Shown: positions 1 through 64,000 of the stretch, piece after piece
Numbering within the stretch: position 1 is the first letter of the stretch
Layout: each line of letters begins with the position of its first letter
From: an uncultured Bacteroidales bacterium
GTDB lineage: Bacteria; Bacteroidota; Bacteroidia; Bacteroidales; Paludibacteraceae
NCBI GenBank assembly: GCA_946404495.1
Contig: CAMJDT010000001.1
Coordinates: 25,962-89,961 of the forward strand
Length of the DNA: 64,000 nucleotides
Direction of reading: 5' to 3'
Program-made: the position numbers and the translations under genes
The notes under the pieces: model-generated
The model's input: only the letters and a program-made list of their open reading frames with translations
What the model was told of the DNA's origin: nothing
Database searches by the model: none

Positions 1-327
1 CTCTACCTCAAGTGGTCGGCCGAACGAGAGAAGAACTACCGGCCCTACGTTATCTTCGGCGGAGGCGCCAGCTATGACTTCGGCGGACAGAAAGAGCGAC
101 CGCTCTACCAGAAACGTTGGGACTACTTCATCGACTTCGGCTTCGGTTGCGACTTCTACTTCCGCTGGTTTAAGTTCTGCCCCGAGATCAAGTACCAAAT
201 CGGCTTTGCCAACATGCTTACGCCCGTTGAGGATCGACCCGAGTTGGCCAAACCCGACTATTTCTATACCCAGTCACTCAACCGTCTGCGCAATCAGATG
301 ATAACCCTCATCTTTAACTTTGAATAA
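1..327 (+). CDS. porT: PorT-like outer membrane protein (3' part only, truncated by window start)
   Basis: Frame 1 open from base 1 to TAA at 325-327; ...PYVIFGGGASYDFGGQ...DYFIDFGFGCDFYFRWFKFCPEIKYQIGFANML... resembles the PorT/SprT beta-barrel C-terminus. Confidence 0.6.
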   Translation, partial: LYLKWSAEREKNYRPYVIFGGGASYDFGGQKERPLYQKRWDYFIDFGFGCDFYFRWFKFCPEIKYQIGFANMLTPVEDRPELAKPDYFYTQSLNRLRNQMITLIFNFE

Positions 328-1768
328 GCGACTCGTATATACTATCCTGCTGCTCTGCGCCCTGATGACCGGCTGCCGCAACGAGCAATTGAGCGACGAC
401 CCGACGCTCTCGCTGACTTTCTCTACCGATACGATTGCCTTCGACACCGTCTTTACCACCATCGGTTCGTCCACGCAGCAGATCATGATCTACAACCGCA
501 ATGCCAATGCATTGAAGATCCAATCCGTCAGTCACTCCTCGCCCTATTTCCGCATCAACCTCGACGGCGAGAACCGCGAAGAACTGCTGCACGATATTAC
601 CCTCAACGGAGGCGACAGTCTCTTCCTCTTTGTCCGCGTCAACATCGACCCGCAGGATAGCAACAACCCCGTCCTCATCGAGGATCCGCTCGTCTTCTCG
701 CTGAACGGCAAGCAGCAGCGCATTCTGATGCAAGCCTACGGACAGAACGTACAACTCATCCGAACAAAGAATGGCCGCAGCGACTTTAGCTCCTTCCACT
801 TCCGTAATACGCGTCCCTACCTCATCTACGACACCGTCGTCATCACCTCTCTCATACTCCTCGAGCAAGGAGCTACCCTCTATATGCACGCCGGAGCCAA
901 CATCGTCTGCTACGGTAGCGTAACTGCTGAAGGTACGCAAGCCGAACCCGTTCGTATTCGCGGCGACCGAACCGACCGCATCTTCGAGCACGTGCCTTAC
1001 GCGCACGCCTCGGGTCAGTGGGGAGGCGTCTATCTCTACCACACGGCGGATTTCCCCTTGCCCACGTACCGCTTCAGCCACACTGAGATCCTATCCGGCA
1101 CCGTCGGACTATACTGCCTCAACGAGACCGCCGACGACCTGCCTTCCTTCGTCTTCCACAACGGACTCATTCATAACCACGCGGCCTACGGACTCGTCCT
1201 GCAGAACGTCAACGACAGTATCATCAATACCGAGGTCTCCAACTGCGCCGGCTACTGCGTGTACCTCCGTGGCGGCGAACACGTGCTCATCCATAATACG
1301 ATTGCCAACTACTTCGGCTACCCCTACTGCAACCTCAATATCCACAACACCTCGCCCGAGGACGTGCCGGCACTCTATGTCAACGACATGAGTAAGAACA
1401 ATGCCCGCAACGCGCTCACGCTCGTCAACTCGATTGTCACCGGCCGGCGCCCTGAGAGTTTTCAGGTGGCTACCACGATCCCCGCTGCCTTTAGCGGCGA
1501 TATCCATCACTGTTACCTGCGTTGCGACACGCTCCGTGAACCCTGGTGCCACGACATCGTCTACGCACAGGACAGCGACTCCGTCTTCCAAAACATCTAC
1601 TACCGCTACCAGGAGTACCACTACTACGACTTCCGCCTCCACGACTCCTCGCCCGCCATCGGCATCGCAGATTCCCTTACGGCCCTACTCTTCCCGCTCG
1701 ACCGCCTGGATATGCCGCGCGTAGGACTCACACCCGATGCCGGATGCTATCAACACCCAATAGAATGA
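320..1768 (+). CDS. Lipoprotein with right-handed parallel beta-helix (choice-of-anchor Q-like)
   Basis: 482 aa; lipobox LLCALMTGC; parallel beta-helix-like repeats; C-terminal PDAGCYQ motif. Confidence 0.7.
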   Translation: MNKRLVYTILLLCALMTGCRNEQLSDDPTLSLTFSTDTIAFDTVFTTIGSSTQQIMIYNRNANALKIQSVSHSSPYFRINLDGENREELLHDITLNGGDSLFLFVRVNIDPQDSNNPVLIEDPLVFSLNGKQQRILMQAYGQNVQLIRTKNGRSDFSSFHFRNTRPYLIYDTVVITSLILLEQGATLYMHAGANIVCYGSVTAEGTQAEPVRIRGDRTDRIFEHVPYAHASGQWGGVYLYHTADFPLPTYRFSHTEILSGTVGLYCLNETADDLPSFVFHNGLIHNHAAYGLVLQNVNDSIINTEVSNCAGYCVYLRGGEHVLIHNTIANYFGYPYCNLNIHNTSPEDVPALYVNDMSKNNARNALTLVNSIVTGRRPESFQVATTIPAAFSGDIHHCYLRCDTLREPWCHDIVYAQDSDSVFQNIYYRYQEYHYYDFRLHDSSPAIGIADSLTALLFPLDRLDMPRVGLTPDAGCYQHPIE

Positions 1769-1798
1769 TGGAATGTTGTAATGATTTAATGATGTAAC

Positions 1799-2641
1799 TT
1801 GGCACGCATTGCAACCATAGGATTCTTTGACGGAGTGCATTTGGGGCACCGCTATCTGCTGCAGCAACTCCGCGATACGGCGCAACGTCTGCAGCTGGAG
1901 CCCGCCGTCGTTACCTTTCGCTCTCACCCCAAACTCGTCCTCACCGGCTCCTGCCCGCCTCTTATCACCACGACCGACGAACGGCTCGCGCTGCTCGGTC
2001 GATATACGGATTATATCATCTGCCTCGATTTTCCGTCCGTGCAGTCGCTGACGGCCGAGGCGTTTATGCGAAAACTGCACGACGAATACGACGTACAGGT
2101 ACTCTTAATGGGATACGATCACCATTTCGGCAGCGACCGCCTTGCCTCCATCGACGATTACATCCTCCGCGGTCGGAAAGCCGGCATACAGGTCATCCTG
2201 CAAGAGCAGGCACCCGAAGGTGCGGTTTCATCTACCCGAATCCGCCGTGCGATCACGGAGGGCGATATCGCCGAAGCCAACCGCCTCTTAGGCTATCCCT
2301 ACTTCCTCTCCGGCACCGTCGTACACGGTCGCGGACTCGGCCGGCAACTCGGATTCCCGACTGCGAATATTCAGGCAGACGCTCATAAGCTCATCCCTGC
2401 AGCCGGCGTCTATCGCACCGAGATCAACTCGCTCACCGCCATCACCAACATCGGCACCAATCCGACCGTAGGGAATACAGCTACGACCATCGAAGTACAT
2501 ATCCCCCACTTTACGGGCAATCTATACGACCAACAGCTCACGCTCACCTTCGTGAGCCGAATACGCGGAGAACACCGCTTCGAGTCGCTCGACGCCCTCC
2601 GTCTTCAAATCGCACGCGACATTCAGTCCCTACAATCGTAA
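1799..2641 (+). CDS. ribF: Bifunctional riboflavin kinase/FAD synthetase
   Basis: MARIATIGFFDGVHLGHRYLL, GYDHHFG, SSTRIRRAI, GRQLGFPTANI; TTG start. Confidence 0.93.
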   Translation: MARIATIGFFDGVHLGHRYLLQQLRDTAQRLQLEPAVVTFRSHPKLVLTGSCPPLITTTDERLALLGRYTDYIICLDFPSVQSLTAEAFMRKLHDEYDVQVLLMGYDHHFGSDRLASIDDYILRGRKAGIQVILQEQAPEGAVSSTRIRRAITEGDIAEANRLLGYPYFLSGTVVHGRGLGRQLGFPTANIQADAHKLIPAAGVYRTEINSLTAITNIGTNPTVGNTATTIEVHIPHFTGNLYDQQLTLTFVSRIRGEHRFESLDALRLQIARDIQSLQS

Positions 2642-2706
2642 GCCGATTTTGGAAAATGCCATGAAAACAAATAAAACAAACCATAAAAAACACAAAAAAA
2701 CAACGA

Positions 2707-5676
2707 ATGAGAAAACTTTTTTATCTGCTCGTAGCGGCAATCTGCTGCACGAGTATGCAGGCTCAGCTAATCGATGAGAGTTTCGAAGGAGCCCAGTTTC
2801 CACCCAACGGATGGAGCAGTATTGACAACGACCAGTATTCGCAGTGGCGGCGCATGTCGAAGGATGACAATTCGACGCTGGACGTCTATGACGGTCGTGC
2901 TTGCGCCGTCGTACCCGGTTCGTATGGCACCACCAACTACCTGATTACGCCCTGCCTGCGGCCCCAGACAGGCGAGATACTACATTTTGCCTCGCGCATC
3001 AAGGAGTACGCCTCGCAAGGCATGCTCAAGATTGAGGTTTCTACCACCGGAACGGATGCCACCTCGTTTACCGAGATAGCTTCGTATTCGACCTCTTCCA
3101 GAGCGGAAGGTCATTTGCCGAAGAGCGATTGGCAGGTATTTGACGTAGACCTGAGTGCCTACACGGGTCAGCGCATCTTCGTAGCTTTCCACCAAGTAGG
3201 CGAAGCCGATCATATCTATCTGGACAAAGTGCATGGCATCACGCTGGCCGGCGATACGTCGTGCGAAGCGCCGTACGGTCTGACGGTCAGCGATCTGACG
3301 TCTTCCGGCGCTACCATCACCTGGACCGGTGATGCAACACAATACCAGTATATCTGCCTGCCCTCTGACCAGACTCCGGACTGGAGCGCCGCTACGACCG
3401 TCAGCACCAACACAGCAACGCTGAGCGGCCTGTTTGAGGCTACGGCATATGCCTTCTATGTACGCTCCTACTGCTCGGCAGCGGAGCAGAGCCTTGCGCC
3501 CAAAACCGTGTTCAAGACACCCTGCACGCCGATGACTATTCCGTACGTGCAGAATTTCTACCGTCACCCCACAGGCGTCGTAGAGCCTGAATGCTGGACG
3601 GTAGCCTCCCCCACGCCGCAGGTATGGGTAGTAAGCACCAAGACCTACGACGAGGAAGGGACCGGTACACTGGTGCGCGCTTCGGAACATATCTACGCAT
3701 CCGGTGGTGCAGCAGGCACGGAGCAAACATTCGCCATGCCGGCTATGGCAGCACAGTTGGACACCTTAGAGGTGGCTTTCGACTACAAACACAGCTATAT
3801 CGGCGAGCAATATGGCATATTAGCGATAGGCTATATGACCAACCCGGCGGACGCCAACACCTTCGTAGCCATAGACACGTTGCCGCAGGTGGACACCATG
3901 ACCCATGCCATATGCCCGCTTGCAACCATGCCGGCTAACGCACCGTTCATCGCCTTTCGCTTTGCAGGTGGCACCAGCAGTTTCAACGGTGTATCAATGG
4001 ATAACTTCGTCGTAGCACCTATCGGACACTCAGACGAGTTCACACCCGAAGAAATCATCGACGACGCCAATGCTTATCTATTGGGACAGACCTACTGCGA
4101 GGCACAAGTATCGTGGTATTCGTACAATGCCGAGGCCTTTGCTATCGGCCTGTTTGACGCCTCAAGCCAGCAGTTGGTAGCAGGTATTGTAGTCACTACC
4201 GGCGAGTGCGACCGCTTCGCCTACGAAGACGGCATCACCTTCTCGGAATACGAAGACCCCGACAACCACTACTACTGCTCGACGAAATGGATTCTAAACG
4301 TAGATGAGAGCGGCCTGTCGAAAGGTGCAGCATGGGACAGCTGCGTTATCAATATAGGTACTGCGCGCACGCCTGCGTTAGGTCTCAGAACCGGCAGTTA
4401 CCAAGTGCAGATTTATGCCTATGACGCTATCAATAACGAGATGGATACACTATTGGGGACCGTTCCGTTCACGCTCAGCGAAAAGAAAGTGACCAACCTG
4501 CAAGCCGCACTATCGACCGACTTAACCAAAGCTACCATCACTTGGATAGAGCCCGAGTTGGCAAACGGCGAGCGACTCTATGTGAGCGTTCGCGCCGGCG
4601 AGACTGTTGCATACGACAACTACGAGACCACCGATATCGCCACCTCGCCGCTGGTAGTGGATGTACAGAACGGCAAGTCGTATCAAGTGAGCGTAGTGGT
4701 TATTGACCGCCAGAAGAACCCGCTGGGCGAAGAGGTCAGCTGTGCATTTACCGTTGGCACCAATAACTACGAGCCGCGCAACCTGCATGCCGAAGTGTTT
4801 GGCGGCGACAACGTGACCTTCTCATGGGAGGCAACGACGCAAGCCGACTTCTACGAGCTGGTTCTCTACTGCGACGGCGCTTACTACACCACGCTGAATG
4901 TTCGTTCAGTTCCCAAGACGACCACCATGCCGCAGGACGGCACCTGGTCATGGACCGTACAGGCATTTACCAAAGGTACGAACGGCAAGTATTTCCCCGC
5001 CAGCGAGATAACCCGCGGTAATGACTTCGTATCACAAGGTGCTCCGATTCCGGATGATGCAATCAAACTGAATGTATGGGGCATGGAAGCTGCCTATCTG
5101 GACAAAGCCAGCGGCTATTATCAGGAAGGCAAGCACGGCTGGATGGTGATGTTTGCTACGGGCGAGGAAGGTTCGGCCGGTTACCCGATGCCATGGTTCC
5201 TGATTTATACAGAGAAAGAGAGTGCTATCTCGGGCGTATATAACGTAGCACGCGAAAATATCGATTTGGAGAGCACCTATCTCAATACCAACGGCACACA
5301 GGCCGGTTGTATCATGGCGACCGATGCCGAGCTACGGCTGCAGTTCGACGGTTTCGACGAGGAGAAAGCCGAAGCCGGCTACCGCTATGCTTACTACACC
5401 GGTAAGTTCCGCCTGGTAGGCGAAGACGGCAAGACGTATGTGGGCAACTTCATGGAGTTGTTCTGCAACTCATACAACTGGTCCACCTACTCCTCCGCCG
5501 TGCGCGACCACAAAGGTATGTGGGATGAAGACCCCACGCAGCAACCGCCTCAAGACGGCTTGGAGGATGTTGTCCTTGATAGCGACAATGCCGTCCGCAA
5601 GGTGATTCTCGGCGGACAGTTGTACATCATCCGCGGCAACGCGATATACAACGCCAACGGCCTCAGGGTACGATAA
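2707..5676 (+). CDS. Large secreted protein with choice-of-anchor J/fibronectin III-like domains and T9SS-type C-terminus
   Basis: Signal peptide; DESFEGAQFPPNGWSSID start typical of cleaved-adhesin/anchor-J domains; FnIII-like repeats; C-term LYIIRGNAIYNANGLRVR. Confidence 0.75.
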   Translation: MRKLFYLLVAAICCTSMQAQLIDESFEGAQFPPNGWSSIDNDQYSQWRRMSKDDNSTLDVYDGRACAVVPGSYGTTNYLITPCLRPQTGEILHFASRIKEYASQGMLKIEVSTTGTDATSFTEIASYSTSSRAEGHLPKSDWQVFDVDLSAYTGQRIFVAFHQVGEADHIYLDKVHGITLAGDTSCEAPYGLTVSDLTSSGATITWTGDATQYQYICLPSDQTPDWSAATTVSTNTATLSGLFEATAYAFYVRSYCSAAEQSLAPKTVFKTPCTPMTIPYVQNFYRHPTGVVEPECWTVASPTPQVWVVSTKTYDEEGTGTLVRASEHIYASGGAAGTEQTFAMPAMAAQLDTLEVAFDYKHSYIGEQYGILAIGYMTNPADANTFVAIDTLPQVDTMTHAICPLATMPANAPFIAFRFAGGTSSFNGVSMDNFVVAPIGHSDEFTPEEIIDDANAYLLGQTYCEAQVSWYSYNAEAFAIGLFDASSQQLVAGIVVTTGECDRFAYEDGITFSEYEDPDNHYYCSTKWILNVDESGLSKGAAWDSCVINIGTARTPALGLRTGSYQVQIYAYDAINNEMDTLLGTVPFTLSEKKVTNLQAALSTDLTKATITWIEPELANGERLYVSVRAGETVAYDNYETTDIATSPLVVDVQNGKSYQVSVVVIDRQKNPLGEEVSCAFTVGTNNYEPRNLHAEVFGGDNVTFSWEATTQADFYELVLYCDGAYYTTLNVRSVPKTTTMPQDGTWSWTVQAFTKGTNGKYFPASEITRGNDFVSQGAPIPDDAIKLNVWGMEAAYLDKASGYYQEGKHGWMVMFATGEEGSAGYPMPWFLIYTEKESAISGVYNVARENIDLESTYLNTNGTQAGCIMATDAELRLQFDGFDEEKAEAGYRYAYYTGKFRLVGEDGKTYVGNFMELFCNSYNWSTYSSAVRDHKGMWDEDPTQQPPQDGLEDVVLDSDNAVRKVILGGQLYIIRGNAIYNANGLRVR

Positions 5677-5702
5677 GGCTTTTTAAGCGACACAATTCCC
5701 TT

Positions 5703-5737
5703 CCCCACTCGGCTCAGAAACCGGGTGGGGATTTTTT
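5703..5737 (+). terminator. Rho-independent terminator-like hairpin
   Basis: CCCCACTCGG-ctcagaaa-CCGGGTGGGG followed by ATTTTTT, just after the stop of the 2707-5676 gene. Confidence 0.75.
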
Positions 5738-5759
5738 ACGCAAGAAAAGCGGCAAAAAA

Positions 5760-5791
5760 TTTGCGTATGTCAAAAAAAAGTCGTATCTTTG
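5760..5791 (+). promoter_or_regulatory. Bacteroidetes-type promoter for pheT
   Basis: TTTG (5760-5763), 20-nt spacer, TATCTTTG (5784-5791). Confidence 0.7.
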
Positions 5792-5831
5792 CAGGCTGAA
5801 ATGAAAACATGGAAAAATTAGAACAAGAGAT

Positions 5832-8321
5832 ATGAATATTTCGTACAAGTGGCTGAAACGCTATATCTCGCTCAGCGATAACGCAGAGCAAGTAGCAAAG
5901 ATCCTGACCTCTATCGGTCTGGAGGTAGGTACATTGGAGACTAGAGAGTCGATTAAAGGCGGTCTGGAGGGATTGGTAGTAGGTGAAGTGGTGACGTGTG
6001 TTCCCCACCCCAACTCCGACCACCTGCATATCACCACCACACGTCTTCACGAGGGCGAAGAGCCCGTGCAGATCGTGTGCGGTGCACCCAACGTGGCGGC
6101 CGGTCAGAAGGTGATCGTAGCTACCATCGGTACGCGCCTCTATCAGGGCGAGGAGTCGTTTGTCATTAAGAAAGGCAAGATCCGCGGCGAAGAATCGCTC
6201 GGCATGATCTGTGCCGAGGACGAGATAGGCGTAGGTACCTCGCACGACGGTATCATGGTCCTTCCGCCCGATACGCCGGTAGGCCTGCCTGCCAAGGAGT
6301 ATTTCCACCTGGAGAGCGACACCATCATCGAGGTGGACATCACCCCCAACCGCAGCGATGCCGCCAGTCACTACGGCGTAGCACGCGACCTCTATGCTTA
6401 CTATCAGGCGCACGGTCAGAAGGATATCACCCTGATGCGTCCTTCGGTAGAAGAATTCCGGGTCAATAGCAACGCACTGCCTATTTCTGTCACCGTTGAC
6501 AACACGGATGCCTGCCCCCGCTATACAGGCGTGAGCATCACGGGTGTCACGGTCAAGGAGTCGCCGGATTGGCTCAAGCAGGCGCTGATGAGCATCGGGC
6601 TGAGACCGATCAATAACATCGTGGACGTGACCAACTTCGTGCTGCACGAGAACGGGCAGGCGCTGCACGCCTTTGACGCCGATAAGATCAAGGGTCGTCA
6701 GATCATCGTCAAGAATGCCACGGAGGGACAGAAATTCGTGACCCTCGACGGCGAGGAGCGCACCATGAGCGCGGCCGACCTGATGATCTGCAATGCAGAA
6801 GAACCGATGTGCATCGCCGGCGTCTTCGGCGGAAAAGAGAGCGGCGTCACCACAGAGACCAAGAACGTCTTCCTGGAGTCGGCCTACTTCGACCCCGTCA
6901 GCATCCGTAAGACCGCTCGCCGCCATCAGCTCAGCACCGACGCCTCGTTCCGTTACGAGCGCGGCTGCGACCCCAACAACACCCCCTACGTGCTGAAACG
7001 TGCCGCCCTGCTCATCCAAGAGGTAGCCGGCGGCGAGATCGCCATGCAGGTTGCTGACGTTGGCAAGACCGACTTTCCTTACTTCCCCGTAGAACTCAAT
7101 ATCCCGCGCGTAAATGCCCTCATCGGCAAAGCTATCGGCGAAGACACGATCGAGACGATTCTCCGCGCGCTCGAGATGCGCATCCTCGCCAAAAACGGTG
7201 AGACCTGGAGCATCGAAGTACCCCCTTACCGCGTAGATGTACAGCGCGAATGTGACGTAGTGGAAGATATACTGCGTATCTACGGCTACAATAATGTGGA
7301 GTTCCCCGAGAAACTCAACAGCAATCTCTCCTACAATCCCAAACCCAACCCCGTAGCGCTGCAGACCCGTATCTCGGAGCAGCTGACGGCACAGGGATTC
7401 TACGAGATCATGAACAACTCGCTTACCAAGGTTTCGTACTACCCGGGCGAATGGCTCGAGAGCTGCGTGCAGGTCAAGAACCCCCTGAGTCAGGATCTCG
7501 GAGTCATGCGTCAAACCCTGCTCTTCGGCGGACTGGAGAGCATCCAGCGCAATGCCAACCGCAAGAACGCCGACCTCCGGCTCTACGAGTTCGGTAATTG
7601 CTACCACTTTGATAAGTTGAAAGTGGAAAGTTTAAAGGCAAAAGGACTCGACGCCGAGCCGATTGCTGCCTACTCCGAAGAGCCGCACCTGGCTCTGTGG
7701 GTAACGGGTAAGAAGGAGCTCAGTTCGTGGGTGCGCCGCGATGAGGAGAGTTCGTTCTACGAGTTGCGCGCCTATGTAAACAATATCTTGGTACGCCTTG
7801 GCGTCAATATCGACCGCTGCACCTTGGAGCCTCTGGCCGAAGGACACGAGCGCCGTCTCTTCAGCGACGGTCTCGTCATCAAGGCTCAGAACGGCAAGGC
7901 CTTAGGCTATATGGCGATCGTAGCACCGGCGGTACTCAAGCAATTCGACCTGCCGAACCCCGTCTACTATGCCGACTTGGATTGGAAGCAACTGCTCAAG
8001 CAGAACAAGCAGTACAAGCCCGTCATCGAGGATCTGCCTAAGTTCCCCGAGGTGAAGCGTGATTTCGCGCTGCTGGTAGATAAGTCGGTGGACTTCGCCG
8101 ACTTGGCTCGCGCAGCCTTTGAGACGGAGAAGAAACTATTGAAGCACGTCTATCTCTTTGATGTATACGAAGGCAAGAACCTCGAAGCAGGCAAGAAATC
8201 CTACGCCCTCTCCTTCATCTTGCAGGATAAGGAGAACACCCTCAAGGATCAACAGATCGACACGATCATGACGCGTCTCAAGAAGACTTTCGAGGATAAG
8301 TTCGGTGCCACCTTGCGCTAA
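5832..8321 (+). CDS. pheT: Phenylalanine--tRNA ligase beta subunit
   Basis: 829 aa; MNISYKWLKRYISL, HPNSDHL, DITPNRSDAASHYG, C-terminal anticodon-binding domain. Confidence 0.97.
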   Translation: MNISYKWLKRYISLSDNAEQVAKILTSIGLEVGTLETRESIKGGLEGLVVGEVVTCVPHPNSDHLHITTTRLHEGEEPVQIVCGAPNVAAGQKVIVATIGTRLYQGEESFVIKKGKIRGEESLGMICAEDEIGVGTSHDGIMVLPPDTPVGLPAKEYFHLESDTIIEVDITPNRSDAASHYGVARDLYAYYQAHGQKDITLMRPSVEEFRVNSNALPISVTVDNTDACPRYTGVSITGVTVKESPDWLKQALMSIGLRPINNIVDVTNFVLHENGQALHAFDADKIKGRQIIVKNATEGQKFVTLDGEERTMSAADLMICNAEEPMCIAGVFGGKESGVTTETKNVFLESAYFDPVSIRKTARRHQLSTDASFRYERGCDPNNTPYVLKRAALLIQEVAGGEIAMQVADVGKTDFPYFPVELNIPRVNALIGKAIGEDTIETILRALEMRILAKNGETWSIEVPPYRVDVQRECDVVEDILRIYGYNNVEFPEKLNSNLSYNPKPNPVALQTRISEQLTAQGFYEIMNNSLTKVSYYPGEWLESCVQVKNPLSQDLGVMRQTLLFGGLESIQRNANRKNADLRLYEFGNCYHFDKLKVESLKAKGLDAEPIAAYSEEPHLALWVTGKKELSSWVRRDEESSFYELRAYVNNILVRLGVNIDRCTLEPLAEGHERRLFSDGLVIKAQNGKALGYMAIVAPAVLKQFDLPNPVYYADLDWKQLLKQNKQYKPVIEDLPKFPEVKRDFALLVDKSVDFADLARAAFETEKKLLKHVYLFDVYEGKNLEAGKKSYALSFILQDKENTLKDQQIDTIMTRLKKTFEDKFGATLR

Positions 8322-8346
8322 TTCTTAATTTTTAATTTTTAATTAA

Positions 8347-9852
8347 GTGTTAACTAACTCAGAACAACAAGAGATATTACGCCGTCGCACCTTTGCGATC
8401 GTCTCACACCCCGATGCGGGTAAGACGACGCTGACGGAGAAACTGCTGCTCTACGGCGGTGCAATCCATGTGGCAGGTGCCGTCAAGTCCAATAAGATCA
8501 AGCGCACCGCTACCTCCGATTGGATGGAAATTGAGAAGCAGCGCGGTATCAGTGTCGCTACGTCCGTAATGGGTTTTGACTACGCGGGCTATCATATCAA
8601 CATCCTCGACACGCCGGGTCACCAGGACTTTGCGGAGGACACCTTCCGTACGCTGACGGCCGTGGATTCGGTCATCATCGTCATCGACTCTGCCAAGGGT
8701 GTAGAGACGCAGACGCGCCGCCTGATGGAGGTATGCCGTATGCGCAAGACGCCCGTCATGGTCTTTATGAACAAGATGGACCGCGAGGGTAAGGATCCCT
8801 TCGACCTGATGGACGATGTGGAGCAGGAGTTGGGCATTACCGTGACGCCTATCAGTTGGGCACACGGTCAGGGCGTGAAGTTCGAGAGCGTGTTCGCCGT
8901 AGCCGACGGTATCGCCGGTAGGGAACCGCTGAGCGACAAGGAGAAAGCCGATATGGAACTTATCGAAGGTGTATATCCCGTCTTCGACAAGGAGGCCTAC
9001 CTCCGGGGCGATCTGGCGCCGGTATTCTACGGCTCGGCCTATAAGACAATCGGCGTGGAGGAACTGCTGAAGTTCTTTGTCGAGAACGCTCCCTCTCCCC
9101 GACCGGTAGAGGCCGTCGAACGCAAGGTAGATCCGATGGAGGATGGCTTCACGGGCTTCTGCTTCAAGATACATGCTAACATGGACCCCAACCACCGCTC
9201 GTGCATCGCGTTCTTTAAGATATGCAGCGGTAAGTTTGAGCGCAACGTCTATTACAAGCACGTGCGCAAGGACCAACAGATGCGTTTCTCGGCGCCTACC
9301 TGCTTTATGGCGCAGAAGAAAGAGACCGTGGACGAAGCATACGCAGGCGATATAGTCGGTCTGCCCGATACGGGTAACTTCAAGATAGGCGACACCCTCA
9401 CCGCCGGCGAGAACCTGCATTTCAAGGGACTGCCGTCGTTCTCACCGGAGATGTTTAAGTATATCGAGAATGCCGACCCGATGAAGCAGAAGCAGTTGGA
9501 TAAGGGCATTCATCAGTTGATGGACGAGGGCGTAGCGCAGCTCTTTGTGAGCCAACTCAACGGACGTAAGATCATCGGAACGGTCGGTCAACTGCAGTTT
9601 GAGGTCATCCAATACCGCCTCGAGCACGAGTACAACGCCAAATGCCGTTGGGAAAATATGGCGATGTACAAGGCTTGCTGGATCGAGTCGGACGACGAGG
9701 AGGAACTCGCTTTGTTCAAGAAACGCAAGGCGCAGTATCTGGCTTTCGACAAGGAGGGTCGCGACGTCTTTATGGCCGACTCGGCCTACGTCCTCTCGAT
9801 GGCACAAAACGACTACAAGCACATCAAATTCCACTTTACCTCGGAATTCTAG
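8347..9852 (+). CDS. prfC: Peptide chain release factor 3
   Basis: RRRTFAIVSHPDAGKTTLTEKLLLYGGAI, DTPGHQDFAEDTFRTL, FMNKMDREGKDPFDLMD; GTG start. Confidence 0.96.
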   Translation: MLTNSEQQEILRRRTFAIVSHPDAGKTTLTEKLLLYGGAIHVAGAVKSNKIKRTATSDWMEIEKQRGISVATSVMGFDYAGYHINILDTPGHQDFAEDTFRTLTAVDSVIIVIDSAKGVETQTRRLMEVCRMRKTPVMVFMNKMDREGKDPFDLMDDVEQELGITVTPISWAHGQGVKFESVFAVADGIAGREPLSDKEKADMELIEGVYPVFDKEAYLRGDLAPVFYGSAYKTIGVEELLKFFVENAPSPRPVEAVERKVDPMEDGFTGFCFKIHANMDPNHRSCIAFFKICSGKFERNVYYKHVRKDQQMRFSAPTCFMAQKKETVDEAYAGDIVGLPDTGNFKIGDTLTAGENLHFKGLPSFSPEMFKYIENADPMKQKQLDKGIHQLMDEGVAQLFVSQLNGRKIIGTVGQLQFEVIQYRLEHEYNAKCRWENMAMYKACWIESDDEEELALFKKRKAQYLAFDKEGRDVFMADSAYVLSMAQNDYKHIKFHFTSEF

Positions 9853-9905
9853 GCCTCATAGGATTCCTAGGACACATAGGATAACCAGTAAAAAAACTAA
9901 AGCAT

Positions 9906-11237
9906 ATGAAAGACTTAAAATTACGACTGATTGTAATGAACTTCCTCGAATTCGCCGTTTGGGGATCGTATCTGGTATGTATTGGTCAGTTCCTCGGCAA
10001 AGTCGGTTGGGGTGACTATATTGCCTGGTTCTACATCTCTCAAGGAGTGGTAAGTATTTTTATGCCGGCTATAATGGGAGCTATTGCGGATAAGTTCATC
10101 CAGCCGCAACGCCTGTTAGGTCTCAGTCATCTCATGGCAGCAGCAGCCATGCTGGTAGCCGCTTGGTTCGGATACCAGGCTACGCTGCAGTACGATGCCA
10201 TCAGCGAGATGCAACCTTTGAGTATTTGGACGATCTTCGTTCCCTACTGCATATCGATTGCCTTCTTTATGCCGACCATCGCGCTGGCCAACACGGTTGC
10301 CTTCGACTTGCTCAAGCGTAACGGCTACGATACGGTCAAGGACTTCCCGCCGATTCGTGTATTCGGTACGGTTGGTTTCATTGCTGCGATGTGGTTTGTG
10401 AATTTCATTCATTGCGGATTGGATCAGGCAGCCCAATTTACCTATATGCAATTGATCATCTGCGGTGCGATCGGTTTGCTGCTTGGTCTGTATGCCTTTA
10501 CGCTGCCGCAATGTCCTCTGCATCAGAACGAAGCCGCAGAAGACGACTCCTTTGTGAAGCGCCTGGGCCTGGATGCCTTCGTACTGTTCAAGGATAAGAA
10601 GATGGCTTTGTTCTTTATCTTCTCGATGCTCTTAGGCGTCAGTCTTCAGATCACCAACGGATATGCTACCTCCTATATCAATAGTTTTGCCGCCTTCTCC
10701 GAGAGTTGGTTTGCGCAGAACCCGACGCTTCTGGTCAGTATATCCCAGATCTGCGAAGCACTCTGTATCTTGCTCATCCCCTTCTGCATGAAGAAATTCG
10801 GTATCAAGAAGGTGATGCTGATGGCTATGTTCGCTTGGTTCCTCCGCTTCGGCTTCTTCGGCATCGGAACGACAGAGACCGTTGGCGGTATCATCTGCCT
10901 GTTCCTCAGCTGCATCGTATACGGTGTCGCCTTCGACTTCTTCAATGTATCGGGTGCACTGTTCGTGGAGAAAGAAGCGCCTATCTCGATGCGAGGCAGT
11001 GCGCAAGGCTTGTTTATGCTCATGACCAACGGTATCGGTGCCTCGGTAGGTACCTGGATTGCCGGTAAGATTGTCATGCACTACTGTTCCTGGCAGGGCG
11101 GCTACCTGGTAGCTCGTCCGGATGTCGCCGGAGGTTGGTTTGCCACCTGGGGAATCTTCGCCCTCTACGCCTTAGTCGTCTGCATCATGTTTGCCATCCT
11201 CTTCAAATACAAACACCAGCCCGAAGAAAGTAAATAA
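9906..11237 (+). CDS. MFS transporter, nucleoside:H+ symporter (NupG-like)
   Basis: 443 aa, 12 TM; MKDLKLRLIVMNFLEFAVWGSYL characteristic N-terminus. Confidence 0.85.
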   Translation: MKDLKLRLIVMNFLEFAVWGSYLVCIGQFLGKVGWGDYIAWFYISQGVVSIFMPAIMGAIADKFIQPQRLLGLSHLMAAAAMLVAAWFGYQATLQYDAISEMQPLSIWTIFVPYCISIAFFMPTIALANTVAFDLLKRNGYDTVKDFPPIRVFGTVGFIAAMWFVNFIHCGLDQAAQFTYMQLIICGAIGLLLGLYAFTLPQCPLHQNEAAEDDSFVKRLGLDAFVLFKDKKMALFFIFSMLLGVSLQITNGYATSYINSFAAFSESWFAQNPTLLVSISQICEALCILLIPFCMKKFGIKKVMLMAMFAWFLRFGFFGIGTTETVGGIICLFLSCIVYGVAFDFFNVSGALFVEKEAPISMRGSAQGLFMLMTNGIGASVGTWIAGKIVMHYCSWQGGYLVARPDVAGGWFATWGIFALYALVVCIMFAILFKYKHQPEESK

Positions 11238-11238
11238 C

Positions 11239-11287
11239 GGTTAAAGGTTATAGGTTATAGGTTATAGGTTATAGGTTATAGGTTATT
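11239..11287. repeat. Heptamer tandem array (GGTTATA x7)
   Basis: ggttaaa-(ggttata)x5-ggttatt fills the gap between the upstream stop (11235-11237) and the TTG start at 11286. Confidence 0.95.
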
Positions 11288-11957
11288 GTTTGTGTATAGG
11301 AAGGAGTTAGGATATTATTTTGCAACGCCGGTGGCGTATGTCGTCGTCGGTTTGTACTTGCTGGCAGTGAGTCTGTTTCTGTGGGTCATACCGGGTACGT
11401 GGAACGTCGTGGAGTCGGGCTACGCGCAGACGGACGGACTGTTTCAGTTGAGTCCGTGGCTGCTGATGCTGCTCTGCCCTGCCCTGACGATGCGACTCTT
11501 TGCCGAGGAACGGGTCAGCGGTACGTGGAATCTGCTGATCGCGAAGAAAGTCCCCGTTTGGCGCATCGTTGTAAGTAAGTTTCTCGCTGCCTGGACGCTG
11601 ACGGCGATCGCGATACTGCCCTGCGTGGTGCATTTCTTCCTCGTGTCGGGCATCGCCGAACCCGCCGGCAATGTGGACGGCGCCCAGTTTGCAGGCTCGA
11701 TGGCAGGACTGCTGCTGATGAGTCTCAGCTTCACCGCTATCGGTCTCGTAGCCGCGTCCGTCACGCGCAATCAGATCGTCGCCTTTATCCTCGGCGCCGT
11801 CACGTGCTTCATTCTATACTGGATCCTGATTCAGGATCACTACGAAAGCATCTCGCGCGGCGTCATCGACCTCCGCGACCTCCTCTTCTTCCTCTCCGTC
11901 GCCGCCATCGGCATTATCCTAACGATAGTAATTATAGAACGCATCACTCGGAAATGA
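11286..11957 (+). CDS. gldF: ABC-2 type permease, gliding motility GldF-like
   Basis: MFVYRKELGYYFATPVAYVVVGLYLL, FAEERVSGTWNLL, six TM segments. Confidence 0.75.
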   Translation: MFVYRKELGYYFATPVAYVVVGLYLLAVSLFLWVIPGTWNVVESGYAQTDGLFQLSPWLLMLLCPALTMRLFAEERVSGTWNLLIAKKVPVWRIVVSKFLAAWTLTAIAILPCVVHFFLVSGIAEPAGNVDGAQFAGSMAGLLLMSLSFTAIGLVAASVTRNQIVAFILGAVTCFILYWILIQDHYESISRGVIDLRDLLFFLSVAAIGIILTIVIIERITRK

Positions 11958-12448
11958 CACGTATCGGCTTACTATCAGACACGCACGGCTACCTCGACCC
12001 GAGGGTACTGGAGCACTTCGCTTGCTGCGACGAGATATGGCACGCCGGCGATATCGGCACCGACATGGTACTGCATCGCCTCAGGGAGTTCCGGCCTACC
12101 CGTGCCGTCTATGGTAACATGGATTCGGGCGATGTGCGCTACTCGCTCAGCGAGTTCTACCGCTTCCGCGTGGAGGATGTCAATGTACTGATGACGCACA
12201 TAGGCGGCTATCCGGGGCATTATAATCCGTGGCTGCTGCCGATGTTCAAGAAGGAGACCCCGCAACTCTTCGTCTGCGGACACAGTCATATCCTCAAAGT
12301 GCAGTACGACCCTGTATGGAAAATGCTCACCATGAATCCCGGCGCAGCCGGCAAACAGGGATGGCAAACGGTGCAGACACTGCTGCGTTTTGCCATCGAC
12401 GGAGCAGAAATCAAGGACTTAGAAGTAATCGAATTGGAAAGAAAATAG
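11954..12448 (+). CDS. Metallophosphoesterase (YfcE/MJ0936-type)
   Basis: MTRIGLLSDTHGYLD, WHAGDIG, YGNMDS, GHSH, NPGAAG motifs; ATGA overlap with the upstream gene. Confidence 0.9.
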   Translation: MTRIGLLSDTHGYLDPRVLEHFACCDEIWHAGDIGTDMVLHRLREFRPTRAVYGNMDSGDVRYSLSEFYRFRVEDVNVLMTHIGGYPGHYNPWLLPMFKKETPQLFVCGHSHILKVQYDPVWKMLTMNPGAAGKQGWQTVQTLLRFAIDGAEIKDLEVIELERK

Positions 12449-12508
12449 CATGTTTTTAATAAAAAGTGTCAAAAAAAGCATAATTATGCTATAAAACATG
12501 CACAAATA

Positions 12509-12540
12509 TTTTCATATTTCAAAAAAAAGTAGTAATTTTG
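12509..12540 (+). promoter_or_regulatory. Bacteroidetes-type promoter, orphan
   Basis: TAATTTTG (12533-12540), 20-nt spacer, imperfect -33 TTTT (12509-12512); no same-strand CDS downstream. Confidence 0.5.
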
Positions 12541-12544
12541 CGCC

Positions 12545-12630
12545 GTAATCGAAACAACACAATCTTTTTTGTACCTTAAAACAGACTAATACCAGGAAAA
12601 ACAGACGTCGGGAGACGTCTTTTTTCTTTT
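12545..12630 (+). ncRNA. Candidate small RNA ending in an intrinsic terminator
   Basis: Between the TAATTTTG box and a perfect hairpin AGACGTC-ggga-GACGTCT followed by TTTTTCTTTT; no ORF. Confidence 0.45.
12603..12630 (+). terminator. Intrinsic terminator
   Basis: 7-bp perfect stem AGACGTC/GACGTCT, 4-nt loop, T-tract. Confidence 0.75.
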
Positions 12631-12730
12631 CTAGACTACTAGTTCTCTAGTGTACTAGTGTACTAGTGTACTAGTGTACTAGTGCTCTAGTGTACTAGTG
12701 CTCTAGTTCACTAGTGCTCTAGTTCACTAG
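12631..12730. repeat. 8-bp tandem array CTAG(TGTA/TGCT/TTCA), 12 full units plus a final CTAG
   Basis: ctagacta ctagttct (ctagtgta)x4 ctagtgct ctagtgta ctagtgct ctagttca ctagtgct ctagttca ctag; the last CTAG supplies the stop of the minus-strand gene. Confidence 0.97.
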
Positions 12731-13809
12731 GTCCTCTTGCCGCGAGCGGCAAGAGCGAGTTCGTAGGAGTTGAACAGGTTCTGCCAGATGATATAGGCTG
12801 CGGGAGCGATGACGGACATAGGCGTCAGGTACATCTGCGCCATCCATACGGCGAGCGAGGTGTTCTTCTGTCCGAAAGCCTGCCCGGCTGTGATACGCGA
12901 GATACCGGCCTTGTCGGTAGGAACGGCGGCGGGGTTGATGACGATATCCTTGTAGTCCTTGCCGTGCGAGGAGGCCGGGAAACGGTAGCCGATGAGGTGT
13001 CCGAGTTTGTATTGGACAACGCAGGAGATCATCGCACCTACGCAGAGCAGAACGATCGTCCACATCGAATAGCGCGCGTACCACAAGGTATGCGTCACGC
13101 CGGCCATCAGTACAATGAGCGAACACGCCCACAGATAGAAAGGCATCGAAGCCCAGAAGGGCGTGAGCTGAAACTCATAGTCCTCGCTCAACCGAAAGAC
13201 CGACTCCTTCAATCCGTGCCGCCTTTTCTGCACGGCATTATACCCTATCCTAAGAAGCCAGGCTGCGATAAAGGGACCTAACAAGACAGGCCCTACTTTC
13301 TGCAGAATGAGCCAACCGGCTTCCAGAAACGACATATCCGCCAGGGGATTGACGTACGGGAAAAAGAGCGGCACGATGAGCGAGGTGATGAAATTGGAGA
13401 GCAGCGTAAAGGTCGTGAGGTTCTGGATACTGCCTCCGAGTTTGCCGGCAATGATCGGTGCGGCAGTAGCCGTAGGCATCAGGAAGCAGAGCATCAGTCC
13501 CTGCGCAAGAGCCTGCATATCTACTGCCGGCACCCCCTCTGCGTTGGTCGGCACGGGTAACTGAGACAACGCATTCAGCCCTACCCAGGTGAGAAAGGTG
13601 AGCGCGAGTTGGACGGCGAGCACCACCCAATGCCAGGTGCGGAGCCTGAGGTCCAGGGGATTGATCTTGCAGAAGGTGAAGAAGAGCATCAGGAACAGCA
13701 GCGGTCCCAAGAGGAACTGTACCGGCATGAATAGCGGCCAGAAGACGACGCCAATGAGCATCGAAACCGGCAGGGCATATGCATCTATCTTCTGCTGAAA
13801 GGTGCTCAT
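12727..13809 (-). CDS. Bile acid:sodium symporter family protein
   Basis: MSTFQQKIDAYALPVSMLIGVVFWPL...; BASS-like GKLGGSIQNLTTFTLLSNF; start trimmed to the MSTFQQ Met (13809). Confidence 0.7.
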   Translation of the reverse strand: MSTFQQKIDAYALPVSMLIGVVFWPLFMPVQFLLGPLLFLMLFFTFCKINPLDLRLRTWHWVVLAVQLALTFLTWVGLNALSQLPVPTNAEGVPAVDMQALAQGLMLCFLMPTATAAPIIAGKLGGSIQNLTTFTLLSNFITSLIVPLFFPYVNPLADMSFLEAGWLILQKVGPVLLGPFIAAWLLRIGYNAVQKRRHGLKESVFRLSEDYEFQLTPFWASMPFYLWACSLIVLMAGVTHTLWYARYSMWTIVLLCVGAMISCVVQYKLGHLIGYRFPASSHGKDYKDIVINPAAVPTDKAGISRITAGQAFGQKNTSLAVWMAQMYLTPMSVIAPAAYIIWQNLFNSYELALAARGKRT

Positions 13810-14612
13810 TTCTGATTCTTTAAACCGAACATCGGCAACTGTTTCATCGCGAAGTGGACCAACCAATACGGCAGGTGGTTAATGATCGGAACGATGATAT
13901 AGTTCCACGCTCCGGGCATACAGCGCTGCCTTTTGGTGCGGAAGAGCACCTTGAGCGCACGGCGTACGAGGCGTGCGGGCGACATCGTGATGCCTGTGGC
14001 ACGCAGCAGTTTGGCGAACTTTTCGCCAAAGGGAAGGAGCCCCGTGTCGGTCGAGCCGGGCGTGAGGGCCAGCACATGGATGCCGTAGGGACGCAGCTCG
14101 AAGTTGAGCGCCTTACTAAAGGAGAGCACGTAGGCCTTGGTCGCGTTGTAGCACACGATACTCGGCATCGCCATCCAGGCCGACATCGATGACATATTGA
14201 GTATATAGCCTTTTCTTCGCGCACGCATATCGCTGCCGAAGAGTTGCGTGAGTTTGGTCAGAGCAATCATATGCAGCATCAGCATCGTTTCGGTCTTCTG
14301 AATCGGTGTGTCGAAGAAGGGTTGGAAGATGAGCATACCGGCATTGTTGATCAGCACCTCTACGTGCATGTCGCGCTGACGGGCATAGTCGTAGATCTGC
14401 TCCGCGGCATCGGCGGCTGCCATATTAAGGCACATGGACTCCGTGAGGACATTATAGGTCTCTTTTATCTCGCGGGCGAGCTCAGCGAGTTCCTTCTCCT
14501 GGTTAGAGACGAGATAGAGGTTATAGTGGTAGTCGCGGGCGAGCGCGATCGCATACCGGCGTCCGATACCGCCGGAGGCGCCGGTAATGAGTGCCCAAGG
14601 ATGAGTAGTCAT
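13806..14612 (-). CDS. SDR family NAD(P)-dependent oxidoreductase
   Basis: ALITGASGGIGRRYA, NNAGM, YNATKAYVLSFS (YxxxK). Confidence 0.92.
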   Translation of the reverse strand: MTTHPWALITGASGGIGRRYAIALARDYHYNLYLVSNQEKELAELAREIKETYNVLTESMCLNMAAADAAEQIYDYARQRDMHVEVLINNAGMLIFQPFFDTPIQKTETMLMLHMIALTKLTQLFGSDMRARRKGYILNMSSMSAWMAMPSIVCYNATKAYVLSFSKALNFELRPYGIHVLALTPGSTDTGLLPFGEKFAKLLRATGITMSPARLVRRALKVLFRTKRQRCMPGAWNYIIVPIINHLPYWLVHFAMKQLPMFGLKNQK

Positions 14613-14615
14613 ATA

Positions 14616-15272
14616 TTATGATAGTTGGATGAGTTGTCTAAGTTGGTTACGCCAGGAGCTATCCGTAGCGTGGATAGTGAGGAAGCCGTGACGGCGTCCC
14701 TCTTCGATATTAGCCGGGAGGTCGTCTATATAGACGGTCTGAGCGGGCAGGATGCCGGCCTCGCGGATGACTTGCTCGTAGCAGCGCGGGTCGGGTTTCG
14801 AAAGGTGCATCTCATTGGAGAAGAAGAGATGTCTGGGTTCGTAGCCCTGACGGAAGCCTTCGTCCAAGGCATGCAGTTCGGGGCAATGCGTTTGTACCCA
14901 ATCGACGTGCATGGCGTTGATGTTACTGAGTACATAGATTTGGTAGCCGGCGGCGTTAAGGTCGCGCAGCAGCTGTTTGTTCTCGTCGCTGATGCCGAGC
15001 AGCATCGCGTGCCAGGCCTCAATGACGTCGTCCTCCGTTGTGCCCTCGCGGCAGACGGAGAGGATCGTATCGATGAATTCGCGGGTGGAGATCGTGCCGA
15101 CCTGATAGCGATCAATCAGAAGGGAGTCATGTCCGCCGAGCAGTCCCTGCGCCGTGATCGGCGACGAGGCATCCTCCGTCCGGACAATACGGCGGAAGGC
15201 TTCGATGGTGCGCCTTACGTCCAGGTCCACCAACACACCACCCAAATCAAAAAGTATATTCTTTATAGTCAT
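14616..15272 (-). CDS. HAD family phosphatase (HAD-IA)
   Basis: NILFDLGGVLVDLD, YVLSNINAMH, KPDPRCYEQ, YIDDLPANIE. Confidence 0.92.
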   Translation of the reverse strand: MTIKNILFDLGGVLVDLDVRRTIEAFRRIVRTEDASSPITAQGLLGGHDSLLIDRYQVGTISTREFIDTILSVCREGTTEDDVIEAWHAMLLGISDENKQLLRDLNAAGYQIYVLSNINAMHVDWVQTHCPELHALDEGFRQGYEPRHLFFSNEMHLSKPDPRCYEQVIREAGILPAQTVYIDDLPANIEEGRRHGFLTIHATDSSWRNQLRQLIQLS

Positions 15273-15296
15273 TTTCTGTTGTGAGAGGGCGTAAAG

Positions 15297-15319
15297 AGAG
15301 GTGCGCAGGGCGCACCTCT
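15297..15319. terminator. Perfect 10-bp stem hairpin
   Basis: AGAGGTGCGC-agg-GCGCACCTCT directly downstream (minus sense) of the 15347-16174 gene; weak T-tract. Confidence 0.5.
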
Positions 15320-15346
15320 CAATACTACGATTGTTGTGAGTTAGGA

Positions 15347-16174
15347 TTACTCCGCACCTTCTTCCTCTTCGGGATCGATGTTGAACTCGTGATAGTAGGT
15401 CTCGCCGTCAAATACAGCGTTGTCACCTTGTGCCCACTCACCGTTGTAGATCACCTTGTACTCGAAGTTCTTGGGATAAGCACCCGTCCAGCTCCAAGTG
15501 TCCTTTTCAGCGTCGTAGGTCATCTCACGGTCAGAGTCGCCCCAGCCTTTGTCCTCGAAGTTACCGGTGAAGATGCAAACATCATCAGCAGTATACTCGC
15601 GGTCCAGGATCTTAACCTCGAAGGTACCGGTACCTGCAGGAATAGCCTCAGCGCAGGGGTTGGTAGCCCAACCGGTGCTGGTAGCGAATACAACAGTAGC
15701 GGAAGCGTCGAATTTGAACTTCTGCTCACCACCGTTCTCCTCGATGATCTCATAGCCGTCACCATCCAGAACGGTAACGGAGTTCTTAGCCCACTGATAG
15801 CTCCAGTTGAACGTTTCGCCATCCAGTTGCACAGCCTTACCTTCGGGCTCCAGTTCATCGGTAGCAGCGTCGATAACAACCATATACCAGTTGCCCTCTA
15901 CTTGCTCGAACTTAGCGTAGTTGCCATCCCAGCGAGCCGAATCGCCTTCACCAAAATTGTAGTTACCTGCGAATACAACGTCGTTGCAGGGAGCAACCTC
16001 GAAGTTAACAACAAGGATCACCTTGCCGGCGATAGCCTCTACTTCGGGCATATCCTCAGTAGCAGTGGAGTCACCACCCGGAACAACGGGAGTCGGAGTC
16101 GGTTCGGGGTTTTTCTTGCAACCTACCATAGCAACGGTAGCGATAGCCATCATGGCCAAAAAGAATTTTTTCAT
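15347..16174 (-). CDS. SusE/SusF-position outer-surface lipoprotein, two related beta domains
   Basis: MKKFFLAMMAIATVAMVGCKKNPEPTPTP lipobox; repeated (ND/DD)V-F-GN-W-aromatic pattern; downstream of SusC/SusD. Confidence 0.6.
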   Translation of the reverse strand: MKKFFLAMMAIATVAMVGCKKNPEPTPTPVVPGGDSTATEDMPEVEAIAGKVILVVNFEVAPCNDVVFAGNYNFGEGDSARWDGNYAKFEQVEGNWYMVVIDAATDELEPEGKAVQLDGETFNWSYQWAKNSVTVLDGDGYEIIEENGGEQKFKFDASATVVFATSTGWATNPCAEAIPAGTGTFEVKILDREYTADDVCIFTGNFEDKGWGDSDREMTYDAEKDTWSWTGAYPKNFEYKVIYNGEWAQGDNAVFDGETYYHEFNIDPEEEEGAE

Positions 16175-16255
16175 AAATCTTTTTTTTTAAGTTTGTTTGT
16201 TTTTGTTAATAAATTGGGTTATATAAGAAGTGTCTTCTGACACGTTCTGTCTTTA

Positions 16256-17893
16256 TTAGTAACCGATCTCTGCGTTGATGGTACGCAGGTTGGGGTTAGC
16301 GGTCTCGTCAGCAGCGGGGATAGGATATACGTTGTAGCGCTTATCCATAGCCTTAGCGGCATCACCGGAGTTCTTACCACCGCGGCCTTCCCAGTTGTAG
16401 TCAGCCGTTTCGCCGGCGAACTTACCGAAGCGGACGAGGTCGGTACGACGACGACCCTCGAACCAGAACTCGCGGCTCCACTCGTCGAGCAGGAAGTCGA
16501 GATCGATGGTGAAGGGAGTCGTGTTGTGAGCACGGTCGCGCAGTTTCTGGATAGCCTGCTCTGCAGTCAGCGAGCCGGCAGCGCCGCCACGATATACAGC
16601 CTCAGCGTAGGTCATATAGGCCTCAGCCACACGGAAGAACGGGATATCCGTCTCCGGCCAGTTCGGCTCACCTACAGGCGATACGAAGTCGTTGGGCGTG
16701 GGAGAGGTGGAATACACTCCCGTCCATTTCAGACCGGCCCAGCTGGTGTAGAAGTCAGCCTCCTGCTTACCGCTAAGGGACCAGGTGCTGGTCGTAGAGT
16801 CGCAGTCGGAGCAGAGGATAGCGCGGTCGTCACCTAAGAGAGCCGGCATATGGAACTCGTCGGCCAGTACGGTGGGAGCCGTCAGAGGATCTACCCACTG
16901 ATATACGAACTCGGGCGAGGTACGGAAGCACGACCAGGAGTCGGTCGAACCGCTCGGGATGAACTTAGCATCACGCATTGCGCAGATGAGGAAGCGTGCA
17001 CCACCCCACGATTGCGTCTGAATAGCATTCTGCGAGATGAAGAAGATAGCCTCGTCTTGTGCACCATTGACATCGTTATCACCCATAAACAGCATCTGAT
17101 AAGCCGAGTACATACCTACGGACGTCTCGTGCAGTTTGTAAGGCGAGTTGATGAGTTTGGATGCATACTCGGCAGCCTTGGTCCATTGCGGAGTACCGGT
17201 ATAGACCTCGGCGTTGAGATACATACGCATCAGGATTACCCAAGCAGCAGCCTGGTCCAGACGATATTTCGTGATACGGCTACCGGCAGCGGGCAGTTGG
17301 GTCTCCAGGTCCAAGCACTCACGCTCCAACCAGGTGAACAACTCCTGACGGCTGACAGGCATCGGGTTATCTACGGATACCACCTCTACGAGGGGCACCT
17401 TGTAGAACATATCCAGCAGGTAGTAGTAGTTGATGGCACGGATCATACGAGCCTCATAGTACTGCTGCGCGGTCTTGGTGTCGGAGAGATTGTCCTTCAC
17501 CTGCGACATAAAGTGGTTGCAGAGCGTGATATCGAAATAGAGACGATAGTAGAGACCTGCTACCAGGGCGTTGGACTTATCCCACGTCATCGAGCGGATG
17601 TCGGACAGTCCTACGTCGTTCCAAATCCACCAACCTTCATCGGTCGGGAACTCGTTCAACTCCCACAGCATACGATAGAAAGCAGAGGTACCTTCGTCGA
17701 TACCGTCCACATCACCGTCACCGTCCGGACCCTTCTGACCGGTCACGGCGAAGGTGGCATACAGTTTGGTGAACACACCGTCCTGATCGAATTCCGTATT
17801 GGTATTGGGATCCGTAGGCGTTCTATCCAGCGAGCAGGAAGCAAAGCCTAACATGAGCAAGGCGCTTGCAAAAAATATACTAACTTTTTTCAT
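16256..17893 (-). CDS. susD-like: RagB/SusD family nutrient uptake outer membrane lipoprotein
   Basis: LGFASCSLDRTPTDP lipobox, SusD helical fold, ...LRDRAH...FWFEGRRRTDLVRFGKF. Confidence 0.95.
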   Translation of the reverse strand: MKKVSIFFASALLMLGFASCSLDRTPTDPNTNTEFDQDGVFTKLYATFAVTGQKGPDGDGDVDGIDEGTSAFYRMLWELNEFPTDEGWWIWNDVGLSDIRSMTWDKSNALVAGLYYRLYFDITLCNHFMSQVKDNLSDTKTAQQYYEARMIRAINYYYLLDMFYKVPLVEVVSVDNPMPVSRQELFTWLERECLDLETQLPAAGSRITKYRLDQAAAWVILMRMYLNAEVYTGTPQWTKAAEYASKLINSPYKLHETSVGMYSAYQMLFMGDNDVNGAQDEAIFFISQNAIQTQSWGGARFLICAMRDAKFIPSGSTDSWSCFRTSPEFVYQWVDPLTAPTVLADEFHMPALLGDDRAILCSDCDSTTSTWSLSGKQEADFYTSWAGLKWTGVYSTSPTPNDFVSPVGEPNWPETDIPFFRVAEAYMTYAEAVYRGGAAGSLTAEQAIQKLRDRAHNTTPFTIDLDFLLDEWSREFWFEGRRRTDLVRFGKFAGETADYNWEGRGGKNSGDAAKAMDKRYNVYPIPAADETANPNLRTINAEIGY

Positions 17894-17917
17894 AATAGCA
17901 TCCTGTTTTAGCGGTTA

Positions 17918-20900
17918 TTAAAATTGAAGCGAAATACCTGCAACGGTGGTCATCGAACGCGGATAGATCGTGTTGTCTATACCGCCGCCGATTTCCGGGT
18001 CGAGACCCGAGTAGCCGGAGATGACGCAAGGGTTGCTAACCGTAATATATGCACGGCCGGAGATCTTGGGTTTCTGGAAACTGTAACCCAAGGTGATGTT
18101 ATCGATACGGAGGAACGAAGCGTTCTCTACGAAGTAGTCAGCCATGTACCAATCCGAGAATTTCTCGTACTTGTAGCTGTCGGTGGTCTTGTCGTAAACG
18201 AGGCCGTAGGTTTGGTCGCTGCGCACACCGGTCTTGTAGTACAGATCGAAGTCGTTGCGGAGCACACCGTGGTAACCGCCGTTCTGCGACTGATATACCT
18301 TACCGCCTTCTACCCATTGCAGGTTGCCGGCGAGTACCTCATTGTAAACATAGTTACCGATGTTGGCACGGAGGTTGAAACCGAGGTCGAATCCATAGAA
18401 TTGGAATTTGGTATTGAAACCTAAGGTCACCTTAGCGGCGGGAGATTGGTAGATGTATTTATCGTCGGGAGTGATCTGTCCGTCTTTGTTGCGGTCAACT
18501 ACGTAGAACACCTTATTGCCGTTAGCGTCGGTCTCCAGATGCGACTCATATACATAGAAGGAGTTGGCAGCCTCACCGACCTTGTTGGCCTGGATCATGT
18601 TACCGGTACCGATTCCGATATTTCCTACGGGTACATAGTAGTCATCACCCTTGCCCTCGATGAGCGAGGTGATCTTGTTGTCGTTCCATGCTACGTTGAA
18701 GCCGAGGTCCCACTTGAAGTTCTTGCGGTCAATCGCTACAGCGTTGATGGCATACTCCACACCTTGGTTTCTCAGCGAACCGATGTTGCTCACTACGCGG
18801 TTCTTGAAGTTGGTACCTGCCGGTACGTCCACCCAAGCGATCAGGTCTTTGGTCACACGGTAGTAGTAATCCAGGTTCATGGTCACACGGTTGTTGAGCA
18901 CGGCAAAGTCGATACCTACGTTGTAGGTCGTGGTCTTCTCCCAGGTGAGGTCGGTGTTGTATGCACCGGGACGATACGTATAGTAGTATCCGTTGATACC
19001 CTCTACGGTGTTACCGTCACCTACGGGATAGTAAGCATGCTCCTGACCATATACGTAGGTCGGCATGTAGTAGTAGTCATATCCGATATCCTGTTGACCG
19101 GTGATACCGTAGCCGAGACGCAGCTTGAAGTCGTTGATGGCGTTCACGTTGCGCAGCAGCGATTCCTTGATCTTCCATCCGAGGGCTACCGAGGGGAACA
19201 GGCCCCAGCGGGCGTTCTTGCCCTTCGAGTCGTAGCGGGCGAAACGCGACGAACCGTCAGCACGGAACGTAGCGGTGAGCAGGATCTGGTTCCAACCGTT
19301 CCAGTTCAAGCGGCCGTAGAACGACATCAGTGCGTTGTCGCTGTTCGACTCGCGGGTGTAGCGGTTGTAGTCCTTACCGGCGAGGGTCTTATCGTTGTTG
19401 GTGAGCTGATACGTACCGGCTCCGTCCGTGAACGATTTCCAATAGAAATACTGGCTCTCGTAACCTACCATCACATCAAAGTGCTGTGCGGCATCCTCCC
19501 AGTCCTTATAATATTGCGCGTACGCGGAGAACTGGAGATTGTATTTCGACTTCTCGGTGTAGCCTTCGTATCCATAGTAGTGGTTGGAGTACGAGTACGG
19601 GCTGATCGAGGTCACCTGCTTACCGTAGGAGTAGTCGGCACCGAAGTTAGCATGGATGCGCAGATCCTCGAATCCGTGGATCTTATAGTCAGCCTCCAGG
19701 TTACCGATGAATACGCCCGAGTTGGCGCGGTCGTTCTTCAGCTGCAGCAGCGACAGGGGGTTGGCCGTCGATTGCTGGTTGACGGTATAAGGCCATTCGG
19801 GGTCACCGTACTTACCGTTCTTCACGCGCTGGTAGTAACCGCCGAACCATGTATCGATCACATCGTCGGCTACGAGCACGTCGCCGGCAGCGTTCTTCGC
19901 ACCGTGCATCACGGGCATCGTCGGATCCATCGTCAGGGCCGAACCTACAGCGCCACCGTCAGCATAACGGTTGTAGCTGTACATACCCTTGGCATTGAGG
20001 TTGAAGTTCAGGTGATCCTTCAGGAACGAGGGCGACAGGCTGACGTCAGCCGTCACACGTTGCATCTGCGAGGTCTTCAGGGTACCGTTCTGCAGCGTAT
20101 AACCGATCGAAGCACGATAGGGCATATGAGCAGTACCGCCGGAGATCGACAGGTTGTGGTCGGTCGAGATAGCGGTGCGGTAGATCTGATCCTGCCAGTT
20201 GGTATTCTCCGTACCCAGCGTAGCCGTCTTGTTGGGCTTATGAGCGAGGTCGGTAGCATACTGGCGAAGTTCGTCACCGGTCAGGGTCTCCAGACGGTTG
20301 GTCAGGATACCGAAGCTGACGTTACCATTGTAGGTGAATTTGGGTTTCGAACCCTTGGCACCCTTCTTGGTGGTGATGATGATGACACCGTTGGATGCGC
20401 GGCTACCATAGATGGCGGTAGCGGAAGCGTCCTTGAGCACGGTGAACGACTCGATGTCGGCGGGGTTAACCATACTCAGCGGGTTGGCTACACCCTGGAT
20501 ACCGTTGTTATCCATGGCGAGACCGTCGATGACGATCAGCGGGGCGTTGGATGCATTCAGCGACGCACCACCACGGATCGTGATCGAACCGGCACCACCC
20601 GGGGTACCATCGCTGGCTACCACGTTCACACCGGCAATCTTACCTTGCAACATATCCTGAGCGTTCGTCGTCAGACCCTTGTTCATCTCATCGGGTTTCA
20701 TAGCCGTTACCGAACCGGTAGCATCGTTCTTACGAACGGTACCGTAGCCGACTACTACCACTTCGTCCAGAAGCTCAGAGTCTTCGCTCAGTTCAACACG
20801 CATGTCCGGACGGGCTTCCAACTCTTGTGCACGATATCCCATGTAGGAAATCTGCAGCACAGCTCCGGGTTGCACCGTCAGGACAAAGTTACCATCAAAA

Positions 20901-21061
20901 TCGGTTATCGTACCATTGGTCGTACCTTTCTCAACAACATTGGCTCCAATGATAGGCTCACCGTTCGATGCATCCAAAACGACACCTGTAATAGCCTGCG
21001 CCATCGCGAGCATGCTCACGCTCAGCAGGGCCAATACAAGAAGGAAGGATTTTTTCTTCAT
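17918..21061 (-). CDS. susC-like: SusC/RagA family TonB-linked outer membrane protein
   Basis: GVVLDASNGEPIIGANVVEKGTTNGTITDFDGNF carboxypeptidase-like domain, DEVVVVGYGTVRKNDATGSV, plug and barrel. Confidence 0.98.
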   Translation of the reverse strand: MKKKSFLLVLALLSVSMLAMAQAITGVVLDASNGEPIIGANVVEKGTTNGTITDFDGNFVLTVQPGAVLQISYMGYRAQELEARPDMRVELSEDSELLDEVVVVGYGTVRKNDATGSVTAMKPDEMNKGLTTNAQDMLQGKIAGVNVVASDGTPGGAGSITIRGGASLNASNAPLIVIDGLAMDNNGIQGVANPLSMVNPADIESFTVLKDASATAIYGSRASNGVIIITTKKGAKGSKPKFTYNGNVSFGILTNRLETLTGDELRQYATDLAHKPNKTATLGTENTNWQDQIYRTAISTDHNLSISGGTAHMPYRASIGYTLQNGTLKTSQMQRVTADVSLSPSFLKDHLNFNLNAKGMYSYNRYADGGAVGSALTMDPTMPVMHGAKNAAGDVLVADDVIDTWFGGYYQRVKNGKYGDPEWPYTVNQQSTANPLSLLQLKNDRANSGVFIGNLEADYKIHGFEDLRIHANFGADYSYGKQVTSISPYSYSNHYYGYEGYTEKSKYNLQFSAYAQYYKDWEDAAQHFDVMVGYESQYFYWKSFTDGAGTYQLTNNDKTLAGKDYNRYTRESNSDNALMSFYGRLNWNGWNQILLTATFRADGSSRFARYDSKGKNARWGLFPSVALGWKIKESLLRNVNAINDFKLRLGYGITGQQDIGYDYYYMPTYVYGQEHAYYPVGDGNTVEGINGYYYTYRPGAYNTDLTWEKTTTYNVGIDFAVLNNRVTMNLDYYYRVTKDLIAWVDVPAGTNFKNRVVSNIGSLRNQGVEYAINAVAIDRKNFKWDLGFNVAWNDNKITSLIEGKGDDYYVPVGNIGIGTGNMIQANKVGEAANSFYVYESHLETDANGNKVFYVVDRNKDGQITPDDKYIYQSPAAKVTLGFNTKFQFYGFDLGFNLRANIGNYVYNEVLAGNLQWVEGGKVYQSQNGGYHGVLRNDFDLYYKTGVRSDQTYGLVYDKTTDSYKYEKFSDWYMADYFVENASFLRIDNITLGYSFQKPKISGRAYITVSNPCVISGYSGLDPEIGGGIDNTIYPRSMTTVAGISLQF

Positions 21062-21098
21062 CGTAGTGATAATGTTAAGTTATTAAATAGTTGTTAAT

Positions 21099-22445
21099 TT
21101 ATTTTTCTTCTTTGATCAGCATCACGCTCAGCGCACCGATGCACAGCAGCACGCCGGCCGTTACGAGCATCATCACCTGACTACCGCCGCAGATGTACTT
21201 CAATAGCAGTCCGCCTACCAGTGCGGCTACGATCTGCGGCACGCATATCGTGCAGTTGAACAGTCCCAGGTAGTATCCCATGTTTCCGCCCTTGATGGCG
21301 TTGGTCACGATCGTGAAGGGCAGCGCTAACATGGCAGCCCAGGCGGCACCGATGAGCGCGTAGCTCAGCCAGAGTACGTAGGCGTTGGTTACAAACACGG
21401 TGGACATGAAGCCTATTCCGCCCACCACGAGCGAGATGGCATATGCACCCTTGTTGCCAAACCAGTGCTCCAGCTTCGGCAGGAAGGCAGCCCACAGGAG
21501 CGAACCTACGGCCTGCACGCAGAATACGACGCCTACCCAGTTACCGGCGTTCTGGAACGCGGCATCCTTGGCATCCGCACCATCCCAACCGAAGCAGTTG
21601 ATGGCGATCGCACCGTTCGAATAGGTCCACATATACATGAACGCCGCCCAGCAGAAGAACTGCACCAATCCTACGGTCCAGAAGGCCGACGGAGCCTCTT
21701 TCAGCAACTGGATAAAGCCCTTATCGTCGTTGGCATTGGCATTGGCATTGGCTTTGTTGATTCCGTGGAACTCGGCATACTCCTCGGGGTTCAGCTCCTT
21801 AACCGTAGCAAAAGTATAGAGCGAGCAGAGGATCAGGATCGTGGCGCCGGCGTAGAACGACCACTTGACGCTATCGGGGATAACGCCCTCGGGAGCCTCG
21901 TTGGCGATGCCGATCCAGGTGAAAAAGATCGGGAACAGATAGCCTACTACCGAACCGGCATTGCACAACGCCGACTGGATCGCATAGGCTGTACCCTTCT
22001 GCTCCTCGTTCACCATATCGCCTACCATCATCTTAAACGGCTGCATCGCGATATTGATGCTCGTATCCAGGAACATCAGGCTGAACAGTCCGAACCACAT
22101 CGCGGCATTCAGTCCTAAGAAGGCCGACTGCGCAAAGGTGAAGTCACCCGCATTGGGCAGCAGCAGCATCACGGCTACGGCGATGAGCGCACCTACCAGC
22201 AGATAGGGCTTGCGGCGACCGAGACGATTCCAAGTCTTGTCACTATACTTACCTACCAAAGGCTGCACGATCATTCCCATCAGCGGGGGAAGGATCCAGA
22301 AAAAACTCAACTGGTGAGGATCTGCGCCCAAGGTGGCGAAAATACGGGAGATGTTCGCACTCTGAAGGGCATAGGCGATCTGCACTCCAAAGAAGCCGAA
22401 ACTCAGGTTAAATAGTTGTGCAAACGACAAGTTACGCTTTTCCAT
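21099..22445 (-). CDS. MFS transporter, SLC45/maltose-type
   Basis: LSFAQLFNLSFGFFGVQIAYALQSANISRIFATLGADPHQL...VGKYSDKTWNRLGRRKPY. Confidence 0.85.
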   Translation of the reverse strand: MEKRNLSFAQLFNLSFGFFGVQIAYALQSANISRIFATLGADPHQLSFFWILPPLMGMIVQPLVGKYSDKTWNRLGRRKPYLLVGALIAVAVMLLLPNAGDFTFAQSAFLGLNAAMWFGLFSLMFLDTSINIAMQPFKMMVGDMVNEEQKGTAYAIQSALCNAGSVVGYLFPIFFTWIGIANEAPEGVIPDSVKWSFYAGATILILCSLYTFATVKELNPEEYAEFHGINKANANANANDDKGFIQLLKEAPSAFWTVGLVQFFCWAAFMYMWTYSNGAIAINCFGWDGADAKDAAFQNAGNWVGVVFCVQAVGSLLWAAFLPKLEHWFGNKGAYAISLVVGGIGFMSTVFVTNAYVLWLSYALIGAAWAAMLALPFTIVTNAIKGGNMGYYLGLFNCTICVPQIVAALVGGLLLKYICGGSQVMMLVTAGVLLCIGALSVMLIKEEK

Positions 22446-22471
22446 ACTACTAAATTACAGTTAATCGGCTG

Positions 22472-22503
22472 CAAAGATACAACAATTTTCTGATATGAAC
22501 AAA
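22472..22503 (-). promoter_or_regulatory. Bacteroidetes-type promoter for the MFS-susCD operon
   Basis: Reverse complement TTTG (22500-22503), 20-nt spacer, TATCTTTG (22472-22479). Confidence 0.75.
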
Positions 22504-22690
22504 CTTTTCTGACATTTTTTTCAAAAAAACGTCGTTGAAGTAGCATTTTTTTCGTGTTCGGTACCGAGTCGCGAGGGTCGATACCGCTCTTTGGGGACCC
22601 AACTTCGCTAAATCGACGGGCGACTCGGGCCTCCACTCTCCCCAAAAAATCCTGACGAATTTTTCGGGGGCCCCGATGAAGGAACCCCTG

Positions 22691-22866
22691 AAAAAGTCTC
22701 GAAAAAGTCTCGAGATTGGATCGAGATTGACTCGGGAAAGGTCTAGGATATGATCGGAAAAGTCTCGTAAAAAGTTCGTAAAAAGCTCGTAAAAAGTAGG
22801 TAAAAGGGTCGGGAATGGATAAGGAATGTATAAAGAATATATAAAGAATGGACAAGCAATCATTAA
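22691..22866. repeat. Diverged 11-bp periodic array, 16 units
   Basis: aaaaagtctcg|aaaaagtctcg|agattggatcg|agattgactcg|ggaaaggtcta|ggatatgatcg|gaaaagtctcg|taaaaagttcg|taaaaagctcg|taaaaagtagg|taaaagggtcg|ggaatggataa|ggaatgtataa|agaatatataa|agaatggacaa|gcaatcattaa. Confidence 0.85.
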
Positions 22867-23157
22867 CCTTTGGAGGCAGATTTTTGGGGACCCCGGGGGT
22901 AGTGCAATGCAAAAAAAATGCTTTGTCAGTATTGACAGTATTGTCAGTTTGAGGGGGAAAAGAGGCAGTTTAGATGTAAAAAAATGATGAAACTGACAGA
23001 ACTGACAAAACTGACATGCAAAAATTGCATGAGACAGTTGAGATAGTTGAGACAGTTGGAAGGCCCGCAAATAGAAGGAATTAAACGGAAGTGTCTCAAG
23101 AGTCTCAAGAATCTCAGTGCAAAATATTATATAACCAAAAAAGGCGGGGATGACGAT

Positions 23158-23590
23158 GCTCGCCGAGTTAGCGGCGAGAGCAGAACCCACAGCAGGTCAT
23201 GGCGGCAAAAATGCCGCCAAATGAAACGCCTCACAGCGGGTGATGGCGGTAATCATACCGCCAAAGTGCACAATGAAACGCGCGGAGTTAAAGGCGAGAG
23301 CATAAATCAGCAGATTTATCGGGGACCCCGGAGCGGCGAGAGCAGAACCCACAGCAGGTCATGGCGGCAAAAATGCCGCCAAATGGAACGCCACATGGCG
23401 GATAATGGCGGTAATCATACCGCCAAAGTGCACAATGATGCTCGCCGAGTTAAAGGCGACCCCATAAATCAGCAGATTTATCGGGGACCCCGGAAGACGG
23501 GATGACGATGCTCGCCGAGTTAGCGGCGAGAGCAGAACCACGGGATGACGGGATACCGAAGAGAGACGGCAAGGAATGCCGTCTCTACGG
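23158..23590. repeat. Composite multi-hairpin repeat, copies in island 1
   Basis: 120-bp unit with stems CTCGCCG/CGGCGAG, TGGCGGCA/TGCCGCCA, TGGCGGTA/TACCGCCA; nested ataaatcagcagatttatcggggaccccgg; terminal hairpin AGAGACGGCA/TGCCGTCTCT. Confidence 0.9.
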
Positions 23591-23708
23591 GAGGCCGCGG
23601 ATTCTTCTACGGTATAACGGGATAACGTGATAACGGTATACCGAACGGCCGCGGTAATTTACGGGATACCGGGATAACGGGATAACGGGATACCGAACGG
23701 GCGGCGGA

Positions 23709-26700
23709 TTAGTGATAAAGCACCTTGTGGGCGGTGCGGTTGACGCGGACGACGTAGCCGGACTGATAGGGCAAGGGATAGGTGAACTCAGTGCCCGTGG
23801 CGGTTGCGCGGCAGACGAGCTGGCCGGTGGAGGTATAGAGGGCGATGTAGTCGCCCGGGATGAGGCCGCGGACATAGAGCGTGCCGTCGTACTGATAGAC
23901 GATGTACTGGCGGTTGCCCTTCTCGTCGGTAAGGGGATAGCCGCCGATGCGGATCGCAAAGCGCGTGAGGTGCTCGCCGGGCTCGAGAGAGACGGTGTAG
24001 TCCTCAGAGAGGAGGTTGGTATAGCGGTTGCGGTCGTAGTCGATGAGCCAGACGTAGCCATAGTCCATGTAGGCTTCCTTCTCCGGCAAGCTAAATGTAA
24101 AGTCTTTCTCCATTTGGGCATTAGGACTGCTGACGTACATCTTGCTCTCCGGGCCTATGGTCGAAGGCAGTTTCTCGGGGATGGAGACGCCGAGGGGGAT
24201 GTCGACCTCGATCGGGGTAGCGCCGAGCAGCGAGAGGCGCGAAGTGCGCTGTTGGTCCATCAGGTATATCTCCGGGTGTTCGGTCAGGGTGCTCCATTTG
24301 AGTCCGTCGCGTCCGTAGCTATAGCGGACGTTCTTATCGGCTGCGGAATCGGGAATAGCCGTCAGCACATCGCCCTCGCCGCGTGCGTTGGCGAGGCGGA
24401 GGATCGGACGGGAGGCTTTCTCGTTGTGACCGTAATAAGGAAGATGGAAGATGACGCCCTCGCGGGAGTTCTTGGTAGCGGTCTGGGTAAGGAAGGCATT
24501 ACCGAGCGAGAGCATCGCACCCTTATCCCACGAGCGTAAAGCGTAGATCTGTTCGTCCTTCAGATAGGTACCGTCCGCATTCATGAGATACATGACGTGC
24601 GGGATAAACATCTGGCGGAGGTAGTTATCCTCGTAGAGGGTCGTATCGGTACGATAATTGGAGACGAGCCACGGCAGACCCTTCATATTCCATCCCATAT
24701 CTTCCTGGCGCGTGAAGTTGAGCGAGGCGCCGGATCCGGCCGTACGGTTGTCGTACTGGTTGAGATAGACGGTCTTATCGTGGTCCGACTCGGTGTAGAC
24801 ATATTTGCCGCCCTCCGAAGCGAACGAAGTGAAGCGGAGTACGGTATCGACGGAGGAGCCGAAGTCGATGAGGTAGCCCTCCGTAGCCGTACGGTTGACG
24901 GTATCGATCGGTGTCCAGAGCGAAGAGTTGTCGGTCTGGAAGACATAGTCCTTAGCCGAGCGGGCGACACCGTTGTACCGGTAGGTGGTAAAGGTGATTG
25001 GTGATAGGTGAGAGGTGAGAGTGAGAGTATCCCCGGCGGCAGCGTAGGTCGAGACGGTGATGTTGTCCGTACTATAGGAGAAGGGGAAGGCGGTCATGGC
25101 ATAGCGCTGGAGGTGGAAGGGACGCTCTGCGGCGAGGTAGGCGAACTTGAGTTCGTGTCCGTTGCCGTAGAAGGAGGCGCCGCGCTTGAGCAGCACGTAG
25201 CCCGGCGAGAGGATGATAGCGTTGTCATTGAAGTCGCGGAAGTCCAAGGGGTCGCTATATTGCAGCGTGACGGCGCTGCTGTCCATGAGATAGCAGACAG
25301 AGCCCGGGTGCGGGTACATGTTACCTCCGTAGTGGCTAAGGAAGGCGCACTTCTTGAGGGCAGCATTAGACTGTGTGATCGGCTCACGGTTGGTGAGGGC
25401 GGTGAGTTCGACCACGGTCTTGGGTTCGATTCTCCAGGTCTCGAAGGCTCCCACATCTACCTGACTGCCAATCTTACGCGGGTTGCCCAAGAGGTCTCGG
25501 TCGTGGCGGAAGGCAATCGTGCTATCGGAGACGTAGTCGTCGAATACTGCGGGCAGTGCGTCATCGGCTACGCCGGCGTTGATGCGCGACGAGTGCTCGT
25601 GGAGCTGGAAGCCCAGCGCGGTATTGTTGGTCAGGAACGCGGGCAGTTTATGCGGGGTATTGTCCGTGAGGTAAGGCGCAAAGCAGTGCAAGGTGTCACG
25701 CTGACCGTAGAGGGTATTCTGCACGGCGTCGGCGGTAGCCTCGTTGAGGAGCGGTGTGACGTCCTCATTATCGGCCACGATTGTATTATTGAGCGACAGT
25801 CCATTTGCGCCAATGCGTACGATCGAAGAGGCGGAGTCGTTGTAGAACAGGCAGTTATAGAGCAAACCGCGGCGGATATCGGCTACGGGTACGTCGGTAA
25901 AGGTATTGTCGGTGATGAGACAGTTACGGATGGCCGACTTCTCATTGTCGATATAGACCGGAGCGAAGCCCAAAGCGGAGCTATGTCGTCCGTCGGGGTT
26001 GGTGATGAAGAAGCCGTCGAGGAGGAAGCCGGTATTGAATTCATCGCCGGTGATCTGAACGGAGTTGATGCGGGTACGCATACCGGCATTGAGGGCAGTA
26101 GGCGTAGCTATACCGGTAGAGAGTGCCCGGACATAGTTGATATAGCGCTGACACTCGTCGTTGGTAAAGGAGCGCTGGTGTGTAGAGGGGTCCTCATAGA
26201 TCCAGGCGGTGTCGTTGAAGGAGTTAGGCAGGCTACCGTAGACGAATACGCCGTCACGCGCTGTGACCGTAGTACGTTCTAAGGAGCCGTACGAGCCCTT
26301 AACGAAGACGTAGGCCTTGCGGGTCTCGAGGTCCTGGTTGCGGTTGAGGTAGGTATATACGGCGGCGGCGTCGATGGCGTTCTGCAGTTGTCCCTGACCG
26401 AAAGGCGACCTCCACGACGAGCCGTCACCGGCGGAGTAAGAAGGCAAGCTGGGTTGCACGTAGAGCACGCGCTGGAGTACAGCGAGGCACTCGTAGGCAC
26501 CACGTTCCATGCCCTCACCGCTGATACGCGGTTTGGCCGCGAGGTCGGAGTCGTTGACAAGGGCGGTGATATAGTCCGCCTTGAAGCCATTGGAGCGGCG
26601 CCATAATTTATTATGCGTAGCGGCACAGGTATCGGGATAGACGCGGAAGAAGACGCGGTTGCGATAGAGCGTCGTATCCGCCATATTCATGGTGCGGAGC

Positions 26701-29700
26701 GAGGGGTTCAAGCGGAAGCTGCGCGAACGGCGTTGCTCGGAGTCATTAGCCGTGACGAAGGGCGAGATGAATCCCGGGCCGAAGTAGATATCGTTGTTGT
26801 CGGTCGAGAGCGGGTGGTTGTGGTACGGATCACCGTTCTCCGAATTGACAAAGGGCAGGAAGCAACCCCAGACGGCGTTGTTGGTCATTCGGTTTTCTAT
26901 ACCTTCGCGGGTTCGGTTCGTCGTCTTATCCCACTGGTCGGCGCCGAGCTGGAGCTGGATCGTAGTATCGTTGTCGAGGTCGTCGAGCCAGATGAGGGAG
27001 TTGTGCACCTCACTGTGGTCGGACTCGAGGTGGATATGTCCGCCGTTGAGGGCCGAGGTGGAGTTGATGATGATGACATCATTGGGCACGAGTGCCAGAT
27101 CGTTTCCACCCTCCACCTCATCAAAGGTGCGGGCATAGACGGGCGCACCGGCGTTGGAGTGGAAGAGGGTATTGACGATGAGGGAGGAGCCTCCACCGTG
27201 GTCGATACGCACGGCAGGCGAACGCTTCGCCTTGGACACGCCGTCACGTGCGCCGTTATCCATGAAGATACAGTTGGAGAGTGTCAGCTTGGGCAGCGTC
27301 ACCTTGCGTCTCGTTCCGCTGAAGTCGATGAGGGCGGAGTCAGGATGCAGGGCAAAGTTCATATTAGGCGTAGCGACACCTCCCTGATCCTCGTAGCGGC
27401 GTTGCCAGCGGTAGTAGATAGCTGCTCCACCCTTCTTACTCATCTGTCCGCCCTCCTCTGCGGCAGAATCCTTAACCGAATAGGGGTTGATGAAGGTGAT
27501 ACCGTCGAAGGTAACGGGTATGACGACGCTGTCGCGCGAGGTATATTCGCCTTGCCAGTTGACCTGTACCAACTGTCGGGTCATATCCTCAATGATGAAG
27601 AGCTGGTTGAGCTGGTTGGCATTGCCGGTATAGGGCATCTCGACGACGACGGGGTGCGAGAGCGGGTCGCGAGGAGCGTCCTTGACGTCGAAGCTATAGC
27701 CGCCGAGGAAGTTGAGCGAGCCTACGCCGTAGTCGTGATCGGCCTCCGCGCTATCGGGCATGAGCGGCGAGAGCGAGCTGGAGGTGATGACAAAGGCGCG
27801 GCGGTTATCGAGCACATTGTTGGGCGAGAAGGTTCCCTCGTCGTCACCGAGGAAGCAGATGTACTTATCGTGGTCGTTGTGCGACGACATGAGCATATCG
27901 ATAGCGGTCTGGAGGTCGGTGGTAGGCGTCTCCCAGGTAAGGCCGTCGTGGTGGATCGGGTCTTTGGTCTTGGTGGCCACCCACATGGTATCGATTTCCT
28001 GCCCCTTGAGGTCGAGTTGGACGTACTGGTATTCGTACACGCCGAGGTCGATGAAAGCGTCGGTGATACCGGTCTTAGGTTGCTTGGATATACGGTCCAT
28101 ACTTCCGGACTCCTCTTCGTCGGAGGTAGAACGGGTGTAGGACATATAGTACTGGTCACCAATCGGGAGGGGTGCGTTGGAGTCGGACATATACTGTCCG
28201 TAACGCCTTGCGTAGAAGTTATAGATGGCACCGGGGGAGGGTTGCACGGCATCGAAGGTAGCTGACGGCAGACCGGTGACGGGATATACATCTTTTTGCG
28301 TTGCACTCGGATTGACAGCCTGAGCAGCCGTTAAGGCATCGGCTCGGGTAGCAAACTGCTGTTTTTCGGTATATTTGGTAATATAGTATGCGGTGTCTCG
28401 TCCTACGGTCTGCGTAAGGTGCCCCCAGCCCTGGTCGGTAGTCAGGTTCATACGTGCGAGCAGCCAGTCGGCGTTCTGCATATAGCCATCGATGCCGGCG
28501 ACGAAGGAGGGCTGCTTGAAGTTCGGTCCATCGGTGGCATTGTTGATACGGTTGATGAGGGTATTGTTGTTACCGTGGACGTAGGTGAAGAGGCTATCTA
28601 AGTTCTCCACGGTATCACGGTTAACCGTCTTGATTCTCACGTTCATCTTACGCGGATCCACATAATTGTCCCACTCGTCGGGCATGAGGAGGAAGCCATC
28701 CTCGTTGGGTTTCATGCCGGTAGGTCCGTAGGTCTTACGGTAGGAGCAGAAGAACATACCCTCCATCTTATCGCCCTGTGCACGCAGTTCTTTCAGCTTA
28801 TCTGTTACGGCTTTCTTGAAGGGGCCTTGCGGTTTTACTACTCCACCCTCCTTGACAGCAGCACCTTCTATGGCTACCCAATAGTTATAGATGCTATCGT
28901 ACTCATGATAGAGTCGCTCGTACGTAGCCCACTCATCGCCATCGTAGTGGAAGACACCGGCGCGGGAGGGTTTGTACTTGTCTCTGAAGGCTTCTATAGC
29001 CTCCTCGGACGGTGCCTCCTCGTACTCCAACTCGTCGATGCTCTCGATATCGAACACCTCGTTACCCCAGAAGATCGTATTGAAGGCATACTGCATCGAG
29101 TCGGACTTAGGATGATCTTTATCGCCGATATAGTGACTGTTTGGTGTGAAGTTATAGATGGCGGAATAGCCTACGGCTTTGTTCTTCATAAAATGGCAGT
29201 TCACTACGCGCATTCGCGACTGGGTTGATACTGACAGGCATCCGCCAAAGCCCTGACGGGCATCGGCATCGGGGATAACCTCCTTCGGGTTCTTCACACG
29301 CAGCGGATAGAGTCCGCGGCGCGCCTCGTTGTTGTCAAAGAGGGAGTTACTTACTCCGCAGAAGGCATTGGTCGCGATGCAGCCGCCGGCGGTCCAGGGT
29401 ATAAAATCCTGGTCGAGCTTGGTCATCGGTCCCTGGGAGTAATTCTGGGTGAAGTGGTTGCCATAGGCATAGATACCGCCATTGGAGAAGATAGCGCCTC
29501 CGTTACCCGCCATATTATTGGTAAAGAAGCAGTTCTCTACAACAATCGGGATATTGTGTGCAGCCGGTTCGGTTACATTGGGGATATCCGGCGAGCTGGG
29601 ATCCTCGAAGTCATCGTCCCAGTTACCGTCCACGAAGATACCGCCGCCTCGGAAGTAGGTCTTAGAGACGTAGGCGTGCTCGTTGTAGTCTGCCTGATCC

Positions 29701-32700
29701 AAGTGGTTGGCGTATCCGCCGGTGATCTGCAGGCCGTCAAAACCTATGGAACGGGCTACCACCGAGAGGTCGTTCTCCTGTGCAAAGAGGCTCTCTGATT
29801 TCTGCGGAATCGAGTCCTTCAAATACGATTCACCGGGTTTGCCGTAATTAGGATTGACATTCATAAACTTATACGGTCTCGGTCCCACATATTTCTCGTC
29901 GGCGTGGCAGGTAACGACGTGGTAGACGTGCGTAAAGTCCTCACCCGAGACGGCATTACCGGAGAGAATTGTCTGGCGCTCCAGCTCCCAGGGTTCGATG
30001 ACGGAGTTGAGGTTATTATCACGCATCGGACGGTGGCGGTCATCGCGCAGACGAATCGAATCGGTGAGTGCATAATTGATGGTATAGCCCGTTCCGGGAA
30101 TCACCACATTGCTTCCGTTGCCGATAGCGATACCCACATAGGTTTTATCTTTAGGATTCAAGCTGCCGAAGGGGCTACGGAAGCCCTCCTGACCGTATTT
30201 ATGGTCGTCCGGACGGGAGTCCACGCCGCCTACGATGAGGACAGCTTCGGGGATGAGGAAGGTATTCATACGCACGGAGCCCTGTTCGCCGTAGGCATTA
30301 TGGAAGGGATAGTAGGTACCCTGCTCCACGAATATCTCAAAGCGGACGTTGCGGTACTTCTGCGGATCGGCTTTACGGGCTGCGATGACGTAGTCGAAGG
30401 CATCACTGAGACGGTGGAAGGGGTTCAGGATACAGGAACCCATTTGACGATACATCTTGGAGATCGCGTCGTCGTTGGTATTGTCCTGCAGGGCGCGGGC
30501 AGCCTCGGAATTGATGAGGTCGGTGTGCATAACGTACAGACGGTACATCACGTGTTCCGCATCGACGACGATAGCGAAGTTCTTATTGAGCGCGCGGGCA
30601 CCGATCTCGATGAGGGAGTTGTTCTTGGTAATGAGCGTATCCTTGTCCCAGGCATAGCCTCGTGTACGGTGATCGTCCTGATACCAACGTTTGCGGCTAA
30701 CGCCGGCTATATCAACAGAGTCGAGGGTCTGGAATGTTTTCTTGAACTTATCCCACTCACGGTAGGTCATACCGGCGCGTGAGAGCGTAGAGGACATCTC
30801 GATCGGGTAATAGAGGATCGCGTTAAAGGGATCCTGACGGTCCCAGCGGACGCCCTCGGTCTCCTTCGGCGAGAGTTCCACATTGCCCTGCCCCTCCAGA
30901 CGGCGCGACTCGACGGCGCAGCAGACGAAGGGATATTCGGTATTGGCATCTGAGCGGTCGAAGGAGCCGGATACGTTGGCGTTATCGTTCGCCTCGTTGT
31001 GCCAAATGGCGACGGAGTTGGCGCGGACGTAGGTATTGTCGAACCACATACCTCCGGCGGAGGCGGTAGCGGTGTTCTCACAAATGGTGGAATAGAAGAT
31101 ACGCGCGAGGGAGTCAGCGGCGAGTTGGGCATCCGTAGGTCTCTCCACATAGATACCGCCGCCGACTTCGGCGGTGTTCTCCTTAACGATGGTACCGCTG
31201 ACGAGTGCGTAGGGCTTGAGGTAGAGTCCGCCGCCGTAGTGCTGGGCGCGGTTGTTACGGATGACGCAGTTGCGGATATGCGCATAGCTCGTCACGACGC
31301 AGGCTGCTCCGAGACGATCTTCGTGATCGGGGGAGTTAGCATAGCCGTCCTCGATAAACACGCCGTCGACCACGGCGCGATCGCGCTCGGAGGTGAGAGC
31401 GGCGAGCTGATTCTGAATCGGCTTATTCTCGTTGTCCTCATACCATTTCTCGTCGTCAGGACGGAAGAGGTCGTTGGTAAAGGTAACGACGTGGAAGCAC
31501 TGTCCCTCGGCGCCGGTGGAAGAAGTGATCTTACCCGAGAGCACGGAGCGATAGGTAAGCGGGTCGCGTTCGTCGACGATGTGGCAACCTTCTGTACCGG
31601 CGGCCACGATTGTACCGTCTTCCATTTCGAAATGGTAGTAGTTGCCGGTATATCCGCCGCGCACGTGAATGCCGTGCGGGATGATAAAGGAGTAGTCGAG
31701 GGTATTATCGTGGTAGTTCTCGATACTATACTTGGTCGAGCGCGTCGGGGTATAGAAGGCGCCGTAGTCGTTGGAGGTAGTGGAGTTGGTATTGTCGCCT
31801 TCCAGCCATACTTCGACGGTCCAATACTTATTGGGCTTATCCGATTCAAAGTCATGAATATTATCGCCTGTATAGCCTCTATTGTAGAGGTCGGCAGTCA
31901 TGAGACTATGTTTGTAGCGTCCGGCGGCATCGAGCACGAGTTGCAGTTTCTGTCGGCAGGCCGCGTTGGCGGGTGAGCTTGCAGAGGCATCACCGCCCGG
32001 CGAGTCGAAGGCGATATAATAGATGGCGCGTCCCGGATGCGTCGTCGTATCCGGCTTGATGGAGTATGCCGCATTGAACTCGTAGGCACCGATATCTATC
32101 TGACAGTCCTGCACACGTTTGGCAAATGCCACATCGTTATCCGGCAGTTCAGCCGCCTCCACGTTCTTATAGATGGGCATTTCTTTTACTTGCGCCTCAG
32201 TCTTACTATGCTTACGTTCCAATACATCTAACAAGTCACCGGCAAAATCCTCCGTACCTTTGTTAACACAAGGCACATCGTCGCGCAAACGGAAATCATT
32301 GAGCGAAGCCGCACGGCCGGCAACATAGTTTCCTGACTCATCAAAGTCCGCAACAAAAGGTGTAGTCGCTGCAGAAGGAACTTCTTGCAGCAAGACATTA
32401 CCTTTTCCATAGTAGCCGGATCCTTCCGAATAGTTGACGATATTGTTTTTGTAAGTATTCTGTGTAAACGACTCTTCGGTCTGGATATAACAGTTGAGGA
32501 ACGGATGTACGATGTCTGTTCCTTTAACGCTTTTTCTTTCACGGATGGCTCGTCCGTTATTACCATATATAATTGTGTTTGCTACAAAAAGGTTCGGCTT
32601 GGAACTCGTGGCCAGAGCAATAGCACCACCATTAAGTTTATTACCTTCTATCTCAGTATCCTCAAGAGCACATGTGTTATATACAATAGAGTTATTATAG

Positions 32701-35700
32701 AATTTACCCACACAGAAACCTACACCACCGCCGGAACCGTAGGAGTAGTTATTAGCGAACAAAGAGTTGAAGCACGTACCCTCGTACATAAACATACCAC
32801 CGGCGAAGATTTGGTTTTGTGCGTCTTTTTTCGTACCATGGGTAGATGTATTATTGAGCACGAAGCAACCTTCAATCGTAGAGGTAGCACCATCGCAGAA
32901 CATACCGCCACCTTTCATGTTACGACTACCTGCCAGGTTATTAATCACGATACAGTTACGCAAGTGTGCCCCTTCGTACATGTTCACTCCGGCACCACCG
33001 CCATGTGCCATGGATTCATCGTAGATAAACCCGTGCCGAATGGTAAAACCATCCCAATTGACATGGTTGTATTCTACATAATGCGGATCCTCTTGCTTAG
33101 TGTACGTTGTAGCCGTTCGTTTGTCCTTACTGCTGCCTCTCACACGGTCGGTGTGGGATAAATTATCACCAAAATTAGTACCCAATGATACAGGGTCTCC
33201 GATACCACCACCGCCATACGTCGGTACGCACACATCCGGCATGGTCAATACGCGCTTACGAAGCGTCGTACGGTGAGTTTGAAGCGTATAAGTATTAGAT
33301 TCTGAAACTACCGGATCTTCAGGTGTTACATCTTCTTTATCTACTGTATTATCATCAGGATCTCCTACTTCTTCGTATGGTCCGGGGGTCACCGTCACCG
33401 GCTTGATATGAATATTTGAGAGCCAGAACTCACGACGGTTCGGGTTGTTTACAGCGAAATCTTTTTTATAACTTTGAGGTATCGGATCCGGGTCTCCACC
33501 CGTTATTGTCGGGCTTGTTGCACCATTAGCAGATGTATTACGCTCACCATCTTCCACTTCTACAGCTACACGTAAAGCTCCTTTTACCGGCTGATTGAAT
33601 GTAAGTACATGGCGATAGGCCATACCGCGGTTATTATCTTTATCATCGTTATTACCTATTGTCTTAATATTAGCCTCCGCACATTTCTTACCATTAGCAT
33701 TATATACTCGGAAATACATCTTTGTATTTTCCGGTGCAGAGAATTTATTACGATATCCACCTCCAATAAGTACTGATATTTGATAATTACCTGCCGGTAC
33801 ATCTGTCATGTCCTGCCATAAGATCAAATCTGTAAGAGAGCCGTTGCCGATAAAAATCCAGTTTCCAGTATAGGAGCCATCGGAACCCGCCAATTTCGTG
33901 TTCGTTAGCGGATCGTAGATGTTACGCTGCTTATTGTTGTTATTATTAGTATTCTCAATACCGACATCGTAGTTTGTTTTATCCGGGTATGACATGTGCC
34001 AACAATCCTTGCCATCCGCCACATTACCAAATCGCCATTTACGTCGATCATCAGTTACGCCTTCATTCGTCGCATCAGTAGAACTAACACTTTTACCGGC
34101 TGTACTACCGGTCATATTGGCATACTGCATATACGTATCCTGTACATCAGCACCTATTTCCACAATATCGGTATTGCTATAATGGTGTACAATCGTGCGG
34201 TTCTTATATTCGTACTGAGTGGTTTCTGTAAACTCGGAATACGAATAGTCATCATCCCAATACTTGACGGCATCGGTATTTATAGCCGTATTGCTGCTCT
34301 TGGGGTTGACCTCTGAAATCTGAAGAATCGTCTCATAATCCGCAGCATCAAAGTCAGCTGCAGGTTTCGCTTTAGGAATACTGATTACTTCCGACATCAA
34401 TGCCTGACGCTCTGACATAGCCGGTGCTGCAAATTTGCCGGCAGGGAAACCGCCGAATACCGTAACAGAGTCACGCATCACAAATCCCTTATAGTCGTTA
34501 TACGTACCTGCACCTACCCAGACTTGTATAGAGTCTTTATGTTCTGTTTTATTAAATGCAGACGCTTTCTCTACTGCATACTGAAGACCGCCCACATACC
34601 GCTCGGCACGTGTATTATTGATCCAACCGTTTGCTTTGCAGCCGGCTATAAAAGTATTCATGTCATAGGAGCCGGCTGTTCCCGTATAAGGGTTCGCTCT
34701 CCAGAACGTACGCGATGCACCGGAGATTTCTCCGTACGGATAGCGCAGGTCATAATCGTAACCGGGAACAAATCCCTCAGGGGTAGAACCGGGAGTGCTT
34801 ACCGTTTCGGAACTCTCGGAATAAACATCTTCTTGTATCGGATCTTCTTCGCCTGCTCTAGGACCATTGTCATATACTATCTTTTCAGTCGTCCATGTTT
34901 TGGTAACAGTGGTAGTAGAACTTCCTCCTGTCGTATTTCCTGTAATCCACACTCTACCCCAACCGCCGTTGTATTTGGAATTGGTGGTGAGGATCGGGTT
35001 GCCCTCGCTGTCGAGGACGCGGTCGCAGGTCGCTTCGGGATCGATTTGGTCACCGGTCGCGAGAGCAGGACCGGGGACAGAGGATAGCATATAGACGGTA
35101 TTACCGGCGATAGCGTTGCTCCAGGAGGAGCCGTCGCGGAGGCCGGCGCCGTCGGGGGTGACATAGATGACCGATCCGGCTGCAGGCAGGTCACTGTTCT
35201 CCACGGCACCGATATCGGGTGCACCGCCGCGGTCGCGCTTGAGTACATCACTGCGGTCGAACTCATTGAAGACCGAATAGGCATCGTGGTGGGCGGCATT
35301 GACGCAGGGGTTGGTAGTCATCGGTACATAGGCTACGATACCACCGTAAAGCGGCTTATCGCCCTCCGGCGCGTAACCTACATTACGCGAAGGATTGACA
35401 AAGGCAGGATAATTATGGTCGGTCAAAGTACGCGTGAAGATACAGGTGTTATGACGGCTGAGAGTATCAGGAGGTATGTTCGCTATATCCGCCGTAAAGT
35501 GCGACGTTACGCCGTCCGGAAGGAAACCGGAAATCATCGGGACTTCATAGCCTTCTAAAAAGAACCCATAAGGAGATTGACGGTCATCCCTGTGCAACTG
35601 CAGGTCTGCGTCGAACATATTATACATTCCGAACACATACTCCTGACCGTCCTTATTGACGGAGGTAACGTGGTAGGAGCCGTTGTCGAGCAAGGTAAAA

Positions 35701-38570
35701 TCCGCACAGGTGCGGTCGCCGTTGGAGTAGATAAGCGAGTTATCCACGCGGATATAGCCGTGGAAGGGCGTGAGGTCGGCATGTTCGGGGTGCGAACAGT
35801 GAATCGGATTGTCGCCATCGGTGGTCTTACTATCCGCCTTAAAGGGGAAGCCGACATTGTTGACCACAGTACAGTGCTCCATATGGATGTAGGCGCGGCC
35901 GTTGGCAGTGACGACGCCGTGGTCTTCGACTTCGGCATCGTGGATTACAAAGTCCGCCTTGTTGTTACGGATGATGCAGTTGACGAGCATCAGCTCGGCA
36001 TAGCATATCTCGCCGTCGTCTTTTGGGTACTCACCGTTGACATAGACGGCTGCGCCCTTAGGCGAGGTACAGTTGGTGATGACGCAGTTGCGCACCTGGT
36101 TGCCGACCATATTGATACGTCTGTCGGCGGGCGTTTTGAGGTTATTGATGAGCACACCGCCTCCGGCCATCGCCGAAGTGGAGCCGTATACATTGTGGGT
36201 GTTGGCATCGGAGAGGGTGAAACCGTCGACAATCGTGTGCTCCGCATTACCCATTACGATGACGTGACCGGCGTTGTTGTTATAGCCCGCCTCGCCCCCG
36301 ATACCGGTGATATTGGCGGTGATGATGGTCTTGGTAGCACGAGGATTTCGTCCCTCGGTATTGGTACCGGTCAGGGAGGAGGGATAGCCGCCATAGAGGC
36401 GCATACGACTCTCCATACGGATAGATGCCGAACGGATATTACGGTCGAGGTAGTTACCCGGGCCTACGGTATTGAGCGTACCCTCCTTGACGAGGATTTG
36501 GATGTAGCCATAGTTCGATGAGTCTCCCGTCGCCACATATTTACCATCTACAAGATCATAATTCGGAACTCGGTAATGATGGTTATCGCCATCATCATCG
36601 CGCAGGAACTGGCGGAAGAAAGAGATGGCCTCACCGAGGTCCTTGATCGGGGCATCCCAACTGAGACCCTCATATTCGGGTTCGACAAAGACGCCCTCAC
36701 CGTCGTACTGTCCGCGACGGTTGGGGTCCACAAAGAGTGTCGGGATCGGATCGAGACTACCTCCGTTACGTGCCTCCACACCTTGCGGCGGAATCAGCGC
36801 ATACATCATCGGGTCGGGACGACGCACGAGGGCGCCGAGGGTAGAAACAGGCTCGTAGGGGTTGGATACGACACCGTAGTCGGTGTGCGCGTGCTGCAAC
36901 CAGTAGGATACGTTCTGCATGGAGGTGTTCCACTGCACACCCTTCTGGTCCAAGGCCGAATAGGACGTCAAGTGCCAGATACGCGGACCCGGGATATCGA
37001 CTAAGCGCTTGAGGTGCATGAAGACACCCGGGCCGTGGATATTGTTCGCGCCGACGGTATCGAAGCGGTTCCAGTCGGTAGGATCGACGGTAGGCGAGAA
37101 GAAGCAGGGGAAGTTACCCGTACCGCCGCGGAGGGGCATATTGTGCTTCTCCAGAGAGAACACCATCTCCTTGGTCACACCCGTCCAGTCGGTGATATCG
37201 TGGTTCATGAAAGCCGTGTGGTAGACAAAGACCTCGTAGGCGGGGTTCGTCAGTTGGCGGACGGCAGCGAACTGGATATCGTTGTTGGTCTCGCAGCGGT
37301 TGCCCCAGAATACGGAGTTGAAGATCATACCGCAGTTGCGCACGTAGATACCGCCGGTACGGCCGTGACGGCGACCGTAGTAGGTGACGTCGGGTCCGGA
37401 GCAGTTGTTGGCCGTGACGGTACAATGGTTGACCGTACCGCCGTCAGCGAGGTAGATACCGCCGCCTTCGGCATTGGCGGTGTTGTTGTTGATGACGCAG
37501 GCGGTGGCATGCGGGCTATAGTAACTGATGGTATCCAGAGCCTCGATATCCATATGAGGGTAGTCATCGTCTGTATGACAGATCATCAGTCCGCCGCCGC
37601 AACGGGCTGCGCAGGAGGTAATGTGCGAATGACCGATGGAGCCGCCGTGGTCAATGCATACACCTCCTCCGTAGCCCTGTACGACGCCGACACCTGCCGA
37701 CTGGCAGGTATGCACGAAGCAGAATTCTATCTCACCGCCGCCGTCGGCGTAGATACCTCCGCCGCGAAGCGTAGCGTTGCAACGCTCGATGATACAGTTC
37801 TTCAAGTAGGAGTTGGGGATCATGTATACGCCTCCGCCGTAAGCCGTGTGGTCGCGCGTCGTGGTGTTGCGCGAGGAGGCGTTACCCGACGAGATGACGC
37901 AGCCGTCGAGGGATGCGGGGTTTTCGTGGGGTTTGTAGTGGTCGCCGACCTTATTGGTAGTAGCGAACCAGACGACGTGGAACGAACTGGCGGGGTACGC
38001 CGTGTTGTAACGTCCGCGGATGGAGTCGAAGGTAAAGGAGACGACGCCCGAAGCGTGGTTGCCGGTAAGGATCGTCTTATGCTTGAAATCCCACTGCGAG
38101 GCGATCTCCGTGCCGGAGGTGGTACCAATACCGTGGGGGTCGGCCCAGTTGTCCTTGCATTTCTTGCCGTTCGACATGATGCGGTCGCCGGGCGTCGGTT
38201 CGTTGAGTCGCGCGTAAGCCGTATCGGGGTTAAAGCCGCCGTAGACGTGGATACCCGAATAGATCTTAAACGAGGTATTGAGCATCGAACCGCCGGTGGA
38301 CTCCGTCGATTCGGTCGGCACGTAGGTACCCGCGGCGATATAGACCGAACCGGAGGTAAGATGGTAGGTATTCATGTACTCATACAGGTCGTTGATAGCG
38401 TCCTGCACGCGGTTCTTGGCCGTGGCCCACGACCTACCGTCGTTGTTGTAGGCACCCGAGGTACTGACATAGCGAATCGTATCCGTCTGGGCGAGGATAG
38501 GAGCGAGGTGAGCGGTCAGCAGGAGCAGCAGCACCGTGAGGATTCGTACTATGTATCTTAGGTCTTTCAT
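23709..38570 (-). CDS. Giant (4953 aa) secreted multi-module beta-helix protein, putative T9SS cargo/adhesin
   Basis: Signal peptide MKDLRYIVRILTVLLLLLTAHLAPILAQ; repeated start motif (YV...DG.SW..A...Q.AID) and end motif (DIGAYE-like); T9SS-like C-terminal domain. Confidence 0.85.
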   Translation of the reverse strand: MKDLRYIVRILTVLLLLLTAHLAPILAQTDTIRYVSTSGAYNNDGRSWATAKNRVQDAINDLYEYMNTYHLTSGSVYIAAGTYVPTESTESTGGSMLNTSFKIYSGIHVYGGFNPDTAYARLNEPTPGDRIMSNGKKCKDNWADPHGIGTTSGTEIASQWDFKHKTILTGNHASGVVSFTFDSIRGRYNTAYPASSFHVVWFATTNKVGDHYKPHENPASLDGCVISSGNASSRNTTTRDHTAYGGGVYMIPNSYLKNCIIERCNATLRGGGIYADGGGEIEFCFVHTCQSAGVGVVQGYGGGVCIDHGGSIGHSHITSCAARCGGGLMICHTDDDYPHMDIEALDTISYYSPHATACVINNNTANAEGGGIYLADGGTVNHCTVTANNCSGPDVTYYGRRHGRTGGIYVRNCGMIFNSVFWGNRCETNNDIQFAAVRQLTNPAYEVFVYHTAFMNHDITDWTGVTKEMVFSLEKHNMPLRGGTGNFPCFFSPTVDPTDWNRFDTVGANNIHGPGVFMHLKRLVDIPGPRIWHLTSYSALDQKGVQWNTSMQNVSYWLQHAHTDYGVVSNPYEPVSTLGALVRRPDPMMYALIPPQGVEARNGGSLDPIPTLFVDPNRRGQYDGEGVFVEPEYEGLSWDAPIKDLGEAISFFRQFLRDDDGDNHHYRVPNYDLVDGKYVATGDSSNYGYIQILVKEGTLNTVGPGNYLDRNIRSASIRMESRMRLYGGYPSSLTGTNTEGRNPRATKTIITANITGIGGEAGYNNNAGHVIVMGNAEHTIVDGFTLSDANTHNVYGSTSAMAGGGVLINNLKTPADRRINMVGNQVRNCVITNCTSPKGAAVYVNGEYPKDDGEICYAELMLVNCIIRNNKADFVIHDAEVEDHGVVTANGRAYIHMEHCTVVNNVGFPFKADSKTTDGDNPIHCSHPEHADLTPFHGYIRVDNSLIYSNGDRTCADFTLLDNGSYHVTSVNKDGQEYVFGMYNMFDADLQLHRDDRQSPYGFFLEGYEVPMISGFLPDGVTSHFTADIANIPPDTLSRHNTCIFTRTLTDHNYPAFVNPSRNVGYAPEGDKPLYGGIVAYVPMTTNPCVNAAHHDAYSVFNEFDRSDVLKRDRGGAPDIGAVENSDLPAAGSVIYVTPDGAGLRDGSSWSNAIAGNTVYMLSSVPGPALATGDQIDPEATCDRVLDSEGNPILTTNSKYNGGWGRVWITGNTTGGSSTTTVTKTWTTEKIVYDNGPRAGEEDPIQEDVYSESSETVSTPGSTPEGFVPGYDYDLRYPYGEISGASRTFWRANPYTGTAGSYDMNTFIAGCKANGWINNTRAERYVGGLQYAVEKASAFNKTEHKDSIQVWVGAGTYNDYKGFVMRDSVTVFGGFPAGKFAAPAMSERQALMSEVISIPKAKPAADFDAADYETILQISEVNPKSSNTAINTDAVKYWDDDYSYSEFTETTQYEYKNRTIVHHYSNTDIVEIGADVQDTYMQYANMTGSTAGKSVSSTDATNEGVTDDRRKWRFGNVADGKDCWHMSYPDKTNYDVGIENTNNNNNKQRNIYDPLTNTKLAGSDGSYTGNWIFIGNGSLTDLILWQDMTDVPAGNYQISVLIGGGYRNKFSAPENTKMYFRVYNANGKKCAEANIKTIGNNDDKDNNRGMAYRHVLTFNQPVKGALRVAVEVEDGERNTSANGATSPTITGGDPDPIPQSYKKDFAVNNPNRREFWLSNIHIKPVTVTPGPYEEVGDPDDNTVDKEDVTPEDPVVSESNTYTLQTHRTTLRKRVLTMPDVCVPTYGGGGIGDPVSLGTNFGDNLSHTDRVRGSSKDKRTATTYTKQEDPHYVEYNHVNWDGFTIRHGFIYDESMAHGGGAGVNMYEGAHLRNCIVINNLAGSRNMKGGGMFCDGATSTIEGCFVLNNTSTHGTKKDAQNQIFAGGMFMYEGTCFNSLFANNYSYGSGGGVGFCVGKFYNNSIVYNTCALEDTEIEGNKLNGGAIALATSSKPNLFVANTIIYGNNGRAIRERKSVKGTDIVHPFLNCYIQTEESFTQNTYKNNIVNYSEGSGYYGKGNVLLQEVPSAATTPFVADFDESGNYVAGRAASLNDFRLRDDVPCVNKGTEDFAGDLLDVLERKHSKTEAQVKEMPIYKNVEAAELPDNDVAFAKRVQDCQIDIGAYEFNAAYSIKPDTTTHPGRAIYYIAFDSPGGDASASSPANAACRQKLQLVLDAAGRYKHSLMTADLYNRGYTGDNIHDFESDKPNKYWTVEVWLEGDNTNSTTSNDYGAFYTPTRSTKYSIENYHDNTLDYSFIIPHGIHVRGGYTGNYYHFEMEDGTIVAAGTEGCHIVDERDPLTYRSVLSGKITSSTGAEGQCFHVVTFTNDLFRPDDEKWYEDNENKPIQNQLAALTSERDRAVVDGVFIEDGYANSPDHEDRLGAACVVTSYAHIRNCVIRNNRAQHYGGGLYLKPYALVSGTIVKENTAEVGGGIYVERPTDAQLAADSLARIFYSTICENTATASAGGMWFDNTYVRANSVAIWHNEANDNANVSGSFDRSDANTEYPFVCCAVESRRLEGQGNVELSPKETEGVRWDRQDPFNAILYYPIEMSSTLSRAGMTYREWDKFKKTFQTLDSVDIAGVSRKRWYQDDHRTRGYAWDKDTLITKNNSLIEIGARALNKNFAIVVDAEHVMYRLYVMHTDLINSEAARALQDNTNDDAISKMYRQMGSCILNPFHRLSDAFDYVIAARKADPQKYRNVRFEIFVEQGTYYPFHNAYGEQGSVRMNTFLIPEAVLIVGGVDSRPDDHKYGQEGFRSPFGSLNPKDKTYVGIAIGNGSNVVIPGTGYTINYALTDSIRLRDDRHRPMRDNNLNSVIEPWELERQTILSGNAVSGEDFTHVYHVVTCHADEKYVGPRPYKFMNVNPNYGKPGESYLKDSIPQKSESLFAQENDLSVVARSIGFDGLQITGGYANHLDQADYNEHAYVSKTYFRGGGIFVDGNWDDDFEDPSSPDIPNVTEPAAHNIPIVVENCFFTNNMAGNGGAIFSNGGIYAYGNHFTQNYSQGPMTKLDQDFIPWTAGGCIATNAFCGVSNSLFDNNEARRGLYPLRVKNPKEVIPDADARQGFGGCLSVSTQSRMRVVNCHFMKNKAVGYSAIYNFTPNSHYIGDKDHPKSDSMQYAFNTIFWGNEVFDIESIDELEYEEAPSEEAIEAFRDKYKPSRAGVFHYDGDEWATYERLYHEYDSIYNYWVAIEGAAVKEGGVVKPQGPFKKAVTDKLKELRAQGDKMEGMFFCSYRKTYGPTGMKPNEDGFLLMPDEWDNYVDPRKMNVRIKTVNRDTVENLDSLFTYVHGNNNTLINRINNATDGPNFKQPSFVAGIDGYMQNADWLLARMNLTTDQGWGHLTQTVGRDTAYYITKYTEKQQFATRADALTAAQAVNPSATQKDVYPVTGLPSATFDAVQPSPGAIYNFYARRYGQYMSDSNAPLPIGDQYYMSYTRSTSDEEESGSMDRISKQPKTGITDAFIDLGVYEYQYVQLDLKGQEIDTMWVATKTKDPIHHDGLTWETPTTDLQTAIDMLMSSHNDHDKYICFLGDDEGTFSPNNVLDNRRAFVITSSSLSPLMPDSAEADHDYGVGSLNFLGGYSFDVKDAPRDPLSHPVVVEMPYTGNANQLNQLFIIEDMTRQLVQVNWQGEYTSRDSVVIPVTFDGITFINPYSVKDSAAEEGGQMSKKGGAAIYYRWQRRYEDQGGVATPNMNFALHPDSALIDFSGTRRKVTLPKLTLSNCIFMDNGARDGVSKAKRSPAVRIDHGGGSSLIVNTLFHSNAGAPVYARTFDEVEGGNDLALVPNDVIIINSTSALNGGHIHLESDHSEVHNSLIWLDDLDNDTTIQLQLGADQWDKTTNRTREGIENRMTNNAVWGCFLPFVNSENGDPYHNHPLSTDNNDIYFGPGFISPFVTANDSEQRRSRSFRLNPSLRTMNMADTTLYRNRVFFRVYPDTCAATHNKLWRRSNGFKADYITALVNDSDLAAKPRISGEGMERGAYECLAVLQRVLYVQPSLPSYSAGDGSSWRSPFGQGQLQNAIDAAAVYTYLNRNQDLETRKAYVFVKGSYGSLERTTVTARDGVFVYGSLPNSFNDTAWIYEDPSTHQRSFTNDECQRYINYVRALSTGIATPTALNAGMRTRINSVQITGDEFNTGFLLDGFFITNPDGRHSSALGFAPVYIDNEKSAIRNCLITDNTFTDVPVADIRRGLLYNCLFYNDSASSIVRIGANGLSLNNTIVADNEDVTPLLNEATADAVQNTLYGQRDTLHCFAPYLTDNTPHKLPAFLTNNTALGFQLHEHSSRINAGVADDALPAVFDDYVSDSTIAFRHDRDLLGNPRKIGSQVDVGAFETWRIEPKTVVELTALTNREPITQSNAALKKCAFLSHYGGNMYPHPGSVCYLMDSSAVTLQYSDPLDFRDFNDNAIILSPGYVLLKRGASFYGNGHELKFAYLAAERPFHLQRYAMTAFPFSYSTDNITVSTYAAAGDTLTLTSHLSPITFTTYRYNGVARSAKDYVFQTDNSSLWTPIDTVNRTATEGYLIDFGSSVDTVLRFTSFASEGGKYVYTESDHDKTVYLNQYDNRTAGSGASLNFTRQEDMGWNMKGLPWLVSNYRTDTTLYEDNYLRQMFIPHVMYLMNADGTYLKDEQIYALRSWDKGAMLSLGNAFLTQTATKNSREGVIFHLPYYGHNEKASRPILRLANARGEGDVLTAIPDSAADKNVRYSYGRDGLKWSTLTEHPEIYLMDQQRTSRLSLLGATPIEVDIPLGVSIPEKLPSTIGPESKMYVSSPNAQMEKDFTFSLPEKEAYMDYGYVWLIDYDRNRYTNLLSEDYTVSLEPGEHLTRFAIRIGGYPLTDEKGNRQYIVYQYDGTLYVRGLIPGDYIALYTSTGQLVCRATATGTEFTYPLPYQSGYVVRVNRTAHKVLYH

Positions 38571-39649
38571 TGCCAGTTTACATCTTGGGTCGATGAGCCG
38601 TTAGGGGCGAGTTTGCTATTGATATTAAAGTCTGCGCGCAGCCACGGCACAAAGGGCGATGTGTGGTCTATATGCAGGTTCAGCGTAGCCTTGTAGGCAT
38701 TGGCAGGGTCGGTGCCGTTGGTGCAGAGAAGCATCTGCAGCGGGAAATAAAAATAGTCGGGGGAGTCCTCCACAATGTAAGGGATCGTATAGAAGTAATC
38801 CCTACCCTCCCACCAGAGGCCCTCGTTGTTGTCATTGATAAGGATGGAGTGACCAGCAGTCAGCATCGAGGTGACGGTGTCCTCCATCGGACGGAAGCAG
38901 TAGGCATAGCCGTCGAAGAGGTTGACCGCCTTCATATAGGTAAGGCGGATGCCGTTGTCGGGCGTCTCGCGGTCGATGCGCTTATCCTCCGGCACGTACC
39001 ACTTGATATCCACCTTGGCGGCGACGTGGTAGAGGAGGAGGTTTAGGTGCGGCACCTTCTGATTGATGAACGAGAAGAAACCGTAGTATTGGTCGTCCAC
39101 CTTTAAGTTATACGGTGTGGAGTAGATGTGCGGCAGCGCAGCCTGCATCTCGCCGTTGGTATCGAATTTCTCGTTCAAGAGTTGCGCTTCGGTCGATATA
39201 GTCGCTATATCTGTAATCGGCGTGAAGGTAAGCGCAGCGGGCGAGGCGATGATATAGACGTGGCCGTGGAACTTTTCGCCAGGATTGGATAAGAGGTTCA
39301 GCTCCTTGGTATAGCGGTAGATAGAGTCTCCCATCGTTGGGAGCAGACCGACATAGTGCGTCTTCTCCCAGTCTTCATCCGTGAGGACGTCCGTTATCGT
39401 CTGCTGAATGACCCACGATTCGTCGGGTTTCTGCTTGACGATGAAGATATAGATATAGTTAGGCAGGAGGAACTGTTCGGTAGTTCCCGGGTCGCCGGGG
39501 AGGCGGTTCATAGGTGTGTGGATCTCCTCTGCCGGCAGACAGATAGAGATAGGGAACGAGACCTGCATTTCAGGTTCGGACGTGCACCCTGCAAGCAATA
39601 CACCTATTATATATATTATATAGAGACGAACTCTACGTAGCATTCTCAA
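38567..39649 (-). CDS. Fimbria-associated lipoprotein (Mfa/Fim accessory subunit-like)
   Basis: Lipobox GVLLAGCTSEP; between FimB/Mfa2-like and the giant gene; 4-nt overlap with the giant gene. Confidence 0.55.
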   Translation of the reverse strand: MRMLRRVRLYIIYIIGVLLAGCTSEPEMQVSFPISICLPAEEIHTPMNRLPGDPGTTEQFLLPNYIYIFIVKQKPDESWVIQQTITDVLTDEDWEKTHYVGLLPTMGDSIYRYTKELNLLSNPGEKFHGHVYIIASPAALTFTPITDIATISTEAQLLNEKFDTNGEMQAALPHIYSTPYNLKVDDQYYGFFSFINQKVPHLNLLLYHVAAKVDIKWYVPEDKRIDRETPDNGIRLTYMKAVNLFDGYAYCFRPMEDTVTSMLTAGHSILINDNNEGLWWEGRDYFYTIPYIVEDSPDYFYFPLQMLLCTNGTDPANAYKATLNLHIDHTSPFVPWLRADFNINSKLAPNGSSTQDVNWQ

Positions 39650-39707
39650 TTTTAAGTTATTTCGTTATGACGTCATTTCGTTATTACGTCATTTCGAGGT
39701 TTCGATA

Positions 39708-40706
39708 TCAAATATCGATATCGTATTGATTTCCCTCTTTCCAGTCGAGGGTGACGCTGGCTCCGATGTGGGTGGTTTCCACGGGGGTGAGGGAGCCGTC
39801 GTCGTTGAGCTGTACTTTGATGATCTCTATCTTACCCGCATCCAGGGGGGTATCGACAGAGAGGATAGTTTCGGTAGTGGTTCCGTCAGCGAGGTGCGCA
39901 TATACGCGCACGCTCCAGTATTCGGTCATCTGTTTCTCGTGCATCGGGCCTGCGCTCGGCTTGCTCCCGCGGGAGGGCAGCGTGACGGCGCCGTAGCACC
40001 GGTCTGTAATGCGTTCGGCACGAATGAGTGAGTTGCGGTCGTAGGTATAGACACTATCGCGTATCTCAAAGCCCGTGGCCATACCCGCTACGAACATGTC
40101 TAAGGGAGGCATCGTCGCCGGGTGCTGCGTTACGATGAGCGCAACCGCGGAGCTTACGGTATAGAGGTGGACGTTGTACTCGGTGATGCTGGTATCGGAC
40201 ATATGCATCTCGAGTCGGGCGGTAAACTGCGCGATCCGGTGCGTAGGCACAGTGTCGTGCGCGTGCTGCTCGAGCCGCAGGGAGGCCGCGTATCCATCGC
40301 CCTCGATACCTATATACTCGTCTTGGGCGGCATTGGCTATCGCGAGGTGCATATAGTCCTCGCGCGGGAGGTAGAGGGTATAGGTCTTACTCGACGCATT
40401 GATGATCTCCTTGGTCTGATGGCGGAGTTCCTGCTCATTGTCCAAGGCGTAGAAGTTCATGCACAAGTCGTGCGCCGTGCCGGAAAACATCGGTGAGAGC
40501 CAACTCTTGAGGGTATCGGCAAAGGGCCGCTCCAGTTCTGAGGAGAGTTTCTCATCGATGGTCAAGGTGATGTCGGCAACGATGCGCATCGAATAGTGCA
40601 TCATGTAATCCGTGCCGCAGTTCGACAGGTCGTCGTCAATGAGACGACAACCCGTCGATCCTACGGTAAGGATTAGTAGTAATACTATTAGTTGCTTACG
40701 ATTCAA
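39708..40706 (-). CDS. FimB/Mfa2 family fimbrial subunit
   Basis: Lipobox VGSTGC, DDLSNCGTDYMMHYSMRI motif typical of FimB/Mfa2. Confidence 0.8.
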   Translation of the reverse strand: MNRKQLIVLLLILTVGSTGCRLIDDDLSNCGTDYMMHYSMRIVADITLTIDEKLSSELERPFADTLKSWLSPMFSGTAHDLCMNFYALDNEQELRHQTKEIINASSKTYTLYLPREDYMHLAIANAAQDEYIGIEGDGYAASLRLEQHAHDTVPTHRIAQFTARLEMHMSDTSITEYNVHLYTVSSAVALIVTQHPATMPPLDMFVAGMATGFEIRDSVYTYDRNSLIRAERITDRCYGAVTLPSRGSKPSAGPMHEKQMTEYWSVRVYAHLADGTTTETILSVDTPLDAGKIEIIKVQLNDDGSLTPVETTHIGASVTLDWKEGNQYDIDI

Positions 40707-40718
40707 CTATTACGTGAA

Positions 40719-42488
40719 TTAGGGAAGAGGATCGTTTTCAAAATCAATATTATATGTATGACCACTCTGCCAACTCAGGTCTACCGAGAAGCCGAGCTCC
40801 AATTGCGGGGTACGCAGGTCAGGAATCTCATTGTAGGCATACTTGAGGTTTTGAAGAGTCAAGTTAGCAATCGTCTTAAAGTCCTGCTTGAATACATGCT
40901 TACTCGTCTCAGTAGCATCATCTGCAATGAGTTTAGCAATTACATAGAACTTACCACCTTTCGGGATCAATTGGCCGCCATGACCATAGAAGTCAACATC
41001 AGTAGTATTCACCATTTCGACCGCAATATTTACATCACCGGTACCATTTTCCAAAACCATTGTATAATTGGTTGCAGAAAGACTTCCAATATTAGCTTTC
41101 ATTCCAGCAGGAACTGCATTATCGTAGATGGTATATTCAGTTCCACCATTGGTGGTGAAGTCAAACTTAACTTGCTGTTGTCCACCGACCAATACTGCCG
41201 TTACGGGGAATCCGCCAACAGGAGCTGTAACATTAGTAGCAATACCTACAACCGTTTCACTATTATCTACCAATGAAGATGTTGCAAGTTGAACAGCTAC
41301 ATCCAAACGAGCTACTGCATATTGGATAGGACTAGCAATAGCAACGGCACGTGTACGCGTATTAACTGCAGCAGCATCGGTGTGAGCAGCCAAGATGGTA
41401 GCCCAGTCGTTGCTATTATCATACATCGTCTGCTTCGAGGTATTCGAGGTCTTAATCAGGGAGTTCGCATAGTACCACAATTGAGCCGGGAATACGTATT
41501 TATCCGGAGTTGCCATATTATCGAAGTCACCTACTACGAACTTATGCGTACCGCCATCCCATTTCATATCAAACGAACCAACCGGGAGATTATATTGTCC
41601 CGGGAAGTTATTAAGAGCAGCAACAAGGATTACACTATCCTTATCAGTTACTTTTTCGACATTTACATAAGTGGCATTTTTAATCGCATTTTTAATACCC
41701 GTTGCAATCGGAGAAGACAGCGGTTTCAGCGAGACATAGAGATCCGTAAGAACGCGCTCTACCTCAAATGACGAGAGGCCGTGCATCGAAGTATAGGTGT
41801 CGAACATAGCCTTGATGGCAGCATCATCACCGGCGGTATATTCGTACCAAAGTTTCGGTGTTGTCTCTCCATCACTTGCACAAGCAATACTTGACAGATA
41901 GGTCATCAGTCGATCAGCTTCTGCACTGCTACCATAAAGAGACATAGCGTCACTCTTGATTTGCTCCAGTGAGAAGGTAATTGATGCAGGAGTATTTGCC
42001 GTCAGGTTAGCGGGAATCAGCGAGCCTGCAGCAAACTTATCACTTGCAGAAGGGGTTGCAGGCAATTGAGCCGACTTACCATAGAACAAGAACGATGCCG
42101 TTGACAGGGGAATCGATACATTCTCGTAAACCTTAGCCTTAGAGTTGGTTCCAAGTTCTGCTTTCAATACAGGATCAGCCAAAGTAATGTTATTACCAAG
42201 ACGTGTATCACTACCTAAAATAGAAGCTGTTTGCTTGGCAAATGGAATCAAAGTAATACCATTGATACCCTGGAAGTCAGCAAAACCGGTAGCCTGAACA
42301 GTAGTGCTGGACATCCGGTTCATTCCGATACCGGCGGTAGCCTCATCAGGCAGAGTGATGGCAAATTGTGTTTTTACCGTTTCACCCGAATAGTTGCCTT
42401 CCGGTTCGTCGTTGCTACAGGAAGTTAATCCTGCTGTGCTTACGAGAGCAAGTGCTGCCACGTAAGCCATTGTTGTAATCTTTTTCAT
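40719..42488 (-). CDS. Major fimbrial subunit (FimA/Mfa1-like lipoprotein)
   Basis: MKKITTMAYVAALALVSTAGLTSCSNDEPEG; C-terminal LGFSVDLSWQSGHTYNIDF typical of Mfa1-type fimbrillins. Confidence 0.8.
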   Translation of the reverse strand: MKKITTMAYVAALALVSTAGLTSCSNDEPEGNYSGETVKTQFAITLPDEATAGIGMNRMSSTTVQATGFADFQGINGITLIPFAKQTASILGSDTRLGNNITLADPVLKAELGTNSKAKVYENVSIPLSTASFLFYGKSAQLPATPSASDKFAAGSLIPANLTANTPASITFSLEQIKSDAMSLYGSSAEADRLMTYLSSIACASDGETTPKLWYEYTAGDDAAIKAMFDTYTSMHGLSSFEVERVLTDLYVSLKPLSSPIATGIKNAIKNATYVNVEKVTDKDSVILVAALNNFPGQYNLPVGSFDMKWDGGTHKFVVGDFDNMATPDKYVFPAQLWYYANSLIKTSNTSKQTMYDNSNDWATILAAHTDAAAVNTRTRAVAIASPIQYAVARLDVAVQLATSSLVDNSETVVGIATNVTAPVGGFPVTAVLVGGQQQVKFDFTTNGGTEYTIYDNAVPAGMKANIGSLSATNYTMVLENGTGDVNIAVEMVNTTDVDFYGHGGQLIPKGGKFYVIAKLIADDATETSKHVFKQDFKTIANLTLQNLKYAYNEIPDLRTPQLELGFSVDLSWQSGHTYNIDFENDPLP

Positions 42489-42561
42489 AAAAAACATTTT
42501 GTTTGTTTTGGTTAATATTGTTGTTAATTGTTTGTTTCTATTTCCTTTCAATTTTCACCTT

Positions 42562-44127
42562 TCACCTTTCAATTTCCTCATAGTAGATCGTGATGCATCC
42601 CAAGTTACGCATGATCGTCCGCAGTTGATCGCGCATGTAGCGGTAGGTAGCGCCGCCGTGCAGCTGTTTGATCTTCGCCTCGCGCACATCCGGATCGGGC
42701 TCGCTATCTATGATAGCAATCACCTCATCACGGCCTTCGAACTCTACCTGCTGCAAGCGGTACTTGAGCTCTGTCCAGCCCTCCTCACCGTTGCAGACGC
42801 TGAAGATGCTGTCGCTGAGGCCGAAGTTCGACTGTACGTACTCCTTAATGGTGTTGGCACGACCGGCAGCCAGCTGCGAGTTGTAAGCACGGCGTCCGTC
42901 GAAGGATGCATAGCCGACGATCTGGATACGCGTGATGCGCAGCGTCGTATCCTTCAACGCCTCACCCAGTACAAACATGATGCTATCCATCAGGCGGTCG
43001 TTACTGAGGAACGAGCGATCCATCTTCGTCACATTCACCTCGAAGAAGAGGAAGACATTCCGTTCGTCGGCGCTGAGGGCCATATCGGTGGTGTACGGGA
43101 TGTACTCGTCTTCACGGCGCAGCAGACGGTTGCGGAGGCGCTTAATCTCGCGGCTCTCGGCCTCGTAACGAGGAGCGGGTTCGGGTATGACGGTATCTAC
43201 CGGTTCGGGAACGATGGTATCGATCGGTTCGGGAACGATGGTATCCACGATCACAGGCACAATTGTATCGATCGGTTCGGGAACGATGGTATCAATCGGT
43301 TCGGGAACGATTGTATCAATCGGCTGCGGTATAATCGTATCAATAGGTTCGCGCATGAGCGTATCCACGGGTTCGGGCACGAGGGTATCGACGGGTTGCT
43401 CTTTCTCACAGTCGCAGCGGCGAGCGAGGGAAGCCTTGTCACCACCGAGGGGTACGACGAGGCTGATACCGGCTTTCGGCAGGCCGAACCAGCCGCCGCC
43501 GGTATCGGTCTTCTTGCCGCAATGCTGGCACTCAAACTGGTCAAACCAGGCATAGCCGCCCTCGGCACCGATCTCCAGTTCGATGGAGAAATGCGGCGAG
43601 ATGGCGAAATGCCAGCCGTAGCTCAGACCGATCATAGCGGCATCGCCTTGGTAGCGGTTGGTCTTCACGCTTGGGTACATCCAACCTATCGGATATGCGC
43701 TACCCGCTACGTTGAAGTGGGCGTAAGAGACGTTGAAGGCGATGAAGTCACGATTGAAGGCGTGGCAGAACCAGTACTTAGGCTGAATCGTCGCCGAGAC
43801 GTGGCGCCATTTGGGGAACTTCTCGTCGTTGAGGGGGAAGGGATTGAATCCGGCGCCGAGCTCCAGCGTCCATTTATCCGTCAGGCGGAACTCGAGCTGC
43901 AGATTCGGCGTCAGGATCGCATCGTAGAGGAGGTTGTTCTTGAGGGCAACCACCTCATGACGCATTGTATCCGCCTCGGAGGAGACGGAGGTAGTATCGC
44001 TATTTTGTGCTCCGAGAGGGAGGCATACAGCCATCAGCAGCACACAAAAGATAGAGCGAAGTGTTTCGCCGGTCTGCGTGCCGTTCATGCGGGCCGATTG
44101 CCCTCTCTGAGCGTCAAATTTCTTCAT
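42562..44127 (-). CDS. DUF3575/OmpA-like outer membrane protein with Pro-rich linker
   Basis: NNLLYDAILTPNLQLEFRLTDKWTLELGAGFNPF; (VPEPIDTI)n linker; OmpA-like C-terminus GYASFDGRRAYNSQLAAGRANTIKEYV. Start set at the Met downstream of the promoter. Confidence 0.75.
   Translation of the reverse strand: MKKFDAQRGQSARMNGTQTGETLRSIFCVLLMAVCLPLGAQNSDTTSVSSEADTMRHEVVALKNNLLYDAILTPNLQLEFRLTDKWTLELGAGFNPFPLNDEKFPKWRHVSATIQPKYWFCHAFNRDFIAFNVSYAHFNVAGSAYPIGWMYPSVKTNRYQGDAAMIGLSYGWHFAISPHFSIELEIGAEGGYAWFDQFECQHCGKKTDTGGGWFGLPKAGISLVVPLGGDKASLARRCDCEKEQPVDTLVPEPVDTLMREPIDTIIPQPIDTIVPEPIDTIVPEPIDTIVPVIVDTIVPEPIDTIVPEPVDTVIPEPAPRYEAESREIKRLRNRLLRREDEYIPYTTDMALSADERNVFLFFEVNVTKMDRSFLSNDRLMDSIMFVLGEALKDTTLRITRIQIVGYASFDGRRAYNSQLAAGRANTIKEYVQSNFGLSDSIFSVCNGEEGWTELKYRLQQVEFEGRDEVIAIIDSEPDPDVREAKIKQLHGGATYRYMRDQLRTIMRNLGCITIYYEEIER
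43189..43404 (-). repeat. Coding 24-nt tandem repeat (VPEPIDTI), about 9 units
   Basis: ggtatcgatcggttcgggaacgat-type repeat; translated PEPIDTIVPEPIDTIVPEPIDTIV... Confidence 0.9.
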
Positions 44128-44159
44128 CTTGTTCTGATTTTTGGTTTCAAAATCGGCTG

Positions 44160-44191
44160 CAAAGGTACTACATTTTAGGCACATACACAAT
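44160..44191 (-). promoter_or_regulatory. Bacteroidetes-type promoter for the fimbrial operon
   Basis: TACCTTTG on the minus strand (44160-44167), imperfect -33 (ATTG) 20 nt upstream. Confidence 0.6.
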
Positions 44192-44259
44192 AGTGTACAT
44201 GCCTTTTTGTGCGAGAGTTGAGAAAATAGCGTCAAATACTGACGAAGAGTCTAAACGGT

Positions 44260-44331
44260 TTACGTATTGTAATTTTTTTTACGAATTGTAAACTGTATTT
44301 TTACGAATTATCGAATGGACTTTTACGAATT
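44260..44331. promoter_or_regulatory. Candidate operator: four direct repeats TTACG(T/A)ATT
   Basis: TTACGTATT at 44260, TTACGAATT at 44279, 44301, 44323; spacing 19, 22, 22 bp. Confidence 0.55.
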
Positions 44332-44333
44332 AT

Positions 44334-45512
44334 CTATCGCGAAATCCAGTCCGTAGGGGTCATTCCGGTCTCGCGACGGAAGATGCGACCGAACACGGTC
44401 GGCGACGAGAATCCGGAGCGATCGGCCACCTCCTGGAGCTGCATAGTGGGGTTCTCTTCCATGAGTCGCTTTGCCTCGCGGATGCGGTAGTCGGTGACGA
44501 ACTGATAGAACGAGCAGCCGTACTCCATATTGATAAATTTGGAGAGATAGGTGCGATTCATAGGCAGCACCTCCATCAGATCCACGAGGCAGAAATCTTT
44601 GTTCAGATACGGTTTCTCCTTATCCATCCAGGCCTCGAGGCGTGCTTTCGACTCCAGGAAATGCTGATCTTGCTCCTTTGGCTCCACTTCAACCTCAACG
44701 TCGTTCGTTTCCCGCCAAGGCGCCTTACGGCAGACGATCTGCAGGATATTGTAGATCAGGATAGCCAAGATGAGCCATTGTTGGGTAAAGAGGCGCGTGG
44801 GGTGCGAGGAGAAGCAGAGGTAGAAATACGAGAAGCCGATGACGATGAGACTCATGAGGTAGATATCGATCCATTTCATGGCGCTGTTCTCCAGCGAGGA
44901 GTAGTAGTCCTCGCAGCGCTCTTGGTAGACGCGGATATGCGCAAAGAGGATACCGGCGATGATGAGGGGATAGACGATCAACAGCGCGCGCAAGTCGACC
45001 TCCGACCATTTGTCCAGCGCCCAAATCAGGAACGCAGGCAGCACCAGCAGGAGTCCCCTCCACCATTTCAGCCATTTGGGATAGAGCACCTCCATCGGAT
45101 AGGCCAAAAGGAGGATGGCAAACACATTGCGCACTACCATATCCAAAGAAGTAATCGTTTGGACGCCGGAGACGATAGTCGATATACCAAATCCCTTCTC
45201 CAGCGTGAAGAAGACGAACTCCAATACCGCCCACCACACGAGCGAGCGGGCAAATGCTTTACGCGCGGGTATATCATAGGAGTGCCGAAAAACGAGTATC
45301 GCTCCTACGACGGATACCACAAAAAAGGCCGTGTGAAAAAGCGGGCTGATGAGGTTCTCAAACGTGTCTACGGGAATGAGGCGGGAGAGGATGTGACTCG
45401 CTATCACTACGCCCGTAAGCAAAAATCCGAACAAAATCAGATTTCCGTAGTCGAAAATAAACTTGCGGAACCTATTTTGGGTTTTAATAGTACAATTTTC
45501 CGATGTATTCAT
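44334..45512 (-). CDS. Membrane-anchored AraC family transcriptional regulator
   Basis: N-terminal TM helices; C-terminal HTH: LSKFINMEYGCSFYQFVTDYRIREAKRLMEENPTMQLQEVADRSGFSSPTVFGRIFRRETGMTPTDW. Confidence 0.93.
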   Translation of the reverse strand: MNTSENCTIKTQNRFRKFIFDYGNLILFGFLLTGVVIASHILSRLIPVDTFENLISPLFHTAFFVVSVVGAILVFRHSYDIPARKAFARSLVWWAVLEFVFFTLEKGFGISTIVSGVQTITSLDMVVRNVFAILLLAYPMEVLYPKWLKWWRGLLLVLPAFLIWALDKWSEVDLRALLIVYPLIIAGILFAHIRVYQERCEDYYSSLENSAMKWIDIYLMSLIVIGFSYFYLCFSSHPTRLFTQQWLILAILIYNILQIVCRKAPWRETNDVEVEVEPKEQDQHFLESKARLEAWMDKEKPYLNKDFCLVDLMEVLPMNRTYLSKFINMEYGCSFYQFVTDYRIREAKRLMEENPTMQLQEVADRSGFSSPTVFGRIFRRETGMTPTDWISR

Positions 45513-45534
45513 TTTCTTTATTCGTAACGGAGTG

Positions 45535-45566
45535 CAAAGTTACGGCTTTTTTTTGACATATGCAAA
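45535..45566 (-). promoter_or_regulatory. Bacteroidetes-type promoter for the AraC regulator
   Basis: TTTG (45563-45566), 20-nt spacer, TAACTTTG (45535-45542) on the minus strand. Confidence 0.7.
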
Positions 45567-45670
45567 TTTTTTTGCAAAAAAAATATGAATTTTACCCCCC
45601 CCCAGGTACTTTTTTTTACCTCGGAGAGCGGTCGGGGCCGCATTTTATTACGGGATAACGAGATAACAGT

Positions 45671-45960
45671 GCTCGCCGAGTTAAAGACGACCCCATAAAT
45701 CGACAGATTTATCGGGGACCCCGGAGCGGCGAGAGCAGAACCCACAGCAGGTAATGGCGGCAAAAATGCCGCCAAATGGAACGCCTCACAGCGGGTGATG
45801 GCGGTAATCATACCGCCAAAGTGCACAATGATGCTCGCCGAGTTAAAGACGACCCCATAAATCAGCAGATTTATCGGGGACCCCGGCACGGCGAGAGCAG
45901 AACCCACAGGATGACGGGATAACGGGATACCGAAGAGAGACGGCAAGGAATGCCGTCTCT
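45671..45960. repeat. Composite multi-hairpin repeat, copy in island 2a
   Basis: Same unit as 23158-23590, with 42-bp nested modules after both gctcgccgagtta motifs and the terminal AGAGACGGCA/TGCCGTCTCT hairpin. Confidence 0.92.
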
Positions 45961-46015
45961 ACGGGGAGCCGGGGCAACCGGATCGAAAATGGAAGGGGAA
46001 AGGAGGCCACCGAGT

Positions 46016-46074
46016 ACGTGTCGACTACGTGTCGTTTACGTCTCGTTTACGTGTCGTTTACGTGTCGTTTACGT
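46016..46074. repeat. 11-bp tandem array (ACGTGTCGTTT)
   Basis: acgtgtcgact acgtgtcgttt acgtctcgttt acgtgtcgttt acgtgtcgttt acgt. Confidence 0.95.
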
Positions 46075-46200
46075 AATTTTCGGCGAAAAAGGCCGTAAAA
46101 AGGGGGTTCGCGGGATAACGAGATGTCGAGATATCGAAGTTACGAGATCTCGAGGTGTCGACAGCGGCCGTACGGGATAACGAGATAACGGGATAACAGT

Positions 46201-46355
46201 GCTCGCCGAGTTAGCGGCGAGAGCGGAACCCACAGCAGGTAATGGCGGCAAAAATGCCGCCAAATGGAACGCCTCACAGCGGGTGATGGCGGTAATCATA
46301 CCGCCAAAGTGCACAATGATGCTCGCCGAGTTAGCGGCGAGAGCAGAACCCACAG
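46201..46355. repeat. Composite multi-hairpin repeat, minimal copy
   Basis: Direct repeats gctcgccgagttagcggcgagagc(g/a)gaacccaca at 46201 and 46321 (120 bp apart) bracket the two TGGCGG hairpins; no 42-bp insert. Confidence 0.92.
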
Positions 46356-46433
46356 GATGACGGGATAACGGGATAACGAAAGAGGGTAAAAAAGCATCAT
46401 TTGGGGAGCAAAATGAATTTTCTTGGGGAAAAG

Positions 46434-46465
46434 TTTGCATATGTCAGAAAAAAGCAGTATCTTTG
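46434..46465 (+). promoter_or_regulatory. Bacteroidetes-type promoter for ruvA
   Basis: TTTG (46434-46437), 20-nt spacer, TATCTTTG (46458-46465). Confidence 0.75.
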
Positions 46466-46539
46466 CGGGCTTTTTCGTGCGCACGGAAACAGTTGATAAT
46501 TGATAATTGACAATTGATATTTTGATAATTGATATTTGA

Positions 46540-47151
46540 ATGATAGAATATATTCGTGGAAAGATGACGGAGCTGATGCCGACGACGGCGATCGTGGAGG
46601 CGGCAGGCGTGGGATATGAGATTCATATCGCGCTGCCTACGTACTCGGCGCTATTGGATAAGGAGGAGGTAAAGCTCTACGTAGAGGAGATCATCGCGGA
46701 AGACTCGCACCGATTGTTCGGATTCGGGAGCAAAGGCGAGCGGGAGATCTTCCGTCAGTTGATATCGGTAAGCGGCATCGGAGCCAACACGGCTCGGATG
46801 ATCCTATCTGCCTATACAGCGGCAGAGCTGAGGCAGATCATCGCTACGGGCAACGTACGGGCATTGGGTCAGGTGAAAGGCCTCGGTCCGAAGACGGCGC
46901 AGCGCATCATCGTGGACCTGAAGGATAAGGTGCTGAAGATCGAGTTGGGCGAAGAAGGCGGAGGCAAAGTGATGCCGGCCGATGTGCTGTTTGCGCCGGA
47001 GACGAACCCGATCAAGGAGGAGGCGGTAAGCGCGCTGACGATGTTGGGATTCGCAGCCGCAGCCAGCAGTAAGGCCGTGGATAAGATCCTGAAGGCGAAT
47101 CCGGGGGCACATGTAGAGGCGGTGATAAAGGAGGCGCTGAAGATACTATAA
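46540..47151 (+). CDS. ruvA: Holliday junction branch migration protein RuvA
   Basis: MIEYIRGKMTELMPT, LISVSGIGANTARMILS, VKGLGPKTAQRIIVDLKDK. Confidence 0.96.
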   Translation: MIEYIRGKMTELMPTTAIVEAAGVGYEIHIALPTYSALLDKEEVKLYVEEIIAEDSHRLFGFGSKGEREIFRQLISVSGIGANTARMILSAYTAAELRQIIATGNVRALGQVKGLGPKTAQRIIVDLKDKVLKIELGEEGGGKVMPADVLFAPETNPIKEEAVSALTMLGFAAAASSKAVDKILKANPGAHVEAVIKEALKIL

Positions 47152-47185
47152 TCAATGATGGAATGATGGAATGATGTAATGATGG

Positions 47186-47380
47186 AAAGGGATAACGAGA
47201 TAACGACAGCGGCCGTTCGGAATAACGAGATCTCGAGGTCTCGAGGTCTCGAGATATCGACAGCGGCCGTTCGGGATAACGGGATACCGGGATAACGGGA
47301 TAACGACAGCGGCCGTTCGGGATAACGGGATACCGGGATAACGGGATACCGTAAAAAAAATCCGGCCGCACGAGATAACG
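47186..47380. repeat. 8-mer GGGATAAC / GANNTCGA / CAGCGGCCG repeat tract
   Basis: Repeated cgacagcggccgttcgggataacgggataccgggataacgg and gatctcga ggtctcga ggtctcga gatatcga. Confidence 0.9.
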
Positions 47381-47407
47381 AAGGATTTAAAATTTAAAAT
47401 TTAAGAT

Positions 47408-50400
47408 TTGCAGAGAATTCGATATATCATAGTATTGGTGCTGTTGGTGTTCTGCGCGGGCGCGCGAGCTCAGGTGGTAGAAGGCGACAGCGTGCATGTG
47501 GAGCCGCAAGGACAGATGATCGAGCATCCACGTAGCGGATACGAGATGGATAACTACGACCAGTTGTCCCAGCCGAAGACGAACCTCGACCTGGAGCAGC
47601 CGGATAATATGCAGACGACGGTGGAGTACGATCCGCTGACGGGCTACTATGTGCTGCGCACAAAAATGGGCGATGTGGACGTAGTGACGCCGTATATGAT
47701 GACGGAGAGCGAGTACAAGCAGTACTCAGAGCAGCAGTTGATGCAGAAATACCGCCAGCAGAAGCTGAGCGAGGTGGAGCACGACAACGAGAAGAAGTTC
47801 GATATCACGGACATGAAATTCAATATCGGCCCGGCGGATAAGATCTTTGGTCCCGGCGGCGTGCAGCTGAAGTTGCAAGGAAGCGCGGAGCTATTGTTCG
47901 GCTTCAAGCATCAGTTTGTGGACAACCCCTCGCTCACGGAAAGGGCCAGGAATAACAATATCTTCGACTTCGACGAGAAGATTCAGGCCAACGTACAGGG
48001 AAGCGTGGGTCAGAAGTTGAAGTTCAACCTGGCGTACAACACCGAGGCCTCGTTCAGCTTTGACCAACAGAATATCAAGCTCTCGTACAAGGGTCAGGAG
48101 GACGATATACTGCAGTCGATCGAGGCGGGAAATGTGAGTCTCGATTTGAACTCCTCGCTTATACGCGGCAGTCAGGCCTTGTTTGGCGTGAAGGCCGATC
48201 TGAAGTTCGGCAAACTGAAGGTGCAGGCGCTTATCTCGCAGCAGAACAGCGAGGCGCAGACGGTAGGCAGCGAGGGCGGTGCGCAGATGACCAAATTTGA
48301 GATCGAGGCCGACCAGTACGACGAGAACAAGCACTTCTTCCTGGGCTATTTCTTCCGCGACAGCTACGAGAAGTCGATGGAGTCGCTGCCGTACGTAGCG
48401 AGCGGCGTGACGATCAACCGAATAGAGGTGTGGGTCACCAATAAACGCGGTAACTACGAGCAGGCGCGAAACTTAGTTGCCTTCTCCGACTTAGGAGAGA
48501 ACAGCAGCAAGCATATACACGGCAATACGGCCTTCACCACGACGGGCTATCCGCGTCCGGACAACCGCGCCAACACGCTCTACGACCAGATCAAGGACGT
48601 ACCGGAGGTACGCGACCTGCAACAGGTGAATGCCTACCTGCAGTCGATGGAGAGCAGTTGGGGGATAGTCGGCGGCGAGGACTACGAGAAAGTGGAGTCC
48701 GCGAGGATGCTGAACAGCGGCGAGTACAGCCTCAACTCCGCATTGGGATATATCAGCCTGAAGACGGCGCTGAATCAGGACGAGGTGCTGGCCGTAGCGT
48801 ACGAATATACGGCAGGCGGTCAGGTGTACCAGGTAGGTGAGTTCTCCACGGACATCACCGACAGCACGACGCAGCGTGCCAAGGCTCCGACGCTGATACT
48901 GAAACTGCTACGCAGTTCCAACAACGCCCCGCACGGCTATAATGCGGCTCGTCCGACGGATAAGTACGGCACGTGGGACCTGATGATGAAAAACATCTAC
49001 AACTTAGGTGCCAGCACGATGTCGAGCGATAAATTCGAATTGTACGTCATGTACCGCAACGACTCGATCGGTACGACATTGCAGTACCTGCCGGAGGGTC
49101 CGGTGAAGGGTACGCAGCTGCTGCGCGTATTGGGACTCGACCGATTGGACAGCAAGAATAACCCGAACCCCGACGGACGCTTCGACTACATAGAGGGCTA
49201 CACGGCTCTGTCGTCATCGGGACGCATCATCTTCCCCGTGCTGGAGCCCTTCGGCAGCTATCTGGCGCAGAAATTGGGTTCGGACAAGAGTCTGGCGGAT
49301 AAGTACTGCTTCCAGGAGCTGTACGACTCGACGCTGATCGTAGCGCAGGAGATGTCGGAGAAGAACAAGTTCCGCCTGAAAGGTCGCTACAAAGGCACGA
49401 ACGGCAGCGAGATACGACTCAATGCGATGAACGTGCCGCGCGGAAGCGTGACGGTGACGGCCGGCGGCGCGACGCTGACGGAGAACGTGGATTACACCGT
49501 GGACTATGCAATGGGAGTTGTGACGATACTGAACCAGAGCATATTGGAGAGCGGCACGAACGTGCAAGTGAAGTTGGAGAACCAATCTACGTTCTCGATG
49601 CAGCGTAAGGGATTGTACGGCACGCATTTGGAGTATCAGTTCAATAAGGACTTCATGATCGGCGGATCGCTGATGTACCTGCATGAGAAGGCATTGACGA
49701 CGAAGGTCAACTCGGGTAGCGAGCCTCTGTCGAACCTGGTGTGGGGGTTGAACCTCAACTACAGGACGGAGATGCAGTGGTTGTCGAACGCCATAGATCA
49801 GATCCCGTGGATCGATGCCAAGGCGCCGAGTACGTTCCAGATCAGCGCTGAGTTTGCGCAACTGGTACCCGGTCACACCCGCGAGGTGGGCAAACTCGGA
49901 ACGGCGTATATCGATGACTTTGAGAACACCAAGACGTCGATAGACGTGCATTACCCGGGTTACTGGCAGCTGAGTTCGACGCCTACCGTACCGAACGGCA
50001 GCGCTATCGACGCGAAGCGGCCGTTCCTGGCGGACGGACAGAAGAGCAACGTAGCGGCCTACAACAGGAACAGGGCGCTGCTGTGCTGGTACACCGTGGA
50101 CCCGATCTTCGGTCACCCGCAGACCAATACGCCGAAGCATATCAAGGACGATCCGAACCTGATGTCGGACCACCGCACGCGTATCGTCTATCAGCAGGAG
50201 ATCTATCCCAATAAGGAGGTGCTGGCCAACGAGGATACGCGAATGACGATCCTGAATCTGAGTTTCTACCCCAAGGAACGCGGTCCGTACAATATCTCGG
50301 CGAGCGAGATCAACAGTCAGGGAGAGCTGACCAACCCGCGCCAGCGGTGGGGCGGTATGATGCGCAAGCTGGACAACACCGACTTTGAGAAAGCCAATAT

Positions 50401-53400
50401 CGAGTACCTGGAGTTCTGGCTGATGGATCCGCAGCTGACCAACTACGAGGGCTTCGACGGCGGTGACCTGTACATCGACCTCGGCGATATCAGCGAGGAT
50501 ATACTGCGCGACGGAAAGAAGAGCTTTGAGCACGGTCTGCCGCTCAACGAAGACGAGAGCACAGTCGAGGGAACCATTTGGGGCCGCGTGCCTCGCACGA
50601 CCTCGACGACGATCGCTTTCTCCAACGAGGCGGGTGCGAGAGAGAAACAAGACGTAGGTCTGAACGGTCTGAGTACGGAGATGGAGTACACCTACAGCTA
50701 CGACGGCAAGCGGCCGTACGGCGACTATGTGGATTCGCTAAGGACGATCGTGACCGACCCCGATGTGATTGCAAGATGGAACGCCGACCCCTTCTCGCCC
50801 TTCAACGACCCGGGCGGCGATAACTTCCACTACTACCGCGGCGAGGACTACGACCAGCAGGAGACGCCAATCCTGGTGCGCTACAAGCGCTACAACGGTA
50901 CGGAGGGCAACTCGCCGGAGTCGAGCGCGGGTTCGGACTACGGTCGCGCCTCCACCCTGACGCCTGATATCGAGGATATCAACAAGGATAACACGCTCAA
51001 TGAGTACGAGAAATACTACGAGTTCCACGTCAGCCTGCGTCCGGAAGACCTGTACGTAGGCAACCAGTGCATCGCCGAGGAGATGATCTCCAGCGTGACG
51101 CTCAAGAACGGCGAGCAGACACAAGTGAAGTGGTACCAGTTTAAGATACCTATTCACAACGACTCGATCGCGAAGAAGGTAGGTTCGATCCGTAACTTCA
51201 AGTCGATACGGTTCATGCGCATGTACATGACGGGCTGCGCCGACGAGACGCATATCCGTCTGGCAACGCTGGATCTGGTACGCGGCGACTGGCGCAGCTA
51301 CACGAAGGGTCTGCGGAAGGACTCCCTCACCAACCGCTGCAACCTACCCTCGCTCAACAACGCCTCGTTTGATCTGCAGGCTGTGAGCATCGAGGAGAAC
51401 GGCAGCCGTCAGCCGGTGAACTACATCTTGCCGCCGGGACTGTCGCGTCAGACCGACCCCGGGCAGGCTCAGCTCATCGCGCAGAACGAGCAGTCGATGG
51501 TCATCCGCGTGCATAACTTGCTCTATAACGACGCCCGCGCCGTGTATAAGAAGACCACCTTCGATATGCGTAACTACAAGCGCCTGCAGATGTTCGTACA
51601 CTGCGAGGCCAATGCCAACGACGCAACGCCGATCGAGGACGGCGACCTGAGTTGCTTCATAAGACTGGGTAGCGACATGGTCAATAACTACTACGAATAC
51701 GAGGTACCGCTGAAGCTGACGCCGGCAGGTGTCTATAACAACGACAACCAGAACGACCGGCAAATCGTCTGGCCGGACGAGAACTCGTTTGACATACTGC
51801 TGAGCGCGCTGACGAAGGCCAAGAACGACCGTAACTACGCGAAGCGCAGCGGCGATCAGAACGTAGGCAATACGATACCCTACGTGGTCTACGACACCGA
51901 CAACGGCTTCCCCGACAATAAGATCACCGTAATGGGTAATCCGACCCTGGAGGAAGTGGATAATATACTGATCGGTGTACGCAACCGCGGCCGGCATCAG
52001 TCGGATGGCGTGAACGGTGAGGTGTGGGTCAACGAGCTGAGACTGAGCGAATACAACGAGTCGGGCGGTGTGGCCGCGATGGCCAATGCCGCACTCGGCA
52101 TCAGCGATATCGCGCAAGTGAACGTAGCAGGCCACATCGAGACAGCCGGCTACGGAAGTATCGAGAGCAATGTGCTGAGCCGCAATATGGAGGACTACTA
52201 CCAGGTAGCCGTCAGCGCGGCCCTCGAGTTAGGACGACTCTTCCCCGAAAAAGCCCGCCTGCATATACCGCTCTACGCCAGCTATTCCAACGAGACGCGC
52301 TCGCCGCTGTACGACCCGCTCGACACCGACGTACGCCTCAAGGATAACCTCGAGACCTACCAGACCAAGGCCGAGAAAGACTCCGTCAAGACGATGTCGA
52401 ACACCGTGCAACAGGCTACCTCGTTCTCGGTGACCAACATGAAAGTGGATATCCACTCCAAGAAGCAGGATATGTTCTACGACCCGGCCAACTTCTCCAT
52501 CTCCGCCTCGTACAACGACCAGCGGTTGCACTCGCCCGAACTGGAGCAAGACCGCAGCACGGAGCACAGGGGATCGTTCCAATACTCCTTTAACTTCAAC
52601 CCCAAGCCCTGGGAGCCGTTTAAGAAAGTGGAGAAGGTGAAGAACGTGAAGGCACTGAGCGAATTCAATATCTTCTACCTGCCGCAGTCGTGGGGATTCA
52701 ATACCAACATGCGGCGAACGTTCACGCACCTGAAGATGCGCGACTTCAACCAGCCTACCGGTGAGGGAACGGACAAACTCGACATCACCTTCTCCAAGGA
52801 CTTCACCTGGGATCGTAACTTCGACTTCAAGTACGATCTGACGAAAAACATGAAGTTCACCTTCCAGACGGCAATGAACTCGACCGTAGACGAGGGTTAC
52901 TACACGCCGGAGATCATCCGCGACTATAGCATGACGAACGACGTATACGAGGCCTGGAAAGATACCATCAAGCGCTCGATGAAGACTTGGGGTACGCCGT
53001 ACACCTACTCGCAGGTGTTCACCGCGTCGTGGAACGTGCCGTTCAACCGCGTGCCGTACCTGGAGGCGCTGTCGGTGAATGCGTCGTACAACGCTACCTA
53101 CACCTGGAACCGTACCGTGCAGGCCGCCAACGCCACGACCAACTTGGGTAACACCGTCTCGTCCACGCGTGCATGGCAGGCCGACGGACAGCTCAACCTG
53201 GAGACCCTGTACGGCAAGTCGAAGTACTGGAAGAGCTTGAACCAACGCATGTCGGCCCGCAAGAACACGCGTCCCTTCAAGCCCAAGAACTACTCGCAGA
53301 CCGTGGACCTCACGGCCAATACGCCTGCCGAGATCAACCACCGGCTGGGATCGGAGACGCTGATCGTGACCGTGACGGACAGCGCGGGCAAGAGTGTGCC

Positions 53401-54946
53401 CTTTAAGTTCGCACCCGCCGGCAACGCCAAGATCACCGTGACGACCAAGACCAATGTGAAGGGTGCCGTGATTGCTATCACGACGCGCGACCCGAACCAA
53501 CGCACGCCGGCGGAGAAGGCGATGGATTTTGCCGCCTACTTCGGTACGATGATACGCCGCGTGCAGGTGACCTACCGTGCGACCAACTCGATGACCGTGC
53601 CGGGCTTCCAGCCCTTGGTAGGATTCATGGGACAGAAACGCATCGACGGCTACTACGCACCGGGCTTTGACTTCGCCTTCGGCGTATTCGACGACTCGTT
53701 TATCGACAAAGCCAAGTCACGCGGCTGGTTGTCGGGTTCGGACTCGATCGTCCAACCCGCCCTCTCGGCGCGCACGGCCGACTTCGACTATAAGGTATCG
53801 CTCGAGCCCTTCCCGGGATTCAAGATCCAGCTCAACGGTAAGCGTTACGAGGCAGAGAGCACGTCGGTCATCTACAGCTACGACCAGATGCAGTACAACC
53901 GCACGGGTTCGTTTAATATCACGACGCTCGCGCTGACGACCGCCTTTACCAAGATCGGCGACGCGGAGACCAACTTCCACTCCAATGACTTCGTCACCTT
54001 CCTCGAGAACCGCGATATCATGCGACAGCGCGTACAGCAACGCTACGAGAACGTATCGTACCCTGTCGGCGGATTCATCCCCGTAGGACTGCAGGGACAG
54101 AAGTACAACGCCGCCAACGGAGGCGTGAGCCGTAACTCGGCCGATGTGCTGGTGCCCGCCTTCCTGGCGACCTACCTCGGCAGAGATATCAACAAGGCGA
54201 ACTATAATCCGTTCCTGGGCCTCTTGCAGGCACTGCCGAACTGGAACGTGACCTTCGACGGCTTGGGACGCTTGCCGTGGATCAAGGACCACTTTAAGTC
54301 GGTCAACCTCACGCACGCCTACACCTGTAAGTACGCCATCGGTTCGTACGGCACCTTCTCCACCTGGATGAGCGCCGACAAAAACGATCCCACGATCGGT
54401 TTCACCCGCGACGTAGTGAGCGGCAACCCCGTGCCCTCGTCGTCGTACGACATCGCATCGATCAGCATCACCGAGGCGTTCTCACCGCTGATCGGACTGA
54501 ACATGACGATGAAGAACTCGCTGATGCTCAAGTTTGAGTACCGCAAGCAAAGGAACCTGACGATGAACATCACCTCCGTGCAACTCACCGAAGGTCACAC
54601 CAACGAGTTCGTCATCGGCGCCGGCTATACCATCAAGGATCTGAGCTTCACCGCCAAGACCAAGAACGGCGGACAGAAGAAGGTGTCGAACGATCTGAAA
54701 CTCAACGTCGATGTATCGTATAAGAATATTATGACACTGCTGAGAAAGGTGGAGGAAGACCTGACGCAGGCCTCGAACGGCAATAAGGTGTTCACGCTGA
54801 AGATCTCGGCCGACTACGTGCTGTCGCAGAAGATCAACCTGCAACTCTTCTACGACCACCAGGGAACTATTCCGCTTATCTCGTCGTCCTACCCCGTCAA
54901 GGCGGACAACGTCGGATTGAACATTAAAATTATGCTAACGCGATGA
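47408..54946 (+). CDS. sprA: T9SS outer membrane translocon protein SprA/Sov
   Basis: 2512 aa; LNLSFYPKERGPYNISA, YIDDFENTKTSIDV, ETLYGKSKYWKSLN; located after ruvA. TTG start. Confidence 0.95.
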   Translation: MQRIRYIIVLVLLVFCAGARAQVVEGDSVHVEPQGQMIEHPRSGYEMDNYDQLSQPKTNLDLEQPDNMQTTVEYDPLTGYYVLRTKMGDVDVVTPYMMTESEYKQYSEQQLMQKYRQQKLSEVEHDNEKKFDITDMKFNIGPADKIFGPGGVQLKLQGSAELLFGFKHQFVDNPSLTERARNNNIFDFDEKIQANVQGSVGQKLKFNLAYNTEASFSFDQQNIKLSYKGQEDDILQSIEAGNVSLDLNSSLIRGSQALFGVKADLKFGKLKVQALISQQNSEAQTVGSEGGAQMTKFEIEADQYDENKHFFLGYFFRDSYEKSMESLPYVASGVTINRIEVWVTNKRGNYEQARNLVAFSDLGENSSKHIHGNTAFTTTGYPRPDNRANTLYDQIKDVPEVRDLQQVNAYLQSMESSWGIVGGEDYEKVESARMLNSGEYSLNSALGYISLKTALNQDEVLAVAYEYTAGGQVYQVGEFSTDITDSTTQRAKAPTLILKLLRSSNNAPHGYNAARPTDKYGTWDLMMKNIYNLGASTMSSDKFELYVMYRNDSIGTTLQYLPEGPVKGTQLLRVLGLDRLDSKNNPNPDGRFDYIEGYTALSSSGRIIFPVLEPFGSYLAQKLGSDKSLADKYCFQELYDSTLIVAQEMSEKNKFRLKGRYKGTNGSEIRLNAMNVPRGSVTVTAGGATLTENVDYTVDYAMGVVTILNQSILESGTNVQVKLENQSTFSMQRKGLYGTHLEYQFNKDFMIGGSLMYLHEKALTTKVNSGSEPLSNLVWGLNLNYRTEMQWLSNAIDQIPWIDAKAPSTFQISAEFAQLVPGHTREVGKLGTAYIDDFENTKTSIDVHYPGYWQLSSTPTVPNGSAIDAKRPFLADGQKSNVAAYNRNRALLCWYTVDPIFGHPQTNTPKHIKDDPNLMSDHRTRIVYQQEIYPNKEVLANEDTRMTILNLSFYPKERGPYNISASEINSQGELTNPRQRWGGMMRKLDNTDFEKANIEYLEFWLMDPQLTNYEGFDGGDLYIDLGDISEDILRDGKKSFEHGLPLNEDESTVEGTIWGRVPRTTSTTIAFSNEAGAREKQDVGLNGLSTEMEYTYSYDGKRPYGDYVDSLRTIVTDPDVIARWNADPFSPFNDPGGDNFHYYRGEDYDQQETPILVRYKRYNGTEGNSPESSAGSDYGRASTLTPDIEDINKDNTLNEYEKYYEFHVSLRPEDLYVGNQCIAEEMISSVTLKNGEQTQVKWYQFKIPIHNDSIAKKVGSIRNFKSIRFMRMYMTGCADETHIRLATLDLVRGDWRSYTKGLRKDSLTNRCNLPSLNNASFDLQAVSIEENGSRQPVNYILPPGLSRQTDPGQAQLIAQNEQSMVIRVHNLLYNDARAVYKKTTFDMRNYKRLQMFVHCEANANDATPIEDGDLSCFIRLGSDMVNNYYEYEVPLKLTPAGVYNNDNQNDRQIVWPDENSFDILLSALTKAKNDRNYAKRSGDQNVGNTIPYVVYDTDNGFPDNKITVMGNPTLEEVDNILIGVRNRGRHQSDGVNGEVWVNELRLSEYNESGGVAAMANAALGISDIAQVNVAGHIETAGYGSIESNVLSRNMEDYYQVAVSAALELGRLFPEKARLHIPLYASYSNETRSPLYDPLDTDVRLKDNLETYQTKAEKDSVKTMSNTVQQATSFSVTNMKVDIHSKKQDMFYDPANFSISASYNDQRLHSPELEQDRSTEHRGSFQYSFNFNPKPWEPFKKVEKVKNVKALSEFNIFYLPQSWGFNTNMRRTFTHLKMRDFNQPTGEGTDKLDITFSKDFTWDRNFDFKYDLTKNMKFTFQTAMNSTVDEGYYTPEIIRDYSMTNDVYEAWKDTIKRSMKTWGTPYTYSQVFTASWNVPFNRVPYLEALSVNASYNATYTWNRTVQAANATTNLGNTVSSTRAWQADGQLNLETLYGKSKYWKSLNQRMSARKNTRPFKPKNYSQTVDLTANTPAEINHRLGSETLIVTVTDSAGKSVPFKFAPAGNAKITVTTKTNVKGAVIAITTRDPNQRTPAEKAMDFAAYFGTMIRRVQVTYRATNSMTVPGFQPLVGFMGQKRIDGYYAPGFDFAFGVFDDSFIDKAKSRGWLSGSDSIVQPALSARTADFDYKVSLEPFPGFKIQLNGKRYEAESTSVIYSYDQMQYNRTGSFNITTLALTTAFTKIGDAETNFHSNDFVTFLENRDIMRQRVQQRYENVSYPVGGFIPVGLQGQKYNAANGGVSRNSADVLVPAFLATYLGRDINKANYNPFLGLLQALPNWNVTFDGLGRLPWIKDHFKSVNLTHAYTCKYAIGSYGTFSTWMSADKNDPTIGFTRDVVSGNPVPSSSYDIASISITEAFSPLIGLNMTMKNSLMLKFEYRKQRNLTMNITSVQLTEGHTNEFVIGAGYTIKDLSFTAKTKNGGQKKVSNDLKLNVDVSYKNIMTLLRKVEEDLTQASNGNKVFTLKISADYVLSQKINLQLFYDHQGTIPLISSSYPVKADNVGLNIKIMLTR

Positions 54947-55464
54947 GATTGGCAATTATAGGTCCGGAGAGTACGGGTAAGACGACCTTGGCACGGCATT
55001 TGGCGGCGCGGTGCGGTGCTACGTGGGTAGCGGAGTACGCCCGCGGGTATGTGGAGCAGTTGGGGCGCGAGTACACGTACGACGATGTCCTATCGATTGC
55101 CCGTCACCAACTGGACGAGCTACGCTATCCCTATGCGGGCGATGTCATCTTCGATACCGAAATGATCATCACGAAAGTGTGGCTCATGCATAAGTACGGC
55201 TCCTGCCCCGCGTGGATCGACGAGGCGATAAAGGCCTATCCGATGGACAGATACCTGCTACTCTACCCCGATATCGCGTGGAAAGAAGACCCCGTTCGCG
55301 AGAACGGGGATATACGGGAGGAGCTGTTCCGCAGATACGAAGCTGAGATTCGCCGTACGCGCGTACCTTACTCTATCGTACGCGCACGCGAGCGGGCGTT
55401 ACTGCTTGAAGAGCAGCCGGAACGCATCGGTGACCTTCTTGACCGCCTGCACTTCGATATGTAA
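54943..55464 (+). CDS. NadR-like AAA ATPase/ribosylnicotinamide kinase domain protein
   Basis: MRLAIIGPESTGKTTLARHLAARCGATWVAEYARGYVEQ. Confidence 0.85.
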   Translation: MRLAIIGPESTGKTTLARHLAARCGATWVAEYARGYVEQLGREYTYDDVLSIARHQLDELRYPYAGDVIFDTEMIITKVWLMHKYGSCPAWIDEAIKAYPMDRYLLLYPDIAWKEDPVRENGDIREELFRRYEAEIRRTRVPYSIVRARERALLLEEQPERIGDLLDRLHFDM

Positions 55465-56754
55465 TCCCTCTTTCTGATAGGCCTGAGCGGCCGGAATCAG
55501 GATACGTCGGAAGCCGAGTTTCTCGGCTTCCCGGATTCGTTGGTCGATCCGGTTGACGGGACGTATCTCGCCTGCGAGGCCCACTTCGCCGGTGAGGCAG
55601 GTGGAGGCATCGAGGGCGATGTCCATATTAGACGAGAGGACGGCCGCGAGCACGGCGAGGTCGATTGCGGGGTCGTTGACACGCAGTCCGCCTGCGATAT
55701 TGAGGAAGACATCCTTCTGCAGCAGCTTGAATCCGACGCGTTTCTCCAGCACGGCGAGCAGCATATTGAGCCGGCGTGCATCGAAGCCTGTGGACGAACG
55801 CTGGGGGGTGCCGTAGGCGGCAGATGACACGAGCGCCTGCACCTCGATGAGCAGCGGACGTACGCCCTCTACGGCGGCCGCGATCGCGATACCGCTGAGT
55901 CCGTCGCGCTGCGTGGAGAGCAAGAGCTCGGAGGGATTACTTACCTCACGGAGCCCGTCGTTCTGCATCGAGAAGATACCGATCTCGGAGGTCGAACCGA
56001 AGCGGTTCTTCTGCGCACGGAGGATGCGGTAGAGGTAATGCTGGTCGCCCTCGAACTGGAGGACGGTGTCGACCATATGTTCCAGTACCTTCGGTCCGGC
56101 GAGCGAACCCTCCTTATTGATATGACCTACGATGAGGAAGGGGATATTGCGTTCCTTGGCATATTGCAGGATGCGTGCGGCGCACTCCTTGACCTGGGTC
56201 AGCGAACCGATCGTGGCCTCTACGGCGTCGGTCTGGATCGTCTGAATCGAGTCGATGACGACGAGGTCGGGTTGAAGTTCGGTGGTCTCAGCGAGAATAT
56301 TCTCCAGCGAGGTGTCGGCGATGAGGTAGAGGCTGTCGGGACTGCCGGCGAGTCGTTCGGCACGCAACTTGAGCTGACGAAGGCTCTCCTCGCCCGAGGC
56401 ATAGAGGGTACGGCGAGAGGTCATCCGCATCAGCACCTGCAGGGCGAGGGTCGACTTACCGATACCAGGTTCGCCGCCGAGCAGCACCAGGCTTCCGGGC
56501 ACGAGGCCGCCGCCGAGTACGCGGTTGAGTTCCGCACACTGCATATCGATACGGCTGTCCTCTTGCACTTCTATTTCGTGCAATCGCACGGGTTTGCCGG
56601 CTTCCCCTTTCACCTTTAACCTTTCACCTTTCACCTTTACCTCGATCTCCTCCTCGTAGGTACCCCACTCCCCGCAGACGGGGCAACGGCCTAAGAGCTG
56701 CGGCGCTTTGGCACCGCAGTTGGAGCAGACATATTGAACGGAAGGTTTGGCCAT
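55399..56754 (-). CDS. radA: DNA repair protein RadA
   Basis: YVCSNCGAKAPQLLGRCPVCGEWGT zinc finger, GGEPGIGKSTLALQ, KNRFGSTSEIGIF. Confidence 0.97.
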   Translation of the reverse strand: MAKPSVQYVCSNCGAKAPQLLGRCPVCGEWGTYEEEIEVKVKGERLKVKGEAGKPVRLHEIEVQEDSRIDMQCAELNRVLGGGLVPGSLVLLGGEPGIGKSTLALQVLMRMTSRRTLYASGEESLRQLKLRAERLAGSPDSLYLIADTSLENILAETTELQPDLVVIDSIQTIQTDAVEATIGSLTQVKECAARILQYAKERNIPFLIVGHINKEGSLAGPKVLEHMVDTVLQFEGDQHYLYRILRAQKNRFGSTSEIGIFSMQNDGLREVSNPSELLLSTQRDGLSGIAIAAAVEGVRPLLIEVQALVSSAAYGTPQRSSTGFDARRLNMLLAVLEKRVGFKLLQKDVFLNIAGGLRVNDPAIDLAVLAAVLSSNMDIALDASTCLTGEVGLAGEIRPVNRIDQRIREAEKLGFRRILIPAAQAYQKEGLHIEVQAVKKVTDAFRLLFKQ

Positions 56755-57536
56755 CAGAAGGCGTAGGATTGACGTTCGACAGCGAGTTCGGTAGCGGGGA
56801 ACTCCTCCAGTGCCTCACGGAGGAAGACGTTATGATCGTTCTCGCGGGAGGAGTAGTGTCCGATGATGAGTCGTCCGGCCTCGGCGAGGCGTGCGATACG
56901 ACCGGCCTGACGCGCAGTGGAGTGCATCGTAGCCTGACAGCGGCTCTCCCACTCGTCGGTAAACGTAGCCTCGTGGAAGAGAACATCTACGCCCTGAATC
57001 TGCTCGATGATCTTCTCCGTATACATCGTGTCGGATACGTAGGCGTAACGCTTGCGGGGTTCGCTGTCGCGGTGATGTTCGTAGAAGAGGAATCCGCAAG
57101 CAGGCACGGTGTGCTTGAGCGGGATCGACTCTACGGTGACGGTGCGGTCGGAGAAGACGACCTCGCGGTGACGGGGGTTGATGGTGTGGAAGACGAGCTC
57201 GTAGCGCAGGTTCTGGCAGTGATAGTCAAGCAGCGGACGCAGCGTCTTCTCCAGATCACCGTGCGCGTAGATATGCAGGGGCTGCGTGCGATTCATCATA
57301 TCGAAGGTGGAGATGAGTCCGATGAGCCCGAAGCAGTGGTCGCCGTGCAGGTGGGAGATAAAGATGGAGTAGAGGCGCGACACTTTGACTCCCATTTGGC
57401 GCATCGTCAGTTGGGCACCCTCGCCGCAGTCGATCATAAACGACTTATCGCCGAGGTTCAGTATCTGGCAGGCCGGCGTGTTCTGCCAAGTCGGCAGCGC
57501 CGATCCCGCTCCTAATATCGTCAGTGTCGCGTTCAT
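56754..57536 (-). CDS. rnz: Ribonuclease Z
   Basis: MNATLTILGAGSALPT, FISHLHGDHCFGLIGL, DTMYTEKI, HEATF, GHYSSR. Confidence 0.95.
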   Translation of the reverse strand: MNATLTILGAGSALPTWQNTPACQILNLGDKSFMIDCGEGAQLTMRQMGVKVSRLYSIFISHLHGDHCFGLIGLISTFDMMNRTQPLHIYAHGDLEKTLRPLLDYHCQNLRYELVFHTINPRHREVVFSDRTVTVESIPLKHTVPACGFLFYEHHRDSEPRKRYAYVSDTMYTEKIIEQIQGVDVLFHEATFTDEWESRCQATMHSTARQAGRIARLAEAGRLIIGHYSSRENDHNVFLREALEEFPATELAVERQSYAF

Positions 57537-59515
57537 TTCAATTTCTCGAGGGTTTCTTGGCCAAGGCGGGTCTTGCGGTCAATGTGTTCGAGGACGGCTT
57601 GCACGAAGGGGTTCTCGTCGAAGGAGCCGCGTACGTTGTGGAAGTCGGCCTGCCGTTGCTCGGCATTGCCGTCCACGCCGAAACCGGTCTGCGAGTTGAG
57701 GTCAAACTCCTTCTTGGCATCCTCATAGACCATTTGGTCAAGGTCTACGACGGCTTTCTGCCAGCAGGTGACCATATCGCGTACTTGCTGCAGCGAAGCT
57801 TCCTCCACGGGACAGTTCCACAGTTCGGCCAGTTTCTCCGCCGCCCAAGACCACTCGTAGGAGTAGTAGTTGGCGTGCAGTTCGCCGAAGCGTGCCTCGA
57901 TATCCTGCCAGCTCATGTCGTTGTGCTCGATATCGTCCATCAGGCGCGACACCTCGGTGCGGGGAGCGAGCAGTCCGGCCAGGTCGACCCAGTCGCCCGT
58001 ACCGATCTCGCTATCGGGCTTGAGGATACGGTGCAGGTTGGTCTCGACGCTCTCGCCCTTGGTCCATTCGTCTTTATTGAGACGCGAGATGAGCGAGTTG
58101 CCGAGGAACTTGGTGATGCCCAAGGTGTAGTACTCGATACCGTGCTCGAGCGCCGAGCGGCGTATCTTGCAGTGATTCCACTCAAAGAGGTCGTAGGAGG
58201 GATGATCCTTCATCAGTTGCTTCAGTATCTCGCGTCCCTTCCACATCTTCTGCACGGTGTGCGGCGAGAGGAGGTTGAAGTTAATGCGGTCGATCTTATG
58301 CGAGTCGCGACGGTTGTCGCGTTTGGGCCATTTCTGCGCGTCGCGGATCGTACCGACGGTACGCAGGTTAGCGCCGGGCACGAGGTAGGACTCACTCTGA
58401 TTCTCGATGAGGTAGGAGAAGGGCATATCGGCCGTGTCGGCGTGATGCGTGTGGCGTCCCATTACGAGTGAGAAGGCACCGATACGGCTCGGCCAGAGCA
58501 GGTAAGAGTCGCTCGTAGTCTTGGCACCGCGTTCGGCCAGCCCCTGATGGATCGGACCGAGTTTATACATATGGTTCGACTGGTTGGAACCCGAACCTGC
58601 ATTCAGGAACGAGAACATACCCGCGATGAGCAGCGTCGACTTATGGTGCGTCACGGTGTAAGGGCCGGCGAAGATAGCGGCCGCCTCGCCGTGCATCCCC
58701 TGACAGTTGCTGAAGAAGAGGCTGTCGCCGGCGGAGTAATGCTTGTCGAAGATGCAACCCTGACCGACGAAGCACTTATCGACGATCGTCGAGTCACTGA
58801 TCTCTACGCCGGAGGCGATGATGAAGTCGGTGCACTTGACGCCGGAACCCAAAAGAACGGGAGCCTCGCGGTTGGAGCAGATCGTACCGTTCTTGAGGCG
58901 CGAGGTACCGGTGATGCGGGCGCAGTCGCCGACGCGAACGTTCTTGATACTGCCGGTATTGAGGATGCAAACATCCTCGCCTATCTCGCCGTAGTCGGAG
59001 GCTACCGAGTCGGCGTAGGCATCGATCATGCGGTCAAGTTTCTCCACCAACACCGTGCGGTGACGGTACAGCGTCAGGATATAGGCCAGGGAGGCCGAGA
59101 GATGGTCGTAGATCGGGATCTCGCGTCCCCCACCCTCGTTCATCACCGACACGCGTACGCCGTTACCGAACCTGGTCGTGCCATCGACGAGGATGGCGTT
59201 GACGTTCTCGATGCAGGTGTTGCGACCGATGCGGTAGTTAGCGATGTAGTTATGGATATTCCATAGATGGCAATCGTCGCCTACCTCGCAGTTGTGCAGG
59301 CGGGCGTGGGCGATACCTGAGTGGATCTTGAGTCCGCCGGGCAGATCAAACTCGCGGCGGAACACGCCCAGCCGGATCGGTCCCGAGAAGTGGGCATCGA
59401 TGACGTACTCAGCATCGAATCCGTCGCGTACGAGGACGTTGTCCCAGCTATCGGCCGTGCATCCCTGTTCGCGCAGTTGGCGTTCCTCTTGAGCGGTAAG
59501 GTGTCTGTAGTCCAT
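57533..59515 (-). CDS. DUF4954 family protein (left-handed beta-helix-like)
   Basis: MDYRHLTAQEERQLREQGCTADSWDNVLVRDGF; hexapeptide-like repeats. Confidence 0.85.
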   Translation of the reverse strand: MDYRHLTAQEERQLREQGCTADSWDNVLVRDGFDAEYVIDAHFSGPIRLGVFRREFDLPGGLKIHSGIAHARLHNCEVGDDCHLWNIHNYIANYRIGRNTCIENVNAILVDGTTRFGNGVRVSVMNEGGGREIPIYDHLSASLAYILTLYRHRTVLVEKLDRMIDAYADSVASDYGEIGEDVCILNTGSIKNVRVGDCARITGTSRLKNGTICSNREAPVLLGSGVKCTDFIIASGVEISDSTIVDKCFVGQGCIFDKHYSAGDSLFFSNCQGMHGEAAAIFAGPYTVTHHKSTLLIAGMFSFLNAGSGSNQSNHMYKLGPIHQGLAERGAKTTSDSYLLWPSRIGAFSLVMGRHTHHADTADMPFSYLIENQSESYLVPGANLRTVGTIRDAQKWPKRDNRRDSHKIDRINFNLLSPHTVQKMWKGREILKQLMKDHPSYDLFEWNHCKIRRSALEHGIEYYTLGITKFLGNSLISRLNKDEWTKGESVETNLHRILKPDSEIGTGDWVDLAGLLAPRTEVSRLMDDIEHNDMSWQDIEARFGELHANYYSYEWSWAAEKLAELWNCPVEEASLQQVRDMVTCWQKAVVDLDQMVYEDAKKEFDLNSQTGFGVDGNAEQRQADFHNVRGSFDENPFVQAVLEHIDRKTRLGQETLEKLK

Positions 59516-59526
59516 AGTTGAGTGGA

Positions 59527-60324
59527 TTAACCTTTCCTCACGTCCAAGTAGACGCGCGTGAAGATGTTCTTGGTGTATTGCGGGAAGTCGGTCTGCTGCA
59601 GCCAGCTATAGTAACCCGGGTCGCGGCGGAAGACATCCTCCAGGCGCAGGCCTTTGTACTTACCGAAGTTGAAGATCTCCTTATTGTCCTTATCGTATCC
59701 GATACGTCCGGCAAAGTCGGCATTGCGGGTGCTGCCCTGCGTGTAGTCGTGCAGCTCGGTGACGGTCATCGGCAGGTCGTCGTAACGCTCCAATTGGGCC
59801 AAGAGTACCTCATAGGTCGCCATCGTATCCGCATTGGCAGAGTGCGCACCCTCGAGGTTCTTGCCGCAGTAGAACTTATACGCCGCCGTGAGGTTGCGGG
59901 GTTCGTGCTTCTGGAAGATGGTGAAGGCGTCGATCATCTTGCTCTTCTTCAGGTCGATGTCGGCACCTGCACGCAGGAACTCCTCCGCCAGGAGGGGTAC
60001 GTCGTAGTGATTGGAGTTATAGCCCGCTATATCGGCATCGCGGAACACCTCCACGAGCTGCGAAGAGAGTTCCTTGAAGGTAGGACAGTCTTTCACGTCC
60101 TCGTCCTTGATACCGTGTATATTGGAGGCTTCCTCGGGGATATGCATCGTCACCTCCTGACCCAACAATAGCTGGGTAGGACGGATACGGAGGCATGCAT
60201 CCAGCGCCTTGCCGTCGGGGTAGACCTTGTAGTAACTGATCTCCACTACGCGGTCCGTACCGATATTGAGTCCTGTGGTCTCCAGATCAAAGAAGACCAG
60301 AGGTCGTTCCAGTTTCAGTTTCAT
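59527..60324 (-). CDS. 3'-5' exonuclease (DEDDh)
   Basis: RPLVFFDLETTGLNIGTDRVVEIS, GYNSNHYDVPLL, HSANADTMATYEVL. Confidence 0.93.
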   Translation of the reverse strand: MKLKLERPLVFFDLETTGLNIGTDRVVEISYYKVYPDGKALDACLRIRPTQLLLGQEVTMHIPEEASNIHGIKDEDVKDCPTFKELSSQLVEVFRDADIAGYNSNHYDVPLLAEEFLRAGADIDLKKSKMIDAFTIFQKHEPRNLTAAYKFYCGKNLEGAHSANADTMATYEVLLAQLERYDDLPMTVTELHDYTQGSTRNADFAGRIGYDKDNKEIFNFGKYKGLRLEDVFRRDPGYYSWLQQTDFPQYTKNIFTRVYLDVRKG

Positions 60325-60337
60325 TGTACCTTAGTTT

Positions 60338-60437
60338 TGTCGTTGGTCGTTGGTCGTTTCGGGATAACGGGATAACGGGATACCGGGATACCGAAATCCG
60401 ATAACCTATCACCTATCACCTATCACCAATCACCTTT
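60338..60437. repeat. Heptamer and octamer arrays between exonuclease and dnaN
   Basis: tgtcgtt ggtcgtt ggtcgtt; gggataac x2, gggatacc x2; cctatca-type heptamers ending caccaatcaccttt at the dnaN stop. Confidence 0.9.
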
Positions 60438-61560
60438 AGTCATTCAGCAGCATCGGCATCAGCAGCATCAGTACATCCTCGTTCTCCTGATTCTCGGTGG
60501 GCAGGATGAGGCCTGCGCGAGCGGGATCGGCCAACTCGATGAGTACGTCGTTGGACTCGATCGACGAGAGGATCTCGATGAGGAAGGGCGCCTTGAATCC
60601 GATAGCCATCGGCATGCCGTCGTAGGAGCAGGTGATGGTCTCTTCACCGGAGGTGGAGAAGTCGATATCCTGTGCCGAAATCTTGATGGTGTTCTGACTT
60701 AGCGCCAGTTTCAAGAGGCTCGTGCCGGTGTTGGCAAACACGGCTACGCGCTTGCAGGCGTTGACCATCGTTTGCTTGTCAACGATGACCTTATTCTGAT
60801 TGTTCTGCGGGATAACGGCGTTGTAGTTGGGGTAGCGACCCTCTATCTGACGGCAGATCATCAGCGTGCGGCCGAAGGCGAAGCGAATATTCTTCTCGCC
60901 GAAGCCTACGGTTACCTCCTCGGCCTCCTTTTGGAGGATGTTTTTGAGGATCGTAGCGGGCTTCTTGGGCAGGATGAAGCTCACGGGCTCAGCCACATGA
61001 ATCGAGGTATTGGTCAGACGTACCAAACGGTGGGCGTCGGTAGCAACCATCGTGAGCGACTCAGGCTTCAGATCGAAGTATACACCGCCCATTACAGGAC
61101 GCAGGTCATCGTCAGCCGTGCAGAAGATCGTCTTATTGATCGAATCCAGCAGCACGCCGGCGTTGATGGCGAAGGTGTGAGCGTCGCTGTCCTCGGTGCG
61201 CATTTCGGGATACTCGTTGCCGTTCTGGCCTACGAAGCTGTACGAACCGTTGTCCGAGGTGATCTGCATAGCGTAGTTGTTGGCATCGATGACAAAGGTC
61301 AGGGGTTGCTCCGGGAACTCACGCAGCGTCTCCAGCAGCAGCTTGGCACCAAAGGCTACTTTGCCTTCGCCCTCAGCGTTCTCCACTTCGATCGACGTAC
61401 GAATCGTGGTCTCACCGTCCGAAGCCGTTAGGGTCAGCACATTACCGTTCAAATCGAACAATACGTCCTCCAAAATAGTCAGGCTGCTCTTGGCAGCAAT
61501 TACACGACCTACCGACTGCAAGTTACTAAACAGTTTGGTACTTGATACAATAAATTTCAT
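60436..61560 (-). CDS. dnaN: DNA polymerase III subunit beta
   Basis: MKFIVSSTKLFSNLQSVGRVI, EGRYPNYNAVIP, C-term LMLLMPMLLND. Confidence 0.97.
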   Translation of the reverse strand: MKFIVSSTKLFSNLQSVGRVIAAKSSLTILEDVLFDLNGNVLTLTASDGETTIRTSIEVENAEGEGKVAFGAKLLLETLREFPEQPLTFVIDANNYAMQITSDNGSYSFVGQNGNEYPEMRTEDSDAHTFAINAGVLLDSINKTIFCTADDDLRPVMGGVYFDLKPESLTMVATDAHRLVRLTNTSIHVAEPVSFILPKKPATILKNILQKEAEEVTVGFGEKNIRFAFGRTLMICRQIEGRYPNYNAVIPQNNQNKVIVDKQTMVNACKRVAVFANTGTSLLKLALSQNTIKISAQDIDFSTSGEETITCSYDGMPMAIGFKAPFLIEILSSIESNDVLIELADPARAGLILPTENQENEDVLMLLMPMLLND

Positions 61561-61624
61561 GTTCTTATCTATATTTTATGTTACTTTTCGTTACCGTTTT
61601 ATGCGTACTACGCATTTTAGGCTG

Positions 61625-61656
61625 CAAAGATACAAAATATTTTGCATATATGCAAA
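61625..61656 (-). promoter_or_regulatory. Bacteroidetes-type promoter for dnaN
   Basis: Reverse complement TTTG (61653-61656), 20-nt spacer, TATCTTTG (61625-61632). Confidence 0.75.
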
Positions 61657-61716
61657 TAAAATCGCAGATTTCTTTCGAAAACTGCGATTTTATTGTCAGA
61701 GGTAGTTGCCAGCCGC

Positions 61717-64000
61717 CTAGAACCGGGTACCGGTGAGATCATATTTCTCGCCGTCGCGGATGATGTAGATACGGCCGTTGTCGAAGACCTTGTAGGGCAG
61801 CGACTCGTCGGCGGGGGTGAGGATCACAGGAGCGGTGAGGGAGCCGAGGTGGGAGTCTGCGGTGTAAGAGATCTCGAGACCTCGAGACGTCGAGACATCG
61901 ACAGACTCTAAGAGCACGCCGTCCAATTCGAAGCGGAGGGGTTTGCCAAGTTGGTCGCTCTGGATGGTGAGGAAGTAGTAGGTCTCGCCGTCAATTGCAA
62001 GCGGCTCGGCTACACAAGCCAATTCATCGCCGACATAAACATTTACCATTTTGTCATTTACCATTTTGTCATTTATTTGGTCATTTGACAATTTAGCTAT
62101 TATGGTCATATTGGTCGCGGCGGAGGGGTTCGTGAAGCGATCGTGCCCTTGGGCTAAGAACTCAGGACGGTTGTCCTGAGCAGCGGACGAAGTTGGACGC
62201 GGATCGGAGGAAGAGGATGTGCGGTAGAACTTGATCTCCTTGGTACCCGGCGCGAGGCGGCGGAAGAGGTATCCTTCGCCCGGACGGAGCACGGTGAGGT
62301 CGCCTTCCCAACGCTTATCCTCCGAGAAGTAGGCAAAGCTGCTGTGCGCCTTGATCATATCGCCCTGAGAAGCATAGTCGAAATAAGATGAGAGGGCCTT
62401 GGTGACGGAGACGGGTTCGTCGAACAGGCAGGGCATCGCGCTCCATTGGCCGTCGCCGCGTACGAAGACGGAGAGGGAGTCGGATGAGAGTTTCTCACCG
62501 GCGATCTGCATCGTATTCTGCTCGGCTACATACATCATATACATCTGCGAGAAGTGGAGTCCCGGGAGCGTACCTACGAAGGCGTCGGAAGCGGCATTGT
62601 AGGAGCCGAACTGACGCGTAGAGGGGTTCTTGATGAGGTCTGCCTCGTTCCAGGGGTTGGACGCGGAGACGCAGGTATTGAGGTCGCCCTTGGTGGCAGA
62701 GAGATCGAGATTGGTCGATATCCAGTTCCAGCCGCTGTGCAGCGATATATTCTGCGTCTCGCTGCCTCCTGCCGTCAGGAGAACAAGATTGCCGTCCTCG
62801 CAGCCGTATACAAAGCCGTGAGAGAAGAGGACATTGCGGTCGGCAGAGAGATTGTACATCTTGCCGGTGGACGCTTGCCAGAGGCGGAAATGTACGGGCT
62901 TGCGGTTCATCTTATCATCGCCGAAGATCGTGAGGAAGACACGGGATTTGTGGGTAACGTTATCGTAGTCCACATTGGCCATACCTATACACTGATTGTT
63001 GTAGAGGGCAATGACCTTGTCGTTGGGATCGGAATCGAAGGCATCGCCTATCTTCACCTGTCCGCATAGCGACATGTTATACGGGAACTTGCCTGTTTCG
63101 GGTTCCACGTACGGACATTCGGTCGTCACCTCCACCTCGATGAGTAGCGGTTCGGACAAACCCTGATCATCGGTCAGATAGACGACATGGTTGTGGATAC
63201 CGGGTTTGAGCACTTCCGTTACGGTGAAGGTAACCGTTTTCTCGTCCTCTGCTTCGAGCGTTCCCTGTGCGGGCGAAACGGAGAGCCATTTCGGCAAGTG
63301 GTCAATCGTGTATTGACGTGTCATACCGGTTTGGTTGACAATCGTGATCGAACTGCGCACTGCGGAAGACTGCTCATAGTCCATCACCATCTGCAAGGAG
63401 CGTTCACCCCAGACGATGCTGTTGAGGTTCGCATAGACGGTCCACATGACCGGTGAGGGCAGTCGGTTTCCGTTGAGGTCTTCCACATCGCGTACAGTGA
63501 GGTACATCGTGCGTTTGTTGATCTCGCGCGGCTGCGCCTTGATATTGATGAGCAGTTCGGATTCCTGATAGGTCCAGTTGAACGGCAGGTTGGTGAGCAG
63601 GCCTCGGTCGCGTACAGGCGCATAATTGCTCTTGTCGGCTTGCACCGTGAGATCGTCGATGAGCAGCGGTTGTATCTTCTCCACTACGTTGCCGTTGGCA
63701 TCGCGGAAGACGCGTTGGTTATCGGGGCTGAAGACTTGCTCCATGACACCCGAGGAATTGCGTTTGACGCAAGAGAAGGTGAGGAGGTTGATCAGACCCA
63801 TTTCATCGCCGTTAGGCGTCTGTTTGCTGTACTCGGCGATGAGTTCAGCGGGCAGAGCTTGCTCGAAGAGACACACATCGTCGATGTTACCTTCCAGACC
63901 GTCCGCGAGCCATACGGATGTGCCGGATAGCGCGCCGATGCCTATCGTCGGGAAGTTGAACTTCAGTTGACCGTCGATATAGAGAGAACCGGCGTTATAG
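61717..64000 (-). CDS. Large secreted protein with LamG-like domain and T9SS-type C-terminus (5' part beyond window)
   Basis: Frame stays open to the window end (...YIDGQLKFNFPTIGIGALSGTSVWLADGLEGNIDDVCLFEQAL, LamG-like); C-term VFDNGRIYIIRDGEKYDLTGTRF. Confidence 0.8.
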   Translation of the reverse strand, partial: YNAGSLYIDGQLKFNFPTIGIGALSGTSVWLADGLEGNIDDVCLFEQALPAELIAEYSKQTPNGDEMGLINLLTFSCVKRNSSGVMEQVFSPDNQRVFRDANGNVVEKIQPLLIDDLTVQADKSNYAPVRDRGLLTNLPFNWTYQESELLINIKAQPREINKRTMYLTVRDVEDLNGNRLPSPVMWTVYANLNSIVWGERSLQMVMDYEQSSAVRSSITIVNQTGMTRQYTIDHLPKWLSVSPAQGTLEAEDEKTVTFTVTEVLKPGIHNHVVYLTDDQGLSEPLLIEVEVTTECPYVEPETGKFPYNMSLCGQVKIGDAFDSDPNDKVIALYNNQCIGMANVDYDNVTHKSRVFLTIFGDDKMNRKPVHFRLWQASTGKMYNLSADRNVLFSHGFVYGCEDGNLVLLTAGGSETQNISLHSGWNWISTNLDLSATKGDLNTCVSASNPWNEADLIKNPSTRQFGSYNAASDAFVGTLPGLHFSQMYMMYVAEQNTMQIAGEKLSSDSLSVFVRGDGQWSAMPCLFDEPVSVTKALSSYFDYASQGDMIKAHSSFAYFSEDKRWEGDLTVLRPGEGYLFRRLAPGTKEIKFYRTSSSSDPRPTSSAAQDNRPEFLAQGHDRFTNPSAATNMTIIAKLSNDQINDKMVNDKMVNVYVGDELACVAEPLAIDGETYYFLTIQSDQLGKPLRFELDGVLLESVDVSTSRGLEISYTADSHLGSLTAPVILTPADESLPYKVFDNGRIYIIRDGEKYDLTGTRF

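Follow-up and report, generated by a model that had tools for sequence, protein, structure and literature searches.

The closest described relatives of the repeats analyzed here are the REP elements and REPtrons of TnpAREP/RAYT transposases, short multicopy hairpins that flank an HUH/Y1 transposase gene and also lie in frame between its HuH and Y motifs, according to Quentin et al. (2018; PMC6006769) and Nunvar et al. (2010), cited there. In-frame REPs in this position have been published for TnpAREP subclass 2.4, frequent in Bacteroidetes (PMC6006769). Intergenic arrays in which several hairpin types form tandem mosaics are known as BIMEs or REPINs, and intragenic GTAG/CGTC REPs have been described inside ORFs, among them tRNA synthetase and repair genes (Di Nocera et al. 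2013; PMC3733652). Rickettsia palindromic elements (RPEs), of 105 to 146 bp (PMC2229807), occur in frame in unrelated conserved proteins as well as in intergenic regions (Ogata et al. 2000, reviewed in PMC2229807; RPE-4 and RPE-6 in PMC3733652).

The window analyzed here, a 64,000-nt stretch of a 2.13-Mb genome bin (G000) from the family Paludibacteraceae, contains two intergenic arrays that are mosaics of REP-like hairpins. They resemble BIMEs and REPINs but mix hairpins associated with two transposase clades and additionally include a palindrome, M, that sits in the loop of one of the hairpins, H. The likeness to REPtrons extends to multicopy hairpins that flank a transposase gene and lie in frame inside it. 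However, the feet of the hairpins, AGCAGAACC/GGTTCTGCT or, often, AAGTGCACAA, differ from GT[AG]G, the proteins have a long C-terminal part, and the loop of one element is occupied by a second hairpin that also exists independently. The motifs of the proteins read DHIH and YxxDNP, those used to place a TnpA in subclass 2.4 being NH[IFV]H and YIxNNP. In comparison with the GTAG/CGTC REPs, the host belongs to Bacteroidota, no GTAG/CGTC tag was seen, and the structure is nested. M behaves like an RPE in that conserved proteins of unrelated kinds contain it in frame and intergenic copies exist as well, but it is a 39-bp insertion (in ValS), its Paludibacteraceae hosts belong to a different phylum, it has no recognized sequence relation to RPEs, and it is located among GGYGA repeats and nested within a further mobile hairpin; because of the differences in size and host, we do not file it under RPEs. 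Mobile hairpins of related kinds are known, whereas the nesting of one inside another appears undescribed in the open-licence literature searched, where no precedent was found for either nested REPs or coding palindromes of Bacteroidota.

Hairpin arrays and H+M composites

The arrays (23158-23540 and 45671-46350) consist of tandem H, B, and C hairpins (Table 1), with a unit of 120 bp, or 162 bp where H holds an extra 42 bp. The 45-kb array has as neighbors an AraC-type regulator gene (44334-45512, minus strand) and ruvA (46540-47151, plus strand).

Table 1. Hairpin features of the two arrays (window coordinates)
Feature	Position	Strand	Details
Intact H+M composite	45671..45745	+	Foot AGCAGAACC; outer arms CTCGCCG 45672-45678 and CGGCGAG 45727-45733; loop start AGTTA 45679-45683
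42-bp module M	45684..45725	+	Stem CCCC-ATAAATC / GATTTAT-c-GGGG
Intact H+M composite, second copy of array	45833..45907	+	M at 45846-45887
Chimeric H+M composite	23278..23350	+	Outer arms non-pairing; GAGAGC in place of CCCC; M at 23291-23332
H+M composite truncated on the right	23440..23494	+	No right outer arm; M at 23453-23494
Clean H hairpin and foot	23159..23187	+	CTCGCCG(agttag)CGGCGAG, foot AGCAGAACC
Clean H hairpin and foot	23511..23539	+	
Clean H hairpin and foot	46202..46230	+	AGCGGAACC
Clean H hairpin and foot	46322..46350	+	
Hairpin B	23200..23219	+	TGGCGGCA(aaaa)TGCCGCCA; also 23362-23381, 45755-45774, 46243-46262
Hairpin C	23244..23263	+	TGGCGGTA(atca)TACCGCCA, foot AAGTGCACAA; also 23406-23425, 45799-45818, 46287-46306

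The first-pass annotation had described the extra 42 bp as two adjacent palindromes inserted at one fixed site in four copies of a hairpin. The block indeed lies directly after AGTTA, in a loop that reads AGTTAG in clean copies, and the positions in Table 1 differ from those reported earlier by 0 to 1 nt. The length of 42 bp holds for the window copies and for two composites on contig C29 but not for the copy on contig C58, which has 41 bp. All four window copies contain the block; only the two in the 45-kb array are intact composites, the others being a chimera with outer arms CGCGCGG/CGGCGAG and a truncated copy that runs into AAGACGGGATGACG where the right outer arm would stand. The two palindromes did not survive folding as single-stranded DNA, which gives one bulged 11-bp hairpin for the block; in the folded intact composite, this hairpin is nested in an outer stem of 7 bp (-14.4 kcal/mol, z -3.6), and CGGGGACCCCG represents an alternative pairing within the block.

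Outside the window, G000 has about four more copies: two are the C29 composites, one is the composite on C58, and the fourth, on C17, is degenerate. Copy counts for this genome rest on pattern and BLAST searches; a 30-base pattern with up to 3 mismatches had 8 matches, versus 0 for the reversed-pattern control. Among 300 genomes of the family, H+M was found in G000 only, in 7 pattern-matched copies. The nested stem is ATAAATC/GATTTAT in all seven and in none of the standalone M copies found, and six of the seven share the left junction AGTTA-AAGRCGACCCC.

Several other repeats accompany the arrays. In both, the H/B/C units are followed by an extra hairpin, AGAGACGGCA(aggaa)TGCCGTCTCT (23562-23586 and 45936-45960), and short tandem repeats of the type GTGTCGTTTAC are found at 46018-46080, downstream of the array. 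Satellites of the octamer CGGGATAA occupy window positions 23610-23695, 47272-47351, and 60360-60393, as well as positions 2805 and 3995 of locus L241; the same unit forms TATCCCG(ggataa)CGGGATA hairpins, in the same orientation, at both ends of the tnpA region of contig C17. The arrays are adjoined by very long open frames of 4953 codons (23709-38570, minus strand) and 2512 codons (47408-54946, plus strand).

Hairpin H and its candidate transposase

H has a 7-bp stem, a 6-nt loop, and the foot GGTTCTGCT (reverse AGCAGAACC). We tabulated 26 copies in G000, mostly outside genes but in part intragenic, and found clean H in 11 of 131 sampled genomes of the genus, including G000. No H+M was found in the 10 further genomes, not all of which belong to the 300-genome sample searched for H+M. 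The suggestion that the clean form is a deletion derivative of the composite is, as a general explanation, rejected on these grounds.

Three proteins encoded in G000 (on contigs C5, C17, and C29) contain the motifs DHIH and YxxDNP, which are HuH and Y motifs of the class 2 type. Their best NCBIfam match is in each case REP_Tyr_transpos (NF047646), with 35 to 41 bits against a cutoff of 80. The Pfam Y1_Tnp model recovers two of the three genes, one of them under the cutoff, and a protein query was therefore used in place of this too insensitive model; it detected TnpA homologs in 93 of the 131 genomes. The stretch between HuH and Y is rich in hairpins: there are 40 among 24 tnpA genes, carried by 22 of them, whereas codon-shuffled versions average 0.7, and coding controls of 6.5 kb (upstream) and 8.6 kb hold 2 each. 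In a tree of the conserved parts of TnpA, clade A has hairpins with an 8-bp stem and a 4-nt loop in 15 of 16 rows, clade B has hairpins of the 7-bp/6-nt type in 5 of 6, and clade C has other geometries. The foot is AGCAGAACC/GGTTCTGCT in clade B and often AAGTGCACAA in clade A. The C29 protein falls in clade B, matching the geometry of H, and those of C5 and C17 fall in clade A, whose genes contain hairpins of the same 8-bp/4-nt geometry as hairpins B and C of the window.

In four species (represented by C29 of G000 and by genomes G154, G167, and G272), tnpA is flanked by H-type hairpins, contains them, or both; the foot is nearly constant, and the stems vary. As judged from sequence, H behaves as the cognate repeat of an HUH/Y1 REP-associated transposase. 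It acts in the manner of a REP and occupies REPtron-like loci, but the canonical GT[AG]G was looked for at its foot and not found, and we therefore call it REP-like. A series of five H-type hairpins, spaced by 36 bases, is found at the 3' end of tnpA in G167 (L291, 1467-1630); the stems alternate and the foot stays constant, so that stem turnover can be followed well in this natural series.

M does not track TnpA. Co-occurrence of the two across the genus is uninformative, since TnpA is present in 93 of 131 genomes, and G213, which has M but no TnpA match at 1e-8, is a counterexample. In the other M-bearing genomes inspected (G261, G197, and contig C35 of G154), no M was found in the TnpA loops; the TnpAs there are of a more distant type.

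M outside H

M also occurs on its own, in G000 and in eight other genomes (9 of 300 in the family, all from the genus of the window), which disposes of the possibility, raised in the first-pass annotation, that the module never exists independently. G000 has 12 standalone copies with the bulged CGGGG arm, namely, 11 exact matches to CCCCANAAATCNNNNGATTTNTCGGGG and a near match at C33:314. A DNA-pattern scan of named genomes found M almost only in Paludibacteraceae or Bacteroidales bins, mostly from ruminant guts, several of the matches being, by position, loci of the same-genus sample (e.g., G118:C5:3645 and JAFYMG010000003, L135:3645). The exact standalone stems are all AAAAATC/GATTTTT, except that two relatives' PyrF genes have GATTTGT; the difference from the ATAAATC/GATTTAT of the composites is a paired change.

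At most standalone copies, the reading frame of the host gene stays open through M. In G000, M lies in frame in the genes for HemW, RlmB, NrnA, CoaE, and a family 2 glycosyltransferase, and in relatives in those for ValS (at two sites), IleS, MutS2, PyrF, and others. Translated on its two strands, the palindrome gives PQKSADFSGT and PEKSADFWG; APQKSADFSGTP and GDPKNQQIFRGSP are predicted peptides of ValS and HemW that would span the insert. At the second ValS site, 39 bp located between AGGCGA(A/T)A units are present in G118 and absent from its close relative G306. ValS residues 207-238 and most of residues 757-781 have no counterpart in the solved ValS structure 1gax.

GGYGA stands on both flanks of M at 27 of 42 loci outside G000, versus 1% of random positions. 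MITEs and IS200-IS605 derivatives are marked by defined cleavage sites or by a target-site duplication at terminal repeats; M has GGYGA on either side, but the empty ValS site already holds a tandem GGCGA. The closing pairs around M covary (GC/GC, AC/GT, and TC/GA), which is suggestive, albeit with exceptions and among copies that are not independent of one another. We interpret M as an older, independent, frame-tolerant palindrome of this genus, and an RPE-like coding palindrome has hereby been found in housekeeping genes of Bacteroidota.

Origin and spread of the composite

The tnpA gene of C29 and its ortholog in G154 have products that are 85% identical over the alignment (gaps included). 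What sets them apart is a 111-bp in-frame insertion in G000, equivalent to 37 residues, that carries H+M. The length of M, 42 = 3 x 14, preserves the frame, as in this copy. Directly upstream of the gene, at the same position and with nearly the same foot, G154 has a clean H with the stem CGACCGG and G000 an H with the stem CTCGCGG, so H stems are replaced wholesale.

We consider, with a probability of about 75%, that H is the cognate element of the clade B TnpA encoded on C29 and that the separate element M entered it, probably once, after which the two spread as a unit. Hairpins B and C would belong to the clade A TnpAs of C5 and C17. M would be a palindromic element that moves into stretches rich in GGYGA and that proteins tolerate in frame, in RPE-like fashion. 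In this lineage it would have entered a copy of H at AGTTA|...GGCGA, and H+M may then have reached intergenic arrays, the side of the tnpA gene, and the reading frame of that gene as single-stranded DNA, presumably through the action of TnpA on the outer hairpin and foot. From the REPtron organization we infer that the C29 TnpA drives this spread, and we likewise infer the manner in which M first entered H. The C13:15772 locus, which reads AGTTAAAGGCGAGAGC, could be an excision product; if it is instead the pre-insertion form, the 42 bp would be made up of 37 bp and a 5-bp duplication of GGCGA.

The modular assembly proposed in the first-pass annotation is supported by M being found alone and in a second hairpin context and by H being found alone in ten further genomes. 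The other option offered there, namely that site-specific insertion of M into the AGTTA loop has recurred, would account for M occupying the same position in H hairpins with two different stems, CTCGCCG and CGACCGG, both of which are also known in clean form (at C60:674 and upstream of tnpA in G154), and these two stems could reflect two nesting events. However, all seven composites come from one genome and have a private inner stem, the junction is largely common to them, and the composite has moved as a unit; wholesale replacement of stems at an orthologous position means that one nesting followed by a stem change suffices. One nesting, or very few, with subsequent coamplification is therefore the simpler account, and entry of M into H once or rarely, followed by spread of H+M as a unit, is the most likely course; repeated insertion looks improbable. 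Of the earlier claim of a fixed site, the constant position after AGTTA stands, and it fits the usual neighborhood of M, since GGYGA flanks M and the right arm of H contains GGCGA.

Somewhat less improbable than repeated insertion, though still unlikely as a full explanation, is the formation of composites by template switching or slippage of replication at hairpins, with no transposase and with arrays growing by recombination between repeats. Chimeric arms (at 23278 and C29:3770), truncated copies, the GGCGA direct repeats around M, and the tandem 120- and 162-bp units all point to such events, but they would leave unexplained why single copies are dispersed in frame among unrelated genes, why hairpin geometry is clade specific, and why tnpA genes are flanked by hairpins. 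Template switching or slippage is likely a contributing process and not the whole story. Retention of M and H+M as functional RNA or DNA structures (a terminator, an mRNA stabilizer, or a protein binding site), rather than as selfish mobile elements, could be read from the strong folding, the intergenic arrays, and the conserved bulged stem. We regard it as very improbable, as close relatives differ in the presence or absence of copies, in-frame copies lie in many unrelated genes, other species hold different simple repeats at the same ValS sites, and Rfam had no match in the eight related loci scanned (the window lay outside that scan).

More tentatively, M may be a hitchhiker with its own mobilizer, which would target GGYGA-rich or hairpin DNA, so that nesting in H lends it the mobility of the transposase while it also adds in-frame peptides to essential proteins; if true, this would make H+M a two-level mobile element. 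As a mobile hairpin that bears another mobile hairpin in its loop and comes with natural pairs of filled and empty sites, H+M makes it possible to test directly whether a REP transposase accepts cargo in the loop of its hairpin, and thereby how change and growth of REP families come about.

Two further observations concern sequences related to M or to its sites. At the same two loops of ValS (L247-L265), species differ in the simple repeats or hairpins that they hold in frame, the fillers including TTGACAATTGACAG, TTCAGGAGTTCAG, CAATTAGCAATTA, and CTCTCCC...GGAGAGGG; filling of these loops by species-specific sequence is thus a phenomenon wider than M. In addition, about eight loci of G000 (L086, L087, L089, L090, L091, L094, L096, and L098; several lie close to the end of a contig) combine a bulge-less M (CCCCAAAAATCnnnnGATTTTTGGGGACCCC) with a structure of approximately 80 bases, which in several loci reads CCGAGATCGC..GTCGAT..ATCGAC..GCGACTCGG; the combination is another hairpin-in-hairpin composite.
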